From Nesterenkonia ebinurensis (lineage in GTDB: Bacteria; Actinomycetota; Actinomycetes; Actinomycetales; Micrococcaceae): DNA of 64,000 nucleotides. The DNA is taken from positions 248,001 to 312,000 of the forward strand of contig NZ_VWNF01000021.1 of the NCBI RefSeq assembly GCF_008711175.1, read 5' to 3'. Both the position numbers and the translations under genes were made by a program. Numbering within the stretch: position 1 is the first letter of the stretch; each line of letters begins with the position of its first letter. The notes under the pieces were generated by a model, which was not told the origin of the DNA, ran no database searches, and saw only the letters and a list, made by a program, of their open reading frames with translations. Shown piece after piece: positions 1 through 64,000 of this stretch.

Positions 1-117
1 CACCACGCCCGCGCCCACGAACGCCCCAAGGCTGCCAGTGCCGCCCGGCAGAACGTGGAAGCAGCCAACGACGACGCCCAGCCCCAGCTGGAGCCGAACA
101 CCACCCCCTCATCCTGA
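1..117 (+). CDS. C-terminal end of an unidentified protein (partial)
   Basis: Reading frame 1 is open from the first base to a TGA at 115-117 and gives 38 residues rich in Ala, Pro, Asn and Gln, ending in PNTTPSS. This looks like the hydrophilic tail of a larger protein that begins outside the window. It overlaps the stop of the convergent CoA-transferase remnant by 9 bases. Nothing in the tail identifies a family, so no function is proposed, and the frame could be spurious. Confidence 0.35.
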   Translation, partial: HHARAHERPKAASAARQNVEAANDDAQPQLEPNTTPSS

Positions 118-782
118 GGACCCCCAGGAGGAGGTCATCAGCCCTACGTCGAGGCGGGTGCAGAGGGCTTCTCGGGTCAGGCCGTGGGGTTGCTGGAGAC
201 GCAGGCCGTCGCTGGTGAGGTGAAAGGCACCGTGGTCGGTGTAGATGCGGGTGACGCACGCCAGGCCGGTGACCGGGTAGGTGAGCTCAGGGACGATCTT
301 CGGGGTGCCGTCTTTGGCGAAGAGGCTCATCATCACCCAGGTCTCCTTGGCACCGATCGCTAAGTCCATCGCACCGCCCACGGCAGGGATCGCGTCAGGA
401 GCGCTAGTGGACCAGTTCGCCAGATCCCCGGCAGCAGACACTTGGAAAGCTCCGAGAACGCAGACGTCCAGGTGCCCGCCACGCATCATCGCAAAAGAGT
501 CCGCGTGGTGGAAGTAGCTGGCACCAGGAGTCTCGGTCACGGGATCTTGCCAGCGTTGATCAGATCCTCGTCGATCTCATCCACGGCAGCTGCCCGGCCC
601 GTGCCGAGCATCCCGTTTTCGGTATGGATTGTGACGTCCTGCTCGGGAGTCAGATAGTCGGCGACCATGGTGGGCTGGCCGATGCCGAGGTTCACGTATG
701 ATCCCGGGGCAATATCCGCTGCGACCTTGGCAGCCAAGTCCTGCCGAGTCAGCTTCTCTACAGTCTGCGTAGTAATATTCAT
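109..782 (-). pseudogene. 3-oxoacid CoA-transferase subunit B, frameshifted
   Basis: Two adjacent minus-strand frames make one CoA-transferase beta subunit. The N-terminal part (782 to 537) carries the TENGMLG motif, whose Glu is the CoA-accepting residue in SCOT/PcaJ enzymes. The C-terminal part (from 540) continues as VTETPGASYF and MMRGGHLDVCVLGAFQV, typical of the family. The frame breaks between the Pro and Val codons near 540: one missing base brings TGA into frame. The intact enzyme would move CoA from succinyl-CoA to a 3-oxoacid such as 3-oxoadipate or acetoacetate. It follows subunit A with a 4-base overlap. Ribosomal slippage is not suggested, since no slippery heptamer is visible; loss of function or a sequencing error is more likely. 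Confidence 0.8.
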
Positions 783-1455
783 TGTCCGTTCCTTCCGGCA
801 GGCACGACTGTGATTGTGTCTACATAGATTCCTGGTGTTACCACGGTCTCGGGGTCGATTTCGCCGGTCTCGACCAACTCATCCACCTGCACCACAGTGT
901 GGTCGGCCGCCGCAGCCATGATCGGACCGAAGTTCCGTGACGTCTTCCGATAGACCAAATTCCCTGCGCGGTCTGCGCGCAAAGCCTTGATCAGCGCAAC
1001 ATCACCGTGCAGCGGATGCTCCAGTACGTAATTTCGGCCATTGATCTCCCAAGTTTTTTCCCTTCCGCTAGCTCGGTGCCGTAGCCGGTCGGAGTGAAGA
1101 ACGCGCTGATGCCTGCACCAGCAGCCCGCAGCCGCTCCCCTAGATTGCCCTGGGGTACCAGCTCGAGTTCAATCTCTCCTGCACGATAAGCGGCGTCGAA
1201 GTGCCAGGAGTCAGACTGCCGAGGGAAGGAGCAGATGATCTTGGTCACCCGACGCTCCTTGATGAGCAACGCTAGACCGGCGTCCTGCTGGCCGGCGTTG
1301 TTGTTCACCACGGTCAGATCCGTAGCTCCAAAGTCCAGCAGCGCGTCGATGAGTTCCATCGGCTGACCGGCGTTGCCGAAGCCCCCCATCAAGACAGTCG
1401 CGCCGTCACTCACGGCCGCCACCGCGTCCTGTGGAGTCTCAACGGTCTCTGACAT
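779..1455 (-). pseudogene. 3-oxoacid CoA-transferase subunit A, frameshifted
   Basis: The first 130 or so residues show the alpha-subunit signature (VLMGGFGNAGQP near residues 22-33, then QGNLGERLRAAGAGI and FFTPTGYGTELAEGK). The frame is then lost in a run of six A on the coding strand (T run at 1054-1059). Shifting by one base restores TWEINGRNYVLEHPLHGDVALIKALRADRAGN, which runs into the downstream frame ending at 779. The lesion therefore equals deletion of one A. The product would pair with the adjacent B subunit. It follows the thiolase remnant by about 13 bases, so the three genes once formed an operon for CoA activation and thiolysis of a 3-oxoacid. Confidence 0.8.
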
Positions 1456-1468
1456 GGGGCAGCTCCTC

Positions 1469-2679
1469 TCAGTTGGTGTTCTCCAGCACGACGGCCAGGC
1501 CCTGGCCTACTCCGATGCAGAGGGTGCCACCCCCCATTGCACACCCGAGACCTCCATGCGGCGAGCAAGAGTTGCCAGCACTCGCGTTCCAGTCGCACCC
1601 AGGGGATGGCCGATGGCAATCGCGCCACCCCAGGCATTAACAATGCTCGGGTCGTGCTCAGTGCCAAATCCCCATGCGTCTAGGCAGACCAATGCCTGTG
1701 CTGCAAAAGCTTCATTGAGCTCTACGGCCCCCACATCGTGCCAGTTGATGCCTGCTCTAGACAATGCTCGAGTGGCAGCCTCAACAGGTGCGTAACCGAA
1801 GTATTGAGGTTCGTTGGCTGCGGCAGCCCACCCTGCAACTCGTGCTTGCGGATTGGTCCCCAGCACTTCAGATGCTCTTCCCGAGCCAATCCAGGCCGCA
1901 GAAGCTCCATCATTCAAAGGAGAAGCATTCCCGGCCGTCACCGTTGTACCGTCCTTACGCAAGGCCGTTCGCAGTTCTGCCAGCGTCTCGATTGTAGTAT
2001 CGGGGCGGATTGTCTGGTCTCGATTTAGTTTCACACCGCCCAGCTTTACCGTTAGAGAGTCATAGTGGCCTTGGTCCCATGCCATAGTAGCCAGGCGGTG
2101 CGAGTTGACGGCGAATTCGTCCTGCCGATCTCGGGTAATCCGGTGCTTCTCGCGCAGTTGCTCAGTCGCCTGGACGAGTGACACGGTCCATTCTTTAGGC
2201 ATGCGGCGATTTACCAACCTCCACCCCAAGGAACTGTCGACCAACTCCTCGTTACTCAATGGATAAGGCCGCTCAGGCTTCGGCAGCACCTATGGGGCGC
2301 GGGACATAGATTCGACGCCGCCAACCAATACCAAGTCAGTCTCTCCAAGCAGCACTTTTCTCACCCCTGCAATTGCCGCATCTAGAGACGAACCACAGAG
2401 TCTGTTGATGGTAGCGCCTGGCACTTTCACGGATCCCCCAGCCAGTAACCAGGCCATTCGAGCAACATTGCGGTTCTCTTCACCGGCCCCATTTGCGTTG
2501 CCAAAGATGACCTTGCCCACGACGTCTCCAGCTCTCACAAGACTCAAGCCCGGGGCACGCTCGATGAGCGTCGTGATCACGATAGTCGCCAGGTCATCCG
2601 GCCGGACCCCCGCCAACGCACCCGCAATCTTTCCAAATGGAGTACGCACCCCACCATATACGTATGCTTCGCGCACCAC
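1469..2679 (-). pseudogene. acetyl-CoA acetyltransferase (PcaF/FadA-type thiolase), two lesions
   Basis: The gene begins GTG-GTG at 2679 and shows the thiolase N-terminus (GGVRTPFGK, then NRLCGSSLDA with the nucleophilic Cys). At 2290-2292 a TAG replaces the Tyr expected after VESMSRAP; the same frame goes straight on with VLPKPERPYP. Later it carries NEAFAAQ and GGAIAIGHPLGATG with an active-site His. Near the end a run of six G (C run at 1530-1535) has lost one base. The restored frame reads TLCIGVGQGLAVVLENTN and stops at 1469, and it contains the final catalytic Cys. An intact enzyme would cleave a 3-oxoacyl-CoA such as 3-oxoadipyl-CoA. Two independent lesions make a working product unlikely. 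Confidence 0.8.
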
Positions 2680-2847
2680 TTACAGATCACCAATCTGTCT
2701 TATCGAGACCAATCTTAATATTTAAAATCGCGACATATTACTAATATAAGGCTAGCAATCACTGCAGCTACTCCAGCAATATATTTTAGGTATCCTTTAA
2801 TTATAAAACATAATGAAACTTCCGTAATTTTCTTTTGCAGTCCTTCA
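2680..2847. other. AT-rich spacer between two pseudogenes
   Basis: About 168 bases with markedly lower GC than the flanks and several TATA-like runs (for example around 2712-2750 and 2785-2815). I see no open frame with family resemblance, no hairpin with a T run and no RNA gene. It may be the former promoter of the thiolase/CoA-transferase operon. Confidence 0.5.
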
Positions 2848-3434
2848 CTACGGCCTAAGCAATCGTACTGTTCGCCCAACTGAGGGACACTCCGGCAATC
2901 CTTGGAGTAGTTCGAAAGATGTAACTGCGACCTCAGATCCAAGAACCAGTTTTACACAGGACTCAAATTTCTCCCATAGTTCATCGGTGGTCAGCCAAGA
3001 TTCAGGTTTACCTTTTGCGACCTCGACTAACGCTTCATATCTTTCTAGGTTCGCATAAACAGTGACTGCTGCCCCCACTCACTATTGTGGCGCACCCTAT
3101 CGTCAACCTGGATACGGACCTTCTCCATCAGTGCGGGCACCTCAGGTGCCTTCCACGCAGATCCATCAAACGCCGCCTGGTTCACCCTCCCTCGACTGAG
3201 AGCATGGGCGACACAAAATTCGAGGCTAAACTTGGCTTCCAACTCAGTTGTCGGGGATCGGTAAAGACGCGAACTCATAGTCTGTTGCGAGACTCCGATC
3301 GTTATCGCATCGATATCTGAAGTGGCAACCGTGTTCCGCAACTCTATAGCTGCATCGATGGCTGGGTGCGTCGCGCCACAAGATGGATATCGTTTAATGG
3401 CGAGCCCGAATTCGGTTTCGACCTCCCAGGGGTG

Positions 3435-3459
3435 GGTGGTGTCAAGTGGTGTTTGCAAC
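3435..3459. repeat. left terminal inverted repeat of the IS30 element
   Basis: These 25 bases match the reverse complement of 4689-4713 except at positions 11-13. Both share GGTGGTGTCA at the outer end and GGTGTTTGCAAC (or GTGTTTGCAAC) at the inner end. Confidence 0.85.
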
Positions 3460-3469
3460 TTCGGGGGTT

Positions 3470-4666
3470 TCAAGCTGCTGTGTGGAGGAATTGGGCCAGT
3501 CGGTTGGCCGGGGTGTGCAGATCTAGGGTCGGTCGGGGTCTGCGGTTGAGCGTGTCTTGGATGCGGCGCAGGTCGGTGGCGGTGTAGCCGGTGAGGTCGC
3601 TGCCTTTGGCGAACCAGTGTCGGAGTAGCTGGTTGGTGTTCTCGTTTGTTCCCCGTTGCCAGGGCGAGTGAGGATCGCAGAAGAATACTTGGGCATCCAG
3701 GGCGAGCTGGATCTTCTCGTAGCGGGCCAGCTCGCTACCGCGATCCCAGGTCACCGACCGCCGCAGATGTGCCGGCAGGTCTCGCATCGCGGTGATCATC
3801 GCCTGAGCGACCACATCCGCGTTGTATTTGCCGGGCAGGTGCAGCAGGATCGTGAACCGGCTGGCACGCTCGACCAAGGTGCCGATCGCCGAGTGGTTTC
3901 CGCCACCAATGATCAGGTCGCCTTCCCAGTGCCCGGGCACTGCCCGATCTGCGACCTCGGCCGGCCGCTGGCTGATCTTGAACGCTTCCTTGAACGGGCT
4001 GTTGCTCACTCTTGGGGCGGACTTAGAGACCCGGGAGCGGCGTTTCAGGGAGAGCCTCTGGTGCAGATCGGCTCGCAGGTTCCCGCGGGTCTGCACGTAG
4101 AGGGCTTGGTAGATCGTCTCGTGGCTCACCCTCATAGTCTGATCGTCGCCGAAGACGATCGGAAGCATTACCGAGATCAGCTTCGGCGACCAGCCCTCGT
4201 CCATCCATTCCTCGATCACTTGGCACAGGCGCGTGTTTTCGGCCAGAGTGAAAGGTTTCGGGCGGTGCCGGCGCTGATGGGTGCGGGTATGGGCGACGCG
4301 GGCGTAGTAGGCCCCGTCGGGACTGCTGTTACGGGCCACTTCGCGGTAGACCACGGACTTATCGCGTCCGATCTCGGCGCCGATCGCGGCATAAGACATG
4401 CCCTGGCGGCGGCCGAGCTGGATCACCATCCGATCCCCCAGGGTCAGCAGCCTGCCGCCAGGCATTCCGTCATCGGGTGCGGGGTCATCGATACCGCCGC
4501 CTTGGTGTCTACCGCGCCTGAGTCTCACCATCCCAGTGTGGGGCCACCATCCCTTCCCGGACCCCGCCGTTCCGCCGACAGCGACTGCCGCATCACCGAG
4601 AGTGGCGCCCTGGCAGACCATGTCGATGAACCGGTCACGAACATCCTGGGAAAACTTCACGCGCAC
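3470..4666 (-). CDS. IS30-family transposase
   Basis: A 398-residue DDE transposase. An N-terminal helix-turn-helix region includes GMSYAAIGAEIGRDKSVVYREVARN (about residues 85-115), the standard IS30 HTH_38 motif. The rve-type catalytic core carries GHWEGDLIIG (first Asp), TWDRGSE (second Asp) and CDPHSPWQRGTNENTNQLLR (Glu). The size is normal for the family and no stop or frameshift is seen. It cuts and joins the element ends. The stop lies 35 bases from the left end of the element. Confidence 0.95.
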   Translation of the reverse strand: MRVKFSQDVRDRFIDMVCQGATLGDAAVAVGGTAGSGKGWWPHTGMVRLRRGRHQGGGIDDPAPDDGMPGGRLLTLGDRMVIQLGRRQGMSYAAIGAEIGRDKSVVYREVARNSSPDGAYYARVAHTRTHQRRHRPKPFTLAENTRLCQVIEEWMDEGWSPKLISVMLPIVFGDDQTMRVSHETIYQALYVQTRGNLRADLHQRLSLKRRSRVSKSAPRVSNSPFKEAFKISQRPAEVADRAVPGHWEGDLIIGGGNHSAIGTLVERASRFTILLHLPGKYNADVVAQAMITAMRDLPAHLRRSVTWDRGSELARYEKIQLALDAQVFFCDPHSPWQRGTNENTNQLLRHWFAKGSDLTGYTATDLRRIQDTLNRRPRPTLDLHTPANRLAQFLHTAA

Positions 4667-4688
4667 AACGACTCACTCTCAGTAGAGC

Positions 4689-4713
4689 GTTGCAAACACC
4701 GTATGACACCACC
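4689..4713. repeat. right terminal inverted repeat of the IS30 element
   Basis: The partner of the repeat at 3435-3459, lying 23 bases upstream of the transposase start and followed by the GTG target duplicate at 4714-4716. Confidence 0.85.
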
Positions 4714-5127
4714 GTGGCCACACGCGTCTAGCACCGTAAGATCTAGATTCCGCTTCCCCCGAAAGTCCCCAGGAATCCATATGAGTCCTCTAATGCTCCG
4801 ATCGCGCCAGTGACCCCGCAACTCGCCAGCTGAGCTGCCATGACTCCAGTTCGCGCCGCCGCACCAGCGTGCAAGGGCTTCACCATTGTGCCAAAGTTCC
4901 CCCTGAGTCCAGAAGCGGCCGAAGCCGCGATCGCGATCGCTGCAATAGTCTGCTCCACGCCTAAGCCAAGAAACCGAGAGCTGGCTGCAACGGCTCCTAG
5001 ACTTCCAAGAACACTCGTGGCGTGCCAGCCGTCTGCCCGAAGTTGGGGATTCAAAACCTCCTGATTCGGACCGCCGCTTCCACGGTAGCCTCTCGCTCTA
5101 CAACAGTGAGATGGGCCGAGTTGGATA

Positions 5128-5928
5128 CTACAGGCAGTGATCCGAACTCCTACACCACTGCTCGGTAAACTTCTGCCATAGATGGAAAGCCTGCTGGGCG
5201 TGGCTGATCAACAGCAGGTGAGGAGCAGAAGAAATCGTCACATGTCGGCCCTTAAGAACGTCAGCGATCAAACCCACTTTCTCCGGCGGGGTGGACTTGT
5301 CGCTGCCTCCGCTGACGCACAGCACGTCAAGCGCACATGCTGCTCGCCATCCTGTGAAATCGGCAAAATCACGCCACAGCGCGTCCCAGCATGCCGGATC
5401 CATCCGGGCGAGGGTCTGCTGCGCAGAAACTACAAAGTCGGTCTGACTTCTAATATCGTCCTCAGTGAACCACCGATGCAACGTCTCCTCCATCAGTGAC
5501 TGCATCCCTTGCTCCGTGGCCACCGCTCGGTCCCGGAAAGTCTCATACCCCTGATCCGGCGAGCAGAACACCGTCAGGTTGGTCCAGCGTTCCGGAGCAG
5601 CCGCCGCGACGAGACCAGCGACGATTCCTCCCAGAGAAATGCCCAGTAGCCGGGGACGCTTGAGGGAAAACTGCTGAGCCATGTCCACCACGTCCTCAGC
5701 CATGTCAGCCAGCGACACCTGGTGCGGGGCAGCCTCAGACTCCCCATGGCCCCGAAGGTCAGGGGCGAGGACGAAATAGTCGGAAGCTGCGGCAATGACA
5801 GCAAATCTCTCTAAGGAGGTCGCATCTAACCCTGCTGAATGCAGTGCTATCACAGGAAGATTTCCCGGCTCACCCCAGGTGCAGACCCGGGTCTGCACCT
5901 GTCCGAGAGAAAGCGTCTCCCTTCTCAC
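5128..5928 (-). CDS. alpha/beta hydrolase (enol-lactonase-like)
   Basis: A 266-residue single-domain alpha/beta hydrolase. The oxyanion region is ALHSAGLDA (29-36), followed by DLRGHGES (57-64). The nucleophile elbow is GISLGG with Ser98; the likely acid is Asp210 (GGSDKST) and the base His237 (SAPHLLL). The closest well-known type is 3-oxoadipate enol-lactonase, but the substrate is not fixed by sequence. GTG at 5928 overlaps the CaiB stop in a GTGA, so it is translationally coupled. It is the last gene of the 12-gene operon, and its stop abuts the MmgE/PrpD remnant, so the operon may once have gone on into that gene. Confidence 0.85.
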   Translation of the reverse strand: MRRETLSLGQVQTRVCTWGEPGNLPVIALHSAGLDATSLERFAVIAAASDYFVLAPDLRGHGESEAAPHQVSLADMAEDVVDMAQQFSLKRPRLLGISLGGIVAGLVAAAAPERWTNLTVFCSPDQGYETFRDRAVATEQGMQSLMEETLHRWFTEDDIRSQTDFVVSAQQTLARMDPACWDALWRDFADFTGWRAACALDVLCVSGGSDKSTPPEKVGLIADVLKGRHVTISSAPHLLLISHAQQAFHLWQKFTEQWCRSSDHCL

Positions 5929-7175
5929 CCGCAGCGCCCTTCAGTGGCTGACGGCACGCCGATCACGCCACGCTCCCGCAAGCTTGTTATGCTCTGCTCA
6001 TCAATTCCTACTTCTCGCAACAGAGCCTCGGAGTGCTCACCCAACTGCGGTGGGTAGGAGTAGCCCTGAGGCTCATATCCGCCAGACTCCATCAGCCGAA
6101 CAGGATTGCCCACCACCTTTACAGATCGGCCCTGCGGGTCATCCAGCTGCACTACCATCTCCCGGCCGGCGATGCGCCCATCTTCAAGTGCTTCAGTCAC
6201 CGTTTTGATCAGGCCGCAGGGAACACGCTCAGCCTCCAGTCGGTCGACCCAGGTCGCGGCGTCGCTCGTGGTGAATTCAGCTTCCAGAATCTCCCAGAGC
6301 TCAAGCTTGTTCCGAAGACGCTCCGCTGCCGAGAGGAACCGTGAATCGGTGATCAGGTCCTCGCGGCCCAACACTCGGCACAGACCTTCCCACATCCGGT
6401 CCGTGTTTGCCGTGATCACGAACTCCCGGCGGTCTCCGGCGCGGAAAGATCGGTATGTGGGGATCGAATCGTGGCCCGCGCCCTGACGGCCGGGAGTGAC
6501 ACCACTGAGCATGGCGTAGACCGCCTGGTAACTGGTCATCACCAGCTGACCGTCCAGCATCGAGACGTCGATGTGCGCGCCCTTCCCGGTGCGCAGTCTG
6601 CGAATATAGGATGCCAGACTTCCGAACGCTGCGAACATACCGGCGACCAGATCCCCGACCGGGATGCCCAGCCGAACGGCAGGGCGATCTTCATCCCGCT
6701 CTCCAGTCAAACTCATCACTCCGGAGAGCGCCTGGACGATCATGTCGTAGGCAGGCTTGTCCTTCCATGGTCCGGTCTGTCCGAAGCCGCTGATCGAAGC
6801 CCAAACAAGCTCTGGACGCTCGCGCCGAATCTCTTCGGGATCAAGACCCAGGCGCTGGCAGACTCCCGGCCGGAAATTCTCGATGACGATGTCAGCCGTC
6901 TCGATCAGCTTCCTGATGGCAGATAATCCCTCGGGGTCCTTGGCGTCGATAGCGATAGAACGTTTGGAGCGGTTATTGGCCAGATAGTATGCACTATCCT
7001 CGCCGACAAAATGCGGCGGAATGCTCCGACTCGAGTCGCCCTGCAGGGGCTCTACCTTGATCACATCCGCACCGGCATCGGCAAGCATCTGGGTACCGAA
7101 AGGCCCAGAGAGGAAGGTCGTCAGGTCGACGATGCGCACACCGTCGAGCAGTGCGCCCGGAGAACTGGGATTCAT
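5925..7175 (-). CDS. CaiB/BaiF (class III) CoA-transferase
   Basis: A 416-residue member of the CaiB/BaiF family that moves CoA between carboxylic acids. Visible are DGVRIVDLTTFLSGPFGTQMLADAGADVIKVE-type N-terminal segments (11-42), RSKRSIAIDAKD (69-80), ENFRPG (99-104) and SISGFGQTGPW (128-137). Asp208 in SMLDGQ is the expected catalytic nucleophile. I chose the ATG at 7175 because it overlaps the thiolase stop (ATGA) and begins at the family's usual N-terminus; longer upstream extensions are antisense-like. In context it would activate the imported acid or an intermediate before thiolysis. Confidence 0.9.
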   Translation of the reverse strand: MNPSSPGALLDGVRIVDLTTFLSGPFGTQMLADAGADVIKVEPLQGDSSRSIPPHFVGEDSAYYLANNRSKRSIAIDAKDPEGLSAIRKLIETADIVIENFRPGVCQRLGLDPEEIRRERPELVWASISGFGQTGPWKDKPAYDMIVQALSGVMSLTGERDEDRPAVRLGIPVGDLVAGMFAAFGSLASYIRRLRTGKGAHIDVSMLDGQLVMTSYQAVYAMLSGVTPGRQGAGHDSIPTYRSFRAGDRREFVITANTDRMWEGLCRVLGREDLITDSRFLSAAERLRNKLELWEILEAEFTTSDAATWVDRLEAERVPCGLIKTVTEALEDGRIAGREMVVQLDDPQGRSVKVVGNPVRLMESGGYEPQGYSYPPQLGEHSEALLREVGIDEQSITSLRERGVIGVPSATEGRCG

Positions 7176-8335
7176 GCGTTCCTTTCGAAGATGTGGACAG
7201 TGCAGGCGCCGTGGTCCAAGCCGGCGATGCCTCCTCCAGTGACATGGGTCAGGGCCCGCCGGGCTCCTTCGACTTGGCGCGCGCCGGCACGGTCTTCCAA
7301 GTGCCACAAGGCTTCGACCACCTGGGCGACTCCACTGGCGCCCACTGGGTGTCCTTTGGACAGCAGGCCGCCGGAGGGATTGACCACCACATCCCCGCCG
7401 TAGGTGGTCCTGCCCTGACGCAGCCAAGAGACTGCTTCACCGTCGGGAGAGATCCCCAGCGCCTCGTAGTAGATGAGTTCAGCAATGCTGAAGGCGTCAT
7501 GGAGCTCGATGACATCAATATCCTCGCTACCGCCGCCAGCCTGTTCATAGGCCTCCTGCGCCGAGGCTCGGGAGATCTCCGGGCGCAACATATTCCGGAA
7601 CCCGGCTTCGAACTGCCCAGAGTGCAGCACCGAGGCCACAGTCCGCATTCCCTTCTGCCCTCGGCGTCGGCGAACACCCTCGGCCATGACGATCACCGCC
7701 GCTGCGCCGTCGCCGGTGGGGCAGCACTGCATCAGGGTCAAGGGGTCCGAGATGGGACGCGAATTGAGCACGTCCGCCTCGGTGACCTCCGACTGGAACT
7801 GCGCATAGGGGTTGGCTGCGCCATGGCGGCGTGCCTTGACGCTCACTGCGGCCAAATCTGACACAGTAGCTTTTCTCTCATGCAGAAAACGCTGCGCCCG
7901 CATGGCGTAGATGGCAGGCATCACCACACCGTTCTGCACCTCAGGGTCCTCCTGGACCAGCGGCAGGGTGCCTCCTCCGAACTGGGTGAGCTTGTCGACA
8001 CCGATGGCGAGCGCAATCTCAGCTCTGCCCTCCTGCACTGCCTGCACTGCCAGGTGCACGGCAGTGGCTCCGCCGGAACAGGCGTTGTCCACATTAGTCA
8101 CGGGGATGTGCCCGACCCCAAGCTCCTTCAGGATGCGCTGACCAGTGAGCATCCCACCGAAAGCGTGGCCGCAGAAGACGGCGTCGAGCTCTGACTTCTC
8201 GATTCCTGCGTCACGGAGTGCTCTCCGTACAGCCGGGACCGCCAGTCCCGAATACGAGGACTCGCGGTGCTTGCCCATGCGGATCATTGCACCACTGACC
8301 ACAGAAGCAGCATTTCCGGTGGTAGTCGTCGTCAT
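7172..8335 (-). CDS. thiolase-family protein (SCP-x/lipid-transfer thiolase type)
   Basis: A 387-residue thiolase-fold enzyme of the subclass that works with DUF35 partners. Cys86 in NACSGGAT is the acyl-accepting residue. ELHDAF contains His279, and NPSGGLLSKGHPVGASG contains His329; the end is GGGIAGLDHGACTVHIF. In place of the C-terminal catalytic Cys motif of degradative thiolases it has GLDHGAC, as in SCP-x thiolases acting on branched or cyclic 3-oxoacyl-CoA. It overlaps both neighbours by 4 bases. Thiolytic ring or chain cleavage of an acyl-CoA made by the adjoining CaiB protein is a reasonable inference. Confidence 0.88.
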   Translation of the reverse strand: MTTTTTGNAASVVSGAMIRMGKHRESSYSGLAVPAVRRALRDAGIEKSELDAVFCGHAFGGMLTGQRILKELGVGHIPVTNVDNACSGGATAVHLAVQAVQEGRAEIALAIGVDKLTQFGGGTLPLVQEDPEVQNGVVMPAIYAMRAQRFLHERKATVSDLAAVSVKARRHGAANPYAQFQSEVTEADVLNSRPISDPLTLMQCCPTGDGAAAVIVMAEGVRRRRGQKGMRTVASVLHSGQFEAGFRNMLRPEISRASAQEAYEQAGGGSEDIDVIELHDAFSIAELIYYEALGISPDGEAVSWLRQGRTTYGGDVVVNPSGGLLSKGHPVGASGVAQVVEALWHLEDRAGARQVEGARRALTHVTGGGIAGLDHGACTVHIFERNA

Positions 8336-8736
8336 GACAGCTCACCTTCTTTCTCCACGAATGCCCATCCTGTGGGGCTCTGCTGGGTCGTGCGTACGGT
8401 GACCGGCAGATTACAGGCCAGTCGCTCATCCGTCACCAGCACCTGTGCGAAAACCCGCAGGTCAGGCAGCAGGTCGACATACCCGAGGGTGTACGGGGTC
8501 TCAAAGGCGGGGGAGATGTGAACGGTGGTCCAGGAATAAAGAGTCCCGTCCGCTGGAAGTTCAATGATTTCGATGTCGCTTGCATGGCATCGGTGACACA
8601 CATAAGCGCGCGGGAAGCTGTGTGCTGCGCAGGCGCGGCAGCGTCCCCCTTGCAGCAGGCCTGAGCCTGTCAGCACCGCCGGCTGGCCCTCCCCTATGTC
8701 CGGCTCAGGCTCCAGTACCAATTCCGCATCAGACAT
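8332..8736 (-). CDS. DUF35 zinc-ribbon/OB-fold acyl-CoA-associated protein
   Basis: A 134-residue protein with a rubredoxin-like zinc ribbon (Cys33, Cys36, Cys47, Cys50 in GRCRACAAH and YVCHRCHAS), followed by an OB-fold part containing GTLYSWTTVHISPAFETPYTLGYVDL-like strands. DUF35 proteins pair with thiolases and with steroid side-chain retro-aldolases, and are thought to bind acyl-CoA. Start and stop overlap conventions (ATGA with the thiolase) indicate a two-protein complex made in equal amounts. Confidence 0.9.
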   Translation of the reverse strand: MSDAELVLEPEPDIGEGQPAVLTGSGLLQGGRCRACAAHSFPRAYVCHRCHASDIEIIELPADGTLYSWTTVHISPAFETPYTLGYVDLLPDLRVFAQVLVTDERLACNLPVTVRTTQQSPTGWAFVEKEGELS

Positions 8737-8744
8737 TTGATGTC

Positions 8745-9488
8745 CTACCTTCTCTCTTCATGGTGCTGCCAGAATTTCGCCAGCACATCAGCTACTTCGG
8801 TCGGCTGCTCAACGAACGGCGTGTGCCCTGACTTCTCGAAGACTATCGGCGCCGAGGCACCCGTCCGCTCACTGATTCGTTCCATATCGGCAGGTGACTT
8901 TGCCGTGTCCTGCCTACCCGCCAGCAGCAGCAGGGGCGATCGGATGCTCAAGACCTCGGCCCACAGTTCCCGACGGCGGAAGACCTTCTCCGCAGCAGTG
9001 CCCACACCGGTATCCAAACTGGCAAAGTGTTCCAACCAGTAGTCTCGGGCAGCGTCGCCTTGGCGAAGAAACCAGTTGCCAAACATGGTGGCACCGATCT
9101 GCTCCACTATGGCCGCCGGCCCCTTGTCCCGCAGCTGTGCGACCAGTCCGTCGAACTTTTCTGGGCGCTGCTCGGCATCGGCAGTGGCGGCGGAAAGGGT
9201 ACAGGTCCGGACCCGTTCCGGCTTAGTGGCTGCGACGATCATCGCCACATAAGCCCCCATTGAGGAGCCGACAAGGTGAACCGGTGCGGGCAAAGTGTCC
9301 AGAAGCCCGACGACGTCGCCTGCCAGTTCATCCACCGTTCCGGGCTCTTCCGCGCTTCGCGTGCCCTGACCGCGGTGGTCAGGGGCGAGCACCGTTCGTC
9401 CGGTGGCCTGGCTAAGCTGATCAAACATCTTCCCGTCGAAGAAGAGGGAGTGCAGACCAAGAACGGGGTACACGGATTCCTGCCTCAC
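8745..9488 (-). CDS. alpha/beta hydrolase
   Basis: A 247-residue alpha/beta hydrolase with a short N-terminus (GLHSLFFDG oxyanion loop at 11-19). The nucleophile elbow is GSSMG with Ser76; Asp194 (GRQDTAKSP) and His222 (SGHTPF) complete the triad. It starts with GTG directly after the TGA of the dehydroquinase-like gene (TGAGTG arrangement) and lies 8 bases before the DUF35 gene. It probably hydrolyses an ester, lactone, beta-diketone or thioester in the same pathway. It is distinct from the other hydrolase of this operon (5128-5928), with little similarity beyond the fold motifs. Confidence 0.85.
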   Translation of the reverse strand: MRQESVYPVLGLHSLFFDGKMFDQLSQATGRTVLAPDHRGQGTRSAEEPGTVDELAGDVVGLLDTLPAPVHLVGSSMGAYVAMIVAATKPERVRTCTLSAATADAEQRPEKFDGLVAQLRDKGPAAIVEQIGATMFGNWFLRQGDAARDYWLEHFASLDTGVGTAAEKVFRRRELWAEVLSIRSPLLLLAGRQDTAKSPADMERISERTGASAPIVFEKSGHTPFVEQPTEVADVLAKFWQHHEERR

Positions 9489-10010
9489 TCACGCGCCGGG
9501 CGCCAGAAAGTTCTCATCGTCGAGGCCGTGGATAAGGGCCACCAGAGCGCCTGCGTAGCTGTACTGCCGCAGACCCATGCACATGCCGGTGGCAGTGTGG
9601 GTGAAGCTGGAAGCGATCCGCCCACCTCCGAGGCCGCGGCTGGAGCCTGCAGAGGCCTGGATATTGGCAAAGTGGACCTCCACTACTGGGCGCCCAGTGT
9701 CCTCGAGTGCGTGCCGCACACCTTCGCCCTTGGTGGTCAGGCCGGCCGGATTGATGATGTAGCCGTCCACTCGGGCGCCGGATTCGTGAATGTACTCCAG
9801 AATCTCGCCTTCATGGTTCGAATCGAAGGTCTCGACCTCGGCGCCGAGCCTTTCGGCGTACTCTTTGACGTAGGTCTGAAGATCCTCCAGCGACTGGATG
9901 CTGCCGTAGACCTGTTTGCTTCGACGGCCCAGGCTGGACATATTAGGACCGTCGATGACGGCAATGCGGTGTTTCCTGCTGCTCTGACGAACGACATTGT
10001 GCTCTGGCAT
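9489..10010 (-). CDS. type II 3-dehydroquinate dehydratase-like protein, divergent
   Basis: A 173-residue protein of flavodoxin-like type II dehydroquinase fold. Conserved parts are DGPNMSSLGRRS (20-31), the Tyr of the flexible lid (Tyr35 in QVYGS), SNHEGE (64-69) and VEVHFAN with the equivalent of the catalytic His (His113). The usual NPGAYTHTS segment is replaced by NPAGLTTKGEG (87-97), losing a substrate-binding His, and the late region differs (ASSFTHTATGMCMGL). Known enzymes eliminate water from 3-dehydroquinate by an enolate mechanism. The altered pocket and a catabolic operon suggest dehydration of another cyclic hydroxy-ketone or acid rather than shikimate synthesis. Confidence 0.8.
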   Translation of the reverse strand: MPEHNVVRQSSRKHRIAVIDGPNMSSLGRRSKQVYGSIQSLEDLQTYVKEYAERLGAEVETFDSNHEGEILEYIHESGARVDGYIINPAGLTTKGEGVRHALEDTGRPVVEVHFANIQASAGSSRGLGGGRIASSFTHTATGMCMGLRQYSYAGALVALIHGLDDENFLAPGA

Positions 10011-10036
10011 GATCTTCCTCCTGTAGTTCTGTTTCT

Positions 10037-10792
10037 TTAGGTGTAACGGAGCCCGGCGTCGACCAGCAAGGACTGGCCGGTGATGTAGCCGGCTTCATTC
10101 GATGCGAAGAATCTGACGGCGGAGAGGACATCTTCAGGAGTGCCTTTCCGCTTGATAGCGTGCTCCTTCAGCAGCTCCTTCCAGTTGTCGTCAGTGATGG
10201 TTTCGCGCGGGATTTCGGTCACAATGCCGTGCGGGCTGACGACGTTGGCGGTGACTTCGTAGTCACCGAGCTCGGTAGCCAGCGCCTTGTTGAACGCCTG
10301 AACGGCTCCCTTCGACGCCACGTAATGGGCGTAGTTGGCGCGTCCGGTGACCACCACACTGGATGAGATGTTGACGATGCGGCCGAAGCGCTGCTCCTTC
10401 ATGTAGGGGGCTACCGCCTGGCACATCAGCAGCACACCGCGGGTGTTGACCGCGAAAACCTTCTCCCACTCATCCACACTGATCTCTTCGAACGGTTTCA
10501 TCTTCAGCGAGGAGAAGATCGCGGCATTGTTAATGAGCACATGGACCGTTCCATAGTGCTCCACCGTCTGACTGACGAGCTTGGAAACACTACCTTGATC
10601 ACTGACGTCTACGGGCAGCCCGATGGCTTCCTGGCCGGCGGACTGGATCTCAGCGGCGACCTTTTCGACGGCGACCTGGTTGATATCGGCAGCCACTACT
10701 TTGTCGCCCTGGGCGGCGAACTCATGGGCGTACTTGGCTCCGATGCCCTGACCGGCTCCTGTGACAATAACGACCCGACTGTTGGGTTCCAC
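10037..10792 (-). CDS. short-chain dehydrogenase/reductase
   Basis: A 251-residue classical SDR. The cofactor motif TGAGQGIG sits near residue 12, NNAAIF marks strand 4, and the catalytic set is NISSS plus YVASK. The C-terminus is GYITGQSLLVDAGLRYT. GTG at 10792 follows an AGGAGAGG site about 10 bases upstream, and gives the standard SDR N-terminus (EPNSRVVIVTG); longer versions would overlap the upstream SDR gene. It is expected to oxidise a secondary alcohol with NAD(P). It is the second of two SDR genes in the operon, separated from the first by 34 bases. Confidence 0.87.
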   Translation of the reverse strand: MEPNSRVVIVTGAGQGIGAKYAHEFAAQGDKVVAADINQVAVEKVAAEIQSAGQEAIGLPVDVSDQGSVSKLVSQTVEHYGTVHVLINNAAIFSSLKMKPFEEISVDEWEKVFAVNTRGVLLMCQAVAPYMKEQRFGRIVNISSSVVVTGRANYAHYVASKGAVQAFNKALATELGDYEVTANVVSPHGIVTEIPRETITDDNWKELLKEHAIKRKGTPEDVLSAVRFFASNEAGYITGQSLLVDAGLRYT

Positions 10793-10826
10793 GGGTGTTG
10801 ATCCTCTCCTTAAATGTATTAGGTGT

Positions 10827-11579
10827 TCACGCCTCTGTAATGTGCAGTCCGGCCATTCCGCCGTCCACAATGATGGTGCTGCCCACAGTGGAGCGCATAG
10901 TCGGATGGGCCAGGAACGCCACGGCCTGCGCTACTTCCCGGGGTGCGACCATGCGGCCTGTGGGCTGCCGCTCTTCAAACTGCCGGCGACACAGAGCAGG
11001 ATCCTCGGCTCGCGCTGCCAGCTCGGACATGAAGGGGGTGTCCACCGTGCCGGGGTTCACGGCGTTGACCGTGATGCCCTCAGCGACCAGATCGGCCGCC
11101 ATGGCCCGGGTCATTGATTCCACCGCACCTTTGGTGGCCGAGTACAGTACCCGCTGACGCAGACCCGAAGTGGCAGTGCAGGACGACATATTGACGATGG
11201 CCGGTGCACTAGCCTGGCGCAGCAGCGGAAGCGCAGCCCGGGTGGCCCGCACGAAGCCGAGCACATTGATATCCCAGAGCCAATGCCACTCCTCGTCAGT
11301 GCCGGTTTCCACTCCTCCCACGAAGCTGACTCCGGCGTTGTTCACCAGAAGGTCCAGCCCGCCAGAGATCTCCTGCACCTGTTGCAGCACAGCCTCCACC
11401 GAGCTTTGACTCCGGAGGTCACCATCGTGGTAATGCACGTCTTCCACGGCTTCCTCCGGCGCAGCGATGTCAAGAACGTGGACTTCTGCTGCCAAGTCTG
11501 CGAAAGTCTGGGCACAGGCGTGACCGATGCCCTTAGCACCTCCTGTAATCAGTACTCGTCTTCCCTTGAAACTATCCAT
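10827..11579 (-). CDS. short-chain dehydrogenase/reductase
   Basis: A 250-residue classical SDR with TGGAKGIG near the N-terminus, DIAAPEE after strand 2 (an Asp there favours NAD over NADP), NNAGVS, and the catalytic NMSS and YSATK motifs. It ends GSTIIVDGGMAGLHITEA. It overlaps the IclR stop by 8 bases. Two different SDRs in one operon suggest two separate hydroxyl oxidations, or a ring alcohol and a later beta-hydroxyacyl-CoA. The exact substrate is not visible. Confidence 0.87.
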   Translation of the reverse strand: MDSFKGRRVLITGGAKGIGHACAQTFADLAAEVHVLDIAAPEEAVEDVHYHDGDLRSQSSVEAVLQQVQEISGGLDLLVNNAGVSFVGGVETGTDEEWHWLWDINVLGFVRATRAALPLLRQASAPAIVNMSSCTATSGLRQRVLYSATKGAVESMTRAMAADLVAEGITVNAVNPGTVDTPFMSELAARAEDPALCRRQFEERQPTGRMVAPREVAQAVAFLAHPTMRSTVGSTIIVDGGMAGLHITEA

Positions 11580-12411
11580 GCTTGGTTTCCTCCTGATGGG
11601 GGGCGCCGAAGAACTCGCCGATGCGGCGCGAGGCGTCCTTCAAGGCGTTGAGAATTTCTGATGGCTCACCGTGTGGGGATCGTTCTTTCGGGTGGGTCAG
11701 GGTGATCGATCCGACCACCCCGCCAGGGCTGAAGACCGGCACTGCGACGCCGTGGGCGCCGGGAAGCTTCTCCCCCTTTGTCTCCACATAACCCTGGCTG
11801 CGAATCGCAGCCAGCTCACGCTTCAGAACAGCCGGGTCAGGCAGTGTCACTCCACTGGCTGAGTCACCAGCTGTGGCCTTCTGCCGCTCACTCTCATAGG
11901 CCTGATCTAACTCGTTCTCAGGCAGATACGCGGCGACGGACTTGCCGGATGCTCCCCAGAGCAAAGCTGTGGGTTTGTTGAGTTCGATCCGATACTGCAG
12001 TACGTGGTTTCCGTCTGCCCGACTCACGAACGACACAGATGAGGTGGCATGTGAGTAGAGGCCGAAGATGACGGTCTCGTCAAAGTGAGCAGCAAGCTCC
12101 TTGAGTATCGGGCGCACCATTCTTGGCAGATCTACTGTGGCCAACGTTCTCGCAGCAATACGGTAACCCTCGACCCCTACAGAGTACGCTTGTAGGTCAC
12201 CTTCTTGTTTGACCATTCCCTCCTGCATCAACAATCCAAGCAGTCGGTGTGTCGTGGAGGGGGGAAGACCTGTCTTCTTGGCGACTGCCGATACACTCAC
12301 AGGTCGCCCAGTATCCACTACCGCAGCTAATACACGAACTGCACGCGCAACCGTACCGGTGAGCTGTCCAGCGTTACCCGAGGTTACTGTTTCCTGTCCC
12401 ATTCGCCTCAT
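11572..12411 (-). CDS. IclR-family transcriptional regulator
   Basis: A 279-residue regulator. The N-terminal winged helix includes SVSAVAKKTGLPPSTTHRLLGLLMQEG (about 40-66). The effector domain follows, with LELN-type strands (YRIELNKPTALLWGASGKSVAAYL) and VAVPVFSPGGVVGSITLT. ATG at 12411 overlaps the dctM stop (ATGA); another ATG three codons later is equally possible. Lying between the TRAP genes and the enzyme genes, it should sense the imported substrate or an intermediate and control its own operon. Confidence 0.9.
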   Translation of the reverse strand: MRRMGQETVTSGNAGQLTGTVARAVRVLAAVVDTGRPVSVSAVAKKTGLPPSTTHRLLGLLMQEGMVKQEGDLQAYSVGVEGYRIAARTLATVDLPRMVRPILKELAAHFDETVIFGLYSHATSSVSFVSRADGNHVLQYRIELNKPTALLWGASGKSVAAYLPENELDQAYESERQKATAGDSASGVTLPDPAVLKRELAAIRSQGYVETKGEKLPGAHGVAVPVFSPGGVVGSITLTHPKERSPHGEPSEILNALKDASRRIGEFFGAPHQEETKHG

Positions 12412-13679
12412 CTCATAAACGTTGTCAGGCCGGGGAAGACGTTCACGACGATGAGCACTGGCAACACTGCACAGACCAGGAGTTTCACAGTAGGGATCAC
12501 CATCGTGTGGAACTTAGCGCCAGTTGCCGAAGCAGCGACAAAGAGGTTCGGGGCAAAAGGTGGTGTAGCCAAACCCATACCAAGGTTGAGAACCATGATC
12601 AGCCCGAAATGGATGGGGTCGATTCCCATAGCGTTCGTCAACGGTAACAGCAACGGTACCAGAATAACGATTGCAGTGTTCTCCTCTATGAACATTCCAA
12701 CCACAAATAGCAGCAGATTCAACAAGATGAGAAGAACCCATGGGGATACTCCCCACTCCTGGATGATATTCGCTATCTGCTGAGGAATACCAGAGAGCAC
12801 AACTGCCCTTGCAAAAGCGCCACCCATAGCAATTATCAAAAGGATGGGAGCGGTCATCAATAATCCATTCAGAATCGCATTTCCAACTCCTGTCAGCTTC
12901 ATCTCTCGATAGATAAGGATTCCGATAAACAACCCATAGGCGCAGGCGATGGCGCCAGACTCTGTTGGCGTAAACATCCCAGAGTAAATACCGCCAAGGA
13001 TAATTACTGGCATGATCAATGCTGGGACAGCTGAACCAATTCGCCTTGAAGTTGAGGCACGTTTCTCCGTTGCAATCTTCGCACCTAAATCATCAAGATC
13101 TTTGCCGCGGGCCCAGATGAAGTTGTAAATGATCACCGCTATGGCAACTAAAATGCCGACCACTGCTCCTGCCAGGAACATCTGAGCAATAGACACACCT
13201 GCTGCCACAGCGTAAACGATTATGGGAACGCTAGGTGGTATAAGTGTTCCAATAATTCCTGATACTGCCACCAGTGAACCAATATAAGCCTTAGGGTATC
13301 CGCGTTGGCTCATCTCGCCCGACATGATCCGTCCGATGGCTGAAACTGTCGCAACGGAAGAACCGGAGATTGATCCAAATAACCCACAAGCCCCTGTGAC
13401 GGTCGCCCCTAGACCTCCTTTAACCCTCCCCAGAAACATGCTGACAAAATCAATGAGTCTCTTAGATACACCACCTTGCTGCATGATCGACCCAGCAAGC
13501 AGAAAGAAAGGAATCGCCAGGAAAGTAAAAGAGTCAAGAGTCCTAAACGCTACGGTAGGCACCTGTCCAGGATTTGTACCGGTAGATATAAAGTATATAA
13601 AGGCTCCGATCCCAAAGGCTACAGCAACGGAGACACCTAGAATAATGGAGAGCAGTACCGCTCCTGCTGCTACGGGCAT
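12408..13679 (-). CDS. dctM: TRAP transporter large permease (DctM)
   Basis: A 423-residue, highly hydrophobic protein with about 12 membrane segments and the DctM patterns FTFLAIPFFLLAG, GLFGSISGSSVATVSAIG and LVAVSGIIGTLIPPSVPIIVYA. It forms the ion-coupled channel of a tripartite ATP-independent periplasmic-type transporter and uses the Na+ or H+ gradient to import an organic acid. Its ATG overlaps the dctQ stop (TAATG). The family serves C4-dicarboxylates, sialic acid, keto acids and aromatic or alicyclic acids, so the substrate stays open. Confidence 0.93.
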   Translation of the reverse strand: MPVAAGAVLLSIILGVSVAVAFGIGAFIYFISTGTNPGQVPTVAFRTLDSFTFLAIPFFLLAGSIMQQGGVSKRLIDFVSMFLGRVKGGLGATVTGACGLFGSISGSSVATVSAIGRIMSGEMSQRGYPKAYIGSLVAVSGIIGTLIPPSVPIIVYAVAAGVSIAQMFLAGAVVGILVAIAVIIYNFIWARGKDLDDLGAKIATEKRASTSRRIGSAVPALIMPVIILGGIYSGMFTPTESGAIACAYGLFIGILIYREMKLTGVGNAILNGLLMTAPILLIIAMGGAFARAVVLSGIPQQIANIIQEWGVSPWVLLILLNLLLFVVGMFIEENTAIVILVPLLLPLTNAMGIDPIHFGLIMVLNLGMGLATPPFAPNLFVAASATGAKFHTMVIPTVKLLVCAVLPVLIVVNVFPGLTTFMR

Positions 13680-14248
13680 TAGCGCTCAACTCCTTGGGAC
13701 CCTGGAAAACCTGTTGTTGTTTTGTCGGCGTAGTCTCCAGGGCGAATAAAGGTCCTGATCAGCAAGCAAATACTGAAAATTCCGCCAAGTCCTGCACCTA
13801 ATACCATCGTGGCAAATGGCCACGTGAGTGGGATCGAGAGTTCTACAGATGATTGGCCTGTCCGCTGGTAACTCTCCAGCGTGAGGAAAGTGAAATTTGA
13901 GAATGCTAGGTAGAACAGCCCTTCGATGATGAAGATCGTCCTGTGGAGCCACACCTGAGTCATTCCTTCGGGCAAGAAATCTGCGAGTGCTCCTACAGCG
14001 ATCTGTAGTTTGGAGTTGATCAATACTGGTAAGGCCAGAAAAGTGGTTCCGACCATTAAGTACCGAGCAATCTCATCAGCTCCAGCCATTGTCGGGAAGG
14101 AGCCATACCGACCAGCGATCTGCACCAATGTGACCACAAGGATCATCCCAAACCCAACTGTCAGCACAACCCGCAGGAAGTGGTCCAGGATTCTGAGCAC
14201 TTGGTCCAGAATCGGGACCGGCTTCCTAGCGATCTCGACTCCTCTCAC
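13679..14248 (-). CDS. dctQ: TRAP transporter small permease (DctQ)
   Basis: A 189-residue membrane protein with four predicted helices. QIAGRYGSF and the conserved WLHRTIFI and LTLESYQRTGQSS segments are typical of DctQ. It supports the large permease and links it to the binding protein. It is separated from dctP by two bases and overlaps dctM, so all three transporter parts are co-translated. Confidence 0.9.
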   Translation of the reverse strand: MRGVEIARKPVPILDQVLRILDHFLRVVLTVGFGMILVVTLVQIAGRYGSFPTMAGADEIARYLMVGTTFLALPVLINSKLQIAVGALADFLPEGMTQVWLHRTIFIIEGLFYLAFSNFTFLTLESYQRTGQSSVELSIPLTWPFATMVLGAGLGGIFSICLLIRTFIRPGDYADKTTTGFPGSQGVER

Positions 14249-14250
14249 GG

Positions 14251-15294
14251 CTAAGCATCCTCAGCAGCAGCATCTGCCTCTTGGCGCAGCTGTCCTAGCA
14301 GTTCTGCTCCAAAGGTATCTTCCTGGGCATCCCAGACCACGTCACGAATCGCGACAAATTCAGCCATCTGCTCTTCAGAGAGCTCGATGATCTCTAGTCC
14401 GTCTTCCTCTAGTTCTTCGAGTCGTTCGTCGACAGAGTCACGGACCTCCTGCGTCACTTCCAGTGAGATCTCATCGATAAGCTCAGAGAGCACCTCCCGA
14501 TCCTCTTCGCCCAGTGATTCCCAAACTTCGGTATTACAGGAGACATTGCCCGTACCGTACCCGTGACGTGTCAGTGTGAGGTAGTCCTGAACTTCATGGA
14601 AAGCAGAATTATAAGTGAGAACGATGCCGTTGTCTTGGCCATCCACTGTGCCCTGCTGCAGTGCGGTATAGAGCTCAGGAAAGGGTATTGGAGTCGGGTC
14701 TGCGCCCCATTCTTCGAAGAGATCGATATACATGGGAAGACCAGGCACTCGGAAGCTGAGCCCCCGAAGATCCTCTGGACTCTCAATCGGGCGGATGCTG
14801 TTGGTCATCCCGCGGAAGTCGTTCTCATAGAAACCCAGCATGGTAATTCCGAGCTCATCGAGCACTTCACGCTCATTGGTTTGGATTACTCCCTCAGGAC
14901 TGAAGAAGACCTCATCAGCTGCTTCGTAGGTCGTCACAATGTACGGCAGGAACGACAACTGTAAACGGTCGTCCAACCCAGAGGGCGCGACGGCAATGAA
15001 AGCACACTGGAGGTCGCCACTGGCCAGGCCCGCCCCCATCTCTTCATCGCCACCGAGCTGACCCCCAGGGTAGACAGTAAAGTTCACCCGGCCGTCCGTC
15101 ACATCGGGAGCTCTTTCGGCTAGAGCAGTCGCCCCGCTGTGAACAGCTGAGGTTTCTGGAAAGGTATGGGCCAGATCGAGAGTCACACTCTCTGCTTCTT
15201 CCTCATCAGTGCCGAATGCACACCCCACTAGAGCTGTAACGGCCACTAATGCAACGCCCGGTGCAACAATGCGGCTCTTCCGCACGAGTGTCAT
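14251..15294 (-). CDS. dctP: TRAP transporter substrate-binding lipoprotein (DctP)
   Basis: A 347-residue binding protein. The N-terminus is a lipoprotein signal ending ALVGC (Cys25 would be lipidated), followed by an acidic linker. DctP motifs include LSFRVPGLPMYIDLFEEWGADPTPIPFPELYTALQQGTVDGQDN, where the Arg of SFRVPG is the usual carboxylate-binding residue. That predicts an acid substrate. It is the first gene of the 12-gene operon; the 146 bases upstream hold the probable promoter and a palindromic element at 15386-15401. Confidence 0.93.
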   Translation of the reverse strand: MTLVRKSRIVAPGVALVAVTALVGCAFGTDEEEAESVTLDLAHTFPETSAVHSGATALAERAPDVTDGRVNFTVYPGGQLGGDEEMGAGLASGDLQCAFIAVAPSGLDDRLQLSFLPYIVTTYEAADEVFFSPEGVIQTNEREVLDELGITMLGFYENDFRGMTNSIRPIESPEDLRGLSFRVPGLPMYIDLFEEWGADPTPIPFPELYTALQQGTVDGQDNGIVLTYNSAFHEVQDYLTLTRHGYGTGNVSCNTEVWESLGEEDREVLSELIDEISLEVTQEVRDSVDERLEELEEDGLEIIELSEEQMAEFVAIRDVVWDAQEDTFGAELLGQLRQEADAAAEDA

Positions 15295-15385
15295 CTTTGA
15301 CTCCTTTGATTTTAGGAACTAATTGACAGTAATTCCGGTGATCGGAATGCTATTCCACTTCTAATGTGATGTTAGGCACTCCTAC

Positions 15386-15401
15386 TGTGATTGTCAACAC
15401 A
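15386..15401. promoter_or_regulatory. palindromic element upstream of the dctP operon
   Basis: TGTGATTGTCAACACA has TGTG and CACA arms around TTGTCAA and lies 92 bases upstream of dctP. Its core ATTGTCAACA recurs at 16605-16614 beside the GntR gene. It also matches the GlxR/CRP pattern TGTGAN6TCACA with one mismatch, so a GntR or a CRP-type protein could bind it. Confidence 0.45.
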
Positions 15402-15440
15402 TTGGAAGCAACTCCTCGGGAATTGAGGCCGAGGAACCAC

Positions 15441-15845
15441 TCACCCCCGCCCATCTGCTACTGACACAGTGGGTTCAAGAGTGTCTGCGTCGACTTCCTC
15501 ACGCCACGCTTGGACCCCCGCCTGAAAAGCAACTACCCCAGCTTCCGGCAAGGCAATCTCAATAGCCTCGAGAATTTCCTGTGCCGAGCGCCCCAGGTCC
15601 AGGGCAACTCGAATATGGCTCCTAATCTGAGGTTTCGGCGCTCGCATCACAGTCAGGCTTACAATGAAGATCAACTCCTTGACCCCCCTGTCGAGCAGCC
15701 TTGGCTTCAGATAGGCAGCATGAACCACATTGTTTGCAGCCTTCATCACCTCAAAATCATTCTTTGCCATCACCTTGTGATAGTCCAGAACATAGCCCCG
15801 AGTCTCTGCCATACTGTCAATATATTTCTGGGATTCGTCGCTCAT
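15441..15845 (-). CDS. carboxymuconolactone decarboxylase (AhpD-like) family protein
   Basis: A 134-residue all-helical protein of the CMD family, with KELIFIVSLTVMRAPKPQIRSHIRVALDLGRSAQEILEAIEIALPEAG as the CMD core (about 55-105). The AhpD redox pair CxxC is absent, which argues against a peroxidase role. The His in IRSHIRVAL is kept, which fits the decarboxylase or a non-redox branch. It follows the GntR gene by 39 bases and precedes dctP by 146 bases. It may decarboxylate or rearrange a ring intermediate; the assignment to a reaction is speculative. Confidence 0.82.
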   Translation of the reverse strand: MSDESQKYIDSMAETRGYVLDYHKVMAKNDFEVMKAANNVVHAAYLKPRLLDRGVKELIFIVSLTVMRAPKPQIRSHIRVALDLGRSAQEILEAIEIALPEAGVVAFQAGVQAWREEVDADTLEPTVSVADGRG

Positions 15846-15884
15846 TTTATCCTTTCTATTTTATTTACAAATTTTGACAAATTG

Positions 15885-16544
15885 CTAGCTAGCAAACCTC
15901 GTCAGCGCCACTGACTTCGCTGCATTGACATGCTCACGGCTGCGACGCTCCGCCAACTCAGCATCATGGGCCTCAATCGCCTCGACCACCCCAGACAACT
16001 CCTCAAAGCTTCGCTGCACTCGCCCAGGCACTCCAAGGGTGTAAGAGCGAAGCAAAGCTATACGTGACTGGACATTTTCAAGCAGATCATCCAGAACTTC
16101 ATTGTCACCAATATCTATAATCATCGAATAAAATTCATCTTTAACAGAGATCAATCCCTCCGTATCATCTGCATTTCCTTTGTTTCTAAACTCTTCTAAA
16201 AGACGATAGAGTTTCCTCACCTCAATTTCGGTGGCATGGTCCGCGGCCAGCCGTGCAGCCATTCCCTCGAGCGCAGCTCTCACGTCGTACAGAGCGCCCA
16301 CATCATTCCGAGAAAGAACCGCGACCTTGGGGCCACTTCGCGAATCTAGCGTGATGAGTTTCTGCGTCTCTAGCTGCCGGAGCGCCTCACGCACGACAGT
16401 TCGCGACACTCCCAACTCCTCCTCCAACTGCTTCTCCACAAGACGCTGTCCCGGTGAGTAATTTCCACTAACTATTTGCTGCCTGATGAAGGAAGTCGCC
16501 TGAGAGCGAAGAGGGGCTGCCTCTCGCTGAAGTGCTGGAACCAT
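15885..16544 (-). CDS. GntR-family regulator, FCD (FadR) subfamily
   Basis: A 219-residue protein. The GntR winged helix covers about residues 10-75 (VEKQLEEELGVSRTVVREALRQLETQKLITLDSRSG), followed by an all-helical FCD domain (YDVRAALEGMAARLAADHATEIEV, then conserved Asp/His positions such as DEFYSMIIDIGDNEVLDDLLENVQSRIALLRSY). FCD regulators usually bind a carboxylate through a metal. It is divergent from the hydrolase at 16646 with a perfect-armed palindrome between them. It probably represses both sides and, from the shared motif core, perhaps the TRAP operon. Its GC is lower than the window average. Confidence 0.9.
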   Translation of the reverse strand: MVPALQREAAPLRSQATSFIRQQIVSGNYSPGQRLVEKQLEEELGVSRTVVREALRQLETQKLITLDSRSGPKVAVLSRNDVGALYDVRAALEGMAARLAADHATEIEVRKLYRLLEEFRNKGNADDTEGLISVKDEFYSMIIDIGDNEVLDDLLENVQSRIALLRSYTLGVPGRVQRSFEELSGVVEAIEAHDAELAERRSREHVNAAKSVALTRFAS

Positions 16545-16600
16545 GTCCTCAAACTTTCTATTCGATCATGTGATGCAGGCAACAGTATCCGACGGTATTA

Positions 16601-16619
16601 TCGTATTGTCAACATACGA
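16601..16619. promoter_or_regulatory. operator-like palindrome between the GntR gene and the divergent hydrolase
   Basis: TCGTATTGTCAACATACGA has perfect TCGTAT/ATACGA arms around TGTCAAC. It lies 57 bases from the GntR start and 27 bases from the hydrolase start, a position suited to repressing both promoters. Its core ATTGTCAACA recurs upstream of dctP. Confidence 0.6.
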
Positions 16620-16645
16620 GATGATGATCATGCAAAGAGGAGACC

Positions 16646-17950
16646 ATGGAACAGCTCGACTTTCAACGATGGATTACTTCAGCCAGCCAGGACAGCGAAC
16701 TGAAGCGAACTGGAGCGCTATCCACATTCCAGTTAGAGCTTGTCCAAGATGTCGACAACTGGATCGCCATCAAGTGGGACAGGGGGAAGCTCATCAGTTT
16801 GAATGAACGCATTCCCTCTTGCTCAGGGACTGACGGTACGCATCTAAAACCACTAGATTTGATCGTGCTACGGGGAAACTCATCAACGTGGGCAGAGCTA
16901 GTCGATCCGTCTCCAAAGCCGCGCCGACATGACATTCTTTCGCTCACTAAACAGACGGACGGAATCGTCATCGAAAAAGGTCAGCAGGCCTTCATCCGGC
17001 ACCTTCCTACTGTGAACCGCTTATTTCAACTGCTGCGTGACCACGATGAGCAAGTGCCTAAAAAAACGGCTTCACAGTCTTTCTCTAATAAGCCAGTCTT
17101 CGAAGAGGTAGTAGGGAGATACGTTCATTTCTCTTCGGGCGGGAAAGAGCACCGTATATATTTTGAAGACTCTTATCCCAATCGCCCCCATCTCCCCGTT
17201 CTTCTGGCTCTTCACACAGCTGGGGCGGACTCCCGCCAGTACAGGCACCTGTTGAACGATTCCGACATCACTAGTCAATTCAGAGTCATTGCCTTCGATC
17301 TCCCAGCACACGGGAAATCCTTACCTTCAACAAAGTGGTGGCAGGAGGAGTATCGCCTCACAACTGATGCTTATGCTTCTCTCGTCGAGGACTTTGCTGA
17401 TACTTTGAGCCTGCAACGTCCAGTAGTGCTCGGATGTTCGATGGCTGGATCTCTAGTACTTGAGTTGGCGCGGCGACAGCCGCATCGGTGGAGAGGCGTG
17501 ATTGGTCTCTCCGGCGCGCTCAAACTTCAAGGCAGATTTCAGGACTGGCCGCTCTCCCCCAGCATCAATGCTCAACAAGTGATCCATACCTGGACAGCAA
17601 GCCTCATGGCTCCCCACGGCCCGGAGGATGAGCACTACGAAACACGATGGATCTATAGCCAAGGGGGACCGGGTATCTATCGCGGGGATACGTACTTCTA
17701 CTCCGAAGACTTCGATCTTCGGGGTAAAGCAGCGCAGATAGACACCTCGGTTTGCCCCGTTTATTTGCTTACAGGGGAGTATGACCATGCCTGCACTCCT
17801 TCTGACACTGATGCAGCACGGGAGGCAATAACAGGAGCTAGCGGCTATACGATGGAAAGAATTGGACATTTCCCTATGAGTGAAAACTACTCACTATTCC
17901 GGACTCATCTTCTGCCAGTTCTTCATGAGGTCATCGCCTCAAATAGCTGA
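16646..17950 (+). CDS. alpha/beta hydrolase with an extra N-terminal domain
   Basis: A 434-residue two-part protein. Residues 1-135 form an unassigned alpha+beta domain (FQRWITSASQDSEL, WDRGKLISL, LIVLRGNSSTWAELVDPSPKPRRHDILSL), whose pattern recalls SCP2-like lipid-binding folds; I cannot confirm that. After a linker, residues 155-430 are an alpha/beta hydrolase with LLALHTAGADSRQY (oxyanion loop), the elbow GCSMAG (Ser265), Asp380 (GEYDHACTP) and His408 (IGHFP). The start follows a GAGGAG site by five bases. It is divergent from the GntR regulator. It likely hydrolyses an ester or C-C bond of the substrate family handled by the operon. Confidence 0.8.
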   Translation: MEQLDFQRWITSASQDSELKRTGALSTFQLELVQDVDNWIAIKWDRGKLISLNERIPSCSGTDGTHLKPLDLIVLRGNSSTWAELVDPSPKPRRHDILSLTKQTDGIVIEKGQQAFIRHLPTVNRLFQLLRDHDEQVPKKTASQSFSNKPVFEEVVGRYVHFSSGGKEHRIYFEDSYPNRPHLPVLLALHTAGADSRQYRHLLNDSDITSQFRVIAFDLPAHGKSLPSTKWWQEEYRLTTDAYASLVEDFADTLSLQRPVVLGCSMAGSLVLELARRQPHRWRGVIGLSGALKLQGRFQDWPLSPSINAQQVIHTWTASLMAPHGPEDEHYETRWIYSQGGPGIYRGDTYFYSEDFDLRGKAAQIDTSVCPVYLLTGEYDHACTPSDTDAAREAITGASGYTMERIGHFPMSENYSLFRTHLLPVLHEVIASNS

Positions 17951-18265
17951 CAGGATGCTCAGTCATTCTCTTCTATAAAGAGCAGGCTTCATCGGAATCA
18001 GCATGGCCTTACTACATGACCTTCCCCTCCTTCGGGTCAAAAAGATCTCTTGGTGCCGGGTTGTCCGGTGACTGAGCGGACTCAGTTAGCTAGCAGCAGC
18101 CCAAACTTCCTGAGAACAGGCTTCACCCCGCAGGACGATAATCGCCCATACTCCAGCTCAGCTTCACTATGTAATCCCGGTAAGTAGGACACCCAAACGG
18201 TAGACTCGGATAATCGATAGCCGGATGGGCATCCGGGTTGAGTTTGCGTAGGGAAGAGGTGTCCT
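17951..18265. other. intergenic region upstream of an IclR gene
   Basis: A 315-base gap. The hydrolase stop is followed by no clear hairpin. The IclR side holds the palindrome at 18221-18236 and a GGATAATCGAT stretch (18208-18218) that vaguely resembles PobR/PcaU sites. No RNA gene is seen. The GC of the sequence rises here from the lower-GC left part to the higher-GC right part. Confidence 0.5.
18221..18236. promoter_or_regulatory. palindrome upstream of the IclR gene
   Basis: CCGGATGGGCATCCGG, with perfect 7-base arms and a GG centre, lies 29 bases before the GTG start. That is a common place for autoregulation by an IclR protein. No second copy was found upstream of the LigAB or CstA operons. 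Confidence 0.4.
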
Positions 18266-19117
18266 GTGGCGGAGCGGAAGCCGGAGTTTATTGAGGCGCT
18301 GTCGCGCGGGCTGAACGTCATCAAAGCCTTTTCTGCGGAATACCCCCAGCTGACGCTGAGTCAGGTGGCGCAGCGCACCGATCTGGCCCGCCCCACCGCG
18401 CGACGAATCCTCATGACGCTGGAAGAGCTCGGGTACATCCGTGCAGACAACGGGCACTTTGAGCTCACCCCGCGGGTCCTAGAGCTGGGCATGGCGTACG
18501 TCAGCTCCCTGGGCCTCTGGGACGTAGCCCGACCGCATCTGAAAGACCTGGTCTCCGCCACCAGCGAGTCCTCCTCCATGAGTCAGTTGGACGGGCCGGA
18601 CATCGTCTACGTGACCCGCGTGGCTGTGCCCAAGCTCATCAGCCTGCGGGTAGACATCGGCACCAAGTTCCCCGCACCACCCACCTCGCAGGGCAAGGTG
18701 CTGCTCGCTGAGATGGAGCGGCGTGAGGTGCTCGAGCGGCTCTCCCAGCCCTCAGCCTCGCCAGTGATTCCCCTTATCCAGTGGGATCAGAAGAGCTTCT
18801 TCGAAGAACTCGATAAAGTCGCAGACCAGGGCTGGGCTCTTGCTGACGAGGAACTGGCCCGCGGTATCCGCTCGATCGCAGTCCCTGTCCGGGACTCCTC
18901 CGGCACCGTCCGCGCAGCCATGAACACCACGGTCCACGCCGCAGAAACACCGGTCAAGACCCTGGTGGAACACCACCTGCCCCGCCTCAAAGAGGCAGCA
19001 GCAGCCGTGGAAGCCGATTGGACACGCTGGCAGTCCCTGCCGGCCGAACCGCATCAGTCCGCAGGAGCTGACCGGGGCCGACCCCCGCTACCGCGGCAAA
19101 CAACCGCAGGCCCCTAG
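18266..19117 (+). CDS. IclR-family regulator (PcaR/PobR-like)
   Basis: A 283-residue regulator. The winged helix (LTLSQVAQRTDLARPTARRILMTLEELGYI, about 29-58) is followed by the effector domain (SSSMSQLDGPDIVYVTRV, DIGTKFPAPPTSQGKVLLAEM, LADEELARGIRSIAVPVRDSSGTVRAAMNTTV). These match regulators of protocatechuate or hydroxybenzoate use more closely than glyoxylate IclR. GTG at 18266 follows a GGAAGAGG site. It is convergent with the LigAB operon, 83 bases away, and is its likely regulator through sites at 22770-22917. The last 40 residues are a Pro/Arg-rich tail. Confidence 0.9.
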   Translation: MAERKPEFIEALSRGLNVIKAFSAEYPQLTLSQVAQRTDLARPTARRILMTLEELGYIRADNGHFELTPRVLELGMAYVSSLGLWDVARPHLKDLVSATSESSSMSQLDGPDIVYVTRVAVPKLISLRVDIGTKFPAPPTSQGKVLLAEMERREVLERLSQPSASPVIPLIQWDQKSFFEELDKVADQGWALADEELARGIRSIAVPVRDSSGTVRAAMNTTVHAAETPVKTLVEHHLPRLKEAAAAVEADWTRWQSLPAEPHQSAGADRGRPPLPRQTTAGP

Positions 19118-19141
19118 TGCCTGCGAGACTTCAGGTGCGAA

Positions 19142-19164
19142 GGCCGCGGCCACCGCACGCGGCC
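19142..19164. terminator. GC-rich hairpin between convergent IclR and ligA genes
   Basis: GGCCGCG (19142-19148) pairs with CGCGGCC (19158-19164) across a 9-base loop in the 83-base convergent gap. There is no T run, so it would be a weak or Rho-assisted stop if it is a terminator. Confidence 0.3.
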
Positions 19165-19200
19165 GAGAGCCGAGCGCGACCTGCGCGCGCCGGAGCGATA

Positions 19201-19566
19201 TTACAGCGCCACCGAGGGGTACTCTTTGCCCACCCAGGGGCTGAGCTTATCGGCCATCTCACGCTGGAAGGACAGGGGACCGGAGCGGGCGGTGTACTCC
19301 TGGTCGTAGAGGGCTATGAACAGGGTGAGGTTCAGGAAGAAGTGCGCCCCGTGCTCAAAGAGCCACACATAGTTGTGGGTGGCCAGGGCCTCGCGCTCCT
19401 CCTCGGTGAAGCTCAACCAGCTGGTCTTCTCCGAAGGGGTCAGCCACTGGCCGACCTCCTCCTCCCAACGGTCAATGGTGCCGCGTGGATCGGCTTTATA
19501 GGCCGCCACCCACTTGGGGTCGCTGTCCACCGTGTAGAGAAACTTGTTGACGTAGTACCTGCTCAC
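19201..19566 (-). CDS. ligA: LigA-type extradiol dioxygenase small subunit
   Basis: A 121-residue helical protein matching the alpha subunit of protocatechuate 4,5-dioxygenase (YYVNKFLYTVDSDP, LTPSEKTSWLSFTEEEREALATHNYVWLFEHGAHFFLNL). It caps the active site of the LigB partner. I place the start at GTG 19566, which overlaps the ligB stop (GTGA); the longer upstream frame is antisense-like. It is the last gene of a four-gene minus-strand operon that starts at 22735. Confidence 0.88.
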   Translation of the reverse strand: MSRYYVNKFLYTVDSDPKWVAAYKADPRGTIDRWEEEVGQWLTPSEKTSWLSFTEEEREALATHNYVWLFEHGAHFFLNLTLFIALYDQEYTARSGPLSFQREMADKLSPWVGKEYPSVAL

Positions 19567-20588
19567 CGTTCGCTCCCTTCCCCCACGGCCGACAGAGCGT
19601 CCGCGCCGGTCCCCTGCTCGCTCTCTTGCTTCTCCTCCCGGAACTGGTCCCACACGGCGTCGTTGGCATAGATGGGACCGGTGCTGGCATCGGAGACCTC
19701 CGCAGCAGCCGTCGCGGCCTCCGCCTGCTTCTGGTTCTTATACGGATACCAGGTGATGTACATCTCCCGAGTGTGGAACAGGTCCAGTTGATCCACATAG
19801 TCGGCATGCTCGCCCTCCCCGGCAATTCCCATCATCAGCAGCAGATCCATAAACCCGTGAGTGGCGTTGCCCACCCCGGACATGGACTCATGAGTGACGT
19901 TGGCCAAAATCGCCTCGGCGTTGCCGGTGGAGAGCCACTCAATGGCATCGGCGTCGAAGAGCGGATCGGGTCCGTGCTCACCGAACTGCCGGGGACCGCC
20001 GAGTTCCAGGGAGAGGTGCCCGGTGCCGATGGCCACCACCTTCTTCTCCGTGGGATAGGAGTCGATCACACGACGGATGGCTCGGCCCAGCTCATAGAAC
20101 CGCTTAGGGCTGGGCAGCGGGGGCACAAAGATATTCGTGTAGATAGGCACCACCGGCAGATCCGCCTCAGGACGGACGGTGATGATCGGGCAGATGATCG
20201 AGTGGTCGATCTTCAGCTCATGGCTCACCGCCAAGTCGAACTCCTGGTTCATCAGCTCCTGGTGCATGTACCGGGAGAAGTCCACGTCCCCCTGCAGCAG
20301 GAACTTGGGAATGCCGAACTCACGCTCCTCGTTGTAGAAGGTCGCATCGTACTGCTCGGCCTGGCCGATCAGGAACTGAGGGTAGTTGTCCAGCCACAGC
20401 TGGTGGAAGTGGTCGGCGCCGACCATCACCAGGATGTCCGGGTCGGCCGCAATAAGCGTCTCGCGATAGGCCTCCACCTTGCGCTGCCAGTCACCGGCAT
20501 AAGGCGGGCGCTCATCCGGCGGCGAGGTAGTGGCCTTGTAATAGAAGGGATGGTGGGTGCTGGCCAGCACCGCGGTGAGTTCGGCCAT
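19563..20588 (-). CDS. ligB: LigB-type class III extradiol ring-cleavage dioxygenase
   Basis: A 341-residue catalytic subunit. Metal-ligand positions STHHPF (His12) and GADHFH (His60) are present, as is the catalytic base in GTGHLSLE (His191). The Glu ligand that LigB carries late in the chain is not obvious: the matching region reads GVGNATHGFMDLLLMMG. The chain is about 40 residues longer than the 302-residue Sphingobium LigB, with an acidic C-terminal tail. It should open a catecholic ring using Fe(II) and O2; protocatechuate, gallate or a related acid are candidates. It is coupled to ligA by a 4-base overlap and lies 3 bases after the citryl-CoA lyase-like gene. Confidence 0.88.
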   Translation of the reverse strand: MAELTAVLASTHHPFYYKATTSPPDERPPYAGDWQRKVEAYRETLIAADPDILVMVGADHFHQLWLDNYPQFLIGQAEQYDATFYNEEREFGIPKFLLQGDVDFSRYMHQELMNQEFDLAVSHELKIDHSIICPIITVRPEADLPVVPIYTNIFVPPLPSPKRFYELGRAIRRVIDSYPTEKKVVAIGTGHLSLELGGPRQFGEHGPDPLFDADAIEWLSTGNAEAILANVTHESMSGVGNATHGFMDLLLMMGIAGEGEHADYVDQLDLFHTREMYITWYPYKNQKQAEAATAAAEVSDASTGPIYANDAVWDQFREEKQESEQGTGADALSAVGEGSER

Positions 20589-20591
20589 GCT

Positions 20592-21479
20592 CTAGTCCTC
20601 CTGCTGATCTTCAATCGGAATGAACTCGGCATTCCGGTCCACATGCATATAGATATCGTTCGCCACCGGGTTTCGGCGCTCCTCCGCAATCTGACCCAGC
20701 AACCCCGCGGTGCGAGCCAACAGAGCGAAGCCGCGCAGGAAATCCACCGGCAGCCCCAAGTCGGCGAGCGCAGCCCCGCAGACTCCAGCACCGTTGAGCG
20801 GGAGCTTGCGCCCCAGCACCTCCTCGCTGACCCGGCCGATGGCCTCGAACAGCTTCAGGTGCGGACCGCGGGTCCCGCCCTCCTCAGCGATCTGGATCAG
20901 CCTCGGGGTGCGCGGATCCCCCTTCTTATGCACCGGATGCCCGAGTCCGGGGACGATCTTCTTGGCCGCACGTGCCTCAGTGATGGCGGTGCGGGCCAGC
21001 TCGTCGAACTCAGCATCGCTTCGCTGGTACCACTCACTCGTCTCGGAAGACCTGGCACCAGTGCCGGTCTTCTCTCGGCTCAATCGGGTATCCGTGGTGG
21101 GTGGGACGGCGTCGTTATTCTCCAATACCTGGTGCAGGAACTTGCCGGTGTCCTCGGTGACCCCCAGGAACCGCGAGCCTCCGCCGAGCAGCCCTGAGGC
21201 GATGGCCCCCTGAATGGACTCAGGCGCGGAGAGATAGGTCAGCCGGGCGGCAATCGCGGTGGGGGTGAAACCGTGGTCGGCCAGGGCCACCAGCACCGCC
21301 TCGAAGGTGCGCAGCTCCCCGGGAGTGGGGCGCCGGGTGGCGGTCATCCAGAAGGCCAGCTCGGCGAACCCGACCTTGCCCATCAGGTCCTCGGAGACCG
21401 AGAGACCCATCAGGCTGATCTCCTCCACGGTGGAGGTTCCCAGTGAGGTGGGGTAGGAGGGGTTGGCGGGGTCTGTCAT
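20592..21479 (-). CDS. citryl-CoA lyase-like protein (short citrate synthase family)
   Basis: A 295-residue protein with the citrate synthase signature GLGHPVHKKGDPRTPRL (His181). The length (295 against about 430) and GLLGGGSRFLG (97-106) in place of the first catalytic His segment resemble citryl-CoA lyase rather than citrate synthase. Citryl-CoA lyase splits (3S)-citryl-CoA into acetyl-CoA and oxaloacetate. Residues 125-152 are a variable, low-complexity insertion. The ATG at 21479 overlaps the CaiB stop (ATGA). Beside a CoA-transferase and LigAB, it may cleave the CoA ester of a tricarboxylate ring-fission product. Confidence 0.83.
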   Translation of the reverse strand: MTDPANPSYPTSLGTSTVEEISLMGLSVSEDLMGKVGFAELAFWMTATRRPTPGELRTFEAVLVALADHGFTPTAIAARLTYLSAPESIQGAIASGLLGGGSRFLGVTEDTGKFLHQVLENNDAVPPTTDTRLSREKTGTGARSSETSEWYQRSDAEFDELARTAITEARAAKKIVPGLGHPVHKKGDPRTPRLIQIAEEGGTRGPHLKLFEAIGRVSEEVLGRKLPLNGAGVCGAALADLGLPVDFLRGFALLARTAGLLGQIAEERRNPVANDIYMHVDRNAEFIPIEDQQED

Positions 21480-22735
21480 GAGGCATTCTCCTTCCGGACG
21501 GCCAGCCACTGTTTGACTTCCTCGGTGTGCTCGCCGAGAGCTGGCGGCGGCAGCTCATAGCGGGGTTCGAAGGAGCCGACGACGCCGCTGAAGCTCAACG
21601 GGTGCCGCACACCGGGAACTGCCTGCTCGCCACCGCCCACCTGGACCACCGGGTTCAGGCCGAGAGCCTGAGCGTACTCCACGCCCTGTTTAATGGTGTT
21701 GATGGGCCCGCAGGGCACTCCGACAACGTTGAGCTCCTCGAAGAGCTCAGCTGCGGTTTTCTTGGACAATGCCTCGACCAAGATGGGCTGCAGTTCCTCG
21801 CGGCGGTCGGTGCGGTCGCCCACATCGGCGAACCGGGGGTCCTCGGCAATCTCCGGGATGCCCAGCACGTCGCAGAACCGGGCGAACTGGGTGTTGTTGC
21901 CGCAGGCGATAATCACATCGTCGTCAGCGGTGGGCATCGCCTCGTAGGGGTAGAGGGAGGGGTGGGCGTTGCCCATCCGCATGGGGGTGACCCCGCCGCC
22001 CACATAGGCGTGTGTCTGGTTGACCAGCCCGGACATGGCTGAGGCCATCAGACTGGCCTCGACGTGGGTGCCCTCGTTGGTGTGGTCACGGCGACGCAGT
22101 GCGGCCAGGATGCCGATGGTGGAGTGCAGGCCGGCCATGACGTCGAACACGCTGATGCCGGCCCGATAGGGCGGCCCCTCAGGGTCCCCGGTGAGGCTCA
22201 TCAGCCCGGACATCGCTTGGACAATGAGGTCGTAGCCGGGATACTTGGCACCCTTGCCCTGCGTGCCGAACCCGGTGATCGAGGAGTAGATGACGGTGGG
22301 GTTCTCTGCGGCGATGGTGTCATAGCCCAGGCCGAACTTGGCCAGCCCGCCAGGCTTGAAGTTCTCGATGATCACATCGGCGCTCTTGGCCAGCTCCTGC
22401 GCGGTCTTCAGATCCTCGGGGTCTTTGAAGTCCAGCACCACTGACTTCTTGTTCCGGTTGATGGCCGCGTAGTAGGTGGAGACCCCGTCCGGACGGCGCG
22501 GCGGCACCCAGCTGCGAGTGTCGTCCCCACCGGGACCTTCCACTTTGATGACCTCAGCGCCGAGGTCAGCCAGCAGCATGGTGGCATAGGGCCCAGCGAG
22601 CACCCGGGAGAAGTCAGCGATCACGATGCCTTCCAGCGGAAGTGCTGCGGCGGCTGGTTCCCTGTGGTCCGGGTCCTGCACAGATTCGTGAGCATCCGAG
22701 TGGGCCACGTCAGGGTCGTGCTTCTGGGGGTTCAT
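21476..22735 (-). CDS. CaiB/BaiF CoA-transferase, active-site Asp not conserved
   Basis: A 419-residue class III CoA-transferase: LEGIVIADFSRVLAGPYATMLLADLGAEVIKVE-type N-terminus (34-66), RNKKSVVLDFKD (94-105), ENFKPGG (124-130), SSITGFGTQG and PGYDLIVQAMSGLMSLTG. Where many members have the nucleophilic Asp (SLLDA or MLDGQ), it reads SLMASAMSG, with Ala231. ATG 22735 follows a GAGAGGAG site by about eight bases. It is the first gene of the operon CaiB, lyase, LigB, LigA. With the lyase it would activate and then split a substrate. The Asp change may mean a variant mechanism. Confidence 0.88.
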   Translation of the reverse strand: MNPQKHDPDVAHSDAHESVQDPDHREPAAAALPLEGIVIADFSRVLAGPYATMLLADLGAEVIKVEGPGGDDTRSWVPPRRPDGVSTYYAAINRNKKSVVLDFKDPEDLKTAQELAKSADVIIENFKPGGLAKFGLGYDTIAAENPTVIYSSITGFGTQGKGAKYPGYDLIVQAMSGLMSLTGDPEGPPYRAGISVFDVMAGLHSTIGILAALRRRDHTNEGTHVEASLMASAMSGLVNQTHAYVGGGVTPMRMGNAHPSLYPYEAMPTADDDVIIACGNNTQFARFCDVLGIPEIAEDPRFADVGDRTDRREELQPILVEALSKKTAAELFEELNVVGVPCGPINTIKQGVEYAQALGLNPVVQVGGGEQAVPGVRHPLSFSGVVGSFEPRYELPPPALGEHTEEVKQWLAVRKENAS

Positions 22736-22769
22736 ACGTGATCTCCTCTCAGGAGAGTTGACCGCTGAT

Positions 22770-22783
22770 CGGACTATTGTCCG
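22770..22783. promoter_or_regulatory. operator-like palindrome, copy 1
   Basis: CGGACTATTGTCCG (CGGAC/GTCCG arms) lies 34 bases upstream of the CaiB start. A near-identical copy occurs at 22904-22917, and single CGGAC half-sites sit near 22874 and 22923. Confidence 0.5.
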
Positions 22784-22791
22784 CACTTGCT

Positions 22792-22807
22792 TGTGAGTAG
22801 CTTCACA
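22792..22807. promoter_or_regulatory. GlxR/CRP-type binding site
   Basis: TGTGAGTAGCTTCACA fits TGTGAN6TCACA exactly, the consensus of actinobacterial GlxR and of CRP. It lies between the divergent CaiB and CstA operons and suggests cAMP-linked carbon-source control. Confidence 0.6.
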
Positions 22808-22903
22808 TCATCGCAAGCCTCGTGTCAAGGCGCGTCACTACGCAGAATTCACCGCTTTCCAGAAGAAAAATCTGTCCGCAGAGTGAGTTCAGAATTTCAT
22901 TAG

Positions 22904-22917
22904 CGGACTCTTGTCCA
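22904..22917. promoter_or_regulatory. operator-like palindrome, copy 2
   Basis: CGGACTCTTGTCCA matches copy 1 at 12 of 14 positions. It lies 91 bases upstream of the CstA-like start, so the two copies flank the divergent promoters. The IclR product of 18266-19117 is the nearest candidate binder. Confidence 0.5.
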
Positions 22918-22937
22918 CTCTACGGACATAGTGTTAT

Positions 22938-22953
22938 CGTGACGGCAGTCACA
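22938..22953. promoter_or_regulatory. second GlxR/CRP-type site
   Basis: CGTGACGGCAGTCACA differs from TGTGAN6TCACA only at the first base and lies 55 bases upstream of the CstA-like start. Confidence 0.45.
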
Positions 22954-23008
22954 TGATCTGGACCACTGTTGCGCGCCGAGTGCCGGCGCAGCCTATAAGG
23001 AGATCCCC

Positions 23009-24724
23009 GTGGAATCACCAAATGCCACCGTCCTCGCCCTGGTGGGAGTCGGGATGCTGCTGGCCGGCTACTTCCTGTACTCGAAGTTCCTGGCCCGCCG
23101 GATCTACCAGCTCAACGATGAGTTCGTCACCGCCGCCCACACCTACCGCGACGGGGTGGACTATGTGCCCACCAACCGGTTTGTGCTCTGGGGCCACCAC
23201 TTCACCTCAGTGGCCGGGGTGGCACCGATCGCCGGGCCTGCCATCGCGATCATCTGGGGCTGGCTGCCGGCCTTCCTCTGGGTGACCATCGGCGCGGTGT
23301 TCATCGGAGCCATGCACGACTTCGGAGCGCTCTGGGCCTCCAACCGCAACAAGGGCCAGTCCGTGGGCACACTCTCCGGACGGTACATCGGCAAGCGCGG
23401 ACGCACCATGTTCCTGGCAGTGATCTTCCTGATGCTGGTGATGACCATCACGATCTTCGCAGTGCTGATGTCCGGGCTGCTAGTGGACCAGCCCACCGCA
23501 GTGATCCCCAGCTGGGGCGCACTGATCGTGGCCCTGGGTGTGGGCATGGCCATCTACAAGCTCCGAACGAACCTAGTACTGGTCACCGCCGTGGGCGTAG
23601 CGATCCTCTACGCACTGATCTGGGTGGGCAACGAAATCCCGGTAGTGCTGCCGGAGACCTTCCTCGGCCTCCCGCAGCAGGGCCAGTGGATCGTGCTGAT
23701 CTTCATCTACGCGGCCATCGCCTCGGTGCTGCCGGTGTGGGTGCTGCTGCAGCCACGCGACTACATCAACGGCGTCCAGCTGTTCATCGCCCTGGGCGTG
23801 ATCTACGGATCGGTGCTCCTGGCCCGGCCCGATGTGGTGGCCCCAGTGATCAACGACTCGGTGCCGGAGGGCACACCCTCGATGATCCCTCTGCTGTTCG
23901 TCACCATCGCCTGCGGTGCGATATCCGGGTTCCACGGAATTGTCGCCTCCGGCACTACCTCCAAGCAGCTGAACAAGGAGACCGACGCCCGATTCGTAGG
24001 CTACTTCGGGGCCATCGGTGAGGGACTGCTGGCCCTGGGCTCGATCATCGCGGTCTCCGCCGGATTCCAGACCGTGGCCGAATGGCGCGATCTCTACAGC
24101 GAGTGGAATGCCGGGGGCGCACCGGCGTTCATCGCCGGCGGTGCGGATATCGTCTCTCGGGGCATCGGTCTGGAGTCCGGACTGTCCGCCACCCTGCTGG
24201 CCACCATCGTGGTGCTCTTCGCCGCCACCTCCATGGACACCGCACTGCGGCTGAAACGGTTTGTGGTCCAGGAGATCGCCCAGGTGATGGGCTTCCGGTT
24301 GAACATGTGGGCCGCCACCGCTGTGGTGCTGGTGATCGGGCTGGCCCTGGCCTTCTCCACCGGGGCCGACGGCACCGGCGGCATGACACTGTGGCCGCTG
24401 TTCGGCACCACCAACCAGATCCTCGCCTCGGTGACCATGTCCATCCTGGTGGTGATCCTGATCAAGAAGGGCCGGATGGTCTGGCCGGTGATCATCCCGA
24501 TGAGCTTTGTGCTGGTGATGTCCACCCTGGCCCTGACCCAGCAGCTGGGCGAGTTCTGGTCCCAGCAGAACTGGCTGCTGCTCACGCTCAACGTGATCGT
24601 GCTGGTCACCGCGCTCTGGGCATTCATCGAATCCGTGGCCGCGATGAACCGGGCCCGGCACGAGCCTAAGGAGACCGAGGCACAGGACCTGGCCGAACAG
24701 CTGGTCGGGAGCAGGACCGAGTAA
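23009..24724 (+). CDS. cstA: CstA-family carbon starvation/peptide-type transporter
   Basis: A 571-residue protein with about 14-16 membrane segments. CstA hallmarks are ARRIYQLND, DYVPTNRFVLWGHHFTSVAGVAPIAGPAIA (about 50-78), ALWASNRNKGQSVG and GFHGIVASGTTSKQLNKETDARFVGY. The family takes up peptides or pyruvate; some members serve catabolic operons with other substrates. GTG 23009 follows an AAGGAGA site. It is divergent from the LigAB operon and shares regulatory DNA with it, and its downstream partner is an amidohydrolase. That makes uptake of the amidohydrolase substrate a reasonable guess. Confidence 0.9.
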   Translation: MESPNATVLALVGVGMLLAGYFLYSKFLARRIYQLNDEFVTAAHTYRDGVDYVPTNRFVLWGHHFTSVAGVAPIAGPAIAIIWGWLPAFLWVTIGAVFIGAMHDFGALWASNRNKGQSVGTLSGRYIGKRGRTMFLAVIFLMLVMTITIFAVLMSGLLVDQPTAVIPSWGALIVALGVGMAIYKLRTNLVLVTAVGVAILYALIWVGNEIPVVLPETFLGLPQQGQWIVLIFIYAAIASVLPVWVLLQPRDYINGVQLFIALGVIYGSVLLARPDVVAPVINDSVPEGTPSMIPLLFVTIACGAISGFHGIVASGTTSKQLNKETDARFVGYFGAIGEGLLALGSIIAVSAGFQTVAEWRDLYSEWNAGGAPAFIAGGADIVSRGIGLESGLSATLLATIVVLFAATSMDTALRLKRFVVQEIAQVMGFRLNMWAATAVVLVIGLALAFSTGADGTGGMTLWPLFGTTNQILASVTMSILVVILIKKGRMVWPVIIPMSFVLVMSTLALTQQLGEFWSQQNWLLLTLNVIVLVTALWAFIESVAAMNRARHEPKETEAQDLAEQLVGSRTE

Positions 24725-24759
24725 CCCTATCACCTACTTTTCACCCCTAGGAGGCCGTT

Positions 24760-26265
24760 ATGAGCACTGCAGCTGAGCATCCCGTCGTCGTCAATTCTCG
24801 CCAAGGCACGCCCGTGCTGCTGCGCGGTGGCACCGTACTCACCATGGATGCCGAACGATCCGTGCTGGAGAGCGCGGACGTGCTGATCGTGGACGAGACC
24901 ATCCAAGCGGTCGGTGTGGGGCTTGAGGCGCCGGAGGACACCCAGGTCATCGACGCTGCCGATGGGATCATTGTTCCCGGGTTCATCGACACCCACCGGC
25001 ACATGTGGCAGACCGCCATGCGCGGCTACGGTGCGGACTGGACCCTGACCCAGTACTTCGTGTGGAACTACCTGGAGCACGGCAAGAAATTCCGGCCCCA
25101 GGACATCTATGCCGGCAACCTGCTCTCCGCTGTGGAGGCGATCGACGCCGGGGTCACCACCAGTGTGGACTGGTCGCACGGACTCTCCACAGTGGAGCAC
25201 GCCGACGCCGCGGTGGATGCCCTGCAAGAGGTTGAAGGCCGGTTTGTCTTCGCCTACGGGAACATCCACGCCGGGCCCTGGGAATGGACGACGTCGCCCC
25301 AGTTCCGTGATTTTGTGGAGCGCCGGATTCCGCGCTCAGGCGGGCAGCTGGGGGATTCTTCTCTCGGTTTCCAGCTGGCCTTCGACGTCACCGGAGACCC
25401 GGAGTTCCCGGAGAAGGCAGCCTTCGAGGTGGCCCGTGAGCTGGGGGTTGGCGTGACCACCCATGCCGGCGTGTGGGGCGCGACCAACGACGACGGCATC
25501 CGGCTGATGCATGAGCACGGGTTCATGAATGAGAAGAACGTCTACGTGCATGCCGCCACCCTGTCTGAGGACTCCTACCAGCGGATCGCTGCCACCGGCG
25601 GATCGGCCTCGGTGTCCTCGGAGTCCGAGTCCTCCTGCGGGCAGGGCTACCCCAGCGCCTGGGCACTGCGGAAGTACGGTGTACCGCTCTCGTTGTCAGT
25701 GGACACCTCGGTGTGGTGGAGCGGGGATGCTTTTGCCTCAATGCGCGCCACCCTGAGCGCAGACCGGGCACGGGAGCACTTCGAGCACCACGCCACCGGC
25801 GACACCTGCACCAACCTGGGCCTGCGAGCCGACGAGGTGGTGGAGTGGGCCACCCGCGGGGGCGCCAAAGCCCTGGGCCTGGAGGATACAATCGGCTCAC
25901 TGGAGGTCGGCAAGAAGGCCGATGTGGTGATGATCAAGAACGACGACTCCCCTGCCATGTTCCCCATTCTCAATCCGCACGGCCACGTGGTGTTCCAGGC
26001 CCAGCGCGGGGATGTGCACACTGTGCTGGTGGACGGCAAGATCGTCAAGCACCAGCACAAGCTGGTGGATGTGGACCTGGCCAAAGTGCGCCGGACGGTG
26101 GAGGAGACCGTGGAGTATGTGCGCGGTGAGCTGGGCGAGCAGGAGTGGGAGGCCGGCATGTGCCCGGAGGTCCCGGAGACCAAGATCCTGGACAACCCCT
26201 ACACCTACACCGAGTACCGCACCGACCAGACCCATGTGGCCCAGGGCGGCGGGCGTCCGGAATGA
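24760..26265 (+). CDS. amidohydrolase/deaminase (TrzA/AtzA-cytosine deaminase-like superfamily)
   Basis: A 501-residue metal-dependent hydrolase with a TIM barrel. Metal and catalytic positions are IDTHRH (His79, His81), TTHAG (His235), VHAATL (His264) and SVDTSVWW (Asp315). SESESSCGQGYPSAW matches the conserved stretch that ends the active-site cup in atrazine chlorohydrolase and S-adenosylhomocysteine deaminase relatives. It would remove ammonia or another leaving group from a heterocycle. It lies 35 bases after cstA in the same operon. Nothing in the sequence fixes the substrate. Confidence 0.88.
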   Translation: MSTAAEHPVVVNSRQGTPVLLRGGTVLTMDAERSVLESADVLIVDETIQAVGVGLEAPEDTQVIDAADGIIVPGFIDTHRHMWQTAMRGYGADWTLTQYFVWNYLEHGKKFRPQDIYAGNLLSAVEAIDAGVTTSVDWSHGLSTVEHADAAVDALQEVEGRFVFAYGNIHAGPWEWTTSPQFRDFVERRIPRSGGQLGDSSLGFQLAFDVTGDPEFPEKAAFEVARELGVGVTTHAGVWGATNDDGIRLMHEHGFMNEKNVYVHAATLSEDSYQRIAATGGSASVSSESESSCGQGYPSAWALRKYGVPLSLSVDTSVWWSGDAFASMRATLSADRAREHFEHHATGDTCTNLGLRADEVVEWATRGGAKALGLEDTIGSLEVGKKADVVMIKNDDSPAMFPILNPHGHVVFQAQRGDVHTVLVDGKIVKHQHKLVDVDLAKVRRTVEETVEYVRGELGEQEWEAGMCPEVPETKILDNPYTYTEYRTDQTHVAQGGGRPE

Positions 26266-26297
26266 GCAGGGTTTCTGAGATGAGCAGGAGGTAGGCC

Positions 26298-26816
26298 GTG
26301 GAGGTGGGGCTGCTTCTGCTGCGCGTAGCGTTAGCACTGATCCTGTTCACCCATGCCACGCAGAAGCTGTTCGGCTGGTTCGGCGGCAACGGGCTAACAA
26401 AGCAGGGTGAGATCTTTGCTTCGCTGGGGCTGCGCCCGGGTCGGACCCTGGTGGCTACGGCCGGTGCCTCCGAGTTGCTGGCTGCAGCGCTGCTGCTCAC
26501 CGGGTTCCTCACCCCGCTCGGGGCGCTGATGGCCGCCGGGACCATGGGGGTTGCCGGTCTGACCATGCACCTGAACTCCGGGAGCTTCTGGAATGTGGCC
26601 GGCGGAGGGGAGTACCCCTATGTGCTGGCTGCGGCTGCCACGGTCCTGGGGTTCACCGGAGCCGGGGGGCTCTCCGCAGATGCGGCGCTAGCTGATGCTG
26701 TGGAACGGTGGGGCACCGTGGCTGCTCCCCCGCTATGGGTGGGCTGCGGCGTCGTCGTCCTGGCTGTGCTCACCGCCCTGCCTTTCGCTGCAGTCCTTCG
26801 CCGCAGCCAGCAGTGA
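26298..26816 (+). CDS. DoxX-family membrane protein
   Basis: A 172-residue protein with four hydrophobic segments and the DoxX N-terminus LLLLRVALALILFTHATQKLFGWFGG, then GLTMHLNSGSFWNVAGGGEYPYVLAA. DoxX proteins are small membrane proteins linked to quinone-coupled oxidation in some bacteria, but most have no known role. The GTG start lies 32 bases after the amidohydrolase stop and follows an AGGAGG site, so it is the third gene of this operon. Confidence 0.85.
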   Translation: MEVGLLLLRVALALILFTHATQKLFGWFGGNGLTKQGEIFASLGLRPGRTLVATAGASELLAAALLLTGFLTPLGALMAAGTMGVAGLTMHLNSGSFWNVAGGGEYPYVLAAAATVLGFTGAGGLSADAALADAVERWGTVAAPPLWVGCGVVVLAVLTALPFAAVLRRSQQ

Positions 26817-26958
26817 GCTTGACCAAGGGAACCCCACTTCAGTTCGCGGCCAAGTTTTGTCTTCCATTTCTCTGCTATTACTAGAGCTCAGGTCCTGCTA
26901 AAGCTCAGATAGACGCCCTCTCCGCACTCTCGGCTCACCTGTGGCAGACTTGATTCAA

Positions 26959-26968
26959 TGTCCTGACA
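26959..26968. promoter_or_regulatory. TGTCNNGACA operator upstream of the GntR(UTRA) gene
   Basis: TGTCCTGACA lies 31 bases before the GTG start at 27000. The same inverted motif occurs at 30556-30565 and 32322-32331, upstream of the metabolic genes facing this regulator. Confidence 0.55.
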
Positions 26969-26999
26969 AGTTGACAGGTGATGCGGAGGAAATGCGGCC

Positions 27000-27740
27000 G
27001 TGGCGGGCGAATTGGAGATCGACATCGACCGGAGCTCCCCTGTGCCGCTCTACCACCAGGTAGCACAGGCATTCGAGCAGGCCATCCGGGAGGGCGCCCT
27101 GGCTCCGGAGACCAAACTGGACAATGAGATCGATCTGGCCAAGCGTTATCACGTCTCCCGGCCCACCCTGCGCCAGGCGATGGACAAGCTGGTCCGCGAT
27201 GGACTGGTAGTACGACGCCGCGGCGTCGGAACTCAGGTGATCGGCCCCCGGGTGCGCCGCAGTCTGAAGCTTTCCAGCCTCTACAACGACCTCCAGGAGT
27301 CCGGAGCCCAACCCAGAACCAGTGTGCTGACCCTGGAAACGGTCACCGCCGAGGATGAGGTTCGCGACCGGCTCGGGCTCGCCCCCGGTACCGAGGTCTA
27401 CCATCTGCGGCGGCTGCGCTCCATCGATGGTCAGTGCCTGGGCATCATGGAGAACTATCTGCCACTCTCGGTGGGCACTCTCACCGGGGCTGCCCTGGAG
27501 CGCGACGGCCTCTACAACGTCATGCGGCGGCAGGGCAGCGATTTCCAGATGGCGCACCAGACCGTGGGAGCTACGGTGGCCACCGCTGCGCAGGCTGACC
27601 TGCTGGGCATCAGCCCCGGCTCTCCCCTGGTCACCGTTCAGCGCACCGCCCTGGACAGCGCCGGAACCGCCATTGAGTTCGGCGATCACGTCTACCGTGC
27701 CGACTTGTACTCCTACGAGACCACTCTGATGAACCACTGA
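27000..27740 (+). CDS. GntR-family regulator with UTRA domain
   Basis: A 246-residue regulator of the HutC subfamily. The winged helix covers about residues 15-78 (PLYHQVAQAFEQAIREGAL, LAKRYHVSRPTLRQAMDKLVRDGLVVRRRGVGTQV). The UTRA ligand-binding domain covers about 90-240 and includes EVYHLRRLRSIDGQCLGIMENYLP and EFGDHVYRADLYSYE. It is convergent with the GntP-type permease gene. A shared palindrome upstream of itself, the alcohol dehydrogenase and the aldehyde dehydrogenase points to control of that whole set. Confidence 0.9.
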   Translation: MAGELEIDIDRSSPVPLYHQVAQAFEQAIREGALAPETKLDNEIDLAKRYHVSRPTLRQAMDKLVRDGLVVRRRGVGTQVIGPRVRRSLKLSSLYNDLQESGAQPRTSVLTLETVTAEDEVRDRLGLAPGTEVYHLRRLRSIDGQCLGIMENYLPLSVGTLTGAALERDGLYNVMRRQGSDFQMAHQTVGATVATAAQADLLGISPGSPLVTVQRTALDSAGTAIEFGDHVYRADLYSYETTLMNH

Positions 27741-27798
27741 GTCAGCTGAGCACCGGTGTACCGCTGAGCGGCCTCATTATCGCCCAGCGGCGGCTCCA

Positions 27799-29358
27799 TC
27801 AGAAGGTGCCGAAGGTCAGCACCACCGGAATCAGCATGGCCGTGACACAGACCGGGATCAGCAGCGAGACGATCCCGACGTCCTTATAGGACTCACGGTG
27901 GGTCATTCCGCAGACGATGATCAGGGTGATCACCGCCCCGTTGTGCGGCATGGAGTCCAGTCCACCCGATGCCATGGCGGTGATGCGATGCATCGCCTCC
28001 ATACTGATGCCCTGGTCCAGGGCCAGCTCTCTGAGCTCATCACCCAGCGCGTTCAGGGCAATGGTCATACCCCCTGAGGCTGAACCGGTCACCCCAGAGA
28101 TGGTGGAGGTGGACATGGCGGAGGCTACCAGCGCGTTGTCGCTGACCGCGAAGATCCCGTCCCGGATGATCACGAACGCCGCCAAGGAGGCCACCACGGC
28201 CCCATAACCCACCTCTGAAGCGGTGTTGAAGATGGGCAGTAGGGCATTCTTGGCACCGGTGACCAGTCCCCGCACGATCCATTTGAGGTGTTTGATGTTC
28301 ATCGCCAGGATGCTCAGGATGGCGATGACCATCGCGGAGATCACCGACCAGGCACTGAGGCGATCCTCCAGAACGATACCGCCGTACTGGTCGCCTGAGA
28401 GGTAGTCCCAGTTCATGGCCGGCAGCAGGTACATGGTGAAGCTGAAGTTGACGATGAAAACCAGCAGGATCGGGATGAACGGCAGGAAGTGGTTGGGCGG
28501 GGTCAGCTGCTCCTCGTCGTCGCCCGGAACCTCCGGCTTATCCGCCTTCGGCTCCTCGCCCTCACCCACTGCGGCACTGCTGCCGGAGCCTGAGGTGGGC
28601 TTACTGGCTGTTGCGGTACTGGTCTGAGTGGAGGCGGCGTCGTCGCCACCGCCAATACCCATGGCTGCGGCTCCACCTCCGGCTCCGCCGTTCTTGCGCT
28701 CCAGTTCGGTGGGATCGGCGAACGCCTCACCGGCGGCCAGCAGTTTGCGCTTCCGGTATTCCAACCACAGCATGCCCAGGATGAAGATGATGGTCCCACC
28801 CAGGATGCCCAGGCCGGGTGCAGCAAAGGTGTTGGTCTGGAAGGCTTGCCCGGGGATGATGTTCTGCACCTGGGGTGAGCCCGGCAGCGCCGTCATGGTG
28901 AAGGTCAGCATGCCGTGGGCGATAGCGCCGGGGATCAGCCGGCGTGGGATATTCGCCGCCCGGAACAGTTCTCGGGTCAGCGGGAACATCACAAAGACCA
29001 CCACAAACAGGCTGATGCCGCCGTAGGTCAGCAGAGCGGTGGTGAGCACGGTGGCCAGCATGGCCCGCTGCGGTCCCAACCAGCGGGTGACCACCTGGGC
29101 GATGTCCTTGGCGTAACCAGCCATAGTCATCAGCCGGCCGAAGATGGCCCCGGTGAGGAACATGGGGAAGTACTGCTCAATGAAGCCCGCCAGTGCTGGC
29201 ATGAACACTTCGGTGTAGTTGGCCAGGATCGGCGCCCCGGAGAAGAGCATGGCCACCAGGGCCGAGATGGGCGCGGCGATCACGATCGTCACCCCGCGGT
29301 AGGCGAGGGTGATGAGCAGAACCAGCGAGAGGACGATTCCGATGAGTCCCAGTGTCAT
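27799..29358 (-). CDS. GntP-family permease with a long hydrophilic loop
   Basis: A 519-residue transporter of the GntP/ion-transporter superfamily, the type often found with hydroxybutyrate or hydroxyacid dehydrogenases (FPMFLTGAIFGRLMTMAGYAKDIA, GGISLFVVVFVMFPLTRELFRAANIPRRLIPGAIAHGMLTFTMTALPGSPQVQN). Between two membrane blocks, roughly residues 205-300 form a Gly/Ser/Asp/Glu-rich cytosolic loop with little sequence complexity, much longer than usual. ATG 29358 lies 10 bases after the dehydrogenase stop, so the two form an operon. It probably imports a hydroxy acid. Confidence 0.86.
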   Translation of the reverse strand: MTLGLIGIVLSLVLLITLAYRGVTIVIAAPISALVAMLFSGAPILANYTEVFMPALAGFIEQYFPMFLTGAIFGRLMTMAGYAKDIAQVVTRWLGPQRAMLATVLTTALLTYGGISLFVVVFVMFPLTRELFRAANIPRRLIPGAIAHGMLTFTMTALPGSPQVQNIIPGQAFQTNTFAAPGLGILGGTIIFILGMLWLEYRKRKLLAAGEAFADPTELERKNGGAGGGAAAMGIGGGDDAASTQTSTATASKPTSGSGSSAAVGEGEEPKADKPEVPGDDEEQLTPPNHFLPFIPILLVFIVNFSFTMYLLPAMNWDYLSGDQYGGIVLEDRLSAWSVISAMVIAILSILAMNIKHLKWIVRGLVTGAKNALLPIFNTASEVGYGAVVASLAAFVIIRDGIFAVSDNALVASAMSTSTISGVTGSASGGMTIALNALGDELRELALDQGISMEAMHRITAMASGGLDSMPHNGAVITLIIVCGMTHRESYKDVGIVSLLIPVCVTAMLIPVVLTFGTF

Positions 29359-29368
29359 ACGGTGTTTC

Positions 29369-30484
29369 TCAGACCAGCGCGGGGTTGATCTCGATGAGGC
29401 CGCGGCCCAGGATCTTGCGCTCGTTGAGCAGTTCGTAGGCCTCACCAGTCTGCTCGAAGGTAAACCGGTGGGTGATCAGCTTGTTGAGGTTGATCTTGCC
29501 CTCGGCGGCCAGTCCGATCACCTCGGGCATGGCGGTGGAGGCCGGAGCGCCGAAGGAGCCAAAGATCCGCAGCTTCCGCCGGACCACCTTGGTGATGTCC
29601 ACATCCATGGTGTGACCCACAGGGGCGATCCCGGCCAGAACTGCTCGACCGCCGTCGTCCAGGATGTCCACGGCCAGCTTCACAGTGGGCACCGAGCCTA
29701 GGGCCTCGAAAGCCACGTCCACTCCGTGGCCCAGCAGGCCTATGACTCCCTCGACAGGATCGGTGTTGGCGGAGTTGATGACGTCGGTGGCACCCAGTTC
29801 CTGAGCCAGGGCGAGCTTGTCGTCATCGATGTCGATGGCGATCACCCGTTCAGCCCCCGCGGCTCTGGCCAGGTGGATGATGCTCAGCCCCACACCGCCT
29901 GCGGCGATCACCGCTACTGTCTCCCCTGGCTGGACATCGGCCACCGTGCTGACCGCTCCATAACCGGTGAACAGGCTGCAGCCCAGTACCGCGGCCTCGC
30001 CCAGCGGGATCTCCTCAGGTAGCAGGAAGACCGCTCGAGAGGGCACCACGCAGTGACTGGCATGCCCGGCCATCGAATACATGGCGATGTCCTCGCCATT
30101 GCGGCTCAGCCTGGTGGTGCCGTCGTAGAGTTGCCCGCCAAGGCGGTTGTAGTTGAAGAAGTTCTCGCAGATGTCCTCCAAGCCCTTTTCGCAGTGCCGG
30201 CAGGTCCCGCAGGGCATGATGAAGCTGCAGGCCACCCGGTCCCCCGGCTTGACGTGGCTGACACCTTCGCCCACCTCCTGCACAATCCCGGAGACCTCAT
30301 GGCCCAGCACCGCAGGCTTGGGGAAGGCCACCTCGTCTTTGATCACATGCAGGTCGGTGTGGCACACCCCGCAGGCGGCCACTTCCACCAGCACCTCTTC
30401 GGCTTTGGGGCCGGCAACGGTCACAGTGTCGGGATGCAGCGGCTGGTTGGCCGCCTCAAGTACGAATGACGGGGATTCTGGCAT
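29369..30484 (-). CDS. zinc-dependent alcohol dehydrogenase (MDR family)
   Basis: A 371-residue medium-chain dehydrogenase. The catalytic zinc set is CGVCHTD and GHEVSG. All four structural zinc cysteines are present in CGTCRHCEKGLEDIC (about 97-111). The NAD site is AAGGVGLSIIH with an acidic residue after strand 2 (IDIDDDK), favouring NAD. It would oxidise a primary or secondary alcohol to aldehyde or ketone. It is co-transcribed with the permease at 27799-29358 and sits next to a CoA-acylating semialdehyde dehydrogenase, which fits alcohol to semialdehyde to acyl-CoA chemistry. Confidence 0.9.
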   Translation of the reverse strand: MPESPSFVLEAANQPLHPDTVTVAGPKAEEVLVEVAACGVCHTDLHVIKDEVAFPKPAVLGHEVSGIVQEVGEGVSHVKPGDRVACSFIMPCGTCRHCEKGLEDICENFFNYNRLGGQLYDGTTRLSRNGEDIAMYSMAGHASHCVVPSRAVFLLPEEIPLGEAAVLGCSLFTGYGAVSTVADVQPGETVAVIAAGGVGLSIIHLARAAGAERVIAIDIDDDKLALAQELGATDVINSANTDPVEGVIGLLGHGVDVAFEALGSVPTVKLAVDILDDGGRAVLAGIAPVGHTMDVDITKVVRRKLRIFGSFGAPASTAMPEVIGLAAEGKINLNKLITHRFTFEQTGEAYELLNERKILGRGLIEINPALV

Positions 30485-30555
30485 TTCGAGGTCCTTCCCG
30501 CGGCGGTATGCATCACAGTGAGATCAGGCTCACAGTATGCGTCTCTTAGTTGTAA

Positions 30556-30565
30556 TGTCAAGACA
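30556..30565. promoter_or_regulatory. TGTCNNGACA operator upstream of the alcohol dehydrogenase
   Basis: TGTCAAGACA lies 71 bases upstream of the dehydrogenase start and is identical to the site at 32322-32331. Confidence 0.55.
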
Positions 30566-30668
30566 AAGTTCGTAGCCCGGCGCAGGGTGCCGCCCATCAG
30601 GGCACGACGCCGCGCACGCACCGCCTGGTGCCCTGTCTCAAGTCGCTGCCCACCGTGTGAGCACGCGA

Positions 30669-30706
30669 AATGTGCCTGCCAGCCCCAGCGAGTCGACAGG
30701 CACATT
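30669..30706 (-). terminator. hairpin downstream of mmsA
   Basis: AATGTGCCTG (30669-30678) pairs perfectly with CAGGCACATT (30697-30706) across an 18-base loop, starting 22 bases after the mmsA stop. On the minus strand the stem ends in TTT, so it could end mmsA transcription. Confidence 0.5.
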
Positions 30707-30727
30707 CCTTAGGCAGGCGTGCTGGCT

Positions 30728-32230
30728 TCAGTCGTGGGAGGGGAAGTTCATGGAGGCTGTCACGACGTCGTTTTGGTGGGGCCAGCGCTCAGTGATGACC
30801 TTGCCGCGGGTGTAGAACCGTACCCCGTCGGGCCCGTAGATGTGGTGATCGCCGAACAGGGAGTCTTTCCATCCGCCGAAGGAGTGCTGGGCTGCCGGGA
30901 CCGGGATCGGCACGTTGACCCCGACCATACCCACGGTGACCCCGCGCTTGAAGGTCCGGGCGACGTTGCCGGAGCCGGTGAAGATCGCGGTGCCGTTGCC
31001 ATATGGGTTGGAGTTGATGACTCTGATGGCGTCCTCCAGGGAATCCACACGCACCACCGCGAGCACAGGGCCGAAGATCTCTTCCTGGTAGGCGCTCATC
31101 TCTTCTTTGACCCTGTCCAGCACGGTGGGCCCGACGAAGAAACCTTCCTCCTTGCCTTCGACCACCAAGTCCCGGCCATCGACCACCACTGCAGCGCCGT
31201 CGGACTCAGCCTCGGTGACGATGCGCTTGACCCGGTCCTTAGAGGCCGGGGTGATCAGCGGACCCATCTCCACATCGGGCTCTGTGCCCTCGCCGACGGT
31301 GATATCGCGGGCACGCTGGCCGAGTTTGTCGACCAGCCCATCGGCGGCCTCTCCGACAGCAACGGCCACCGAGATCGCCATGCAGCGCTCACCGGCAGAG
31401 CCGAACCCCGCAGCAGAAAGATGATCAGCAGCCAGATCCAGGTCAGCATCGGGCATCACCACAGCGTGGTTCTTAGCACCGCCCAGGGCCTGGACGCGTT
31501 TGCCGTGGGCAGTAGCGGTCTGGTGGATGTGCTGAGCCACCGGAGTGGAGCCGACAAAGGAGATCCCGTCGATCTGCTCATGGGTCAGCAGCCCGTCCAC
31601 GGTTTCCTTATCCCCGTGCAGAACCTGAAAGACACCACCAGGCAGGCCGGCTTCCTTGTACAGCTTGGCCAGCAGCATGGAGGCTGAAGGGTCACGCTCA
31701 GAAGGCTTGAGGATGAAGGCATTACCGGTGGCGATAGCGATCGGGGACATCCACAGCGGCACCATCACCGGGAAGTTGAACGGGGTGATTCCGGCGACCA
31801 CACCAAGGGGCTGGCGGAAGGAGTAGACATCGATCCCGGTGGAGAACTGATCAGAGTACTCACCTTTCAGCGTCTGGGGCAAAGCGCAGGCGAACTCTAC
31901 GACTTCCAGTCCGCGGCCGACCTCACCGGCGGCATCAGAGAGGACCTTGCCGTGCTCGGCAGTAATCAGCGCAGCTAAGTCGTGGGTATGGGCATGGACC
32001 AGTTCCCGGAACTTGAACATCACCTGCATCCGCTTAGACATCGATACCTCACTCCAGGTATCAGCCGCGGCGCGGGCGGCCTGGACTGCTTGCTCCAGAT
32101 CCTGCCGGTCAGCCAAATGCAAGCTGCCAGTGACCTGCCCGGTCGCAGGGTTATAGACATCCTGGCGCTGAGAGCCGCTTCCAGCATCCTCAGCACCATT
32201 GATCCAGTGGTGAATCTCAGTGACGGTCAC
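30728..32230 (-). CDS. mmsA: CoA-acylating methylmalonate-semialdehyde dehydrogenase
   Basis: A 500-residue aldehyde dehydrogenase of the MMSDH branch. The early pattern is GITPFNFPVMVPLWM, the cofactor loop FVGSTPVAQHIHQTA, the catalytic Cys GSAGERCMAISVAV, and a late NPYGNGTAIFT segment. The branch oxidises methylmalonate or malonate semialdehyde with NAD and CoA to propionyl-CoA or acetyl-CoA plus CO2. With the adjacent alcohol dehydrogenase this suggests use of 3-hydroxyisobutyrate, 3-hydroxypropionate or a similar hydroxy acid. It is a separate transcript from the dehydrogenase operon but shares its operator motif. Confidence 0.93.
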   Translation of the reverse strand: MTVTEIHHWINGAEDAGSGSQRQDVYNPATGQVTGSLHLADRQDLEQAVQAARAAADTWSEVSMSKRMQVMFKFRELVHAHTHDLAALITAEHGKVLSDAAGEVGRGLEVVEFACALPQTLKGEYSDQFSTGIDVYSFRQPLGVVAGITPFNFPVMVPLWMSPIAIATGNAFILKPSERDPSASMLLAKLYKEAGLPGGVFQVLHGDKETVDGLLTHEQIDGISFVGSTPVAQHIHQTATAHGKRVQALGGAKNHAVVMPDADLDLAADHLSAAGFGSAGERCMAISVAVAVGEAADGLVDKLGQRARDITVGEGTEPDVEMGPLITPASKDRVKRIVTEAESDGAAVVVDGRDLVVEGKEEGFFVGPTVLDRVKEEMSAYQEEIFGPVLAVVRVDSLEDAIRVINSNPYGNGTAIFTGSGNVARTFKRGVTVGMVGVNVPIPVPAAQHSFGGWKDSLFGDHHIYGPDGVRFYTRGKVITERWPHQNDVVTASMNFPSHD

Positions 32231-32321
32231 ACTCGTAATCCTCTCGGCATCAGAAGAGCACCCGGGGGTGCGAATATGTCAAAAATGTGTCAAGCACCAC
32301 TCTTCACATAATCTGTCCTAT

Positions 32322-32331
32322 TGTCAAGACA
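32322..32331. promoter_or_regulatory. TGTCNNGACA operator upstream of mmsA
   Basis: TGTCAAGACA, extended to TTGTCAAGACAA by flanking bases, lies 91 bases upstream of mmsA. Confidence 0.55.
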
Positions 32332-32439
32332 AATAATTCATGAGGAATCTTTGCGGAAGTACGCCGGGAGTTTGAGCGACGCAGTGGCCGCTGAGCCAGC
32401 CGGTAAGGGGAGACGGAGTGCCGGATAATCGCCGCCTCC

Positions 32440-34074
32440 GTGTCGGATGGGATGATGGTGGGCATGGAGATCTCAGTGAGCAGCACAGCAGAACTTGGGG
32501 GTCTCTGCCGGGCACTGCTGCCGAGCGATCTGCCTGCCCTCTCTGCGGGCGAGAACATACTGCTAGAGTCCGCCGATGCGCCTGCCACCGGAGTGGTGGA
32601 GCAGGTACGCGGGTTGGTCCTTGCCGGCGCGGATCCACTGGGAGATATCTTCTGCCGGCTGCACTCCGCTGAGCTCCGCCGGGGCCAGGGGCAGACCTAC
32701 ACCCCACAGCCCATTGTCGACGCCATGGTGGACTGGGCGGCCCACCAGGGTATGCCAGCACGGGTTGTGGACCCTGGTGCTGGTTCGGGCCGCTATACCA
32801 TTGCTGCCGGGTTGCGGTTCCCCGCGACAGAGCTGATAGCCGTGGAGTTGGACCCGCTCAGCGCACTCATCCTGCGCACCAACCTCCACCTGCACGGTCT
32901 TTCCTCCCGCACCCAAGTGGTGGTGGGCGACTACCGGGAGCTGGAACTTCCCGAGACTGCTGGGCGTACGTTGTTCATCGGCAACCCACCCTATGTGCGC
33001 CATCACGGGATCTCAGGGGAGTGGAAGGAGTGGCTGCGATCCACCGCGGCACACCACGGGCTGCGGGCCAGTGCCCTGGCTGGGCTACACGTTCACTTCT
33101 ACCTGGCGACTGCTCAGCTGGGCCGCCCTGGTGACTACGGGGCGTTCGTCACCAGCGCCGAATGGCTGGATGTGAACTACGGCAGCGTGGTGCGTGAGCT
33201 GCTCACCAATGGGCTGGGCGGGCAGACCATCCACCTATTAGACCCCGACGCCGCACCCTTCCCTGATACTGCCACCACAGCTGCTATCGTGGGCTTTGAG
33301 CTGGGATCATCGCCCCGCTCACTCACGATGAAGCACGTGAAGGATCTGCACTCACTGGGACGGCTCTCAGAAGGTACGCAGGTTGACCGGCAGCGGCTCC
33401 TCTCGCGTGATCGCTGGAGCACCCTCACCACAGATGCTGATCCGGGGCCCGAAGGATACGTAGAACTCGGTGAGCTTTGCCGCGTTCACCGGGGAGCGGT
33501 GACTGGTGCTAATAAGTTCTGGGTGGAACCTTCTGCGGAGTTCGGACTGCCCGAGCATGTGCTGATGCCTTCGGTGACACGAGCTCGCGAACTCTTCAGC
33601 GCTGGTCGTGACCTCTCTACGGAGGCGATGCTGAAACGAGTAGCGGAGCTCCCGGCAGATCTTGACGCTTTGGATATGCGGGACCGCCGGCTCATTGCCC
33701 GCTTCTTGCGGGAAGGGCAGCGCCTAGGTGTGCATCAGGGGTATATCGCCTCAATGCGTAAGCCGTGGTGGAGAGTCCAGCTGCGCAGCCCTGCTCCCAT
33801 CCTAGCCACCTATATGGCGCGGCGTCCTCCGACTTTCGTCCGGAACACAGCCGAAGCACGTCATATCAATATTGCCCACGGCCTCTACCCCAGGGAACCA
33901 CTGAGTGACGATGCGCTTGGGCACCTGGCGGCATTTCTGCGCAGCTCAACCTCCCTCACCGCGGGTCGGACCTACGCCGGGGGGCTGACCAAGTTCGAGC
34001 CCCGGGAGATGGAGCGCATTCTCGTTCCGACTCCGGAGCATCTGGCAGCTGCGGTGGAAGTGCTGGCCGGATGA
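32440..34074 (+). CDS. N6-adenine DNA methyltransferase of a type II R-M system
   Basis: A 544-residue methyltransferase. SAM motif I is DPGAGSGRY (111-119), catalytic motif IV is GNPPYVRHH (181-189), and the order fits the gamma class. YTPQPIVDAMVDWA (87-100) is the usual entry segment of Eco57I-like N6-adenine enzymes. The C-terminal part, from about residue 330 (GYVELGELCRVHRGAVTGANKFWV), is the target-recognition region. Several in-frame ATG codons lie between 32440 and 32464; the true start is uncertain. Its stop overlaps the nuclease ATG (ATGA). It would protect host DNA at the site cut by the next gene's product. Confidence 0.92.
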   Translation: MSDGMMVGMEISVSSTAELGGLCRALLPSDLPALSAGENILLESADAPATGVVEQVRGLVLAGADPLGDIFCRLHSAELRRGQGQTYTPQPIVDAMVDWAAHQGMPARVVDPGAGSGRYTIAAGLRFPATELIAVELDPLSALILRTNLHLHGLSSRTQVVVGDYRELELPETAGRTLFIGNPPYVRHHGISGEWKEWLRSTAAHHGLRASALAGLHVHFYLATAQLGRPGDYGAFVTSAEWLDVNYGSVVRELLTNGLGGQTIHLLDPDAAPFPDTATTAAIVGFELGSSPRSLTMKHVKDLHSLGRLSEGTQVDRQRLLSRDRWSTLTTDADPGPEGYVELGELCRVHRGAVTGANKFWVEPSAEFGLPEHVLMPSVTRARELFSAGRDLSTEAMLKRVAELPADLDALDMRDRRLIARFLREGQRLGVHQGYIASMRKPWWRVQLRSPAPILATYMARRPPTFVRNTAEARHINIAHGLYPREPLSDDALGHLAAFLRSSTSLTAGRTYAGGLTKFEPREMERILVPTPEHLAAAVEVLAG

Positions 34075-34988
34075 GTACACTCAAACGCCCGGTTGCCACG
34101 CGAGCGGAGCTGCATCAGGAGTCAAACGCCTCTGTGGATGCCTTTAGGGGCATTCGCAGCCGTGAGAACGCACAGCTTTATCAAGAAGCTTTCACTGACT
34201 GTGCTGAATCTGTACGGACATTGCTCAGCAGAAGTCAGGATCTGCTCATGCTGGAAAGTGTGATGTCAGAAACGCTGCGGGACAGAGGTCTGCTGACAGC
34301 TCTGCGCTATCTGACCGCGCCTCCCATCAGTCAGGACGATCTTGAGCTCCTGGCAAAGCTCAAGCTGACCGCACAGTGGTTCACAACAGATACCAGGGCG
34401 GTTGACCGGGCATTGCGGGTAATCCGTTTGGGAATCGATCCGTACCGCTTTCCCTGGCTCCGGCGGGGAGATGTGCCTACTGAGGAAGAGCGTGAGAGTG
34501 CTGTCCTTTCCACAGCAGCCCTGATGGCAAGTCAACGCATCCAGACTGACCGGCGCAACTATGCCAAGGATGAGCAGGAAGAAGCCGTGGCCGCAATGCT
34601 CCGAAGCCTGGGCTATACGGAGATCCCGCGACGACCAATGACCAACACCTTGCACTTCCCTGGGCCCGGGGAATTCTGTAGTGAGACTGATTTCGGAGGC
34701 GGACGGGCCGATCTGGTGATTCGGCTCCGCGACGGCAGCATCATGCCGGTGGAGTGCAAGGTGAGCAACTCCTATACCAACAGCGTCAAGCGCCTCAACC
34801 GCGAAGCAGCGGCCAAAGCAGAGGCGTGGATCCGGCGCTTCGGAACTTCTACCATTCCTAGTGCCGTGCTCTCTGGAGCTTTCAAGGTGGACAACCTACT
34901 TGCTGCCCAGGAGCAGGGGCTCACCCTCTTTTGGGCCCACAACCTACATGCTCTCGCTACATTCATCGAATCCGCCGACCCTGCATAA
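34071..34988 (+). CDS. XamI-like type II restriction endonuclease
   Basis: A 305-residue protein resembling the XamI family (sites of the GTCGAC type in XamI). The PD-(D/E)xK core is visible as FGGGRADLVIRLRDG followed by MPVECKVSN: Asp214, Glu228 and Lys230. The N-terminal half is helical and charged and has no outside motif. It is coupled to the methyltransferase by a 4-base overlap with the methyltransferase first, the normal order for safe establishment. Recognition site and activity cannot be read from the sequence. The pair interrupts metabolic genes and is followed by AT-rich DNA. Confidence 0.85.
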   Translation: MSTLKRPVATRAELHQESNASVDAFRGIRSRENAQLYQEAFTDCAESVRTLLSRSQDLLMLESVMSETLRDRGLLTALRYLTAPPISQDDLELLAKLKLTAQWFTTDTRAVDRALRVIRLGIDPYRFPWLRRGDVPTEEERESAVLSTAALMASQRIQTDRRNYAKDEQEEAVAAMLRSLGYTEIPRRPMTNTLHFPGPGEFCSETDFGGGRADLVIRLRDGSIMPVECKVSNSYTNSVKRLNREAAAKAEAWIRRFGTSTIPSAVLSGAFKVDNLLAAQEQGLTLFWAHNLHALATFIESADPA

Positions 34989-35484
34989 AAGATTCCGCAA
35001 ATAGGCCATACCTCGTTCGCTTGCTTCCCACAACCCACGAGGCTACGGATCCCCGGCTCGCTCTCTTGGGCTGCACGCTGATACGCATTGGTTCTGCGCC
35101 TGGCTCGGTCACATATGCCTGCGGCATGTGCCTCCCCCGCCGCCAGATTTGCCAGCACGCACCCTCGCACATGCTCACAACGTCCGTGCCTATCGGCGAA
35201 ACCCTTATATCCGATCAGTTCGATCTGAGGCCGACCACTGGATCAGGAGCATCTCCTACCCTACCGATAGTGTGGAAACCACAAAGAACATAACGAGACA
35301 TGACAGCCAAATAAACATAGGACAGAAAGAAAAATCGAAGAAACATCCTCATAAATCCCAGAATATAAACTGTATCACAATATAATGATGTCATGACCAC
35401 GAACCCAGGAGCTTGCCCTTCCTCACCCTGGTCCATACTGATAGGGCTTCCGTAGCTGACGCTTGGGCTACTCCGTACCGACCG
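34989..35484. other. non-coding stretch after the R-M system
   Basis: About 496 bases. The part from about 35275 to 35395 is clearly AT-rich compared with the neighbours and holds no gene-like frame. No tRNA-like fold, integrase or clear direct repeat that would mark an attachment site is visible. It is likely leftover DNA from acquisition of the R-M system. Confidence 0.5.
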
Positions 35485-37413
35485 TCAGGGGCCGGTGTAG
35501 TTGCCAGATTCGTCGTACTGGTCGGCGAAGATCTCAGGTGGGCGGTCCCCGGGCTCTAACTCGATGGGCCCGTTGCACCCCCAGTAGCTGCGGTCACGGC
35601 ATTCCCCGGAGACATGCCGGTGGTCCAATCGCCAGATATCGGCTTCACCGGGGCTTGCGGGAACCGTGGCCGTGCCACTAATGGGGGTCCAGGCACCGTC
35701 AGACAGTCGGTATTCCCCAATGAAGGTTGTTGTGACCTCCACTGGGTAGATTCCCGTCTCGGTGTAGATATGTGAGGTTGGGGTTTCGACATCGACCAGG
35801 GAACCGTCGGCCTGGAGAGCGCCACTCTCTGTGGCTGAAACACCGGGGTGATGGGTAGTGCGGACGGTGCCATCCCCGTAGTCGAAGCGGTACTGCGAGG
35901 GAACCACTCGTATCTCTACGGGAATGCCCAGCAAGGTCACAGTGAACTCCTGGGAATCAGTGGTGGCGAACACGTTGGTGTGACGGTTGATGTAACCGAA
36001 TCCTTGGAGCTGCTCCTCGAAGCTGACACTGCCGCCGTCAATCGGCAGGGAGGAGAAGGCCCGTTCCACCTCACCAGGAATCTGGGCGAGGATCTCTTCC
36101 AACGTGGGACCAGTATCCACCGAAGCTTCGAGCGCCTCTTCGCTGACCTGCGGAGGAACATCTTCGGCGCAGAACGTGGACGGCGCAGCACTTCCGATCG
36201 TAGAGATCGCAGAGGTTCCGGTTTCAGTGATGGAGCAGTTGAGGCTCTGGAAGACATTGGCCCCAATCGCGTTGAGCATCTCCATGCACGCCTGGTCGAT
36301 CCCCGCTCCTTCCACACAGTAGAATGAACTGCCTGACCCAGTCTGATTACCCGTTCCAGAGCCATCGCCCGTAGACCCACCATCCGAGTTTCCACCGACA
36401 GAGCCATCCCCCGGCACCTGAATCCACTCGGAACTCTCACTTCCCGGCTGGCGTATCTCTAACTGCACTTCGGCACTGTCTTCCCAGAAGTTAGCGTCAG
36501 CTTCATAAATAGGGTCGTCCTCCTCGGCCCCGCCAAAAAGCAGCAGTGAACGCAATCCCTCCGCACGGAAGGTGGGTTCGAACAGAAGTGGCATGTCGTT
36601 AAAACCTTCAAAATTCGCCAACGGGTCAGGTCCTCCACCGCTTCCCTCTGCAGTGTCATCATCCCATTCCTCCACATCCGAGGTGTCATATTCTCCAATG
36701 TAGTTGGACTCCACCCACTTCCAGTGCCCTCCCTCATAAATAGCGGCAAAACCGAAAGCACGCTCTATGTCCTCTTCAGTCTCTGAGTAAAACTCTCCAT
36801 CCCAATACGTCTCAAACTCAGACTCAATGAGGGATAGCAAACCCGTTGCTTTATTGTCAGACTCCAACCTCACGTAGCAATCGCCCACAACATCAGGCTT
36901 TCCCATATGCCATCCACCATTTGCGAACATCTCGGTTACTCTCTCTACCTGTTGTTCACAAATCACGCATCCATCAGCGGAGAATTGTTCCAGTGGTTCT
37001 GTATCGCCGGTGATGCGAGCGTAATGGCGGACGTCGAACCAGTGCTGGATAAGCGCCTCCGCGCCCTCCTCGGTGGGTTCGTAAACCTCATCCGGGGGTT
37101 CGGGGACGGGCCAATTCCGGGCCGGGCCCTCAGAGGAGGCAGGAACCGGCTCGGATTCGCCGTCCTCCCCGTCCTCGTTGTCGTCGGCGTCCGGGTCCAT
37201 CTCCCCGGGATCAAGGTCGGGGACGGCGTCGTCATCTCCCTCAGCTGCCGGGACAGACTCCAGCACAGTAGGTTCAGGCGTATCGGCCTCAGCCCCGCCA
37301 GCACAACCAGTCAGCACCAGAACCAACGCAGCCGCAGAACCCAGAACAACAGTCTCGACGCGCGCCGGGAGTCTTGTCTCAGTCACCATCAGATATCCGT
37401 TCCCGTAGCTCAC
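35485..37413 (-). CDS. secreted lipoprotein: DUF6318 domain plus PKD-like C-terminus
   Basis: A 642-residue protein. The signal ends LVLTGCAGG (Cys37 would be lipidated), followed by an Asp/Glu/Pro-rich linker. About residues 100-240 match the actinobacterial DUF6318 domain (EPPDEVYEPTEEGAEALIQHWFDVRHYARITGDTEPLEQFSADGCVICEQQV). Residues 340-365 are a Gly/Ser/Asp linker. The second half has paired cysteines and a PKD-like stretch (YRFDYGDGTVRTTHHPG, then SHIYTETGIYPVEVTTTF). The end, with GECRDRSYWGCNGPIELEPGD, looks surface-exposed. The ATG at 37389 is also a possible start. It has no co-directional neighbour in an operon; its role is unknown, probably at the cell envelope. Confidence 0.8.
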   Translation of the reverse strand: MSYGNGYLMVTETRLPARVETVVLGSAAALVLVLTGCAGGAEADTPEPTVLESVPAAEGDDDAVPDLDPGEMDPDADDNEDGEDGESEPVPASSEGPARNWPVPEPPDEVYEPTEEGAEALIQHWFDVRHYARITGDTEPLEQFSADGCVICEQQVERVTEMFANGGWHMGKPDVVGDCYVRLESDNKATGLLSLIESEFETYWDGEFYSETEEDIERAFGFAAIYEGGHWKWVESNYIGEYDTSDVEEWDDDTAEGSGGGPDPLANFEGFNDMPLLFEPTFRAEGLRSLLLFGGAEEDDPIYEADANFWEDSAEVQLEIRQPGSESSEWIQVPGDGSVGGNSDGGSTGDGSGTGNQTGSGSSFYCVEGAGIDQACMEMLNAIGANVFQSLNCSITETGTSAISTIGSAAPSTFCAEDVPPQVSEEALEASVDTGPTLEEILAQIPGEVERAFSSLPIDGGSVSFEEQLQGFGYINRHTNVFATTDSQEFTVTLLGIPVEIRVVPSQYRFDYGDGTVRTTHHPGVSATESGALQADGSLVDVETPTSHIYTETGIYPVEVTTTFIGEYRLSDGAWTPISGTATVPASPGEADIWRLDHRHVSGECRDRSYWGCNGPIELEPGDRPPEIFADQYDESGNYTGP

Positions 37414-37758
37414 ACAGAGCCGGGTCCCTCATCCTCGGCTCCGCTGAATCAACACGAAACCGCAACACTCATCACCAAAAATGAGAGCTGCGCCACATAC
37501 CATAAGCACATTCCGGGCCACAGCACCAGAACCCCAGATCAGCCGGGCATATACCTGAAGGTAGTGGGTGCACTCCAGAGACACAGCGGCGCGTAGTAGC
37601 TCGATCAAGACAAGCAGGCGACCGCTAATGCCAGGCTGACGTGAGGGAAATAGGCAAAGCGTGGGAATGAAAGCGGTGCCAGAAGGCTCGGGCCAGGGGT
37701 AGAAACAGTGCGGAACGGGGGCAAAGGGATGCGAGGTAGTGCTGCGGGAACTGGCTCG
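37414..37758. other. intergenic region between the lipoprotein and racemase genes
   Basis: 345 bases holding the probable promoter of the lipoprotein gene and the 3' end of the racemase operon. I see no strong hairpin, RNA gene or palindromic operator. Confidence 0.45.
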
Positions 37759-38904
37759 TCAGGAGGTGAGGTCGTAGCTGACGCTGTGCGTGGTGTGCCC
37801 ATCCAGGCGGGAGGCCACCACGCTGTACCCCAGCCCCAGGGCAGTGGGCACAGTGATCAGCCCGGCGTCCATCACCACCTCCGGCTCGATGATGTCCTGC
37901 GCCCAGTAGCGGGCAGAAGGTGCGGTGTCCCCGGGCAAGGTGAAGCCGGCCAGCGAGGCGATCGCCACGTTGTGCGCACGGCCGACGCCGGTCTCCAGCA
38001 TCCCCCCGCACCAGGCATCCAGCCCATGCTCGCGGCACAGCGCCTCAATCTTCTGCGACTCAGCCAGCCCGCCGACCCGGCCGATCTTAATGTTGATGAT
38101 CCGGCCCGAACCCAACTCGATCGCCTTGCGGGCATCCTCAGCGGAGTGGATGGACTCGTCCAGGCAGACCGGGGTGCGGATAGCAGCCTGCAGGTGGCGG
38201 TGATCCACGATGTCATCATGGGCCAGAGGCTGCTCAATCATCATCAGGTCCAGCCCATCCAAAGCCCGGAACAGCTCAAGATCCGCCAGCGTGTAGGCCG
38301 AGTTCGCATCAGCCATGATGGGGGTGTCCGGGAACTCAGCGCGGACCGCGCGCAGCATCTCCAGGTCCCGGCCCGGGGCGATCTTGATCTTGATCCGCCG
38401 GTAGCCAGCATCCACCGCGGCACCTACAGTCTCGATCAGCTCGGCGTCGGTCGACTTGATCCCGATGCTCAGACCCACTTGGATCTGCTTCCGGGTACCG
38501 CCCAGGGCTTCAGCCAGACTGATTCCCTGCTGCTTTGCCCAGAGGTCCCAGACCGCGCCCTCCACTGCGGACTTGGCCATGTTGTTGCGCTTCAGCGACG
38601 CGAAGGCCTCACTGATCTGGCGGGGGTGGTCAATGACGACGACGCCGTCCGGGGTCCCCTGCTGCCGGGACCAGTTCTGAAGTCTCGGCACCAGATACTC
38701 CTCAATAGCCACCGCGCAGGTGGAGGTGGCCTCCTCGGAGTAGAAGGGAGCAGCCATTGCCACGCATTCGCCATAGCCGGAGTGCGCCCCGGAACGGGCC
38801 TCCACGATCAGCAGATCCCTGTGGGTCTGGGTGCCGAAGCTGGTGGTGAAGGCGGACATCATCTCCATGGTCAAACGCCGCACGGTGATCGACTCGATAC
38901 GCAT
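37759..38904 (-). CDS. N-succinylamino acid racemase / o-succinylbenzoate synthase family (enolase superfamily)
   Basis: A 381-residue enolase-superfamily protein of the MenC/NSAR group. The acid/base Lys pair is in KIKIAPG and INIKIGRVGG; metal ligands are in MADANS, MIEQPL and LDESIH. CGGMLETGVGRAHN is the typical later motif. Family members make o-succinylbenzoate for menaquinone or racemise N-succinyl amino acids, and some do both. The next two genes (GNAT transferase and M20 peptidase) match the known succinyl-dependent pathway converting D- to L-amino acids, so racemase is the better call. No men genes are nearby. Confidence 0.88.
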   Translation of the reverse strand: MRIESITVRRLTMEMMSAFTTSFGTQTHRDLLIVEARSGAHSGYGECVAMAAPFYSEEATSTCAVAIEEYLVPRLQNWSRQQGTPDGVVVIDHPRQISEAFASLKRNNMAKSAVEGAVWDLWAKQQGISLAEALGGTRKQIQVGLSIGIKSTDAELIETVGAAVDAGYRRIKIKIAPGRDLEMLRAVRAEFPDTPIMADANSAYTLADLELFRALDGLDLMMIEQPLAHDDIVDHRHLQAAIRTPVCLDESIHSAEDARKAIELGSGRIINIKIGRVGGLAESQKIEALCREHGLDAWCGGMLETGVGRAHNVAIASLAGFTLPGDTAPSARYWAQDIIEPEVVMDAGLITVPTALGLGYSVVASRLDGHTTHSVSYDLTS

Positions 38905-38914
38905 AGGGTTCAGC

Positions 38915-39745
38915 CTATCTCCGCCGGTGCGCTGCCGGGGCGCACAGCAGATAGCTGCCTTCGCGGCGGATTCCGGCCACTGTCCATCCGGTCTTCAGCA
39001 GCGGGTGCATGGTCTCGCGCAGCGCGCTGCGCCACTGGGCAGCCAGCTGCGGGTGAACTTTGCGCAGCACCTCAATATCCCGGGGAATGCGCAAAGCGAC
39101 CAGCTCCGCCTCGGCTGCAGCGGTCACCGCGTCCTCTCCCCGTGCTGGGGCGAATGGGGCGGCCTCGTCGGTGATGTCCAGTAGGGTGTGCTGCGGGGCG
39201 GGCACAGCGTCGATCTCAGCACCCAGCCGTGGGGAGGCAAGATCCCAGCTGACCAGAGCCCGGTCACTGCCTTGGCCGGCATTGATGCCATCACGCATCT
39301 CACCATAGAAGTCCGGCAGATATTCGGTGAGCGCCGCACCGAGCTTATGCAGGTTGAACCGGGCGTTGCGGGCGATCAGCGGGTCGAAGGTCCACTCCAT
39401 GAGCCTCACTCCGCGCTGCAGACACCAGCTGCGCTGGTGCTGCTTCATCGCAGCCCCAATCCCACGCCCGGCAAACCCGGGAAGCACCCCGGCAATATGG
39501 GAGTGCATCAGCTGCGAACGCCCCGTCTGCGGATCAGGTGCGCCGAAGAATCCCACCGTGGCACCCACCATCTGCTCCCCGGCGAAGGCGCCCGAGACAT
39601 AGTTGCCGGCATGCTCCAGGGCTACCAGCAGTCCGGCCTCCACCGGCGCATCGCCCTGACCCTCGGGCAGCCAGATGGACTCCAGCAGAGCCGCTGCAGT
39701 CTGCATCTGCTCAGCGGTGTGCAGGTCGCGGATCTGGTAGGTCAT
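38915..39745 (-). CDS. GNAT-family transferase (probable amino acid N-succinyltransferase)
   Basis: A 276-residue protein. GAFAGEQMVGATVGFFG and SHIAGVLPGFAGRGIGAAMKQHQRSWCLQRGVRLMEWTFDPLIARNARFNLHKLGA form the GNAT acyl-CoA site (Arg/Gly-x-Gly loop and the N-terminal helix after it). The C-terminal extension is longer than in simple GNAT enzymes, as in the NSAR-associated group, which uses succinyl-CoA to acylate D-amino acids. It overlaps the M20 gene (ATGA) and lies 10 bases before the racemase. The substrate call rests on this gene order. Confidence 0.83.
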   Translation of the reverse strand: MTYQIRDLHTAEQMQTAAALLESIWLPEGQGDAPVEAGLLVALEHAGNYVSGAFAGEQMVGATVGFFGAPDPQTGRSQLMHSHIAGVLPGFAGRGIGAAMKQHQRSWCLQRGVRLMEWTFDPLIARNARFNLHKLGAALTEYLPDFYGEMRDGINAGQGSDRALVSWDLASPRLGAEIDAVPAPQHTLLDITDEAAPFAPARGEDAVTAAAEAELVALRIPRDIEVLRKVHPQLAAQWRSALRETMHPLLKTGWTVAGIRREGSYLLCAPAAHRRR

Positions 39746-40896
39746 CCAGCCGCAGGGCGATCCAGGTGGGCGGCGATCAGACCGGCCAGCAGGGCGGTGC
39801 GCGGGGCAATGTAGTCCACCAGGGCGTGCTCATGCTCCGCGTGGGCTCCGGCCCCGCAGGCGCCCATTCCGTCCAGGGTGGGGATTCCGGCTGCGGCGGT
39901 GAAGTTCCCGTCGGAGGCCCCGCCCACTTCAGCGGCCGTGAGCTCATCGATACCGATGGCGGCGGCCACCTTCTCGGCGCGCTCGAACAGGGTCTGGGCG
40001 GCGGAGCGTTCCATGGGCGGGCGGTTGACCCCGCCAGTGACCTCTATCCGGGCCCCAGTCATCGGGGAGGTGAGTGCCCGGATCTGCTCATCCACGCGCT
40101 CCTGCTCTGCGATGGTGGTGGCGCGGGCATCGACTACCACTTCGGCGTAGTCAGGCACGGTGTTCGTCGTCGTGCCCCCCTTCAGCACGGTAGGGGTGAC
40201 GGTGGTACCTAGGGAGGGTTCACCCAGGGCGGCGATCTCGGGCATCAGCAGACCCAGTGCGATCCCGGCGTTGATGCCTTTCTCCGGGTCCAGTCCGGCA
40301 TGGGAGGCCACCCCGTGCACGGCCACGGTGTAGTTGGAGGTGCCTTTGCGGGCCACCTTCAGCGAGGTGTCCAAAGCGCCCTCCATCACGAAGACGGCAC
40401 GGGCCTCGGCGGCCTCCTGAAGCAACAGCTCCTTGGAGGTGGTCGAACCCAGCTCCTCATCCCCGGTGACCAGGATGGACAGCCCATAAAGAGTATGACC
40501 CTGGTCCTTGAGGATCTTGGCTGCGTGGATGGACATGGCCAGTCCGGTGAGCATGTCGAAAGTACCGGGTCCGCGCAGGGCATGGCCGTCATTGCTGAAG
40601 GGTTTGCGGGCCACCGTGCCGACGGGCCAGACAGTGTCCTGGTGGGTGATCAGCACGACTTTGGGCTTGAGTTCACCCACCCGCAGCCGCAGGTGGGTCA
40701 CATCGTTGACTACCACCGGCTCGGGCTCCATGTCGAGCCGCTCGTACATGAGGTCAGCTACTACGGCTGCGCCTTCTGCCACGGCGTCCTTGTCCTCGGA
40801 GGGGGACTCGACCTCCACCAGGGTCTTGATATCGGCGATGATGTCGTCCAGCCGAGCCTCGGCGGACTTCAGCAGGTCAGGTGAGATTGCAGGCAT
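39742..40896 (-). CDS. M20-family metallopeptidase (probable N-succinylamino acid desuccinylase)
   Basis: A 384-residue two-domain zinc hydrolase. THQDTVWP provides the first His/Asp, GPGTFDM the bridging Asp region, and GDEELGS the catalytic Glu pair; VHGVASHAGLDPEKGINAG belongs to the dimerisation domain. HAEHEHAL gives the last metal His. ATG 40896 begins the normal N-terminus. It would release L-amino acid from its N-succinyl form after racemisation. It is first in the three-gene operon M20, GNAT, racemase. Confidence 0.87.
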   Translation of the reverse strand: MPAISPDLLKSAEARLDDIIADIKTLVEVESPSEDKDAVAEGAAVVADLMYERLDMEPEPVVVNDVTHLRLRVGELKPKVVLITHQDTVWPVGTVARKPFSNDGHALRGPGTFDMLTGLAMSIHAAKILKDQGHTLYGLSILVTGDEELGSTTSKELLLQEAAEARAVFVMEGALDTSLKVARKGTSNYTVAVHGVASHAGLDPEKGINAGIALGLLMPEIAALGEPSLGTTVTPTVLKGGTTTNTVPDYAEVVVDARATTIAEQERVDEQIRALTSPMTGARIEVTGGVNRPPMERSAAQTLFERAEKVAAAIGIDELTAAEVGGASDGNFTAAAGIPTLDGMGACGAGAHAEHEHALVDYIAPRTALLAGLIAAHLDRPAAG

Positions 40897-40933
40897 GGGT
40901 CTCAGCCTACCCGGCACTACCGCAGTGAGACGG

Positions 40934-41935
40934 TTAGGGGAGGACGACCGGCTTCAGGGAGTCTGGCTCACGACGGACCAGGGTCAGAGCAGCCTCGGTC
41001 TCCTCCAGGGTGAACCGGTGAGTGAGTACGGGGGCCACCTCCACCGCACCCTTGCCGATCAGCTCCAGGGCTGCCGGGTAGCAGTTGCGGTAGCGGAAGA
41101 CACCTTGGACGGTGAGCTCCTTGCCTTGCAGGGCGAAGACCTCCAGGGGGAGTTCGTCTGAGCCCATGCCGATCACCACGGCCCGGCCGGCCCGGTCCAG
41201 GGCGCGCATCCCGGCTTTGAAAGCAGGGGCGGCTCCGGAGCATTCCAGCAGCACGTCATAGCTGCCCTCGTGCAGCGGCGCATCGGCCCGCTGGGTGTGG
41301 AAGCCCAGTCCCTGTGCCACCCCGAGCCGGAACTCGGAAAGGTCGGTCAGCGTCACGGAGGAGGCCCCGTAGGCGCGAGCCACCTGGGCGGCGAAGAGTC
41401 CCACGGGTCCAGCCCCGGTCACCAGCACCCGGTCACCCACGGTGATCCCGGCCTTCCGGGCGGCCCACACCCCTACGGAGACCGGTTCGGCCATGGCGGC
41501 CTGCTCGGCGGTGAGTCCATTGGCGATATGGGCGAAGGCGGCATCGAGGGCCACATATGTGGCGATGGAGCCGTCCACCGGCGGAGTGGCGAAGAACTGC
41601 ATCTGAGGGCATAGGTTGTACCGCCCGGCCAGGCACTGGGTGCAGGTTTTGCAGGGCACACCGGGCTCTAGGGCCACCAGCTGGCCGACTCGGCCCGGAT
41701 CCACACCCTCGCCAACCGCGGTGATGGTGCCGGCAGACTCGTGGCCGATCACCATGGGTGCCTGAAGCACAAAGTCCCCGATCCGGCCGTGCTGGTAGTA
41801 GTGGACATCGGAGCCGCAGATTCCCACCGCGCCGATGGCTACCTGCACCTGACCGGGACCGGGCTGTGGTGTCTCCCGGGGCTCGATGATCACTTCTCCT
41901 GGGGCCTGCAGCACGGCAGCACGGTTAGCAGTCAT
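40934..41935 (-). CDS. zinc-dependent polyol dehydrogenase (sorbitol/L-iditol type)
   Basis: A 333-residue medium-chain dehydrogenase. The catalytic zinc site is GICGSDVHYYQHG and GHESAG. Structural zinc cysteines are in CKTCTQCLAGRYNLC, and the NAD site is GAGPVGLFAAQVARAYGASSVTLTDLSEFR. HYYQHGRIG is typical of sorbitol and xylitol dehydrogenases. It oxidises a polyol to a ketose. It precedes the M20 operon by 37 bases and follows the glycerate kinase by 10, so it may be transcribed with either; no pathway partner is evident. Confidence 0.87.
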   Translation of the reverse strand: MTANRAAVLQAPGEVIIEPRETPQPGPGQVQVAIGAVGICGSDVHYYQHGRIGDFVLQAPMVIGHESAGTITAVGEGVDPGRVGQLVALEPGVPCKTCTQCLAGRYNLCPQMQFFATPPVDGSIATYVALDAAFAHIANGLTAEQAAMAEPVSVGVWAARKAGITVGDRVLVTGAGPVGLFAAQVARAYGASSVTLTDLSEFRLGVAQGLGFHTQRADAPLHEGSYDVLLECSGAAPAFKAGMRALDRAGRAVVIGMGSDELPLEVFALQGKELTVQGVFRYRNCYPAALELIGKGAVEVAPVLTHRFTLEETEAALTLVRREPDSLKPVVLP

Positions 41936-41945
41936 GGAAATAATC

Positions 41946-43082
41946 CTACCGCCGGACAAAAACGGCGCACACCTGGGCGGCAGTGTGCTCAATGAGCCGG
42001 GCGGCATCGGTCTGCAGCTCCGGCAGGCTGGCCGCCCCCGGGGCGATCGAGAAGGCAGCGGTGATTCCAGCCTCTCTGGTCTGCGCAGGACTCAGCTGCA
42101 CGGCACCGGCAATGACGACGACGCCCGCCGACACCGGAGTGCGGGAGGCCACCGCATCCACTACCTTCCCGCTCAGAGACTGGGAGTCCAGCCGGCCCTC
42201 CCCGGTGAGCACCAGATCAGCATCGGCCAGTGCGGCCTCCAACCCGACGGCCTCAGCCACCATGGTGGAACCGGGCACCACCTCAGCGCCCAGCAGGCTG
42301 ACCAGGGTCAACGGGATACCGCCAGCGGCCCCGAACCCGGAAGCGGCGGTGTATTCCGGAAGCTCAACCCCGGTGATGGCAGCCAGCGCCTGTGCCAGGT
42401 TCTCCAATCCGGCATCTAACTGTTCGATCTGCTGCTCTCCGGCCCCTTTCTGCGGCCCGAAGACCGCAGCGGCACCGCGCGGGCCAGTCAGCGGGTTGTC
42501 CACATCCACTGCGATCCGCCAGCGGACTTCTGTTGCCCGCCGGTGGAGCCCGGAGAGCTCCACCCTGGCGATATCACCCAGGCCTTGGCCGCCCGAGGCG
42601 CTCGGGGCGTCGTGGTCATCTAGGAACTCAGCACCCAGGGCCCGCAGGATACCGGTACCGCCGTCAGTGGTGGCCGAACCGCCGATGCACAGCAGAATCT
42701 CCTCCACCTCGGCCTCCAGAACCTCACGGGCGATCAGCCCCACCCCGTAGGTGTCAGCACGCAGCGGTTCCAGCGGCACGTCAGAGACCTGGGGCAGCCC
42801 ATTGGCCTCAGCGGCCTCGATGATTGCGGTGCCCCCCTCCGGGGAGAGCCCATAGCGGGCGATAGTCGCCCGGCCCAGTGCATCCACCGTCTCTATGGTC
42901 CGCGGCTGGGTACCCCAGACTGCCAGCAGAGCGTCCAGAGTGCCTTCTCCCCCGTCGGCGAAGGGCAGTTGGACAATTTCTGCCTCGGGGCACACCTGCC
43001 GGGCGCCGGCGGCCAGGGCGGCTGCAGCCTCGGCGGCACTGGCCGAGCCTTTGAATGAATCCGGTGCACAGACGATCTTCAT
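41946..43082 (-). CDS. glxK: glycerate kinase
   Basis: A 378-residue member of the GK-II (GlxK/GarK) family. The N-terminus is MKIVCAPDSFKGSASAAEAAAALAAG, then PFADGGEGTLDAL, GGSATTDGGTGILRALGA, and AASGFGAAGGIPLTL with LTGEGRLDSQSLSGKV near the end. ATG 43082 gives the standard start. It phosphorylates D-glycerate with ATP to 2- or 3-phosphoglycerate in glyoxylate or sugar-acid breakdown. It is divergent from the ETF genes with 73 bases between. Confidence 0.92.
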   Translation of the reverse strand: MKIVCAPDSFKGSASAAEAAAALAAGARQVCPEAEIVQLPFADGGEGTLDALLAVWGTQPRTIETVDALGRATIARYGLSPEGGTAIIEAAEANGLPQVSDVPLEPLRADTYGVGLIAREVLEAEVEEILLCIGGSATTDGGTGILRALGAEFLDDHDAPSASGGQGLGDIARVELSGLHRRATEVRWRIAVDVDNPLTGPRGAAAVFGPQKGAGEQQIEQLDAGLENLAQALAAITGVELPEYTAASGFGAAGGIPLTLVSLLGAEVVPGSTMVAEAVGLEAALADADLVLTGEGRLDSQSLSGKVVDAVASRTPVSAGVVVIAGAVQLSPAQTREAGITAAFSIAPGAASLPELQTDAARLIEHTAAQVCAVFVRR

Positions 43083-43155
43083 ACTGTGCAGACTATGCGA
43101 CCATAGAGGGCGGTCTGAATTTGTCTGGATGCGCACACCGCCAATGGAAGGGATC

Positions 43156-43950
43156 ATGCCGGGTTCACTGCATATCATCACCCTGGTCAAATGGGTGCCT
43201 GACTCTCAGCTGGAGCGCAGCATCGGCGCCGACCGCCGTCTGGACCGTAGTGAGGGCATCCTCGGTGAGCTGGATGAGTACCCCTTGGAGGCAGCCCTGC
43301 AGATCGCAGAGAACTACGAGAACACAAGGGTCACTGCCCTGACCATGGGACCCGCCGGGGCTTCCACCGCGGTGAAGAAGGCCCTGCAGATCGGCGCTGA
43401 TGACGGTGTGCACTTACATGATGAAGCCCTAGCCGGAGCCGATGTCTACGCCACCTCCGCTGCCCTGGCCGCCGCGGTGAACCAGGTACGCACCTCCGGC
43501 GGCAGCGAGCACTACCTGGTGCTTACCGGAATGGCCTCCGAGGACGGGGAGTCGGGAGCAGTCCCGGCCCAATTGGCTGCCCGGCTGGGTGTTCCGGTGC
43601 TGACCCAGGCCCGAGGCGTCGTGCTCCAGGACGACCAGCTCCAGGTGGAGCGGCTCTCCGGGGAAACTCTCCAGACGGTGGCTGCACCGCTGCCTGTGGT
43701 GGTCTCGGTGACTGATCAGGCCAATGAGCCGCGCTACCCGAATTTCCGGGCGATGATGAAGGCGAAGAAGAAGCCGGTCGCAGTACTCGGCCTGGCTGAG
43801 CTGGGACTGACCGGGCACGGGGTGGAGTCCAAGGTCTCCGTGGTGGCCGCCGAGCCTAGGGCCGAGCGCACTGCCGGGCGGCTGATCCACGATGACGGCA
43901 CCGCGGGCAGACAGATCGCTGATTTCCTCGCCGAGGAGGGACTGCTGTGA
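43156..43950 (+). CDS. etfB: electron transfer flavoprotein beta subunit
   Basis: A 264-residue protein with ETF-beta signatures: LVKWVPDSQLERSI, LDEYPLEAALQIAE (11-50), ALTMGPAGASTAVKKALQIGADDGVHL, and VSVTDQANEPRYPNFRAMMKAKKKP, the AMP-binding and docking loop. ATG 43156 follows a GGAAGGG site. Its stop overlaps the alpha-subunit GTG (GTGA). It accepts electrons from acyl-CoA or other flavin dehydrogenases. Confidence 0.95.
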   Translation: MPGSLHIITLVKWVPDSQLERSIGADRRLDRSEGILGELDEYPLEAALQIAENYENTRVTALTMGPAGASTAVKKALQIGADDGVHLHDEALAGADVYATSAALAAAVNQVRTSGGSEHYLVLTGMASEDGESGAVPAQLAARLGVPVLTQARGVVLQDDQLQVERLSGETLQTVAAPLPVVVSVTDQANEPRYPNFRAMMKAKKKPVAVLGLAELGLTGHGVESKVSVVAAEPRAERTAGRLIHDDGTAGRQIADFLAEEGLL

Positions 43951-44918
43951 CTCAGGTTCTGGTGTACTTTGACCGGGTTGAAGCCCACCTGACCCCGGCT
44001 CAGGCTGAGCTGCTCACCCATGCCGACGCCCTGGGTGAGGTGGTAGTGGTCACCGGCTCGCTGCCCGGTGAAGGTCAGTCCAGTGCTGCCCCGCTGGCCG
44101 TGAAGGGGGTGACCGGGGTGCTGACCGGAAGTGATCCGGTGGGCTCACCGATCCTGCCGCCGGATCCGGCGCTTGCTGAGCTGATCACAGCTGCCGCCAA
44201 GGAGCTGGATCCCGAGCTGATACTGGGCACTGACACCCCGGATTCGGTGGATGCCCTGGCGGCTACCGCGGTCAAACTCGAGGCCGGGCTGATCACTGGT
44301 GCTACCGGGGTGACCGCCTCGGGTGCGGCCACCAAGACGGTGCTGGCCGGGACCTGGCACACCACCGCACAGATTTCCGGGGGCAATGCGGGTCCGCTGG
44401 TGGCCACGCTGCGCCCGAACACCGCCTCCCAGCCGGAGCCCGCTGCCAAGGAGCCCGAGGTGGTGGAGCTGCCGGTGGCGGCGTCGTCAGCTGTTCAGGT
44501 GCTGAAGCAGCAGCCGCTGCCCAAGTCCGGGCGCCCGGCGCTGACTGAGGCCTCCACTGTGGTGGCTTTCGGCCGCGGGGTGGAGGGCGATCTGGCCCTG
44601 GTGGAGCAGCTGGCCGATGAGCTGGGTGCGGCCCTGGGCGCCTCCCGGGTGGCCACCGATGCCGGGTGGATCGACCATTCCGCACAGGTGGGCCAGACCG
44701 GGGTGACCGTCTCTCCACAGCTCTATATCTCGGTGGGGATATCCGGGGCGGTGCAGCAGAAGGCCGGGATGCAGACCTCCGGGATCATTGTGGCGATCAA
44801 TAAGGATGAGGACGCGCCAGTGTTCGAGATCGCGGACTTCGGCGTGGTGGGCGATCTCAACGAGGTGCTACCGCAGCTGATGGAATCCATCCGTGAGATC
44901 CGCGCCTGCAAGGCGTAA
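43947..44918 (+). CDS. etfA: electron transfer flavoprotein alpha subunit
   Basis: A 323-residue protein. The C-terminal FAD domain is clear: VAFGRGVEGD, LADELGAALGASRVATDAGWIDHSAQVGQTGVTVSPQLYISVGISGAVQQKAGM and VAINKDEDAPVFEIADFGVVGDL. The N-terminal domain (1-180) is the more variable pseudo-subunit. It forms the FAD-holding partner of EtfB and passes electrons towards the quinone pool. No dehydrogenase gene is in this operon, so it probably serves the cell generally. Confidence 0.95.
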   Translation: MTQVLVYFDRVEAHLTPAQAELLTHADALGEVVVVTGSLPGEGQSSAAPLAVKGVTGVLTGSDPVGSPILPPDPALAELITAAAKELDPELILGTDTPDSVDALAATAVKLEAGLITGATGVTASGAATKTVLAGTWHTTAQISGGNAGPLVATLRPNTASQPEPAAKEPEVVELPVAASSAVQVLKQQPLPKSGRPALTEASTVVAFGRGVEGDLALVEQLADELGAALGASRVATDAGWIDHSAQVGQTGVTVSPQLYISVGISGAVQQKAGMQTSGIIVAINKDEDAPVFEIADFGVVGDLNEVLPQLMESIREIRACKA

Positions 44919-44981
44919 CCACTGACCAGTGTCCGCCGGAACGCCCATGACATTCCCAGCGTTGTTCGCCACAATAGGACC

Positions 44982-45626
44982 ATGACGGACGGGAACAGCG
45001 GGCACCGGCGTCGCCCCAGTTGGTACAGCGGGGGAAACACCGTAGATCACGGCAACCGATTGAGCCGAGCGGAGCCCCGCTCAGAGGCTGGGTCTCCCGA
45101 GGCGATTGAGTGGCGTGAGCGAAGCGACGCCGCCTCCCCGCCTGGGCACGGCAACCCGTCAGGGGATCGCTACCATTCAGCTCCGGGGATGGAGCACAGC
45201 CGACCGGCCTCACAGGTGGGCGGCTACGGGGTGGGCCCCGGCTACACCCCGCACCACAGCCATGCCGGGGGCGGATACTTCCATGGCGGCTATCCGCCCA
45301 CCGGGTACGCCCCTGCCGGATACAGGTATTATTCACCGACCCCTGGGACTGATGCCCTGCAGGAAATGCAGTTCCAGCGGGAGGAGAAGGCCCGTGGGCA
45401 TCACACCGCTGCCATAGTGCTGGCCATCATCGGGTTCTTCACCCTGCCGATCCTGCTAGGCCCGCTGGCTATCTGGCAGGCCTCCAAGGCACGGAATCTC
45501 GGACACCCTGGAGTGGCCGGTATGGTGCTGGGCTGGATCGTGGTGGTCTGGGCCTTCACCGGTTGGTTTTTCGGGTTCGTGATGATGTTCCTAGTCGGCA
45601 TCGTCGCCGCCGCCGGAGGCGGTTAG
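44982..45626 (+). CDS. small membrane protein with DUF4190-like C-terminus
   Basis: A 214-residue protein. The first 135 residues are polar and rich in Gly, Tyr, Pro, His and Ser (GGYGVGPGY, GGGYFHGGYPPTGYAPAGYRYY), probably disordered. Two membrane helices follow (about 143-165 and 185-210) around GPLAIWQASKARNLGHPGVAGMVLGWI, the DUF4190 pattern. The function of the family is unknown; it occurs widely in actinobacteria. Its end overlaps the convergent IclR stop by 4 bases. Confidence 0.8.
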   Translation: MTDGNSGHRRRPSWYSGGNTVDHGNRLSRAEPRSEAGSPEAIEWRERSDAASPPGHGNPSGDRYHSAPGMEHSRPASQVGGYGVGPGYTPHHSHAGGGYFHGGYPPTGYAPAGYRYYSPTPGTDALQEMQFQREEKARGHHTAAIVLAIIGFFTLPILLGPLAIWQASKARNLGHPGVAGMVLGWIVVVWAFTGWFFGFVMMFLVGIVAAAGGG

Positions 45627-46375
45627 GTCGGGGCCAGACCCATTGCCTTGCGAATCATCGAACGCGCTTCCTGCAGCGGCGGGTAGAAGGCATGGGGCCA
45701 AGATGCATCGGTGCGCTGGAACGGCATGGTGACGCTCAGCGCCGCAGCGACTCCAGTCTCATCCTCGCTGACCAGCGGCACTGCCACGCAGCGGCACCCT
45801 GCGATGAACTCCTCATCGTCCACCGCGAAGCCGAGGTGCCGAACCCGGTCCACGATGCGTAGAATTTCGTCAACCTCTGTCACGGTGTTCTCAGTCAGCC
45901 GCGGAAGCGCCACAGCGCTCAGCCGGGTGTCCACTTCGGAGTCGGAGAGGGTGCTCAGCAAGGCTTTGCCGATTCCGGTGGCATGCGCATGCAGCCGCAT
46001 TCCAACTGAGGAGGCCATCCGCATCGGGTGCGGAGACTCCCGGATAGCGATGTAGACGTTCTCGATGCCCTCCAGCCTGGCCAGCTGGACGGTCTCTCCA
46101 AGCCGGGAGACCAGTATGTCCATCGCTTCAGAGGCTGCGTCCACCAGGCCGCGGTGACCGTCATAAGAGTGCCCAATCTGCCAAGCGTGCAGGCCGAGCT
46201 TGTAATAGCGCGTCTGCTCCGAGTAGTCCAGCCATCCGGACTCCACCATGGTGTGCAGCAGCCCGTGGGCGCTGGACTTCGGGATTCCGAAATCCACTAC
46301 CTCCTGGAAACGGACTTGGCCCTGCTCGGCGATGAAGTCGAGCAGGGCCAAGGCGCGTTCGGCTGATTTCACCAT
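45623..46375 (-). CDS. IclR-family regulator of the rhamnonate-type operon
   Basis: A 250-residue regulator. The winged helix is at about 5-60 (VRFQEVVDFGIPKSSAHGLLHTMVESGWL); the effector domain has IAIRESPHPMRMASSVGMRLHAHATGIGKALLSTL and GCRCVAVPLVSEDETGVAAALSVT. It is the last gene of the operon dehydrogenase, RhmD, FAH hydrolase, GntP, IclR, 9 bases after the permease. A palindrome at 50933-50948 upstream of the first gene is a candidate target. Confidence 0.9.
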   Translation of the reverse strand: MVKSAERALALLDFIAEQGQVRFQEVVDFGIPKSSAHGLLHTMVESGWLDYSEQTRYYKLGLHAWQIGHSYDGHRGLVDAASEAMDILVSRLGETVQLARLEGIENVYIAIRESPHPMRMASSVGMRLHAHATGIGKALLSTLSDSEVDTRLSAVALPRLTENTVTEVDEILRIVDRVRHLGFAVDDEEFIAGCRCVAVPLVSEDETGVAAALSVTMPFQRTDASWPHAFYPPLQEARSMIRKAMGLAPT

Positions 46376-46384
46376 CCTCTAAGG

Positions 46385-47722
46385 TTATGTGCCCATCGGG
46401 ATGATCGTGGCACCGACCAGCGCCAGAATGAGCACGAAGAAGCCGGTGATCGACTGGGCCAGAGTATAGGTCTTCAGACCACCTGTCAGGGTGAAGCCGG
46501 GCAGCTTAGCGGTGACCCAGAATCCGCTGTCATTGATGTGGCCCAGGGTCAGCGCCCCGCCCAGGCAGGCCATGGTGACCCAGACCGGGTGGATGCCTAC
46601 TGCAGGCGCCACCGAGGCCATAATGGTCAGCGTGGTGATGGAGGCCACGGTGCCGGAGCCGACTGCCACGCGGAAGGCAGCACCCACGCAGTAGCAAACC
46701 AGTAGGGCAAGCAGGTAGTTTCCGCCCATCGCGTCCACCGAGGAGGCGATAGTCTCCTCCAAGCCGCCTGCCCTGATGACACCGCCCAGGGCGCCACCGG
46801 CACCGGTGATCAGCAGCACTACACCAGCGTGCCGAACAGCGGTGTTGGCCGATTCGTCCCGCTCCTCCCGGTTGAGGGCCTTTGCGGCCACGGCATACGC
46901 GATCAGGGCGCCCAGCAGCAGCGCGATGTGCTGGTTGCCGATGAACTGCAGCCAAGCGGGCTGCTCATCCTCAAACATCAGCCACACAGTGCCGCTGAGG
47001 ATCAGGATGACCGGCACCAGCAGGGGCAGGATGGAGAGGAAGAACCCAGGGGCATTCTTCTCCTCAGCGTCCTCTGACTCGAATGCCACCTCCTTGTCGA
47101 TGTCTGCTGCGGGCTTCCAGATCTTGGGAAGGATCCAGGAGTAGACGTAGACGGCGGCGATCAGGGCGATGAAGCCCACAATGCTGCCGGCGATCATCAT
47201 GGTGCCAGTCTCGAATCCCATGATAGAGCCTGCGGCCAGCGGGTTCGGCGTCGGCGGCACCAGGGTGTGCGCCACTCCGGCACCCAGGGCCACGGAGCCG
47301 ATGGCCAGCGGGAGCGGCTTATTGGCCTCCCGGGCGATGGGGATGGCCAGGGGTACCAGGATCACGAAGGTGACGTCGTAGAAGACAGGGATGGACAGCA
47401 GGAACGCTGCTGCGGCCAACCCGTACATGGAGAACCGCTCTGAGGTGAGCCCCACCACGGTGCGGGCGATGACCTTGGCCCCTCCGGAGTCGGAGAGCAG
47501 CTGCCCCAGGATGATGCCGAAGCCTACGGAGAGGCCGATGCCGGCCATCAGGTTTCCGAAGCCTCCGGCGGTGGCGTCGGCAAGTTCCGGAAGCGGGATC
47601 TGCAAGGTCAGTCCCAGGAAGACGGTGCCGATGATCAGTGACATCGCCGGGTGCAGTTTGACCTGAACGATGAGCAGAATGATGATCGCGATGCTCAGCG
47701 CGAGCCAGAGCAGATCAATCAT
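46385..47722 (-). CDS. GntP-family gluconate-type permease
   Basis: A 445-residue transporter with about 12 membrane helices. GntP motifs include AGGFGNLMAGIGLSVGFGIILGQLLSDSGGAKVIART, HTLVPPTPNPLAAGSIMGF, GALGGVIRAGGLEETIASSVD and GHINDSGFWVTAKLPGFT. It imports a sugar acid with protons. Sitting between an IclR gene and RhmD-type enzymes, its likely cargo is L-rhamnonate or another aldonate rather than gluconate itself. It overlaps the FAH gene by 8 bases. Confidence 0.92.
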   Translation of the reverse strand: MIDLLWLALSIAIIILLIVQVKLHPAMSLIIGTVFLGLTLQIPLPELADATAGGFGNLMAGIGLSVGFGIILGQLLSDSGGAKVIARTVVGLTSERFSMYGLAAAAFLLSIPVFYDVTFVILVPLAIPIAREANKPLPLAIGSVALGAGVAHTLVPPTPNPLAAGSIMGFETGTMMIAGSIVGFIALIAAVYVYSWILPKIWKPAADIDKEVAFESEDAEEKNAPGFFLSILPLLVPVILILSGTVWLMFEDEQPAWLQFIGNQHIALLLGALIAYAVAAKALNREERDESANTAVRHAGVVLLITGAGGALGGVIRAGGLEETIASSVDAMGGNYLLALLVCYCVGAAFRVAVGSGTVASITTLTIMASVAPAVGIHPVWVTMACLGGALTLGHINDSGFWVTAKLPGFTLTGGLKTYTLAQSITGFFVLILALVGATIIPMGT

Positions 47723-48590
47723 TGCTGATCACTGCCTGACCCAGCTCCTGGCGCTGGGGCTGACCCAGGCCATCGATACCGATCTCCATGACGTCCCCAG
47801 GCTTGAGGTAATCGTACTTTCCCGAAACGGCCACGCCCTGCGGAGTGCCGGTGTTAATGAGGTCTCCGGGCTCGAGCACCATGTACTGCGAGAGGTGGTG
47901 GACGATCTGCGGCACGGAGAAGATCATGTCAGCAGTAGTGGAGTCCTGGCGAAGCTCCCCGTTGATCCGGGAGAAGAGCCGAAGGTTCCCGGGGTCGACC
48001 TCGTCTGCAGTGACTAGCTCCGGCCCTGCAGGGTTGAAGGTCTCGGCGCACTTGCCCTTGGACCACTGGCCACCGGACTGCTTGAGCTGGTAGTCCCGCT
48101 CGGAGACGTCATTGCTGATCACATATCCGGCGATGTGGTCGAAGGCCACCTCGGGTGAGGGCAGGTACCGGGCTCGCTTGCCGATCACGATACCCAGCTC
48201 CACCTCCCAATCCACGGTTTCAGCCCCCGGGGGGATGCTGACGGCGTCGTAGGGGCCCACCACAGTGTTGGGGTGCTTGAAGAAGATGATCGGAACCTCG
48301 GGGGCCGGTGCGCCGGACTCGGCGGCGTGGGCGGCGTAGTTCTGACCGATGCACACCACCGCGGTGGGGCGTGTGATCGGAGCGCCGGTGCGCAGGCTGG
48401 CGGCCTCCGTCAGCTCCGGCAGCTTGCCGGCCTCGAATGCCGTCTGGACACGGCTGACGGCTTCTGCGGCGCCCTGACCGAGGAACTCGGCGTCGATGTC
48501 AACGGTGATCGGGCGCAGGTCGTAGTGGATGCCGTCGATGCTGACGGTGGGGATCTCCTGGCCTGGAGGGCCCAGTCGTGAGAAACGCAT
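47715..48590 (-). CDS. fumarylacetoacetate hydrolase-family protein (probable diketo-deoxy-sugar-acid hydrolase)
   Basis: A 291-residue FAH-fold protein. CIGQNYAAHAAESG, PIIFFKHPNTVVGPYDAVSIP, EVELGIVIGKRAR, GYVISNDVSERDYQ and LINTGTPQGVAV are the core metal-binding and catalytic segments. FAH-family enzymes cleave C-C bonds of beta-diketo acids. In the Sphingomonas-type L-rhamnose pathway a FAH-family enzyme (LRA6) splits 2,4-diketo-3-deoxy-L-rhamnonate to pyruvate and L-lactate; the neighbouring dehydratase and dehydrogenase make that the preferred role. Confidence 0.87.
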   Translation of the reverse strand: MRFSRLGPPGQEIPTVSIDGIHYDLRPITVDIDAEFLGQGAAEAVSRVQTAFEAGKLPELTEAASLRTGAPITRPTAVVCIGQNYAAHAAESGAPAPEVPIIFFKHPNTVVGPYDAVSIPPGAETVDWEVELGIVIGKRARYLPSPEVAFDHIAGYVISNDVSERDYQLKQSGGQWSKGKCAETFNPAGPELVTADEVDPGNLRLFSRINGELRQDSTTADMIFSVPQIVHHLSQYMVLEPGDLINTGTPQGVAVSGKYDYLKPGDVMEIGIDGLGQPQRQELGQAVISND

Positions 48591-48632
48591 AAGCGTGGTC
48601 CTTTCCTCTGTGCGAAGTGGTTCAGATGGGGA

Positions 48633-49805
48633 TCAGTGGGTGTAGGGCCGGGTGCGCTCCACCTCGGGGTTGAGTTCCACGCCGAAGCCAGGGGTGTCCG
48701 GGACGGCCAGCTTCCCGTTGATGGGCACCGGCTCGTTCAGCAGCAGCGGGGAAAACATCGGCACGATCTCCTCGGCGGTCTCATGCATCATGAGGAACTC
48801 GGAGAAGGGGCTGTTGGTGCGGGTGACCACGAAGTGGTAGGAGTACACCGAGGAGCCGTGCGGGACCACCATGGTGCCTTGGGCGTCTGCCATGGCCGAG
48901 ATCTTGATCAACTCGGTGATGCCTCCGCACCAGCCGACGTCGGGCTGGATGATGTCCACCCCGGTCTCCAGCAGCTGCCGAAAGCCCCAGCGGGTGGCCT
49001 CGTGCTCGCCGGTGGTGATGAGCATGCCCTCCGGGGCGCGGGCCTTGAGCTCAGCGTAGCCCCAGTAGTCGTCGGGGATCAGTGCTTCCTCCATCCAGCG
49101 GAGGTTGTGCTCGGCGGCGCGGTGGGCCAGTCGGACCGCGTAGTCCAGGTCCAGGGACATCCAGCAGTCGAACATCAGCCAGAAGTCGTCACCAACCCGG
49201 CCGCGCATATCTGCGAGCTTCTCGAGATTCTTCCGCATCCCCTCCTCGCCTTCGACAGGCCCGTGCTGCAACGGCATCTTCCCGCCGATGAACCCCAGTT
49301 CCTTGGCCACATCGGGCCGGGCCCCGGTGGCGTAGAAGGTCAGTTCGTCACGGACCGGGCCGCCCAGCAGGGCATAGACGGGCTCCTGACGGAGCTTGCC
49401 CAGCAGATCGTAGAGAGCCAGGTCCACGCCACTGATGGTGTTGAGCACTACGCCGCGGCGGCCGTAGTAGAGGGTCGAGCGGTACATCTGGTCCCAGATG
49501 CGTTCGATATCGGTGACGTAGGCTCCCTCGAGGAAGCGGGCCAGGTGCTTCTCCACGATCCAGGCCCCGATGTCACCGGCTGTGGTGACGGAGAAGCCTA
49601 CTGTGCCGTCCTCGGCCTCGATTTCCACCACCAGGGTGCCCAGGACGTTGATCCCGAAGCTCTGCCGGGACTGGCGGTACTCGGGGTAGACCGACATCGG
49701 GGTGGCGATATGGTCGTCGATCCAGTGGTAGCCGGACTGGTCGTGGTAGTCGGCTCCCTTGCCGCGGGTGGTGTAGGCGCGTACGTGTGCGATCTTCTGT
49801 TTCAC
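48633..49805 (-). CDS. rhmD: L-rhamnonate dehydratase (enolase superfamily)
   Basis: A 390-residue mandelate-racemase subgroup enzyme. The N-terminus with [19 protein letters not shown] is characteristic of RhmD. Active-site parts are [10 protein letters not shown] (Lys and His), [27 protein letters not shown] (Asp/Glu/Glu metal set) and [13 protein letters not shown] (His base). It removes water from L-rhamnonate to give 2-keto-3-deoxy-L-rhamnonate. It is second in the operon, 15 bases after the dehydrogenase. Confidence 0.93.
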
Positions 49806-49820
49806 AGCGAGTGGTCCTTT

Positions 49821-50858
49821 TCAGTTCTGCTGTTCTTCGGTGAGCATGACCAGAACCTTGCCGGGGGTGTCTCCCCCCTCGGCGAGGTGGGTGAACTCCT
49901 CCTGGGCGGCGGCCATCGGCACCTGCCGGGAGATCAGCTGCGCGGCTTGCGGCGGGGCGGAGCCCATCCAGTCGGCGGCGTCGGCGAAGTCCTTGGCCGA
50001 GTAGGTGAAAGAGCCTATGAGACTGCGCTCCTCGGTGCTGATCTTGAACGCTTCCAGGCTGAGGCGGGGGGCACCCATGCCGACCAGGCAGATGTTGGCG
50101 CCCAGCCGCGTGGCACGCAGCGCCAGACTCAGGGTCGAGTCAATGCCGACTGCGTCGATGGCCAGGTCGGCCGGCCCGGAGAAGAGCTCGAGGATCTGCT
50201 CGGCTGCATCCTCGGCTGCCGCATCCACGACGTGGGCGCCCAGCTGGCTGATCAGCTGCTTGCGAGACTCCATCATTTCGGTGACCACGATATTGGTCAC
50301 CCCGGCCATCTGCAGAGCCAGGACCACGGACTGGCCGATCGGGCCGCCGCCGAGGACCAGGACGTTCATCCCCGGAGCGGCCTGGGCGCGTCGGACGGCG
50401 TGCACGGCTACCGCCAGCGGCTCGATCAGAGCGCCCAGCTCAATCGGCATCGTCTCCGGCAGCGGCACCACATTGCGGAAAGGCACTGTGATTCGCTGGG
50501 CGAAGGCGGCGGTGATCTCCGGGGCGACTCCGATGACTTTCCTGCCGGGGCTCATCTGCTCGCGGCCGCGGTAGGTCTCCAGGTCAGCCTCGGGGACGAC
50601 GACGGGATTGAAGGTCACTGGCTGGCCCAGACTGAGACCGCTGACCCCCTCACCGAGCCCCGCCACCCGGCCAACCGACTCGTGCCCCATGATCTGTCCT
50701 GGGATCCGGCGGCCGTTCTCACCGGTGAACCCGTGAAAGTCTGAGCCGCAGATGCCGGTGGCCACTATTTCAATGAGCACCTCCCCTGGCTGCGGTTGGG
50801 GGTCGGTGACATCGACGATTTCCAACCGGCCGTAGTCCTGCAGCTGTAGTGCCTTCAT
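49821..50858 (-). CDS. zinc-type dehydrogenase without the structural zinc site
   Basis: A 345-residue medium-chain dehydrogenase: catalytic zinc site GICGSDFHG and GHESVG, NAD site GGGPIGQSVVLALQ, and FKISTEERSLIGSFTYS near the end. The usual four-Cys structural lobe is absent (NPVVVPEADLETYRGREQ). By position it oxidises L-rhamnose, or the 4-hydroxyl of 2-keto-3-deoxyrhamnonate. The second role suits the FAH hydrolase downstream. First gene of the operon; 179 bases upstream contain its promoter region. Confidence 0.86.
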   Translation of the reverse strand: MKALQLQDYGRLEIVDVTDPQPQPGEVLIEIVATGICGSDFHGFTGENGRRIPGQIMGHESVGRVAGLGEGVSGLSLGQPVTFNPVVVPEADLETYRGREQMSPGRKVIGVAPEITAAFAQRITVPFRNVVPLPETMPIELGALIEPLAVAVHAVRRAQAAPGMNVLVLGGGPIGQSVVLALQMAGVTNIVVTEMMESRKQLISQLGAHVVDAAAEDAAEQILELFSGPADLAIDAVGIDSTLSLALRATRLGANICLVGMGAPRLSLEAFKISTEERSLIGSFTYSAKDFADAADWMGSAPPQAAQLISRQVPMAAAQEEFTHLAEGGDTPGKVLVMLTEEQQN

Positions 50859-50932
50859 TCAGTCAGCTCCTCAGAAGCGATCGGGTGGCACCCCACGGGC
50901 GCCACAGTCTGCTGCACTCCTCTCCACTGGAA

Positions 50933-50948
50933 GTTCCCATATATGAAC
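50933..50948. promoter_or_regulatory. operator-like palindrome upstream of the rhamnonate operon
   Basis: The 16 bases fit GTTCNNATATNNGAAC with perfect symmetry at the fixed positions, 75 bases upstream of the first gene. The operon's own IclR regulator is the candidate binder. Confidence 0.4.
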
Positions 50949-51037
50949 CAGTGGTCAGAGTGTTGAATCGCGAGGAGTGTATGCGAGTGTTATGGGTCAC
51001 ACAAGCTCGTGCCCAATTATGACGAGCAGCAGCGGAC

Positions 51038-51922
51038 TCAGCCGGCGAAGTGTGGCTGCGGGAGGCCCTGGGTGCCGTGGCCGTGTACGGCGAGCAGAGC
51101 GCCTGCTAGTGGCTGGTCGGAAAGGCTGCTGACCATTCCTTCGCCCATGGATGTGACGTAGAGCGTCTTCAGGTCTGCCCCGCCGAACATGGGTTTGGTG
51201 GGCTTCTCCACGGGCAGCTCGACGGCGCGGTCCAACCGCCCGTCCGGGGTGATGCGCAGCAGGCTCCAGCCGCCCAGGGATGCCCCCCAGTAGCAGCCGT
51301 CTGCATCTACCGCGGCACCATCAGGAGCCCCTGCTCGATCCCGGGTGCTGAAGAACGGCTCCAGCTCACCGTGCTCGCCGGTGTCCTGGTCATAGTCGGC
51401 CTGCCAGATCTGCTGCCGGGCGGTGTCCGAGAAGTAGATCCGCTCCCCCTGCGGAGAGAAGGCCAGGCCGTTGGTGATGGAGACTCCGCTCTGCCCCCGG
51501 TGGCTGCTGTGATCGGGGTCCAGCCGCCAGAAGCTACCTGCGGGTCCTACCTCCCCGCGGTCCTTCATGGTGCCAGCCCAGAACCTCCCGCGGGGGTCGA
51601 CGGCGCCGTCGTTGAACCGGTTCTGCGGCTGGTCCACCTCCGGGTCGGCGATCGGGGTCTTCTTTCCGGTGGCCGGGTCGAAGCGGTGGAATCCGCTGCG
51701 GGTGGCGAGCACCAGTCCGCCCTGCTGACGCGGTGCCAGGCAGCCGATATGCTCACCGATCATCCAGCTGCCGTCCTCCCCGGCGGGGTCGTGGCGGTGA
51801 ATGGCTCCGGCGTAGATGTCCACCCACCACAGCACCTGGGCAGCAGAGTCCCAGACGGGTCCCTCGCCGAGCTGGGCGGGGTCACCGGCTGCCCCTGCCC
51901 GCTCAATGCTGATCTGGCTCAT
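51038..51922 (-). CDS. SMP-30/gluconolactonase-family lactonase
   Basis: A 294-residue six-bladed propeller. The metal ligands are LGEGPVW (Glu), RFNDGAV (Asn), SITNGLAFS (Asn) and GAPDGAAVD (Asp); YFSDTARQQIW is a typical blade end. It hydrolyses aldonolactones. L-rhamnono-1,4-lactone would suit the neighbouring RhmD. It is the last gene of the operon RhaD-SDR, RhaB, LldD, lactonase, and its start directly follows the LldD stop. Confidence 0.88.
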   Translation of the reverse strand: MSQISIERAGAAGDPAQLGEGPVWDSAAQVLWWVDIYAGAIHRHDPAGEDGSWMIGEHIGCLAPRQQGGLVLATRSGFHRFDPATGKKTPIADPEVDQPQNRFNDGAVDPRGRFWAGTMKDRGEVGPAGSFWRLDPDHSSHRGQSGVSITNGLAFSPQGERIYFSDTARQQIWQADYDQDTGEHGELEPFFSTRDRAGAPDGAAVDADGCYWGASLGGWSLLRITPDGRLDRAVELPVEKPTKPMFGGADLKTLYVTSMGEGMVSSLSDQPLAGALLAVHGHGTQGLPQPHFAG

Positions 51923-53209
51923 CTAGCCCGTGGTGCGCGGCACCAACCGCTGCAGCTGGGTGACGTGCTTGGGCTGAAGCTCGTCCAGGCTGGCGACTTC
52001 CAGCAGTTTCATGGTGCGCACTATCTGATCAGTGAGGATCTGGATGGCGCGGTCCACACCGGGGCGGCCGCCGGCCATCAGCCCGTAGAGGTAGGCCCTG
52101 CCGACAAAGGTGAACTTGGCACCCAGGGCGATGGAGGACACGATGTCTGCCCCGTTCATAATGCCGGTGTCCAGGGTGACTTCGAGATCGTCCCCGACCT
52201 CACGGACCACCTCGGGCAGCAGGTAGAAGGGCACTGGTGCGCGGTCCAGCTGGCGACCTCCGTGGTTGGAGAGCACGATCCCGTCCACGCCGAGCCCGGC
52301 CAGCTTCTTGGCGTCCTCGACGGTCTGCACCCCCTTGACCACCAGTTTGCCGGGGAACAGCTCCCGGATGGTCTCCAGGTCCTCGAAATTGATGGAAGGG
52401 TCCATCGCTTTATCCAGCAGCTCGCCCACAGCACCCCCGGTGGAGGTCAGGGAGGCGAACTCCAGCGGCGGTGTAGTGAGGAAGTCGTACCACCACCAGG
52501 GCCGGGGCACCGCATTGGCGATGGTCTTGATGGTCAGCGCCGGCGGGATGGAGAACCCGTTGCGCTTATCCCGCAGCCGGGCTCCGGCCACCGGGGTATC
52601 CACGGTGAACAGCAGGGTGTCGAACCCGGCTGCTGCTGCGCGCTCGGTCAGGTCGTAGGAGATCTGCCGGTCTTTCATCACATAGAGCTGGAAGAAGTTC
52701 CGGCCGTGGGGGTTGGCCGCCTGGACGTCCTCCACAGAGGTGGTACCCAGGGTGGAGAGGCTGAACGGGATGCCTGCCGCCCCAGCCGCACCTGCTCCGG
52801 CCACCTCACCCTCCGTCTGCATCAGCCGGGTGAACCCGGTGGGGGCGATGCCGAAGGGCAGGGCGGAGGGCCCGCCGAAGACCTCACAGCTGGTGTCCAC
52901 CTCGGAGACATCGCGCAAGATGGCGGGGTGGAACTCTACGTCCTGGAAGGCCTGCCGGGCCCGGGCTAGGGAGAACTCGCCTTCGGCGGCGCCTTCGGTG
53001 TAGTCGAAGGCGGCCTTAGGGGTGCGCCGCTTGGCGATGGTGCGCAGATCCTCAATGGTCAGGGCTGCAGCCAGCCGCCGGCGCGAGGCGTTGAAGTCGA
53101 ACTTCTTGAACTGCATCAGCGGTGCCAGATCGGCAGGCTTAGGCACCCGGCGCTGTACACGCCGTCGTGCCTGGTTCTCAGTACTGTCGGTACCAGGGCG
53201 GTTAAACAT
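51923..53209 (-). CDS. lldD: FMN-dependent L-lactate dehydrogenase
   Basis: A 428-residue alpha-hydroxyacid dehydrogenase. [71 protein letters not shown] and [10 protein letters not shown] (catalytic His and substrate Arg) are all present. ATG 53209 follows GAGGAGAAGC closely. It oxidises L-lactate to pyruvate at the membrane with quinone. L-lactate is the expected product of both rhamnose branches here, which explains the gene's place in the operon. Confidence 0.92.
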
Positions 53210-53221
53210 GCTTCTCCTCAA

Positions 53222-53244
53222 TGACGACAACGCCTTCGTCGTCA
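53222..53244 (-). terminator. hairpin between rhaB and lldD
   Basis: TGACGAC (53222-53228) pairs with GTCGTCA (53238-53244) across 9 bases in the 39-base gap between the two genes. There is no T run. It might act as a processing site or partial stop that lowers lldD expression relative to rhaB. Confidence 0.25.
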
Positions 53245-53248
53245 GCTC

Positions 53249-54688
53249 TCAGCCGCGGGGCTGGTAAGTGGTCAGGTGGTGGGTGCGGGCGATCAGCCCG
53301 CGGATCTCCTCCAGTGTGCCGGTGATGGTACCGGCGGTGCGGGCCTGGATCAGGAGGTTGCCGATGGCGGTGGCCTCCACCGGGCCTGCGATCACAGGGT
53401 ACCCCGAGCGGTCGGCGGTGGCTTGGCAGAGCAGTGCGTTGAGGCTCCCACCACCGACCATATGCACTGTGTCCACGCTCCGTCCAGCGAGCCGGACGGC
53501 TTCGGCGAGCGCTTTGGCGAAGCCTGCCGCAAGGGATTCCACAATGCTGCGCACGATCTCTGCGCACGACTGGGGAACCGGTTTCTGCTGCTCTCGACAC
53601 AGGTCAGCAATGCGCTGTGCCATATCGCCGGGCGGCACAAACCGGGGGTCTTGGACGTCGAAGACCACCACGCGCTCGGCGGGGACCTCTGCTGCGGCAG
53701 TCAGAAGTTCGGCAAGATGCTGCTCTTTTCCGGTGCGACGCCGCCAGCTCGCCAAGGTCTCGGAGAGCAACCAGGTGCCCATCACATTGGTGAGGAACCG
53801 GGTGCGCCCGTCCACTCCTCCCTCATTGGTGAAGTTTGCTTCCCTGGAAGCGTCAGTCACCACGGGGGCTTTGAGCTCCAGGCCGACCAGCCCCCAGGTG
53901 CCGCAAGAGATATAGGCCGCGTTGGAGGTGGACAGTGGGGTGCCGACCACCGCAGAGGCGGTGTCGTGGGAACCGACCAGGGTGACCGGCAGTGCTTCGG
54001 CACCCAGAACATCGGTAAGCTCACCCCTCGTGGTGCCCAGGGCGGTGCCGGGGGCCGCCACTGGAGCGAAAAGGCCTGGGGGCATTCCGAGGGTGCGCAT
54101 CAGCTCGGTGTCCCAGCTTTTGGTGTGCACCTCCAACAGCCCGGTGGTCGAGGCGTTGGTCTGTTCGGTCAACTGCTCCCCGGTGAGCCAGTAGCCCAAC
54201 AGGTCGGGGATCAGCAACAGCTTCTCAGCCATCGGCAGCAGGTCATCAGCCGCGAGCTGGTACAGGGTGTTGAAGGGCAGGAACTGCAGGCCGTTACGCC
54301 GGTAGAGCTCAGCGAAAGGCACGTGCCGGTGAGTGCGCTCCACCCCGCCGGAAGTGCGCACATCCCGGTAGTGGAAGGGGACACCCAGCAAGGACATCCG
54401 CTGAGCATCAGTGCCGGTGAGCAGGCCGTAGTCCACTGCCCATGAGTCGATGCCCACTGAGACCAGCCCGCCGATGTCACGGGTCTGCCGGACGGCCTCG
54501 GCCAGCCCGTTCAGGGCGTGCTGGTAGAGGCCGACAACGTCCCAGTGCAGTCCGTCAGCTAGGGGTACTGCGGCGTTGGGGAACCTGGCGGCCTCTTTCA
54601 GGTCCAGAGTCTCGGGGCCGATCCGGCCGAGCATCACCCGTCCGGAGGAGGCCCCGAGATCCACGGCAGCGTGGGTGGTGACGGGCAT
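53249..54688 (-). CDS. rhaB: rhamnulokinase
   Basis: A 479-residue FGGY-family sugar kinase. The phosphate-1 loop is VDLGASSGRVMLG (9-21). SVGIDSWAVDYGLL, HYRDVRT, GSHDTASAVVGTPL and VGGGSLNALLCQATAD follow in the order expected for RhaB. It phosphorylates L-rhamnulose at C1 with ATP. ATG 54688 overlaps the preceding TGA by one base (TGATG), giving coupling to the aldolase gene. Longer upstream readings overlap rhaD and were rejected. Confidence 0.92.
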   Translation of the reverse strand: MPVTTHAAVDLGASSGRVMLGRIGPETLDLKEAARFPNAAVPLADGLHWDVVGLYQHALNGLAEAVRQTRDIGGLVSVGIDSWAVDYGLLTGTDAQRMSLLGVPFHYRDVRTSGGVERTHRHVPFAELYRRNGLQFLPFNTLYQLAADDLLPMAEKLLLIPDLLGYWLTGEQLTEQTNASTTGLLEVHTKSWDTELMRTLGMPPGLFAPVAAPGTALGTTRGELTDVLGAEALPVTLVGSHDTASAVVGTPLSTSNAAYISCGTWGLVGLELKAPVVTDASREANFTNEGGVDGRTRFLTNVMGTWLLSETLASWRRRTGKEQHLAELLTAAAEVPAERVVVFDVQDPRFVPPGDMAQRIADLCREQQKPVPQSCAEIVRSIVESLAAGFAKALAEAVRLAGRSVDTVHMVGGGSLNALLCQATADRSGYPVIAGPVEATAIGNLLIQARTAGTITGTLEEIRGLIARTHHLTTYQPRG

Positions 54689-56727
54689 CAGCGGAGGAAG
54701 GCGGCGGCCACACCGGCGTCGACAGGTACGTGCAGGCCAGTGGTGTGGGAGAGGTCTGAGCTGAGCAGGGCGAAGGCGGCGTTGGCCACGTTCTCGGGGA
54801 GCACCTCGCGCTTGAGGATGGTGCGCTGGGCGTAGAACTTGCCTAGGTCCTTCTCCTCGATCCCGTAAGTCTTGGCGCGGTTGGCACCCCAGCCGGAGGC
54901 GAAGATGCCGGAACCTGCCACCACGCCGTCGGGATTGATGCCGTTGACGCGAATCTGGTGTTCGCCGAGTTCGGCGGCAAGCAGTCGCACCTGGTGAGCC
55001 TGATCGGCTTTGGTGGCCGAGTAGGCGATGTTGTTGGGTCCGGCGAAGACGCTGTTCTTGGAGGAGATGTAGATGATGTCTCCGCCGAGCTCTTGGGCGA
55101 TGAGCACCTTGGCGGCGGCCTTGGAAACCAGGAAGGAGCCTTTGGCCATGACGTTGTGCTGCAGGTCCCAATCGGCCTCGGTGGTCTCCAGCAGGGATTT
55201 GGACAGAGACAAGCCGGCGTTGTTGATCACGATGTCAAGTCCGCCGAAGGCCAGCAGGGTCTCATCGATGGCTTGCTGGACGGCTGCCTCGGCGGAGACG
55301 TCTACGGCCACGCCAATGGCCTTGTCCGGTCCTCCGATCTCCGCGGCGGTCTCCTGGGCCTTCTCAAGGTTGAGGTCGGCGATGGCGACCACTGCACCCT
55401 CGGCGGCCAGCCGTTTGGCGATCGCCTTACCAATGCCCGACGCCGCCCCAGTCACCAGGGCGATGCGGGTAGCCAGCTCTTTGGGCTTGGGCATCCGGGC
55501 CAGCTTAGCCTCCTCCAGGGCCCAGTACTCGATGCGGAACTTCTCCCGCTCATCGATGGGCGTGTAGCTGGACAGGCCTTCGGCGCCGCGCATCACGTTG
55601 ATGGCGTTGAGGTAGAACTCTCCGGCCACCCGGGCGGTCTGCTTGTCCTTGCCGAAGCTGAACATGCCGACCCCGGGCACCAGCACGATGGCCGGATCTG
55701 CGCCGCGGATGGCGGGGGAGTCGGTCTCAGCATGCCGGTCGTAGTAGGCCTGGTAGTCCTTCCGGTAGGTCTCGTGCAGCTCTTTGAGCCTGCTGATGGA
55801 GTCCTCCACGGATGCCTTGGCGGGCAGGTCGAGCACCAGGGGCTTGACCTTGGTGCGTAGGAAGTGGTCGGGGCAGGAAGTGCCCAGTTCGGCCAGCCGG
55901 GGGTGTTCGGCATGGGCGAGGAAGTCCAGGACGGCGGCGTCGTCGTTGTAGTGGCCCACCTGGGGATTGTCCGCACTGGCAATGGCGCGGATGGTGGGGA
56001 TCAGGGCAGCCGCCTTGGCCCGGCGTTCCGCCTCGGGTAGGGGGCCGTAGCCCTCGAGTGCGCGACCGAAGGGCTCGGGCTTGGAGTGCTCAACGATGTG
56101 AGCCTCGGCGGTGCGGATGATCCACAGCGAGTTCTGCTCGGACTCTTCTGAGGTGTCCCCCCAGGCGGTGATGCCGTGGCCGCCGAGGATGCAGCCGACT
56201 GCCTGCGGGTTCTTCTCCTTGATCTCGGCGATGTCCAGGCCGAGCTGGAACCCAGGACGCCGCCAGGGCACCCAGACCACCTTGTCGCCGAAGATCTTCT
56301 GGGTCAGTTCCGGGCCGTCGGCCGCGCAGGCGATGGCGATGCCGGAGTCTGGGTGCAGGTGGTCCACATGGGCAGCGTCGACCAGGCCGTGCATAGCGGT
56401 GTCGATCGACGGTGCGGCACCACTTTTACCGTGGGCGCAGTAGTCGAAGGCGGCGACCATCTCGTCCTCGCGGTCAACCCCAGGGTAGGTGTTGACCATG
56501 GCGCGCATCCGGTCCAGACGCAGCACGGCCAGTCCCTCGGGTTTCAGGGTACCGAGATCGCCGCCGGAGCCTTTGACCCAGAGCAGCTCGACGTCCTGCC
56601 CGGTGACTGGGTCGCGGTCAGTGCCCTTGGCGGAGGTGTTGCCACCGGCGTAGTTGGTGTTCTTTGGGTCAGCACCGAGCCGGTTGGACCGGGTAATGAG
56701 TTCTGCGACTGCCGGGTTGGTGGCCAT
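54688..56727 (-). CDS. bifunctional rhamnulose-1-phosphate aldolase / lactaldehyde dehydrogenase (SDR)
   Basis: A 679-residue fusion. Residues 1-400 are a class II aldolase domain (NYAGGNTSAKG, DHLHPDSGIAIA, ILGGHGITAWGD). Residues about 415-679 are a short-chain dehydrogenase (TGAASGIGKAIAKRL, NNAGLS, YISSKNS, YSATKADQAH). Such RhaD/RhaE-type fusions cleave L-rhamnulose-1-phosphate to DHAP and L-lactaldehyde and oxidise the lactaldehyde to L-lactate with NAD. It is first in the operon; a strong palindrome lies 20 bases upstream. The fusion is known from Bacillus and actinobacteria. Confidence 0.93.
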   Translation of the reverse strand: MATNPAVAELITRSNRLGADPKNTNYAGGNTSAKGTDRDPVTGQDVELLWVKGSGGDLGTLKPEGLAVLRLDRMRAMVNTYPGVDREDEMVAAFDYCAHGKSGAAPSIDTAMHGLVDAAHVDHLHPDSGIAIACAADGPELTQKIFGDKVVWVPWRRPGFQLGLDIAEIKEKNPQAVGCILGGHGITAWGDTSEESEQNSLWIIRTAEAHIVEHSKPEPFGRALEGYGPLPEAERRAKAAALIPTIRAIASADNPQVGHYNDDAAVLDFLAHAEHPRLAELGTSCPDHFLRTKVKPLVLDLPAKASVEDSISRLKELHETYRKDYQAYYDRHAETDSPAIRGADPAIVLVPGVGMFSFGKDKQTARVAGEFYLNAINVMRGAEGLSSYTPIDEREKFRIEYWALEEAKLARMPKPKELATRIALVTGAASGIGKAIAKRLAAEGAVVAIADLNLEKAQETAAEIGGPDKAIGVAVDVSAEAAVQQAIDETLLAFGGLDIVINNAGLSLSKSLLETTEADWDLQHNVMAKGSFLVSKAAAKVLIAQELGGDIIYISSKNSVFAGPNNIAYSATKADQAHQVRLLAAELGEHQIRVNGINPDGVVAGSGIFASGWGANRAKTYGIEEKDLGKFYAQRTILKREVLPENVANAAFALLSSDLSHTTGLHVPVDAGVAAAFLR

Positions 56728-56746
56728 GGGGCTCCCTGGACGATGG

Positions 56747-56772
56747 ATGTTCGATAGTGATTAATCGAACAT
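56747..56772. promoter_or_regulatory. 26-bp operator-like palindrome upstream of the rhaD-SDR operon
   Basis: ATGTTCGAT (56747-56755) and ATCGAACAT (56764-56772) form a perfect 9-base inverted repeat around 8 bases, 20 bases before the aldolase ATG. It is a strong candidate target of the adjacent DeoR regulator. Confidence 0.65.
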
Positions 56773-56855
56773 AAAATATCACAGCTGCCTGTGCGGGACA
56801 ACTTTTCTGTGTGTCGCATCACAGCTTAGTGTTCCGCCCAGGCAGCAGGAAAGGG

Positions 56856-57617
56856 TCAGCGCAGGTCGACGACGTCGCGGTAGGGGTCCAACCGGGGGTC
56901 GGAGGGATCAAGTTCGGTGACCATGAGGTCGAGGCGGCCGGGCTCAAGGGCGCGGGCGGTGGCCCGGGAATCGAGCTTGGATGAGTCAGCCAGCAGGATG
57001 GTAGTTTGAGCATACTCTCGGAACACCCGCTTGATAGCGGCCTCCTCGGCCGTGGCTTCCGAGCTGCCCCAGGCTGCATCCACCGCGGCAGCGGAGGTAA
57101 TGAAGGCCGAATAGTGCAGGGAAGCGGCCATCAGCGAGGCCAGCGGCCCCACGAAGCTGTCGGTGCGCTGCTCACGATGCCCACCCACGAGCACCGGGGT
57201 GGTGCCAGGCCGCTCGGCGGCAGCCCTGAAGTTCTCCACAGAGTTGGTGACCACGGTGAGGTCGGCGGCGTGATCGAGGCTGGACAGCAGCACGCCGACG
57301 GTAGAGGAAGCGTCGAAGGCGCAGACCCCTTCGGCCGGGATCAACGGCTCGGCCTTGGCGGCTATAACGCGCTTGGCAGCTGCCTGGCGGCTGCTTCGTT
57401 CGGCGAAGGACTGCGGCTGCAAGGGCGCCACCGCACCACCGCGGACCCGGCGAACCTGACCGAGGCTTTCCAGCTCGGCGAGATCTCGGCGCAACGTCAT
57501 CTCGGAAACCCCGAGGGAGTCGGCCACAGCACTAATGGTGATCCGCCCCTCCGTGCCGAGGATCTCCATCAGCCGGACACGGCGCGACTCAGCATCAAGG
57601 GAGGAGGAAATGGCCAT
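56856..57617 (-). CDS. DeoR-family sugar-phosphate-responsive regulator
   Basis: A 253-residue protein. The DeoR winged helix is RRVRLMEILGTEGRITISAVADSLGVSEMTLRRDLAELESLGQVRRVRGGAV (about 10-62). The sugar-phosphate domain has FDASSTVGVLLSSL, LTVVTNSVENFRAA, VLVGG and LLADSSKLDSRA. I chose ATG 57617 because it begins at the usual DeoR N-terminus; an ATG at 57680 would add 21 odd residues. It is divergent from the cupin/ABC operon and upstream of the rhaD operon, so it is placed to control both. Confidence 0.88.
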   Translation of the reverse strand: MAISSSLDAESRRVRLMEILGTEGRITISAVADSLGVSEMTLRRDLAELESLGQVRRVRGGAVAPLQPQSFAERSSRQAAAKRVIAAKAEPLIPAEGVCAFDASSTVGVLLSSLDHAADLTVVTNSVENFRAAAERPGTTPVLVGGHREQRTDSFVGPLASLMAASLHYSAFITSAAAVDAAWGSSEATAEEAAIKRVFREYAQTTILLADSSKLDSRATARALEPGRLDLMVTELDPSDPRLDPYRDVVDLR

Positions 57618-57745
57618 ACCGCTGAATGCTACCGGAGAGCCCAGCTGAGGCCGGCTAGCGCGATTCACTGAAACAGTCATTGGGAACAGCGCGGCACGCG
57701 ACTCACCGATTCCCCAACTTTCCTGCGCTTGACATTGCTCCGTCA

Positions 57746-57761
57746 TATGACTAGCGTCACA
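57746..57761. promoter_or_regulatory. GlxR/CRP-like site upstream of the cupin/ABC operon
   Basis: TATGACTAGCGTCACA differs from TGTGAN6TCACA at one position. It lies 100 bases upstream of the cupin start and just after a TTGACA (57729-57734) that could be a -35 box. Confidence 0.45.
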
Positions 57762-57770
57762 TCATGCAAA

Positions 57771-57783
57771 GGTTCAATGAACC
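57771..57783. promoter_or_regulatory. palindrome upstream of the cupin/ABC operon
   Basis: GGTTCAATGAACC is a perfect 6-base-arm palindrome 78 bases before the cupin ATG. It is related only loosely (TTCa/tGAA) to the palindrome at 56747-56772, so it may be a second DeoR target. Confidence 0.4.
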
Positions 57784-57860
57784 GATTACCGGACGGTGCC
57801 ACGGCACCTCGGTCTCTAGCACGGAGCCATCCGCTCCCCGAACGCATAAGGAAGTGCCTT

Positions 57861-59132
57861 ATGACCAAAGCCATTCCCTACGAAGGCATCACCTCCGCAC
57901 AGCCAGCCATGGAGCGGGCGATGGCAGCAGGAAACGGAGTACTCCGACTCGCCCCGGCCTGGGTGCCGCGGGCATTCTGCACGCCTGGAAGACGCATCCG
58001 CCTACACCCTGACGACTACTTCCCTCTCGGCAAAGACCGCGGCGGCATTGACGAACGCTGGCTGGCCTCGGCCACCCGGGCCGAGAACGGTCCGCTCACC
58101 GGCCCATTCGAGGGGCTCAGCCTGGTGGTGGACCCCGAGACCGGAGTCATCCCCTTCGATGAGTTCATCGCTCACTTCCAGGGCGAGGCAATCGGCCAGC
58201 TCTGGGAGTCACACCAGGGGTGGCCCATGTACTCCAAGTTCTTCGACAACCAGGCCCCCTTACCCTTCCACATTCACCACCGGGACGAACACGCTGCCCT
58301 GGTGGGCAAGCCCGGTAAGCCCGAGGCCTACTATTTCCCGCCACAGATGAACAACCACATGGGGGACTTCGGCTACACCTTCTTCGGACTGCACACTGAG
58401 ACCACACGGCAGGATCTGCTAGACAAACTGGAGCAGTTCCTCACCGGCGGCGACAACAACATCACCGCCCTCTCCAGGGCCTACCGGATCACCGTGGGCA
58501 CAGGGTGGGACGTTCCGGCCGGGATCCTGCATGCCCCGGCCAGCATATGCACCTACGAACCTCAGGCAGCCTGCGATGTATTCGCCATGACTGAGTCCTG
58601 GTCCAATAATCGGGAAGTTCCCAACGAGCTTCTGTGGAAAGACGTTCCCGAGGACCGGCATGGCGACCTGGACTTCATTGTGGACCTCGTGGACTGGGAA
58701 CGGAACGTGGACAGTCGCTTCTACAGCGCCCGATTCACTCCGCCGGTGGAGACCACCGCGTCTTCTGCATCCACTGGTTGGACGGAGAAATGGATCACGT
58801 ACCGCTCGGAGAGCTTCAGCGCCAAAGAGCTGACGGTGCCCCCGAGCAGTACCGCAGTGATCGAAGAGACTGACGCCTACGGCCTGATCTGCGTGGGCGG
58901 GGCTGGACAGATCGGCGATCAGCCACTTATCGCCGCCACCGCTGTCCGCTACGGCCAGCTTACGTGTGACGAATATTTCGTGACCGCCCCAGCGGCAGCC
59001 GCGGGAGTCATCATCCGCAACACCCACCCCACCGAGGACCTCGTCATCCTCAAACACTTCGGCCCCAGCAATCAGGAGTTGCATAACGACCGTCAGGTGC
59101 TCCCGCTGGATACTGCCCAGGAGCCAGCATGA
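57861..59132 (+). CDS. cupin, class I mannose-6-phosphate isomerase-like sugar isomerase candidate
   Basis: A 423-residue protein with two cupin-like parts. The metal site is PFHIHHRDEHAALVGKPGKPEAYYFPPQMN (HxH and Glu, about 134-163), then GYTFFGLH, and GTGWDVPAGILHAPASICTYEPQ (about 213-235) with the last His. This layout matches the type I phosphomannose isomerase fold but the sequence is distant. It starts at ATG 57861 after AAGGAAG. It is first in an operon with DUF4432 and a sugar ABC importer. No L-rhamnose isomerase gene is present, so this may supply aldose-ketose isomerisation; that is a guess. Confidence 0.75.
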   Translation: MTKAIPYEGITSAQPAMERAMAAGNGVLRLAPAWVPRAFCTPGRRIRLHPDDYFPLGKDRGGIDERWLASATRAENGPLTGPFEGLSLVVDPETGVIPFDEFIAHFQGEAIGQLWESHQGWPMYSKFFDNQAPLPFHIHHRDEHAALVGKPGKPEAYYFPPQMNNHMGDFGYTFFGLHTETTRQDLLDKLEQFLTGGDNNITALSRAYRITVGTGWDVPAGILHAPASICTYEPQAACDVFAMTESWSNNREVPNELLWKDVPEDRHGDLDFIVDLVDWERNVDSRFYSARFTPPVETTASSASTGWTEKWITYRSESFSAKELTVPPSSTAVIEETDAYGLICVGGAGQIGDQPLIAATAVRYGQLTCDEYFVTAPAAAAGVIIRNTHPTEDLVILKHFGPSNQELHNDRQVLPLDTAQEPA

Positions 59133-60175
59133 GCCCGGGATGGTCTCTTCCGACACTGATCCACGGAGCCGACGGCACAGAACTCCCCCGCAGGATCGGC
59201 ACGCTGACCCAGGTAGCGCGGATCGATCGGTTCACCGAGGAAGAAGGAGCGGCCCGGGGAGCGCGCCGGCTGCGCATGATCACCGGGGGAGGACTGGAGG
59301 TGGAGGTCCATCCTGACCGTGCCCTGGACTTAGGACACGTCACCTACCGCGGAGTCCCGGTCTCCTGGATGGCACCGCCCGGCATCTCCTCCCCCGCCCT
59401 CGGAGAGGCCCGGGGCACGCAGTGGCTGCGCAGCTTCGGCGGAGGCTTGCTGGCCACCTGCGGACTGGACACCTTCGGTCCGCCGTCGTGCTCAGGAGGC
59501 ACTGAGTATCCGATGCACGGGCGTGTAGGGATCACACCCGCGACCCTGCTGGAGGCTGACGTCAGTGGCGGGGAACTGGTAATCCGCGGGGAGGTGCGGC
59601 AGAGCACAGTCTTCGGCGAGAACCTCCTGCTGCGTCGGACCCTGCGCGCACAGATCGGAAGCACGATGTTTTCCCTCGAAGACACTGTCACCAATGAGGG
59701 CCTGGAAACTTCCGGACACATGATCCTCTATCACGTAAACCTGGGGTGGCCACTGCTGGATGAGCGAGCAGCCCTGGACATCGAATCCGTCAAGGTCACC
59801 CCGCGGGACGATGATGCTGCAGCAGGCGTTGCACGCTGGCGATCGATTGAGCCGCCGCAGGAGGGTTACCGCGAGCAGGTCTTCCTGCATGATTTCCGGC
59901 ATACTCCCACAGGACGTGCGATCATCGACAACCCCGCGCTGGACCTGCGCTTCACCCTGAGTTTCGGAGCCAGGACACTGCCGAGCCTGCACCAGTGGAA
60001 GATGTCCGGCACCGGTCACTATGTCATGGGCCTTGAGCCGGCCAACACCAACCATATCCAGGGCCGTCGCAGCGCAGAGGAAGCAGCCGTCCTGCCTCAG
60101 CTCCAGGTCGGGGAGAGCGTCTCCTACCAGCTGAACTTCACATTCGGCCCTTCAGCGAAGGAACAAAAACCATGA
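59129..60175 (+). CDS. DUF4432 family protein (aldose 1-epimerase-like fold)
   Basis: A 348-residue galactose-mutarotase-fold protein of the DUF4432 group. GGGLEVEVHPDRALDLGHVTYRGVPVSWMAPPG (about 52-84), GGLLATCGLDTFGPP, PMHGRVGITPA and ILYHVNLGWPLLDE are the conserved stretches; His127 and a late Glu (GLEPANT) are candidate acid/base residues. DUF4432 proteins occur with sugar operons and probably act on sugar anomers or epimers. Both ends overlap neighbours by 4 bases. Confidence 0.83.
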   Translation: MSPGWSLPTLIHGADGTELPRRIGTLTQVARIDRFTEEEGAARGARRLRMITGGGLEVEVHPDRALDLGHVTYRGVPVSWMAPPGISSPALGEARGTQWLRSFGGGLLATCGLDTFGPPSCSGGTEYPMHGRVGITPATLLEADVSGGELVIRGEVRQSTVFGENLLLRRTLRAQIGSTMFSLEDTVTNEGLETSGHMILYHVNLGWPLLDERAALDIESVKVTPRDDDAAAGVARWRSIEPPQEGYREQVFLHDFRHTPTGRAIIDNPALDLRFTLSFGARTLPSLHQWKMSGTGHYVMGLEPANTNHIQGRRSAEEAAVLPQLQVGESVSYQLNFTFGPSAKEQKP

Positions 60176-61680
60176 CGCAGAATGCCGATGCCACAGTTCT
60201 GGCGATGAAGGGCATCACCAAAACATTCCCCGGGGTAAAAGCGCTCGCTGATGTGGATCTGGAGGTCCGTACCGGGGAAGTGCACGCCATCGTCGGGGAG
60301 AACGGCGCAGGAAAGTCCACCCTTATGAAGATCCTGGCCGGAGTGCATCCGCCCGACGAGGGAAGCGTGACTATTGAGGGTGAACAAATGTGGTTCAACT
60401 CTCCGCTGGAAGCACGCCGGCAGGGAGTGGGCATGGTCTACCAGGAAATCAACCTGGTCCCGGACCTCACGGTGGCTGAGAACATCAGCCTCGGACAGCT
60501 GCCCAGCTCGGCCGGCTTCGTCAATCGCCTGGAGCTGCACCGTACTGCAGCCCGGGTCCTGAAGGAGCTGGGCACGCGGCTCGATCCTCAGGAGATGGTG
60601 GGTCGCCTCTCGGTGAGCCAGCAGCAGCTGGTGGAGATCGCTAAGGTCTACGCCAGCCAGCCCCGGATCGTAGTCTTCGACGAGCCGACCTCATCGCTGA
60701 GCGAGCACGAGGCGAAGGCTCTGTTCCGGGTGATCGAACGGATGCGCAGCAACGGCATCGCGATCATCTACATCAGCCACCGGCTGCGCGAGGTGCTTGA
60801 CATTTCCGACCGGGTGACCGTGCTGCGCGACGGTCGCATAATCGACTGCCGGAGCACCGAGGGCCTCACTCCGCCGGAAATGATCCGCCTTATGGTGGGC
60901 CGCGATCTTGATGATGTCTTTCCCAAACGTCACGTTGCCATCGGGAACCCGGTTCTCGAAGTTGCCGGGCTTACCCGGCTCGGTGTGTTCGAGGATATTT
61001 CACTCACCGTTCGTGCTGGCGAGATCGTCGGACTGGCTGGGCTGGTGGGCGCTGGACGTACTGAGGTCGCTCGTGCCCTCTTCGGTCTCGACCGATACGA
61101 CGCCGGCACTATCCGTCTTCACGACAGTGAAGTGAGAATCCGCAGCCCCAAGACCGCGGTGCGAGCAGGTATCGCCTATATTCCCGAAGACCGCAAGCGC
61201 GACGGCGTCGCACTGTCTCTCTCCGTGAAGGAGAACATCTCACTTCCCGTACTCAGACAGGTCGCCCGTCTGGGCTGGCTCCAGCGTGGGGCAGAACGGC
61301 GCATGACTCAGCAGAAAGCGGAGGAACTCTACGTTTCTCCCCCTGCGATCGACCGGAAAGTAGCCACTTTCAGCGGCGGAAACCAGCAAAAGGTGGTCCT
61401 GGCCAAATGGCTCGCCAGCGAACCTACAGTGCTGATCCTCGATGAGCCCACCCGCGGGGTGGACGTCGGCGCCAAAGCCGATATTCACACCATCATCGGG
61501 GAGCTGGCTGCCTCCGGGGTGGCCATCATCATGATCTCCTCTGAGCTTCCGGAGATCCTCGCTGTCAGCGACCGCGTCTATGTCCTGCACGAGGGACGGC
61601 TCACCGCTGAGCTGGACCGCAGCGCCGCAGACGAGGAGTCCGTGATGAGCGCAGCAACCGGAGAGGCGGTGGCGGCATGA
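60172..61680 (+). CDS. sugar ABC transporter ATPase (CUT2, RbsA-like)
   Basis: A 502-residue protein with two ABC domains. The first has Walker A GENGAGKST (43-51), signature LSVSQQQLVEIAK and Walker B VVFDEPTSSLS. The second has the degenerate GLVGAGRTEVA, EDRKRDGVALSLSVKENIS, FSGGNQQKVVLAKWLA and LILDEPTRGVDVGAK. It powers import of a monosaccharide. It is coupled by 4-base overlaps to DUF4432 and the first permease. Confidence 0.95.
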   Translation: MTQNADATVLAMKGITKTFPGVKALADVDLEVRTGEVHAIVGENGAGKSTLMKILAGVHPPDEGSVTIEGEQMWFNSPLEARRQGVGMVYQEINLVPDLTVAENISLGQLPSSAGFVNRLELHRTAARVLKELGTRLDPQEMVGRLSVSQQQLVEIAKVYASQPRIVVFDEPTSSLSEHEAKALFRVIERMRSNGIAIIYISHRLREVLDISDRVTVLRDGRIIDCRSTEGLTPPEMIRLMVGRDLDDVFPKRHVAIGNPVLEVAGLTRLGVFEDISLTVRAGEIVGLAGLVGAGRTEVARALFGLDRYDAGTIRLHDSEVRIRSPKTAVRAGIAYIPEDRKRDGVALSLSVKENISLPVLRQVARLGWLQRGAERRMTQQKAEELYVSPPAIDRKVATFSGGNQQKVVLAKWLASEPTVLILDEPTRGVDVGAKADIHTIIGELAASGVAIIMISSELPEILAVSDRVYVLHEGRLTAELDRSAADEESVMSAATGEAVAA

Positions 61681-62663
61681 CCTCGGCAGCCACTCTCCCT
61701 CCGCGGGTGACCGAGGAGAAGACGGCGAACAAGATCCTGGGCTGGATCGCACTGCCAGTGGGGATCCTCGCCCTGCTGGTCATCGGCAGCCTGCTCAGCG
61801 AGCAGTTCTTCACTACCCGGAACCTGACCAATGTGCTGATCAACATGTCGATCGTCGGCATCATCGTGGTCGGGATGACCTTCGTGTTCATCGTGCGCGG
61901 CCTAGCCGATCTCTCTGTTCCGGCGATGGTAGCCATCGGGGCACTCCTGACTCTCAGCCTGCAACCGTCCCTGGGAAGCCTAGTAGGTGCCCTAGTGGGC
62001 ATCCTGGCTGCCTCGGCAGCGGGGCTGATAAACGGTCTCTTCATTGGATACTTCAGGCTCAACCCAGTGATCACCACCCTGGCCACAGGAACTATCGTGC
62101 TGGGCATCGCCCAGGCGGCAGTAGGCGGCGTCATTGTCTACGGCGATGACCCGGCTCTCCAGTCCTTCCTTACCGGCCGGATCATCCTTGGGATCCCCAC
62201 CATCGTTCTGATTTTCCTGGCGGTGGCAGTAGGAGGGCATCTCCTTCTCTCGCAGACCATATTCGGACGCTGGGTCTACGCCGCCGGATCCAACCCGGAC
62301 GCTACCAAGGCCAGTGCGGTGCCATTGAACTTCACCAAGGCCGCAGCCTTCTGGATGACCGCAACCCTGTCCGGATTCAGCGGAGTGTTGCTGGCCTTGA
62401 CTCTCCAGACGGCCCGGCCAGGTATCGGCACAGGATACGAGTTCGACGCCATTACCGCCGTCGTCGTGGGCGGCGTCAGTCTGCTGGGTGGGTTCGGCAA
62501 CGTTCCACGAGCCATAGGAGGCTTGCTGCTGGTGACTCTGCTGAGCAACATCATGGTACTCAACGGTATCCCCACCGCATCCCAAGGGTTGGTGATGGGC
62601 GCTCTCATCGCCGGAGCAGTAGCCCTCGACGTGTACCTGCGGCGACGCGGAGGTGCAGCATGA
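61677..62663 (+). CDS. sugar ABC transporter permease (RbsC-like)
   Basis: A 328-residue membrane protein with about 9-10 helices. It carries FIVRGLADLSVPAMVAIGALLT, AAGLINGLFIGYFRLNPVITTLATGTIVLG, VYAAGSNPDATKASAVPLN and AITAVVVGGVSLLGGFGNVPRAIGG, the CUT2 permease signature. It forms one half of the channel with the next gene product. Confidence 0.94.
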   Translation: MTSAATLPPRVTEEKTANKILGWIALPVGILALLVIGSLLSEQFFTTRNLTNVLINMSIVGIIVVGMTFVFIVRGLADLSVPAMVAIGALLTLSLQPSLGSLVGALVGILAASAAGLINGLFIGYFRLNPVITTLATGTIVLGIAQAAVGGVIVYGDDPALQSFLTGRIILGIPTIVLIFLAVAVGGHLLLSQTIFGRWVYAAGSNPDATKASAVPLNFTKAAAFWMTATLSGFSGVLLALTLQTARPGIGTGYEFDAITAVVVGGVSLLGGFGNVPRAIGGLLLVTLLSNIMVLNGIPTASQGLVMGALIAGAVALDVYLRRRGGAA

Positions 62664-63706
62664 ACACTCTGAAGAGAGTCTTCGAGAGTCCTGCGGTTCT
62701 CACCCTCATTCACTACCGTGTGGTGGTCATTCTTATAGCCACCCTCTTCCTCTCAGTATCCTTAGTGCCGGGATTGACCGAGTTCCGCACCCTCAGTCTC
62801 AGTCTGGACAGGACCGCCACACTCGGTGTGGTGGCTGTAGGACTGACCGTGGTACTGCTCATGGGGAAACTGGATCTCTCCGTGGGCTCCACACTGGCAC
62901 TTTCTGGCATTGCCACCATCGGGCTCCAGGATCAGCTCGGTCCTTTCGGAGCTGCCGTGGCAGGCATCGTCGTCGGGGTGCTTGCCGGAGTGTTGAACGG
63001 TTTCCTGGTAGTCACACTGCAGATAAACTCCCTTGTGGCCACCCTCGCCTCCATGATCTTCTTACGGGCGCTGTGCCACTTCTTGACAGATTCAAATCCC
63101 ATCAGCGGAGACGATCCCCTCTTCGGGCTGACCGTCTCCCGGGCACTGGGCGGCACTTTCTCACTGCGTACCTACGTGTTCCTTATCGCGATTCTGCTGC
63201 TGTTCATCTGGCTCACCTACACAGTGGCGGGGCGCCGTCTCTACGCAGTAGGCAGCAATGAGCATGCGGCCACCGCCTCCGGCATCCGCTCCAACCGTTA
63301 CCTGTTCGGAGCTTTTGTCTTCAGCGGCTTCACCGCGGGGGCTGCCGGAGTAATGCAGTCGCTTGCCACCAACACTGGCTCGCCAGCCTTCGGGGAGGCC
63401 ACCGCGCTGACCGCCATCGCCGCAGTGGTGATCGGCGGAACCCGATTGGAGGGCGGTCGCGGCTCAGCCCTGGGTACCTTGGGCGGCGTGCTGGTCCTAG
63501 CCGCCATCACCACCACATTGGAGTACGAATCGGTGCCGACGTATTACCAGAACATCGTGACCGGCAGCATTTTGCTGCTCCTCATCCTGCTGGATCGCAT
63601 CGCCTCAAACAGTCCGCGATCAGCCTTGTCCCTGAACTCCCTGCTCTCCTTCGGAAAGCGCGACGAAACCCCAACCGAGAAAAAACAAGAAGGGAAAGTC
63701 CCATGA
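62660..63706 (+). CDS. sugar ABC transporter permease (RbsC-like)
   Basis: A 348-residue second CUT2 permease: LLMGKLDLSVGSTLALSGIATIGLQ, GVLNGFLVVTLQINSLVATLASMIFLRALC, LYAVGSNEHAATASGIRSNR and LTAIAAVVIGGTRLEGGRGSALGTLGGVLVLA. Two different permeases instead of one dimer also occur in the rhamnose RhaSTPQ system, which fits the locus. Its stop overlaps the binding-protein ATG. Confidence 0.94.
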   Translation: MNTLKRVFESPAVLTLIHYRVVVILIATLFLSVSLVPGLTEFRTLSLSLDRTATLGVVAVGLTVVLLMGKLDLSVGSTLALSGIATIGLQDQLGPFGAAVAGIVVGVLAGVLNGFLVVTLQINSLVATLASMIFLRALCHFLTDSNPISGDDPLFGLTVSRALGGTFSLRTYVFLIAILLLFIWLTYTVAGRRLYAVGSNEHAATASGIRSNRYLFGAFVFSGFTAGAAGVMQSLATNTGSPAFGEATALTAIAAVVIGGTRLEGGRGSALGTLGGVLVLAAITTTLEYESVPTYYQNIVTGSILLLLILLDRIASNSPRSALSLNSLLSFGKRDETPTEKKQEGKVP

Positions 63707-64000
63707 AACATGTACTACGCCTTGGAACACTCACTGCTGTTGGCGCACTCGCTCTGACCGGCTGCGGCAACGACGGAAACGGTAACGGCGCCGAGTCCGC
63801 CGAGGGTCTGGAGATCTGCTACGTGGCAGCGGCTGAGTCCCACGCCTACGCCTCTCCTGCCAACGCAGCCTTCCAGGAGGCCGCAGAGGAGCACGGTGTG
63901 CACGTCACCCTGCTCAGCCAGGAGTTCGACGCCCAGACCGGAACCGACCAGTTGCGAACATGCATCGGCCGCAACCCAGATGGGATTGTGCTGTGGCCGT
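63703..64000 (+). CDS. sugar ABC transporter substrate-binding lipoprotein (partial)
   Basis: The first 99 codons of a periplasmic-binding-type lipoprotein; the rest lies beyond the window. The signal peptide ends ALTGCGNDG, where Cys23 would be lipidated. The mature part begins LEICYVAAAESHAYASPANAAFQEAAEEHG, then QTGTDQLRTCIGRNPDGIVLWP, the first lobe of a Peripla_BP_4 (RbsB/RhaS-like) domain. It captures the sugar for the importer encoded just upstream. Confidence 0.92.
   Translation, partial: MKHVLRLGTLTAVGALALTGCGNDGNGNGAESAEGLEICYVAAAESHAYASPANAAFQEAAEEHGVHVTLLSQEFDAQTGTDQLRTCIGRNPDGIVLWP

Follow-up and report, generated by a model that had tools for sequence, protein, structure and literature searches.

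What is the function of the gene block at positions 5128-15294 of the window (the whole stretch of 64,000 nucleotides that was analysed), and on what kind of compound would it act? Judged from its sequence, the block very probably represents a TRAP-fed, CoA-dependent catabolic operon under the control of its own IclR regulator. With less certainty, we favor the view that it is a self-contained catabolic operon carrying out the full route proposed below, including a re-specified paralogue of type II dehydroquinase (DHQase) and an IclR operator. A ring substrate is put forward tentatively.

Gene content and distribution of the block

The block comprises twelve intact, closely spaced genes on the minus strand, in the order dctPQM, IclR, SDR 1, SDR 2, DHQase paralogue, alpha/beta hydrolase 1, DUF35, thiolase, CaiB and alpha/beta hydrolase 2. 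All twelve exceeded the curated Pfam cut-offs, each in its own family, and none of the reading frames is broken; the gene set and coordinates of the first-pass annotation were thus borne out. The genes had also been described as packed with 4-base overlaps, which holds for four of the eleven junctions (dctM/iclR, DUF35/thiolase, thiolase/CaiB and CaiB/hydrolase 2) but not for the other seven, which consist of one 1-base overlap, one 8-base overlap and five gaps of 0-34 bases. The start of CaiB was corrected to 7175, where an ATGA overlap is formed with the thiolase stop, and SDR 2 probably starts at 10792 rather than at 10870.

The conserved gene order, whose search in other genomes had been proposed, was found in Aeromicrobium camelliae and A. 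phragmitis, both of which carry all twelve genes in the same order on the same strand. With the window, this makes three complete loci, and the unit is rare. Of 13 further genes or gene pieces of the window that were tested, twelve had no match in the Aeromicrobium loci (4.7 kb before and 5.6 kb after the block), and the 13th, a second CaiB, matched the operon CaiB itself. The CMD gene (15441-15845) and the GntR gene (15885-16544) upstream of the block are unmatched in both Aeromicrobium loci. Pieces of MmgE/PrpD at 3045-5054 were considered as a thirteenth gene and rejected, being broken, flanking an IS30-type transposase gene and unmatched in the same two loci. Between the two Aeromicrobium copies, dN/dS ranged from 0.010 to 0.189 across the twelve genes, with the Aeromicrobium starts of dctQ, CaiB and hydrolase 2 placed from similarity. 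Because the same twelve-gene order recurs in two Aeromicrobium loci with unbroken frames and low dN/dS, the block is not a chance assembly.

A 3.1 kb contig of an Agrococcus MAG carries six of the genes in the same order, two of them cut at the contig ends. Searched for the operon's front half, that assembly yielded only a 30%-identical DctP, so that this half is either absent from the assembly or replaced. The operon probably moves horizontally; the GC content of the block is similar to that of its immediate neighbours, and the case for horizontal spread therefore rests on rarity and gene order. Megablast of window positions 1-18300 gave no match to plasmids. The literature and gene-context searches that we ran turned up no characterised operon with a matching gene set, in line with the earlier statement that no characterised pathway has this set.

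Uptake and control genes

The three TRAP subunits are encoded by dctP (14251..15294; PF03480, 237.4 bits; TIGR00787, 180.4 bits against a cut-off of 175.05), dctQ (13679..14248; PF04290, 56.5 bits) and dctM (12408..13679; PF06808, 334 bits), which are the solute-binding protein and the small and large membrane subunits, respectively. The arginine of the SFRVPG motif, for which we assume the generally known role, is present in all three DctP proteins. Among the best 60 of 100 matches by sequence, the solved TRAP proteins were all distant from DctP and indicated no ligand, and the AlphaFold model of DctP (3 sequences) was poor, with a mean pLDDT of 36.1.

The IclR-family regulator (11572..12411; PF01614 and PF09339) is accompanied by a feature new in this analysis, a 17-bp palindrome, ATTCCGRTCACCGGAAT, which lies upstream of dctP in each of the three complete loci. 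In the window it reads ATTCCGATCACCGGAAT and lies at 15332..15348 on the minus strand; in the Aeromicrobium loci it lies at 4726-4742 (L040) and 4721-4737 (L041). The host assembly and both Aeromicrobium assemblies hold one exact copy each, and with up to three mismatches on both strands this is the only site in the window, against a chance mean of 0.12. The Agrococcus MAG assembly has no exact copy and contains two sites with two mismatches, neither adjoining an operon gene. The palindrome is likely the operator of the IclR protein, which would control the unit through this single site before dctP. A promoter-like pair, TTGACA-17-TAACAT (15369..15397, minus strand, 10/12 matches), also lies upstream of dctP; as the region contains seven promoter-like sites against 5.1 expected, which is not above chance, this pair is proposed from its position only.

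A paralogue of type II dehydroquinase

The gene at 9489..10010 encodes a protein of the type II DHQase family (PF01220, 115.6 bits) which, with 107.4 bits for TIGR01088, misses the NCBIfam AroQ equivalog cut-off of 169.85. In order to describe its residues we use the M. tuberculosis numbering, together with the roles that we take these positions to have. The operon-type set consisted of five sequences, four from operon loci and one (G495) from another setting. N12, R19, Y24, N75, E99 and H101 are retained in all five, whereas position 88, an aspartate in 29 of 29 shikimate-type sequences, is a histidine in each of them, and R108, likewise invariant in the 29, is lost. Position 81 is a threonine in the five operon-type sequences; in the shikimate type it is a histidine in 26/29 and a threonine in 3/29. 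An arginine aligns at R112 in 5/5 operon-type sequences between inserted residues, which in the window paralogue number one before and six after it.

Since H81, D88 and R108 are changed and the catalytic residues are kept, the paralogue is probably a dehydratase of altered specificity, acting on a substrate other than 3-dehydroquinate. The argument for altered specificity draws chiefly on D88H, the missing R108 and the insertions; R112 appears to be kept. Compared with the type II 3-dehydroquinate dehydratases AroQ and QsuC, the window protein shares the fold family, the catalytic residues and an arginine aligned at R112, and differs in D88H, H81T, the missing R108, the insertions and its CaiB and thiolase neighbours. 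If correct, this assignment would give a dehydroquinase paralogue a function outside the shikimate pathway. A second DHQase match, of the shikimate type, is found elsewhere in the host genome (C12:40754), and further paralogues are encoded beside other oxidoreductase and hydrolase genes in two genomes of the host's class as well as in Mesorhizobium, Shinella and Pseudonocardia.

The thiolase module and the proposed route

The thiolase (7172..8335) carries the motifs NACSGG, HDAF, GHPVGASG and HVTGGG; its best NCBIfam match is NF053628 BbsB (338.4 bits, cut-off 750), and PDB 7pxp_C is matched at E 2.8e-86. Its partner (8332..8736) is a Zn-ribbon/OB-fold DUF35 protein of the ChsH2/BbsA type with a C-x2-C-x10-C-x2-C pattern (PF01796, PF12172; NF053627 BbsA, 68.7 bits, cut-off 250). 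Both BbsAB equivalog cut-offs are therefore missed; the cysteine in xACSxG, HDAF, GHPxGASG and HVTGGG are nevertheless present in 4/4 orthologues, alongside the gene of a four-cysteine DUF35 partner. BbsAB (7pxp), with the same motif residues, is the closest solved relative of both proteins. The pair is probably of the benzoylsuccinyl-CoA thiolase type, with a thiolytic rather than an aldol cleavage, and, if so, this would suggest that BbsAB-like thiolases are used beyond benzylsuccinate breakdown. The next gene encodes a class III CoA-transferase of 416 aa, CaiB/SUGCT-like (5925..7175; PF02515, 398 bits), with a CoA_transf_3 domain over its whole length (profile positions 1-365 of 366).

The bbs operon also encodes a class III CoA-transferase and SDRs, and it includes genes for an acyl-CoA dehydrogenase and an enoyl-CoA hydratase; Pfam found neither of the latter two among the twelve genes. 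BbsD (7pcs_B) and the benzylsuccinate CoA-transferase (9fn0) appeared as lower-ranked matches of operon proteins, but SDR 2 and CaiB resemble other families more closely, and the best 60 of 696 matches of SDR 1 include no Bbs entry. On these closest matches, membership of the bbs operon was rejected for the SDRs and CaiB. Beyond bbs, the window block has the DHQase paralogue, two hydrolases and the TRAP importer.

The remaining enzymes are SDR 1 (10827..11579; PF13561, 179.4 bits) and SDR 2 (10037..10792, frame open to 10870; PF13561, 209 bits for the longer frame), both with GxxxGIG and YxxxK, and the alpha/beta hydrolases 1 (8745..9488; PF12697, 79.4 bits) and 2 (5128..5928; PF00561, 61.7 bits). 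The top-scoring models of both hydrolases are PcaD-type, with TIGR02427 scores of 100.7 and 115.5 bits, respectively, against a cut-off of 255.85.

In the route that we propose, DctPQM would import a hydroxylated carboxylic acid, the two SDRs would oxidise secondary alcohols to ketones, and the DHQase-fold enzyme, with its conserved residues, would remove water beta to the ketone by a Tyr/Arg enolate mechanism. A PcaD-like hydrolase may then open a ring, a lactone or a 1,3-diketone to give a beta-keto acid; this is the weakest step, and ring opening is weakly indicated by PcaD-like scores below the cut-off. CaiB would transfer CoA to the beta-keto acid, probably from succinyl-CoA, the BbsB/BbsA-type complex, in which the thiolase residues are present, would cleave the beta-ketoacyl-CoA into two acyl-CoAs, and the second hydrolase would clear an ester or thioester product. 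The first-pass interpretation was upheld in part, for the compact unit, TRAP uptake, CoA transfer, probable thiolytic cleavage and hydrolysis. The whole is a possible, still speculative reading: an undescribed route in which the re-specified paralogue, recruited from the shikimate pathway, removes water from a non-shikimate hydroxy-keto acid, probably an alicyclic one, followed by ring hydrolysis, CaiB activation and BbsAB-type thiolysis. Jointly with this route, and with the same reserve, the block may copy the lower beta-ketoadipate pathway (PcaD, PcaIJ, PcaF) by convergence, with enzymes of other families. The functional set of hydrolase, CoA-transferase and thiolase is the same, and the back end would repeat that logic, CaiB standing in for PcaIJ and BbsBA for PcaF; in contrast to that pathway, the CoA-transferase is CaiB, the thiolase is of the BbsB type, and PcaB and PcaC are missing from the twelve. 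If the reading is right, the block offers a compact case for testing, in which the transporter, the enzymes, the regulator and its likely operator all lie within 10 kb.

Quinate use usually starts with an SDR, a DHQase and uptake, and the block could be a quinate/shikimate utilisation operon in which an SDR oxidises quinate, the DHQase yields 3-dehydroshikimate and the rest is auxiliary. The arginine aligned at R112 and a protocatechuate dioxygenase gene on another host contig agree with this; however, D88, H81 and R108 are changed, no dehydroshikimate dehydratase or aromatising family occurs in the twelve genes (Pfam on all 12, NCBIfam on ten), and a quinate route needs no CaiB, DUF35 or BbsB-type thiolase, so that we consider it improbable. 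The thiolase/DUF35 pair might instead be a retro-aldolase for side-chain removal, like Ltp2-ChsH2 or Sal-Shy, which belong to the same superfamily with the same DUF35 partner, and the DUF35 protein matches that of ChsH2 (6ok1_B, E 1e-7). This is very improbable given the BbsB-like motifs and the absence of the steroid-aldolase motif YDHF/YDCY (Ltp2/Sal) from 4/4 thiolase orthologues, where the catalytic role of that motif and the roles of the thiolase motifs follow the available part of PMC12329534. Least credible is a biosynthetic, PhlABC-like acylation operon: Friedel-Crafts acylases also have DUF35/thiolase pairs, and weak matches to PhlB and PhlC entries were obtained, but the best matches are BbsA/BbsB, and the combination of a TRAP importer with a CoA-transferase in a single operon speaks for uptake and breakdown.

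The strongest competitor to the proposed route, though itself unlikely, is an acyclic sugar-type acid, oxidised by the SDRs, dehydrated as a keto acid by the DHQase-fold enzyme, activated by CaiB and split by the thiolase into acetyl-CoA and a hydroxyacyl-CoA that is then hydrolysed. The TRAP solute-binding protein fits this, both hydrolases could be thioesterases, and an oxidative deoxyribonate route exists, as described in the accessible part of PMC6365646. Against it, models in the portion of PMC12329534 available to us suggest that the pocket of benzoylsuccinyl-CoA thiolase is more open than in some homologues, and related back ends adjoin P450, SDR, aldehyde dehydrogenase or Mo-hydroxylase genes, a setting suggestive of compounds that are more hydrophobic or cyclic. 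The DUF35-thiolase-CaiB module recurs behind other oxidative front ends in M. branderi, Variovorax VAI-C and the genomes G169, G351 and G330; in these loci DctPQM and the DHQase are unmatched, and the front ends comprise P450, aldehyde dehydrogenase, SDR, FAD/GMC oxidoreductase, enoyl-CoA hydratases or Mo-hydroxylase. The thiolases are 55-70% and the CaiB proteins 49-63% identical to those of the window, within the same 20-25 kb locus. G169, G351 and G330 are from the host's class.

Gene content, order and limits of the operon

All twelve proteins encoded by the operon (15294 to 5128, minus strand) scored above their curated Pfam cut-offs and comprise, in order, DctP, DctQ, DctM, IclR, two SDRs, a type II dehydroquinase, an alpha/beta hydrolase, a Zn-ribbon/OB DUF35 protein, a thiolase, a class III CoA-transferase (CaiB) and a second alpha/beta hydrolase. 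The first-pass annotation had described these genes as packed with 4-base overlaps; the twelve-gene minus-strand set was confirmed, but overlaps of this length occur at only 4 of the 11 junctions, the others being a 1-base overlap, an 8-base overlap and five gaps of 0–34 bases. The CaiB gene starts at 7175, in an ATGA overlap with the thiolase stop codon.

Scanning genome contigs for the dehydroquinase paralogue, with patterns built from one sequence and thus able to detect close relatives only, we identified three loci, in Aeromicrobium camelliae, in A. phragmitis and on a 3.1 kb contig of the Candidatus Agrococcus pullicola MAG. Both Aeromicrobium loci carry all twelve genes in identical order and strand. 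Protein identity between the window and A. camelliae is lowest for hydrolase 2 (47%) and highest for the thiolase (81%). The dN/dS values between the two Aeromicrobium copies were 0.010–0.189 across the twelve genes; in much of the comparison with the window, synonymous changes were saturated or nearly so.

The limits of the unit were examined with 13 other window genes or pieces (two MmgE/PrpD pieces, an IS30-type transposase and ten genes located at 15441-26265), 12 of which had no match in either Aeromicrobium locus, over about 4.7 kb before and about 5.6 kb after the operon block; the one exception, a second CaiB, matched the operon's CaiB gene itself. The shared unit therefore ends, within these flanks, at the boundaries first assigned to it. 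The Agrococcus contig carries six operon genes in matching order, SDR 2 and CaiB being truncated by the contig ends. Since Aeromicrobium belongs to the Propionibacteriales and Agrococcus to the Micrococcales, at least this six-gene half crosses orders. The best DctP match elsewhere in the Agrococcus assembly is only 30% identical, which counts against a uniform twelve-gene unit.

The operon is rare among the genomes compared. Within the host's family (149 genomes) the dehydroquinase query found, besides the operon gene, only distant matches of at most 43% identity, and at E ≤ 1e-30, in overlapping samples, it was detected in 2/394 genomes of the class (host and G495), 1/396 of the phylum (host) and 2/396 of the order (host and G922). 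The relatives in G495 (59%) and G922 (47%) have neighbourhoods that differ from the operon. The GC content of the operon (58.3%) is below the 62.6% and 64.7% measured beyond 22.8 kb in the window, but that of the adjoining stretches is also low (58.0% at 1-3044, 51.0% at 15295-17950), so composition does not set the block apart. The A. camelliae copy has 67.5% GC, against 70.1% around it. Among the open-access matches listed we found no paper on such an operon, nor any on its combined gene set; benzoylsuccinyl-CoA thiolase papers were judged by title and subscription journals lay largely outside the search, so that absence from the literature is not proven. Among the matches listed, steroid side chains mostly ranked at the top for DUF35/thiolase/CaiB and fungal quinate use for the dehydroquinase.

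A recurring back end and the predicted cleavage reaction

The DUF35-thiolase-CaiB module occurs elsewhere. At E ≤ 1e-110 the thiolase was found in 4/384 class genomes (the host, G169 at 70%, G351 at 64% and G330 at 58% identity), and the best two of the 40 plasmid records listed, out of 632 that matched, were M. branderi (62%) and Variovorax VAI-C (55%). A CaiB 49–63% identical to the window's accompanies the thiolase in all five non-host loci, DUF35 was found by similarity in four, and both G169 and G330 have a relative of hydrolase 2; upstream of the G351 thiolase a Zn-ribbon-like stretch was seen by eye. The front ends comprise P450, SDR and MFS genes in G169; P450, aldehyde dehydrogenase and SDR in G351; a Mo-hydroxylase and, by eye, a crotonase in G330; P450, SDR, aldehyde dehydrogenase, FAD-dependent oxidoreductase and two enoyl-CoA hydratase-related genes in M. 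branderi; and Mo-hydroxylase, GMC oxidoreductase, enoyl-CoA hydratase and hydrolase in Variovorax. In four remoter plasmid loci (thiolase 46–51%) a gene adjoining the thiolase is annotated as OB-fold or zinc-ribbon, and each locus also contains SDR and CoA-transferase genes; no DUF35 was detected in them by similarity to the window's. The operon thus joins a back end of known type to a front end that we found nowhere else.

Gene content, gene order, the conserved palindrome and the residue patterns are direct observations; every reaction of the operon, and its substrate, are inferred. In NCBIfam and the PDB the thiolase and DUF35 protein match benzoylsuccinyl-CoA thiolase best (BbsB and BbsA, respectively), with scores below the equivalog cut-offs. 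All four thiolase orthologues contain NACSGG, HDAF, GHPVGASG and HVTGGG, and none contains YDHF/YDCY, given as the steroid aldolase motif in PMC12329534. C-x2-C-x10-C-x2-C, present in all four DUF35 proteins, matches the four-Cys zinc site described there. These patterns make thiolysis more likely than aldol cleavage.

The dehydroquinase paralogue

The operon dehydroquinase scored 107.4 bits against the AroQ model, short of the 169.85 cut-off, and another AroQ-type match, 39% identical to it, lies at 40754 on contig C12 of the host. Five operon-type sequences (four from operon loci, one from G495) were aligned with 29 shikimate-type sequences, the 30 loci retrieved from family genomes minus the host's operon copy; residue numbering and roles follow the M. 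tuberculosis enzyme. N12, R19, Y24, N75, E99 and H101 are kept in 5/5 operon-type sequences. Position D88 is H in all five and D in 29/29 shikimate-type sequences; R108 is absent from the five and present in all 29; and H81 is T in the five, with H in 26 and T in three of the 29. The chemistry is probably kept and the substrate probably changed. An Arg aligns with R112 in 5/5, the window protein having one inserted residue before and six after it; this apparently kept Arg is a point against a complete change of substrate.

Relatives in Mesorhizobium, Shinella and Pseudonocardia (44–46%, tblastn) and in G922 adjoin FAD oxidoreductases and, variously, a fumarylacetoacetate hydrolase-family gene, a Mo-hydroxylase or amidohydrolases; no CaiB or thiolase match was found in these four loci. 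Adjacent pairs of paralogues occur in L037 (13530-14468), L038 (4125-5019) and L070 (9542-10597), and are perhaps heteromeric enzymes. In L070 the R19/Y24 segment seems, by eye, to be missing from the first member; the L037 and L038 pairs show similarity already upstream of the annotated starts, which leaves their N-termini uncertain.

A putative operator and neighbouring genes

Alignment of the regions upstream of the three dctP genes revealed a conserved block, ATTCCGRTCACCGGAAT. In Aeromicrobium it is a palindrome with arms ATTCCGGT and ACCGGAAT flanking one base, and the window copy has one arm mismatch (window 15332-15348; Aeromicrobium loci L040 4726-4742 and L041 4721-4737). The pattern occurs exactly once in the 3.74 Mb host assembly, at 15332-15348; allowing up to two mismatches added only that site read in reverse and, on contig C1, a single site with 1 mismatch, and a control reading gave no site. 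The C1 copy (G000:C1:40046-40062, L059) has no operon gene in the surrounding 3 kb. In each Aeromicrobium assembly the one exact copy is on the operon contig, and looser matching adds this copy read in reverse and a single site with 2 mismatches. The two sites found in the Agrococcus MAG both have 2 mismatches, and neither adjoins operon genes. The -10 of a promoter-like TTGACA-17-TAACAT lies 20 bases upstream of the window palindrome, a position that suits a repressor, and the operon's own IclR protein would be the one to bind it. That the putative operator has a single exact copy in each Aeromicrobium assembly offsets the apparently kept R112, the neighbouring GC and the Agrococcus result, so the odds of the readings are unchanged.

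A carboxymuconolactone decarboxylase-family gene and a GntR/FCD regulator (15441-16544, minus strand) lie directly upstream on the matching strand; both are unmatched in the two Aeromicrobium loci. On the other side, two MmgE/PrpD fragments (Pfam; 3045-5054, minus strand) lie on either side of the transposase gene at 3470-4666, which was identified as IS30-type by eye. Decayed pcaJ/pcaI/pcaF-like genes (TIGR02428, TIGR02429, TIGR02430) occupy 109-2679 (minus strand), the pcaF-like thiolase being broken by a TAG at 2290-2292; the host genome has other thiolases elsewhere, none scoring above the pcaF cut-off, as well as a protocatechuate dioxygenase gene above its own cut-off. LigB-type extradiol dioxygenase, citryl-CoA lyase-like and SUGCT-like CaiB genes (minus strand) with an IclR gene (plus strand), at 18266-22786, are perhaps a second, aromatic-acid catabolic cluster.
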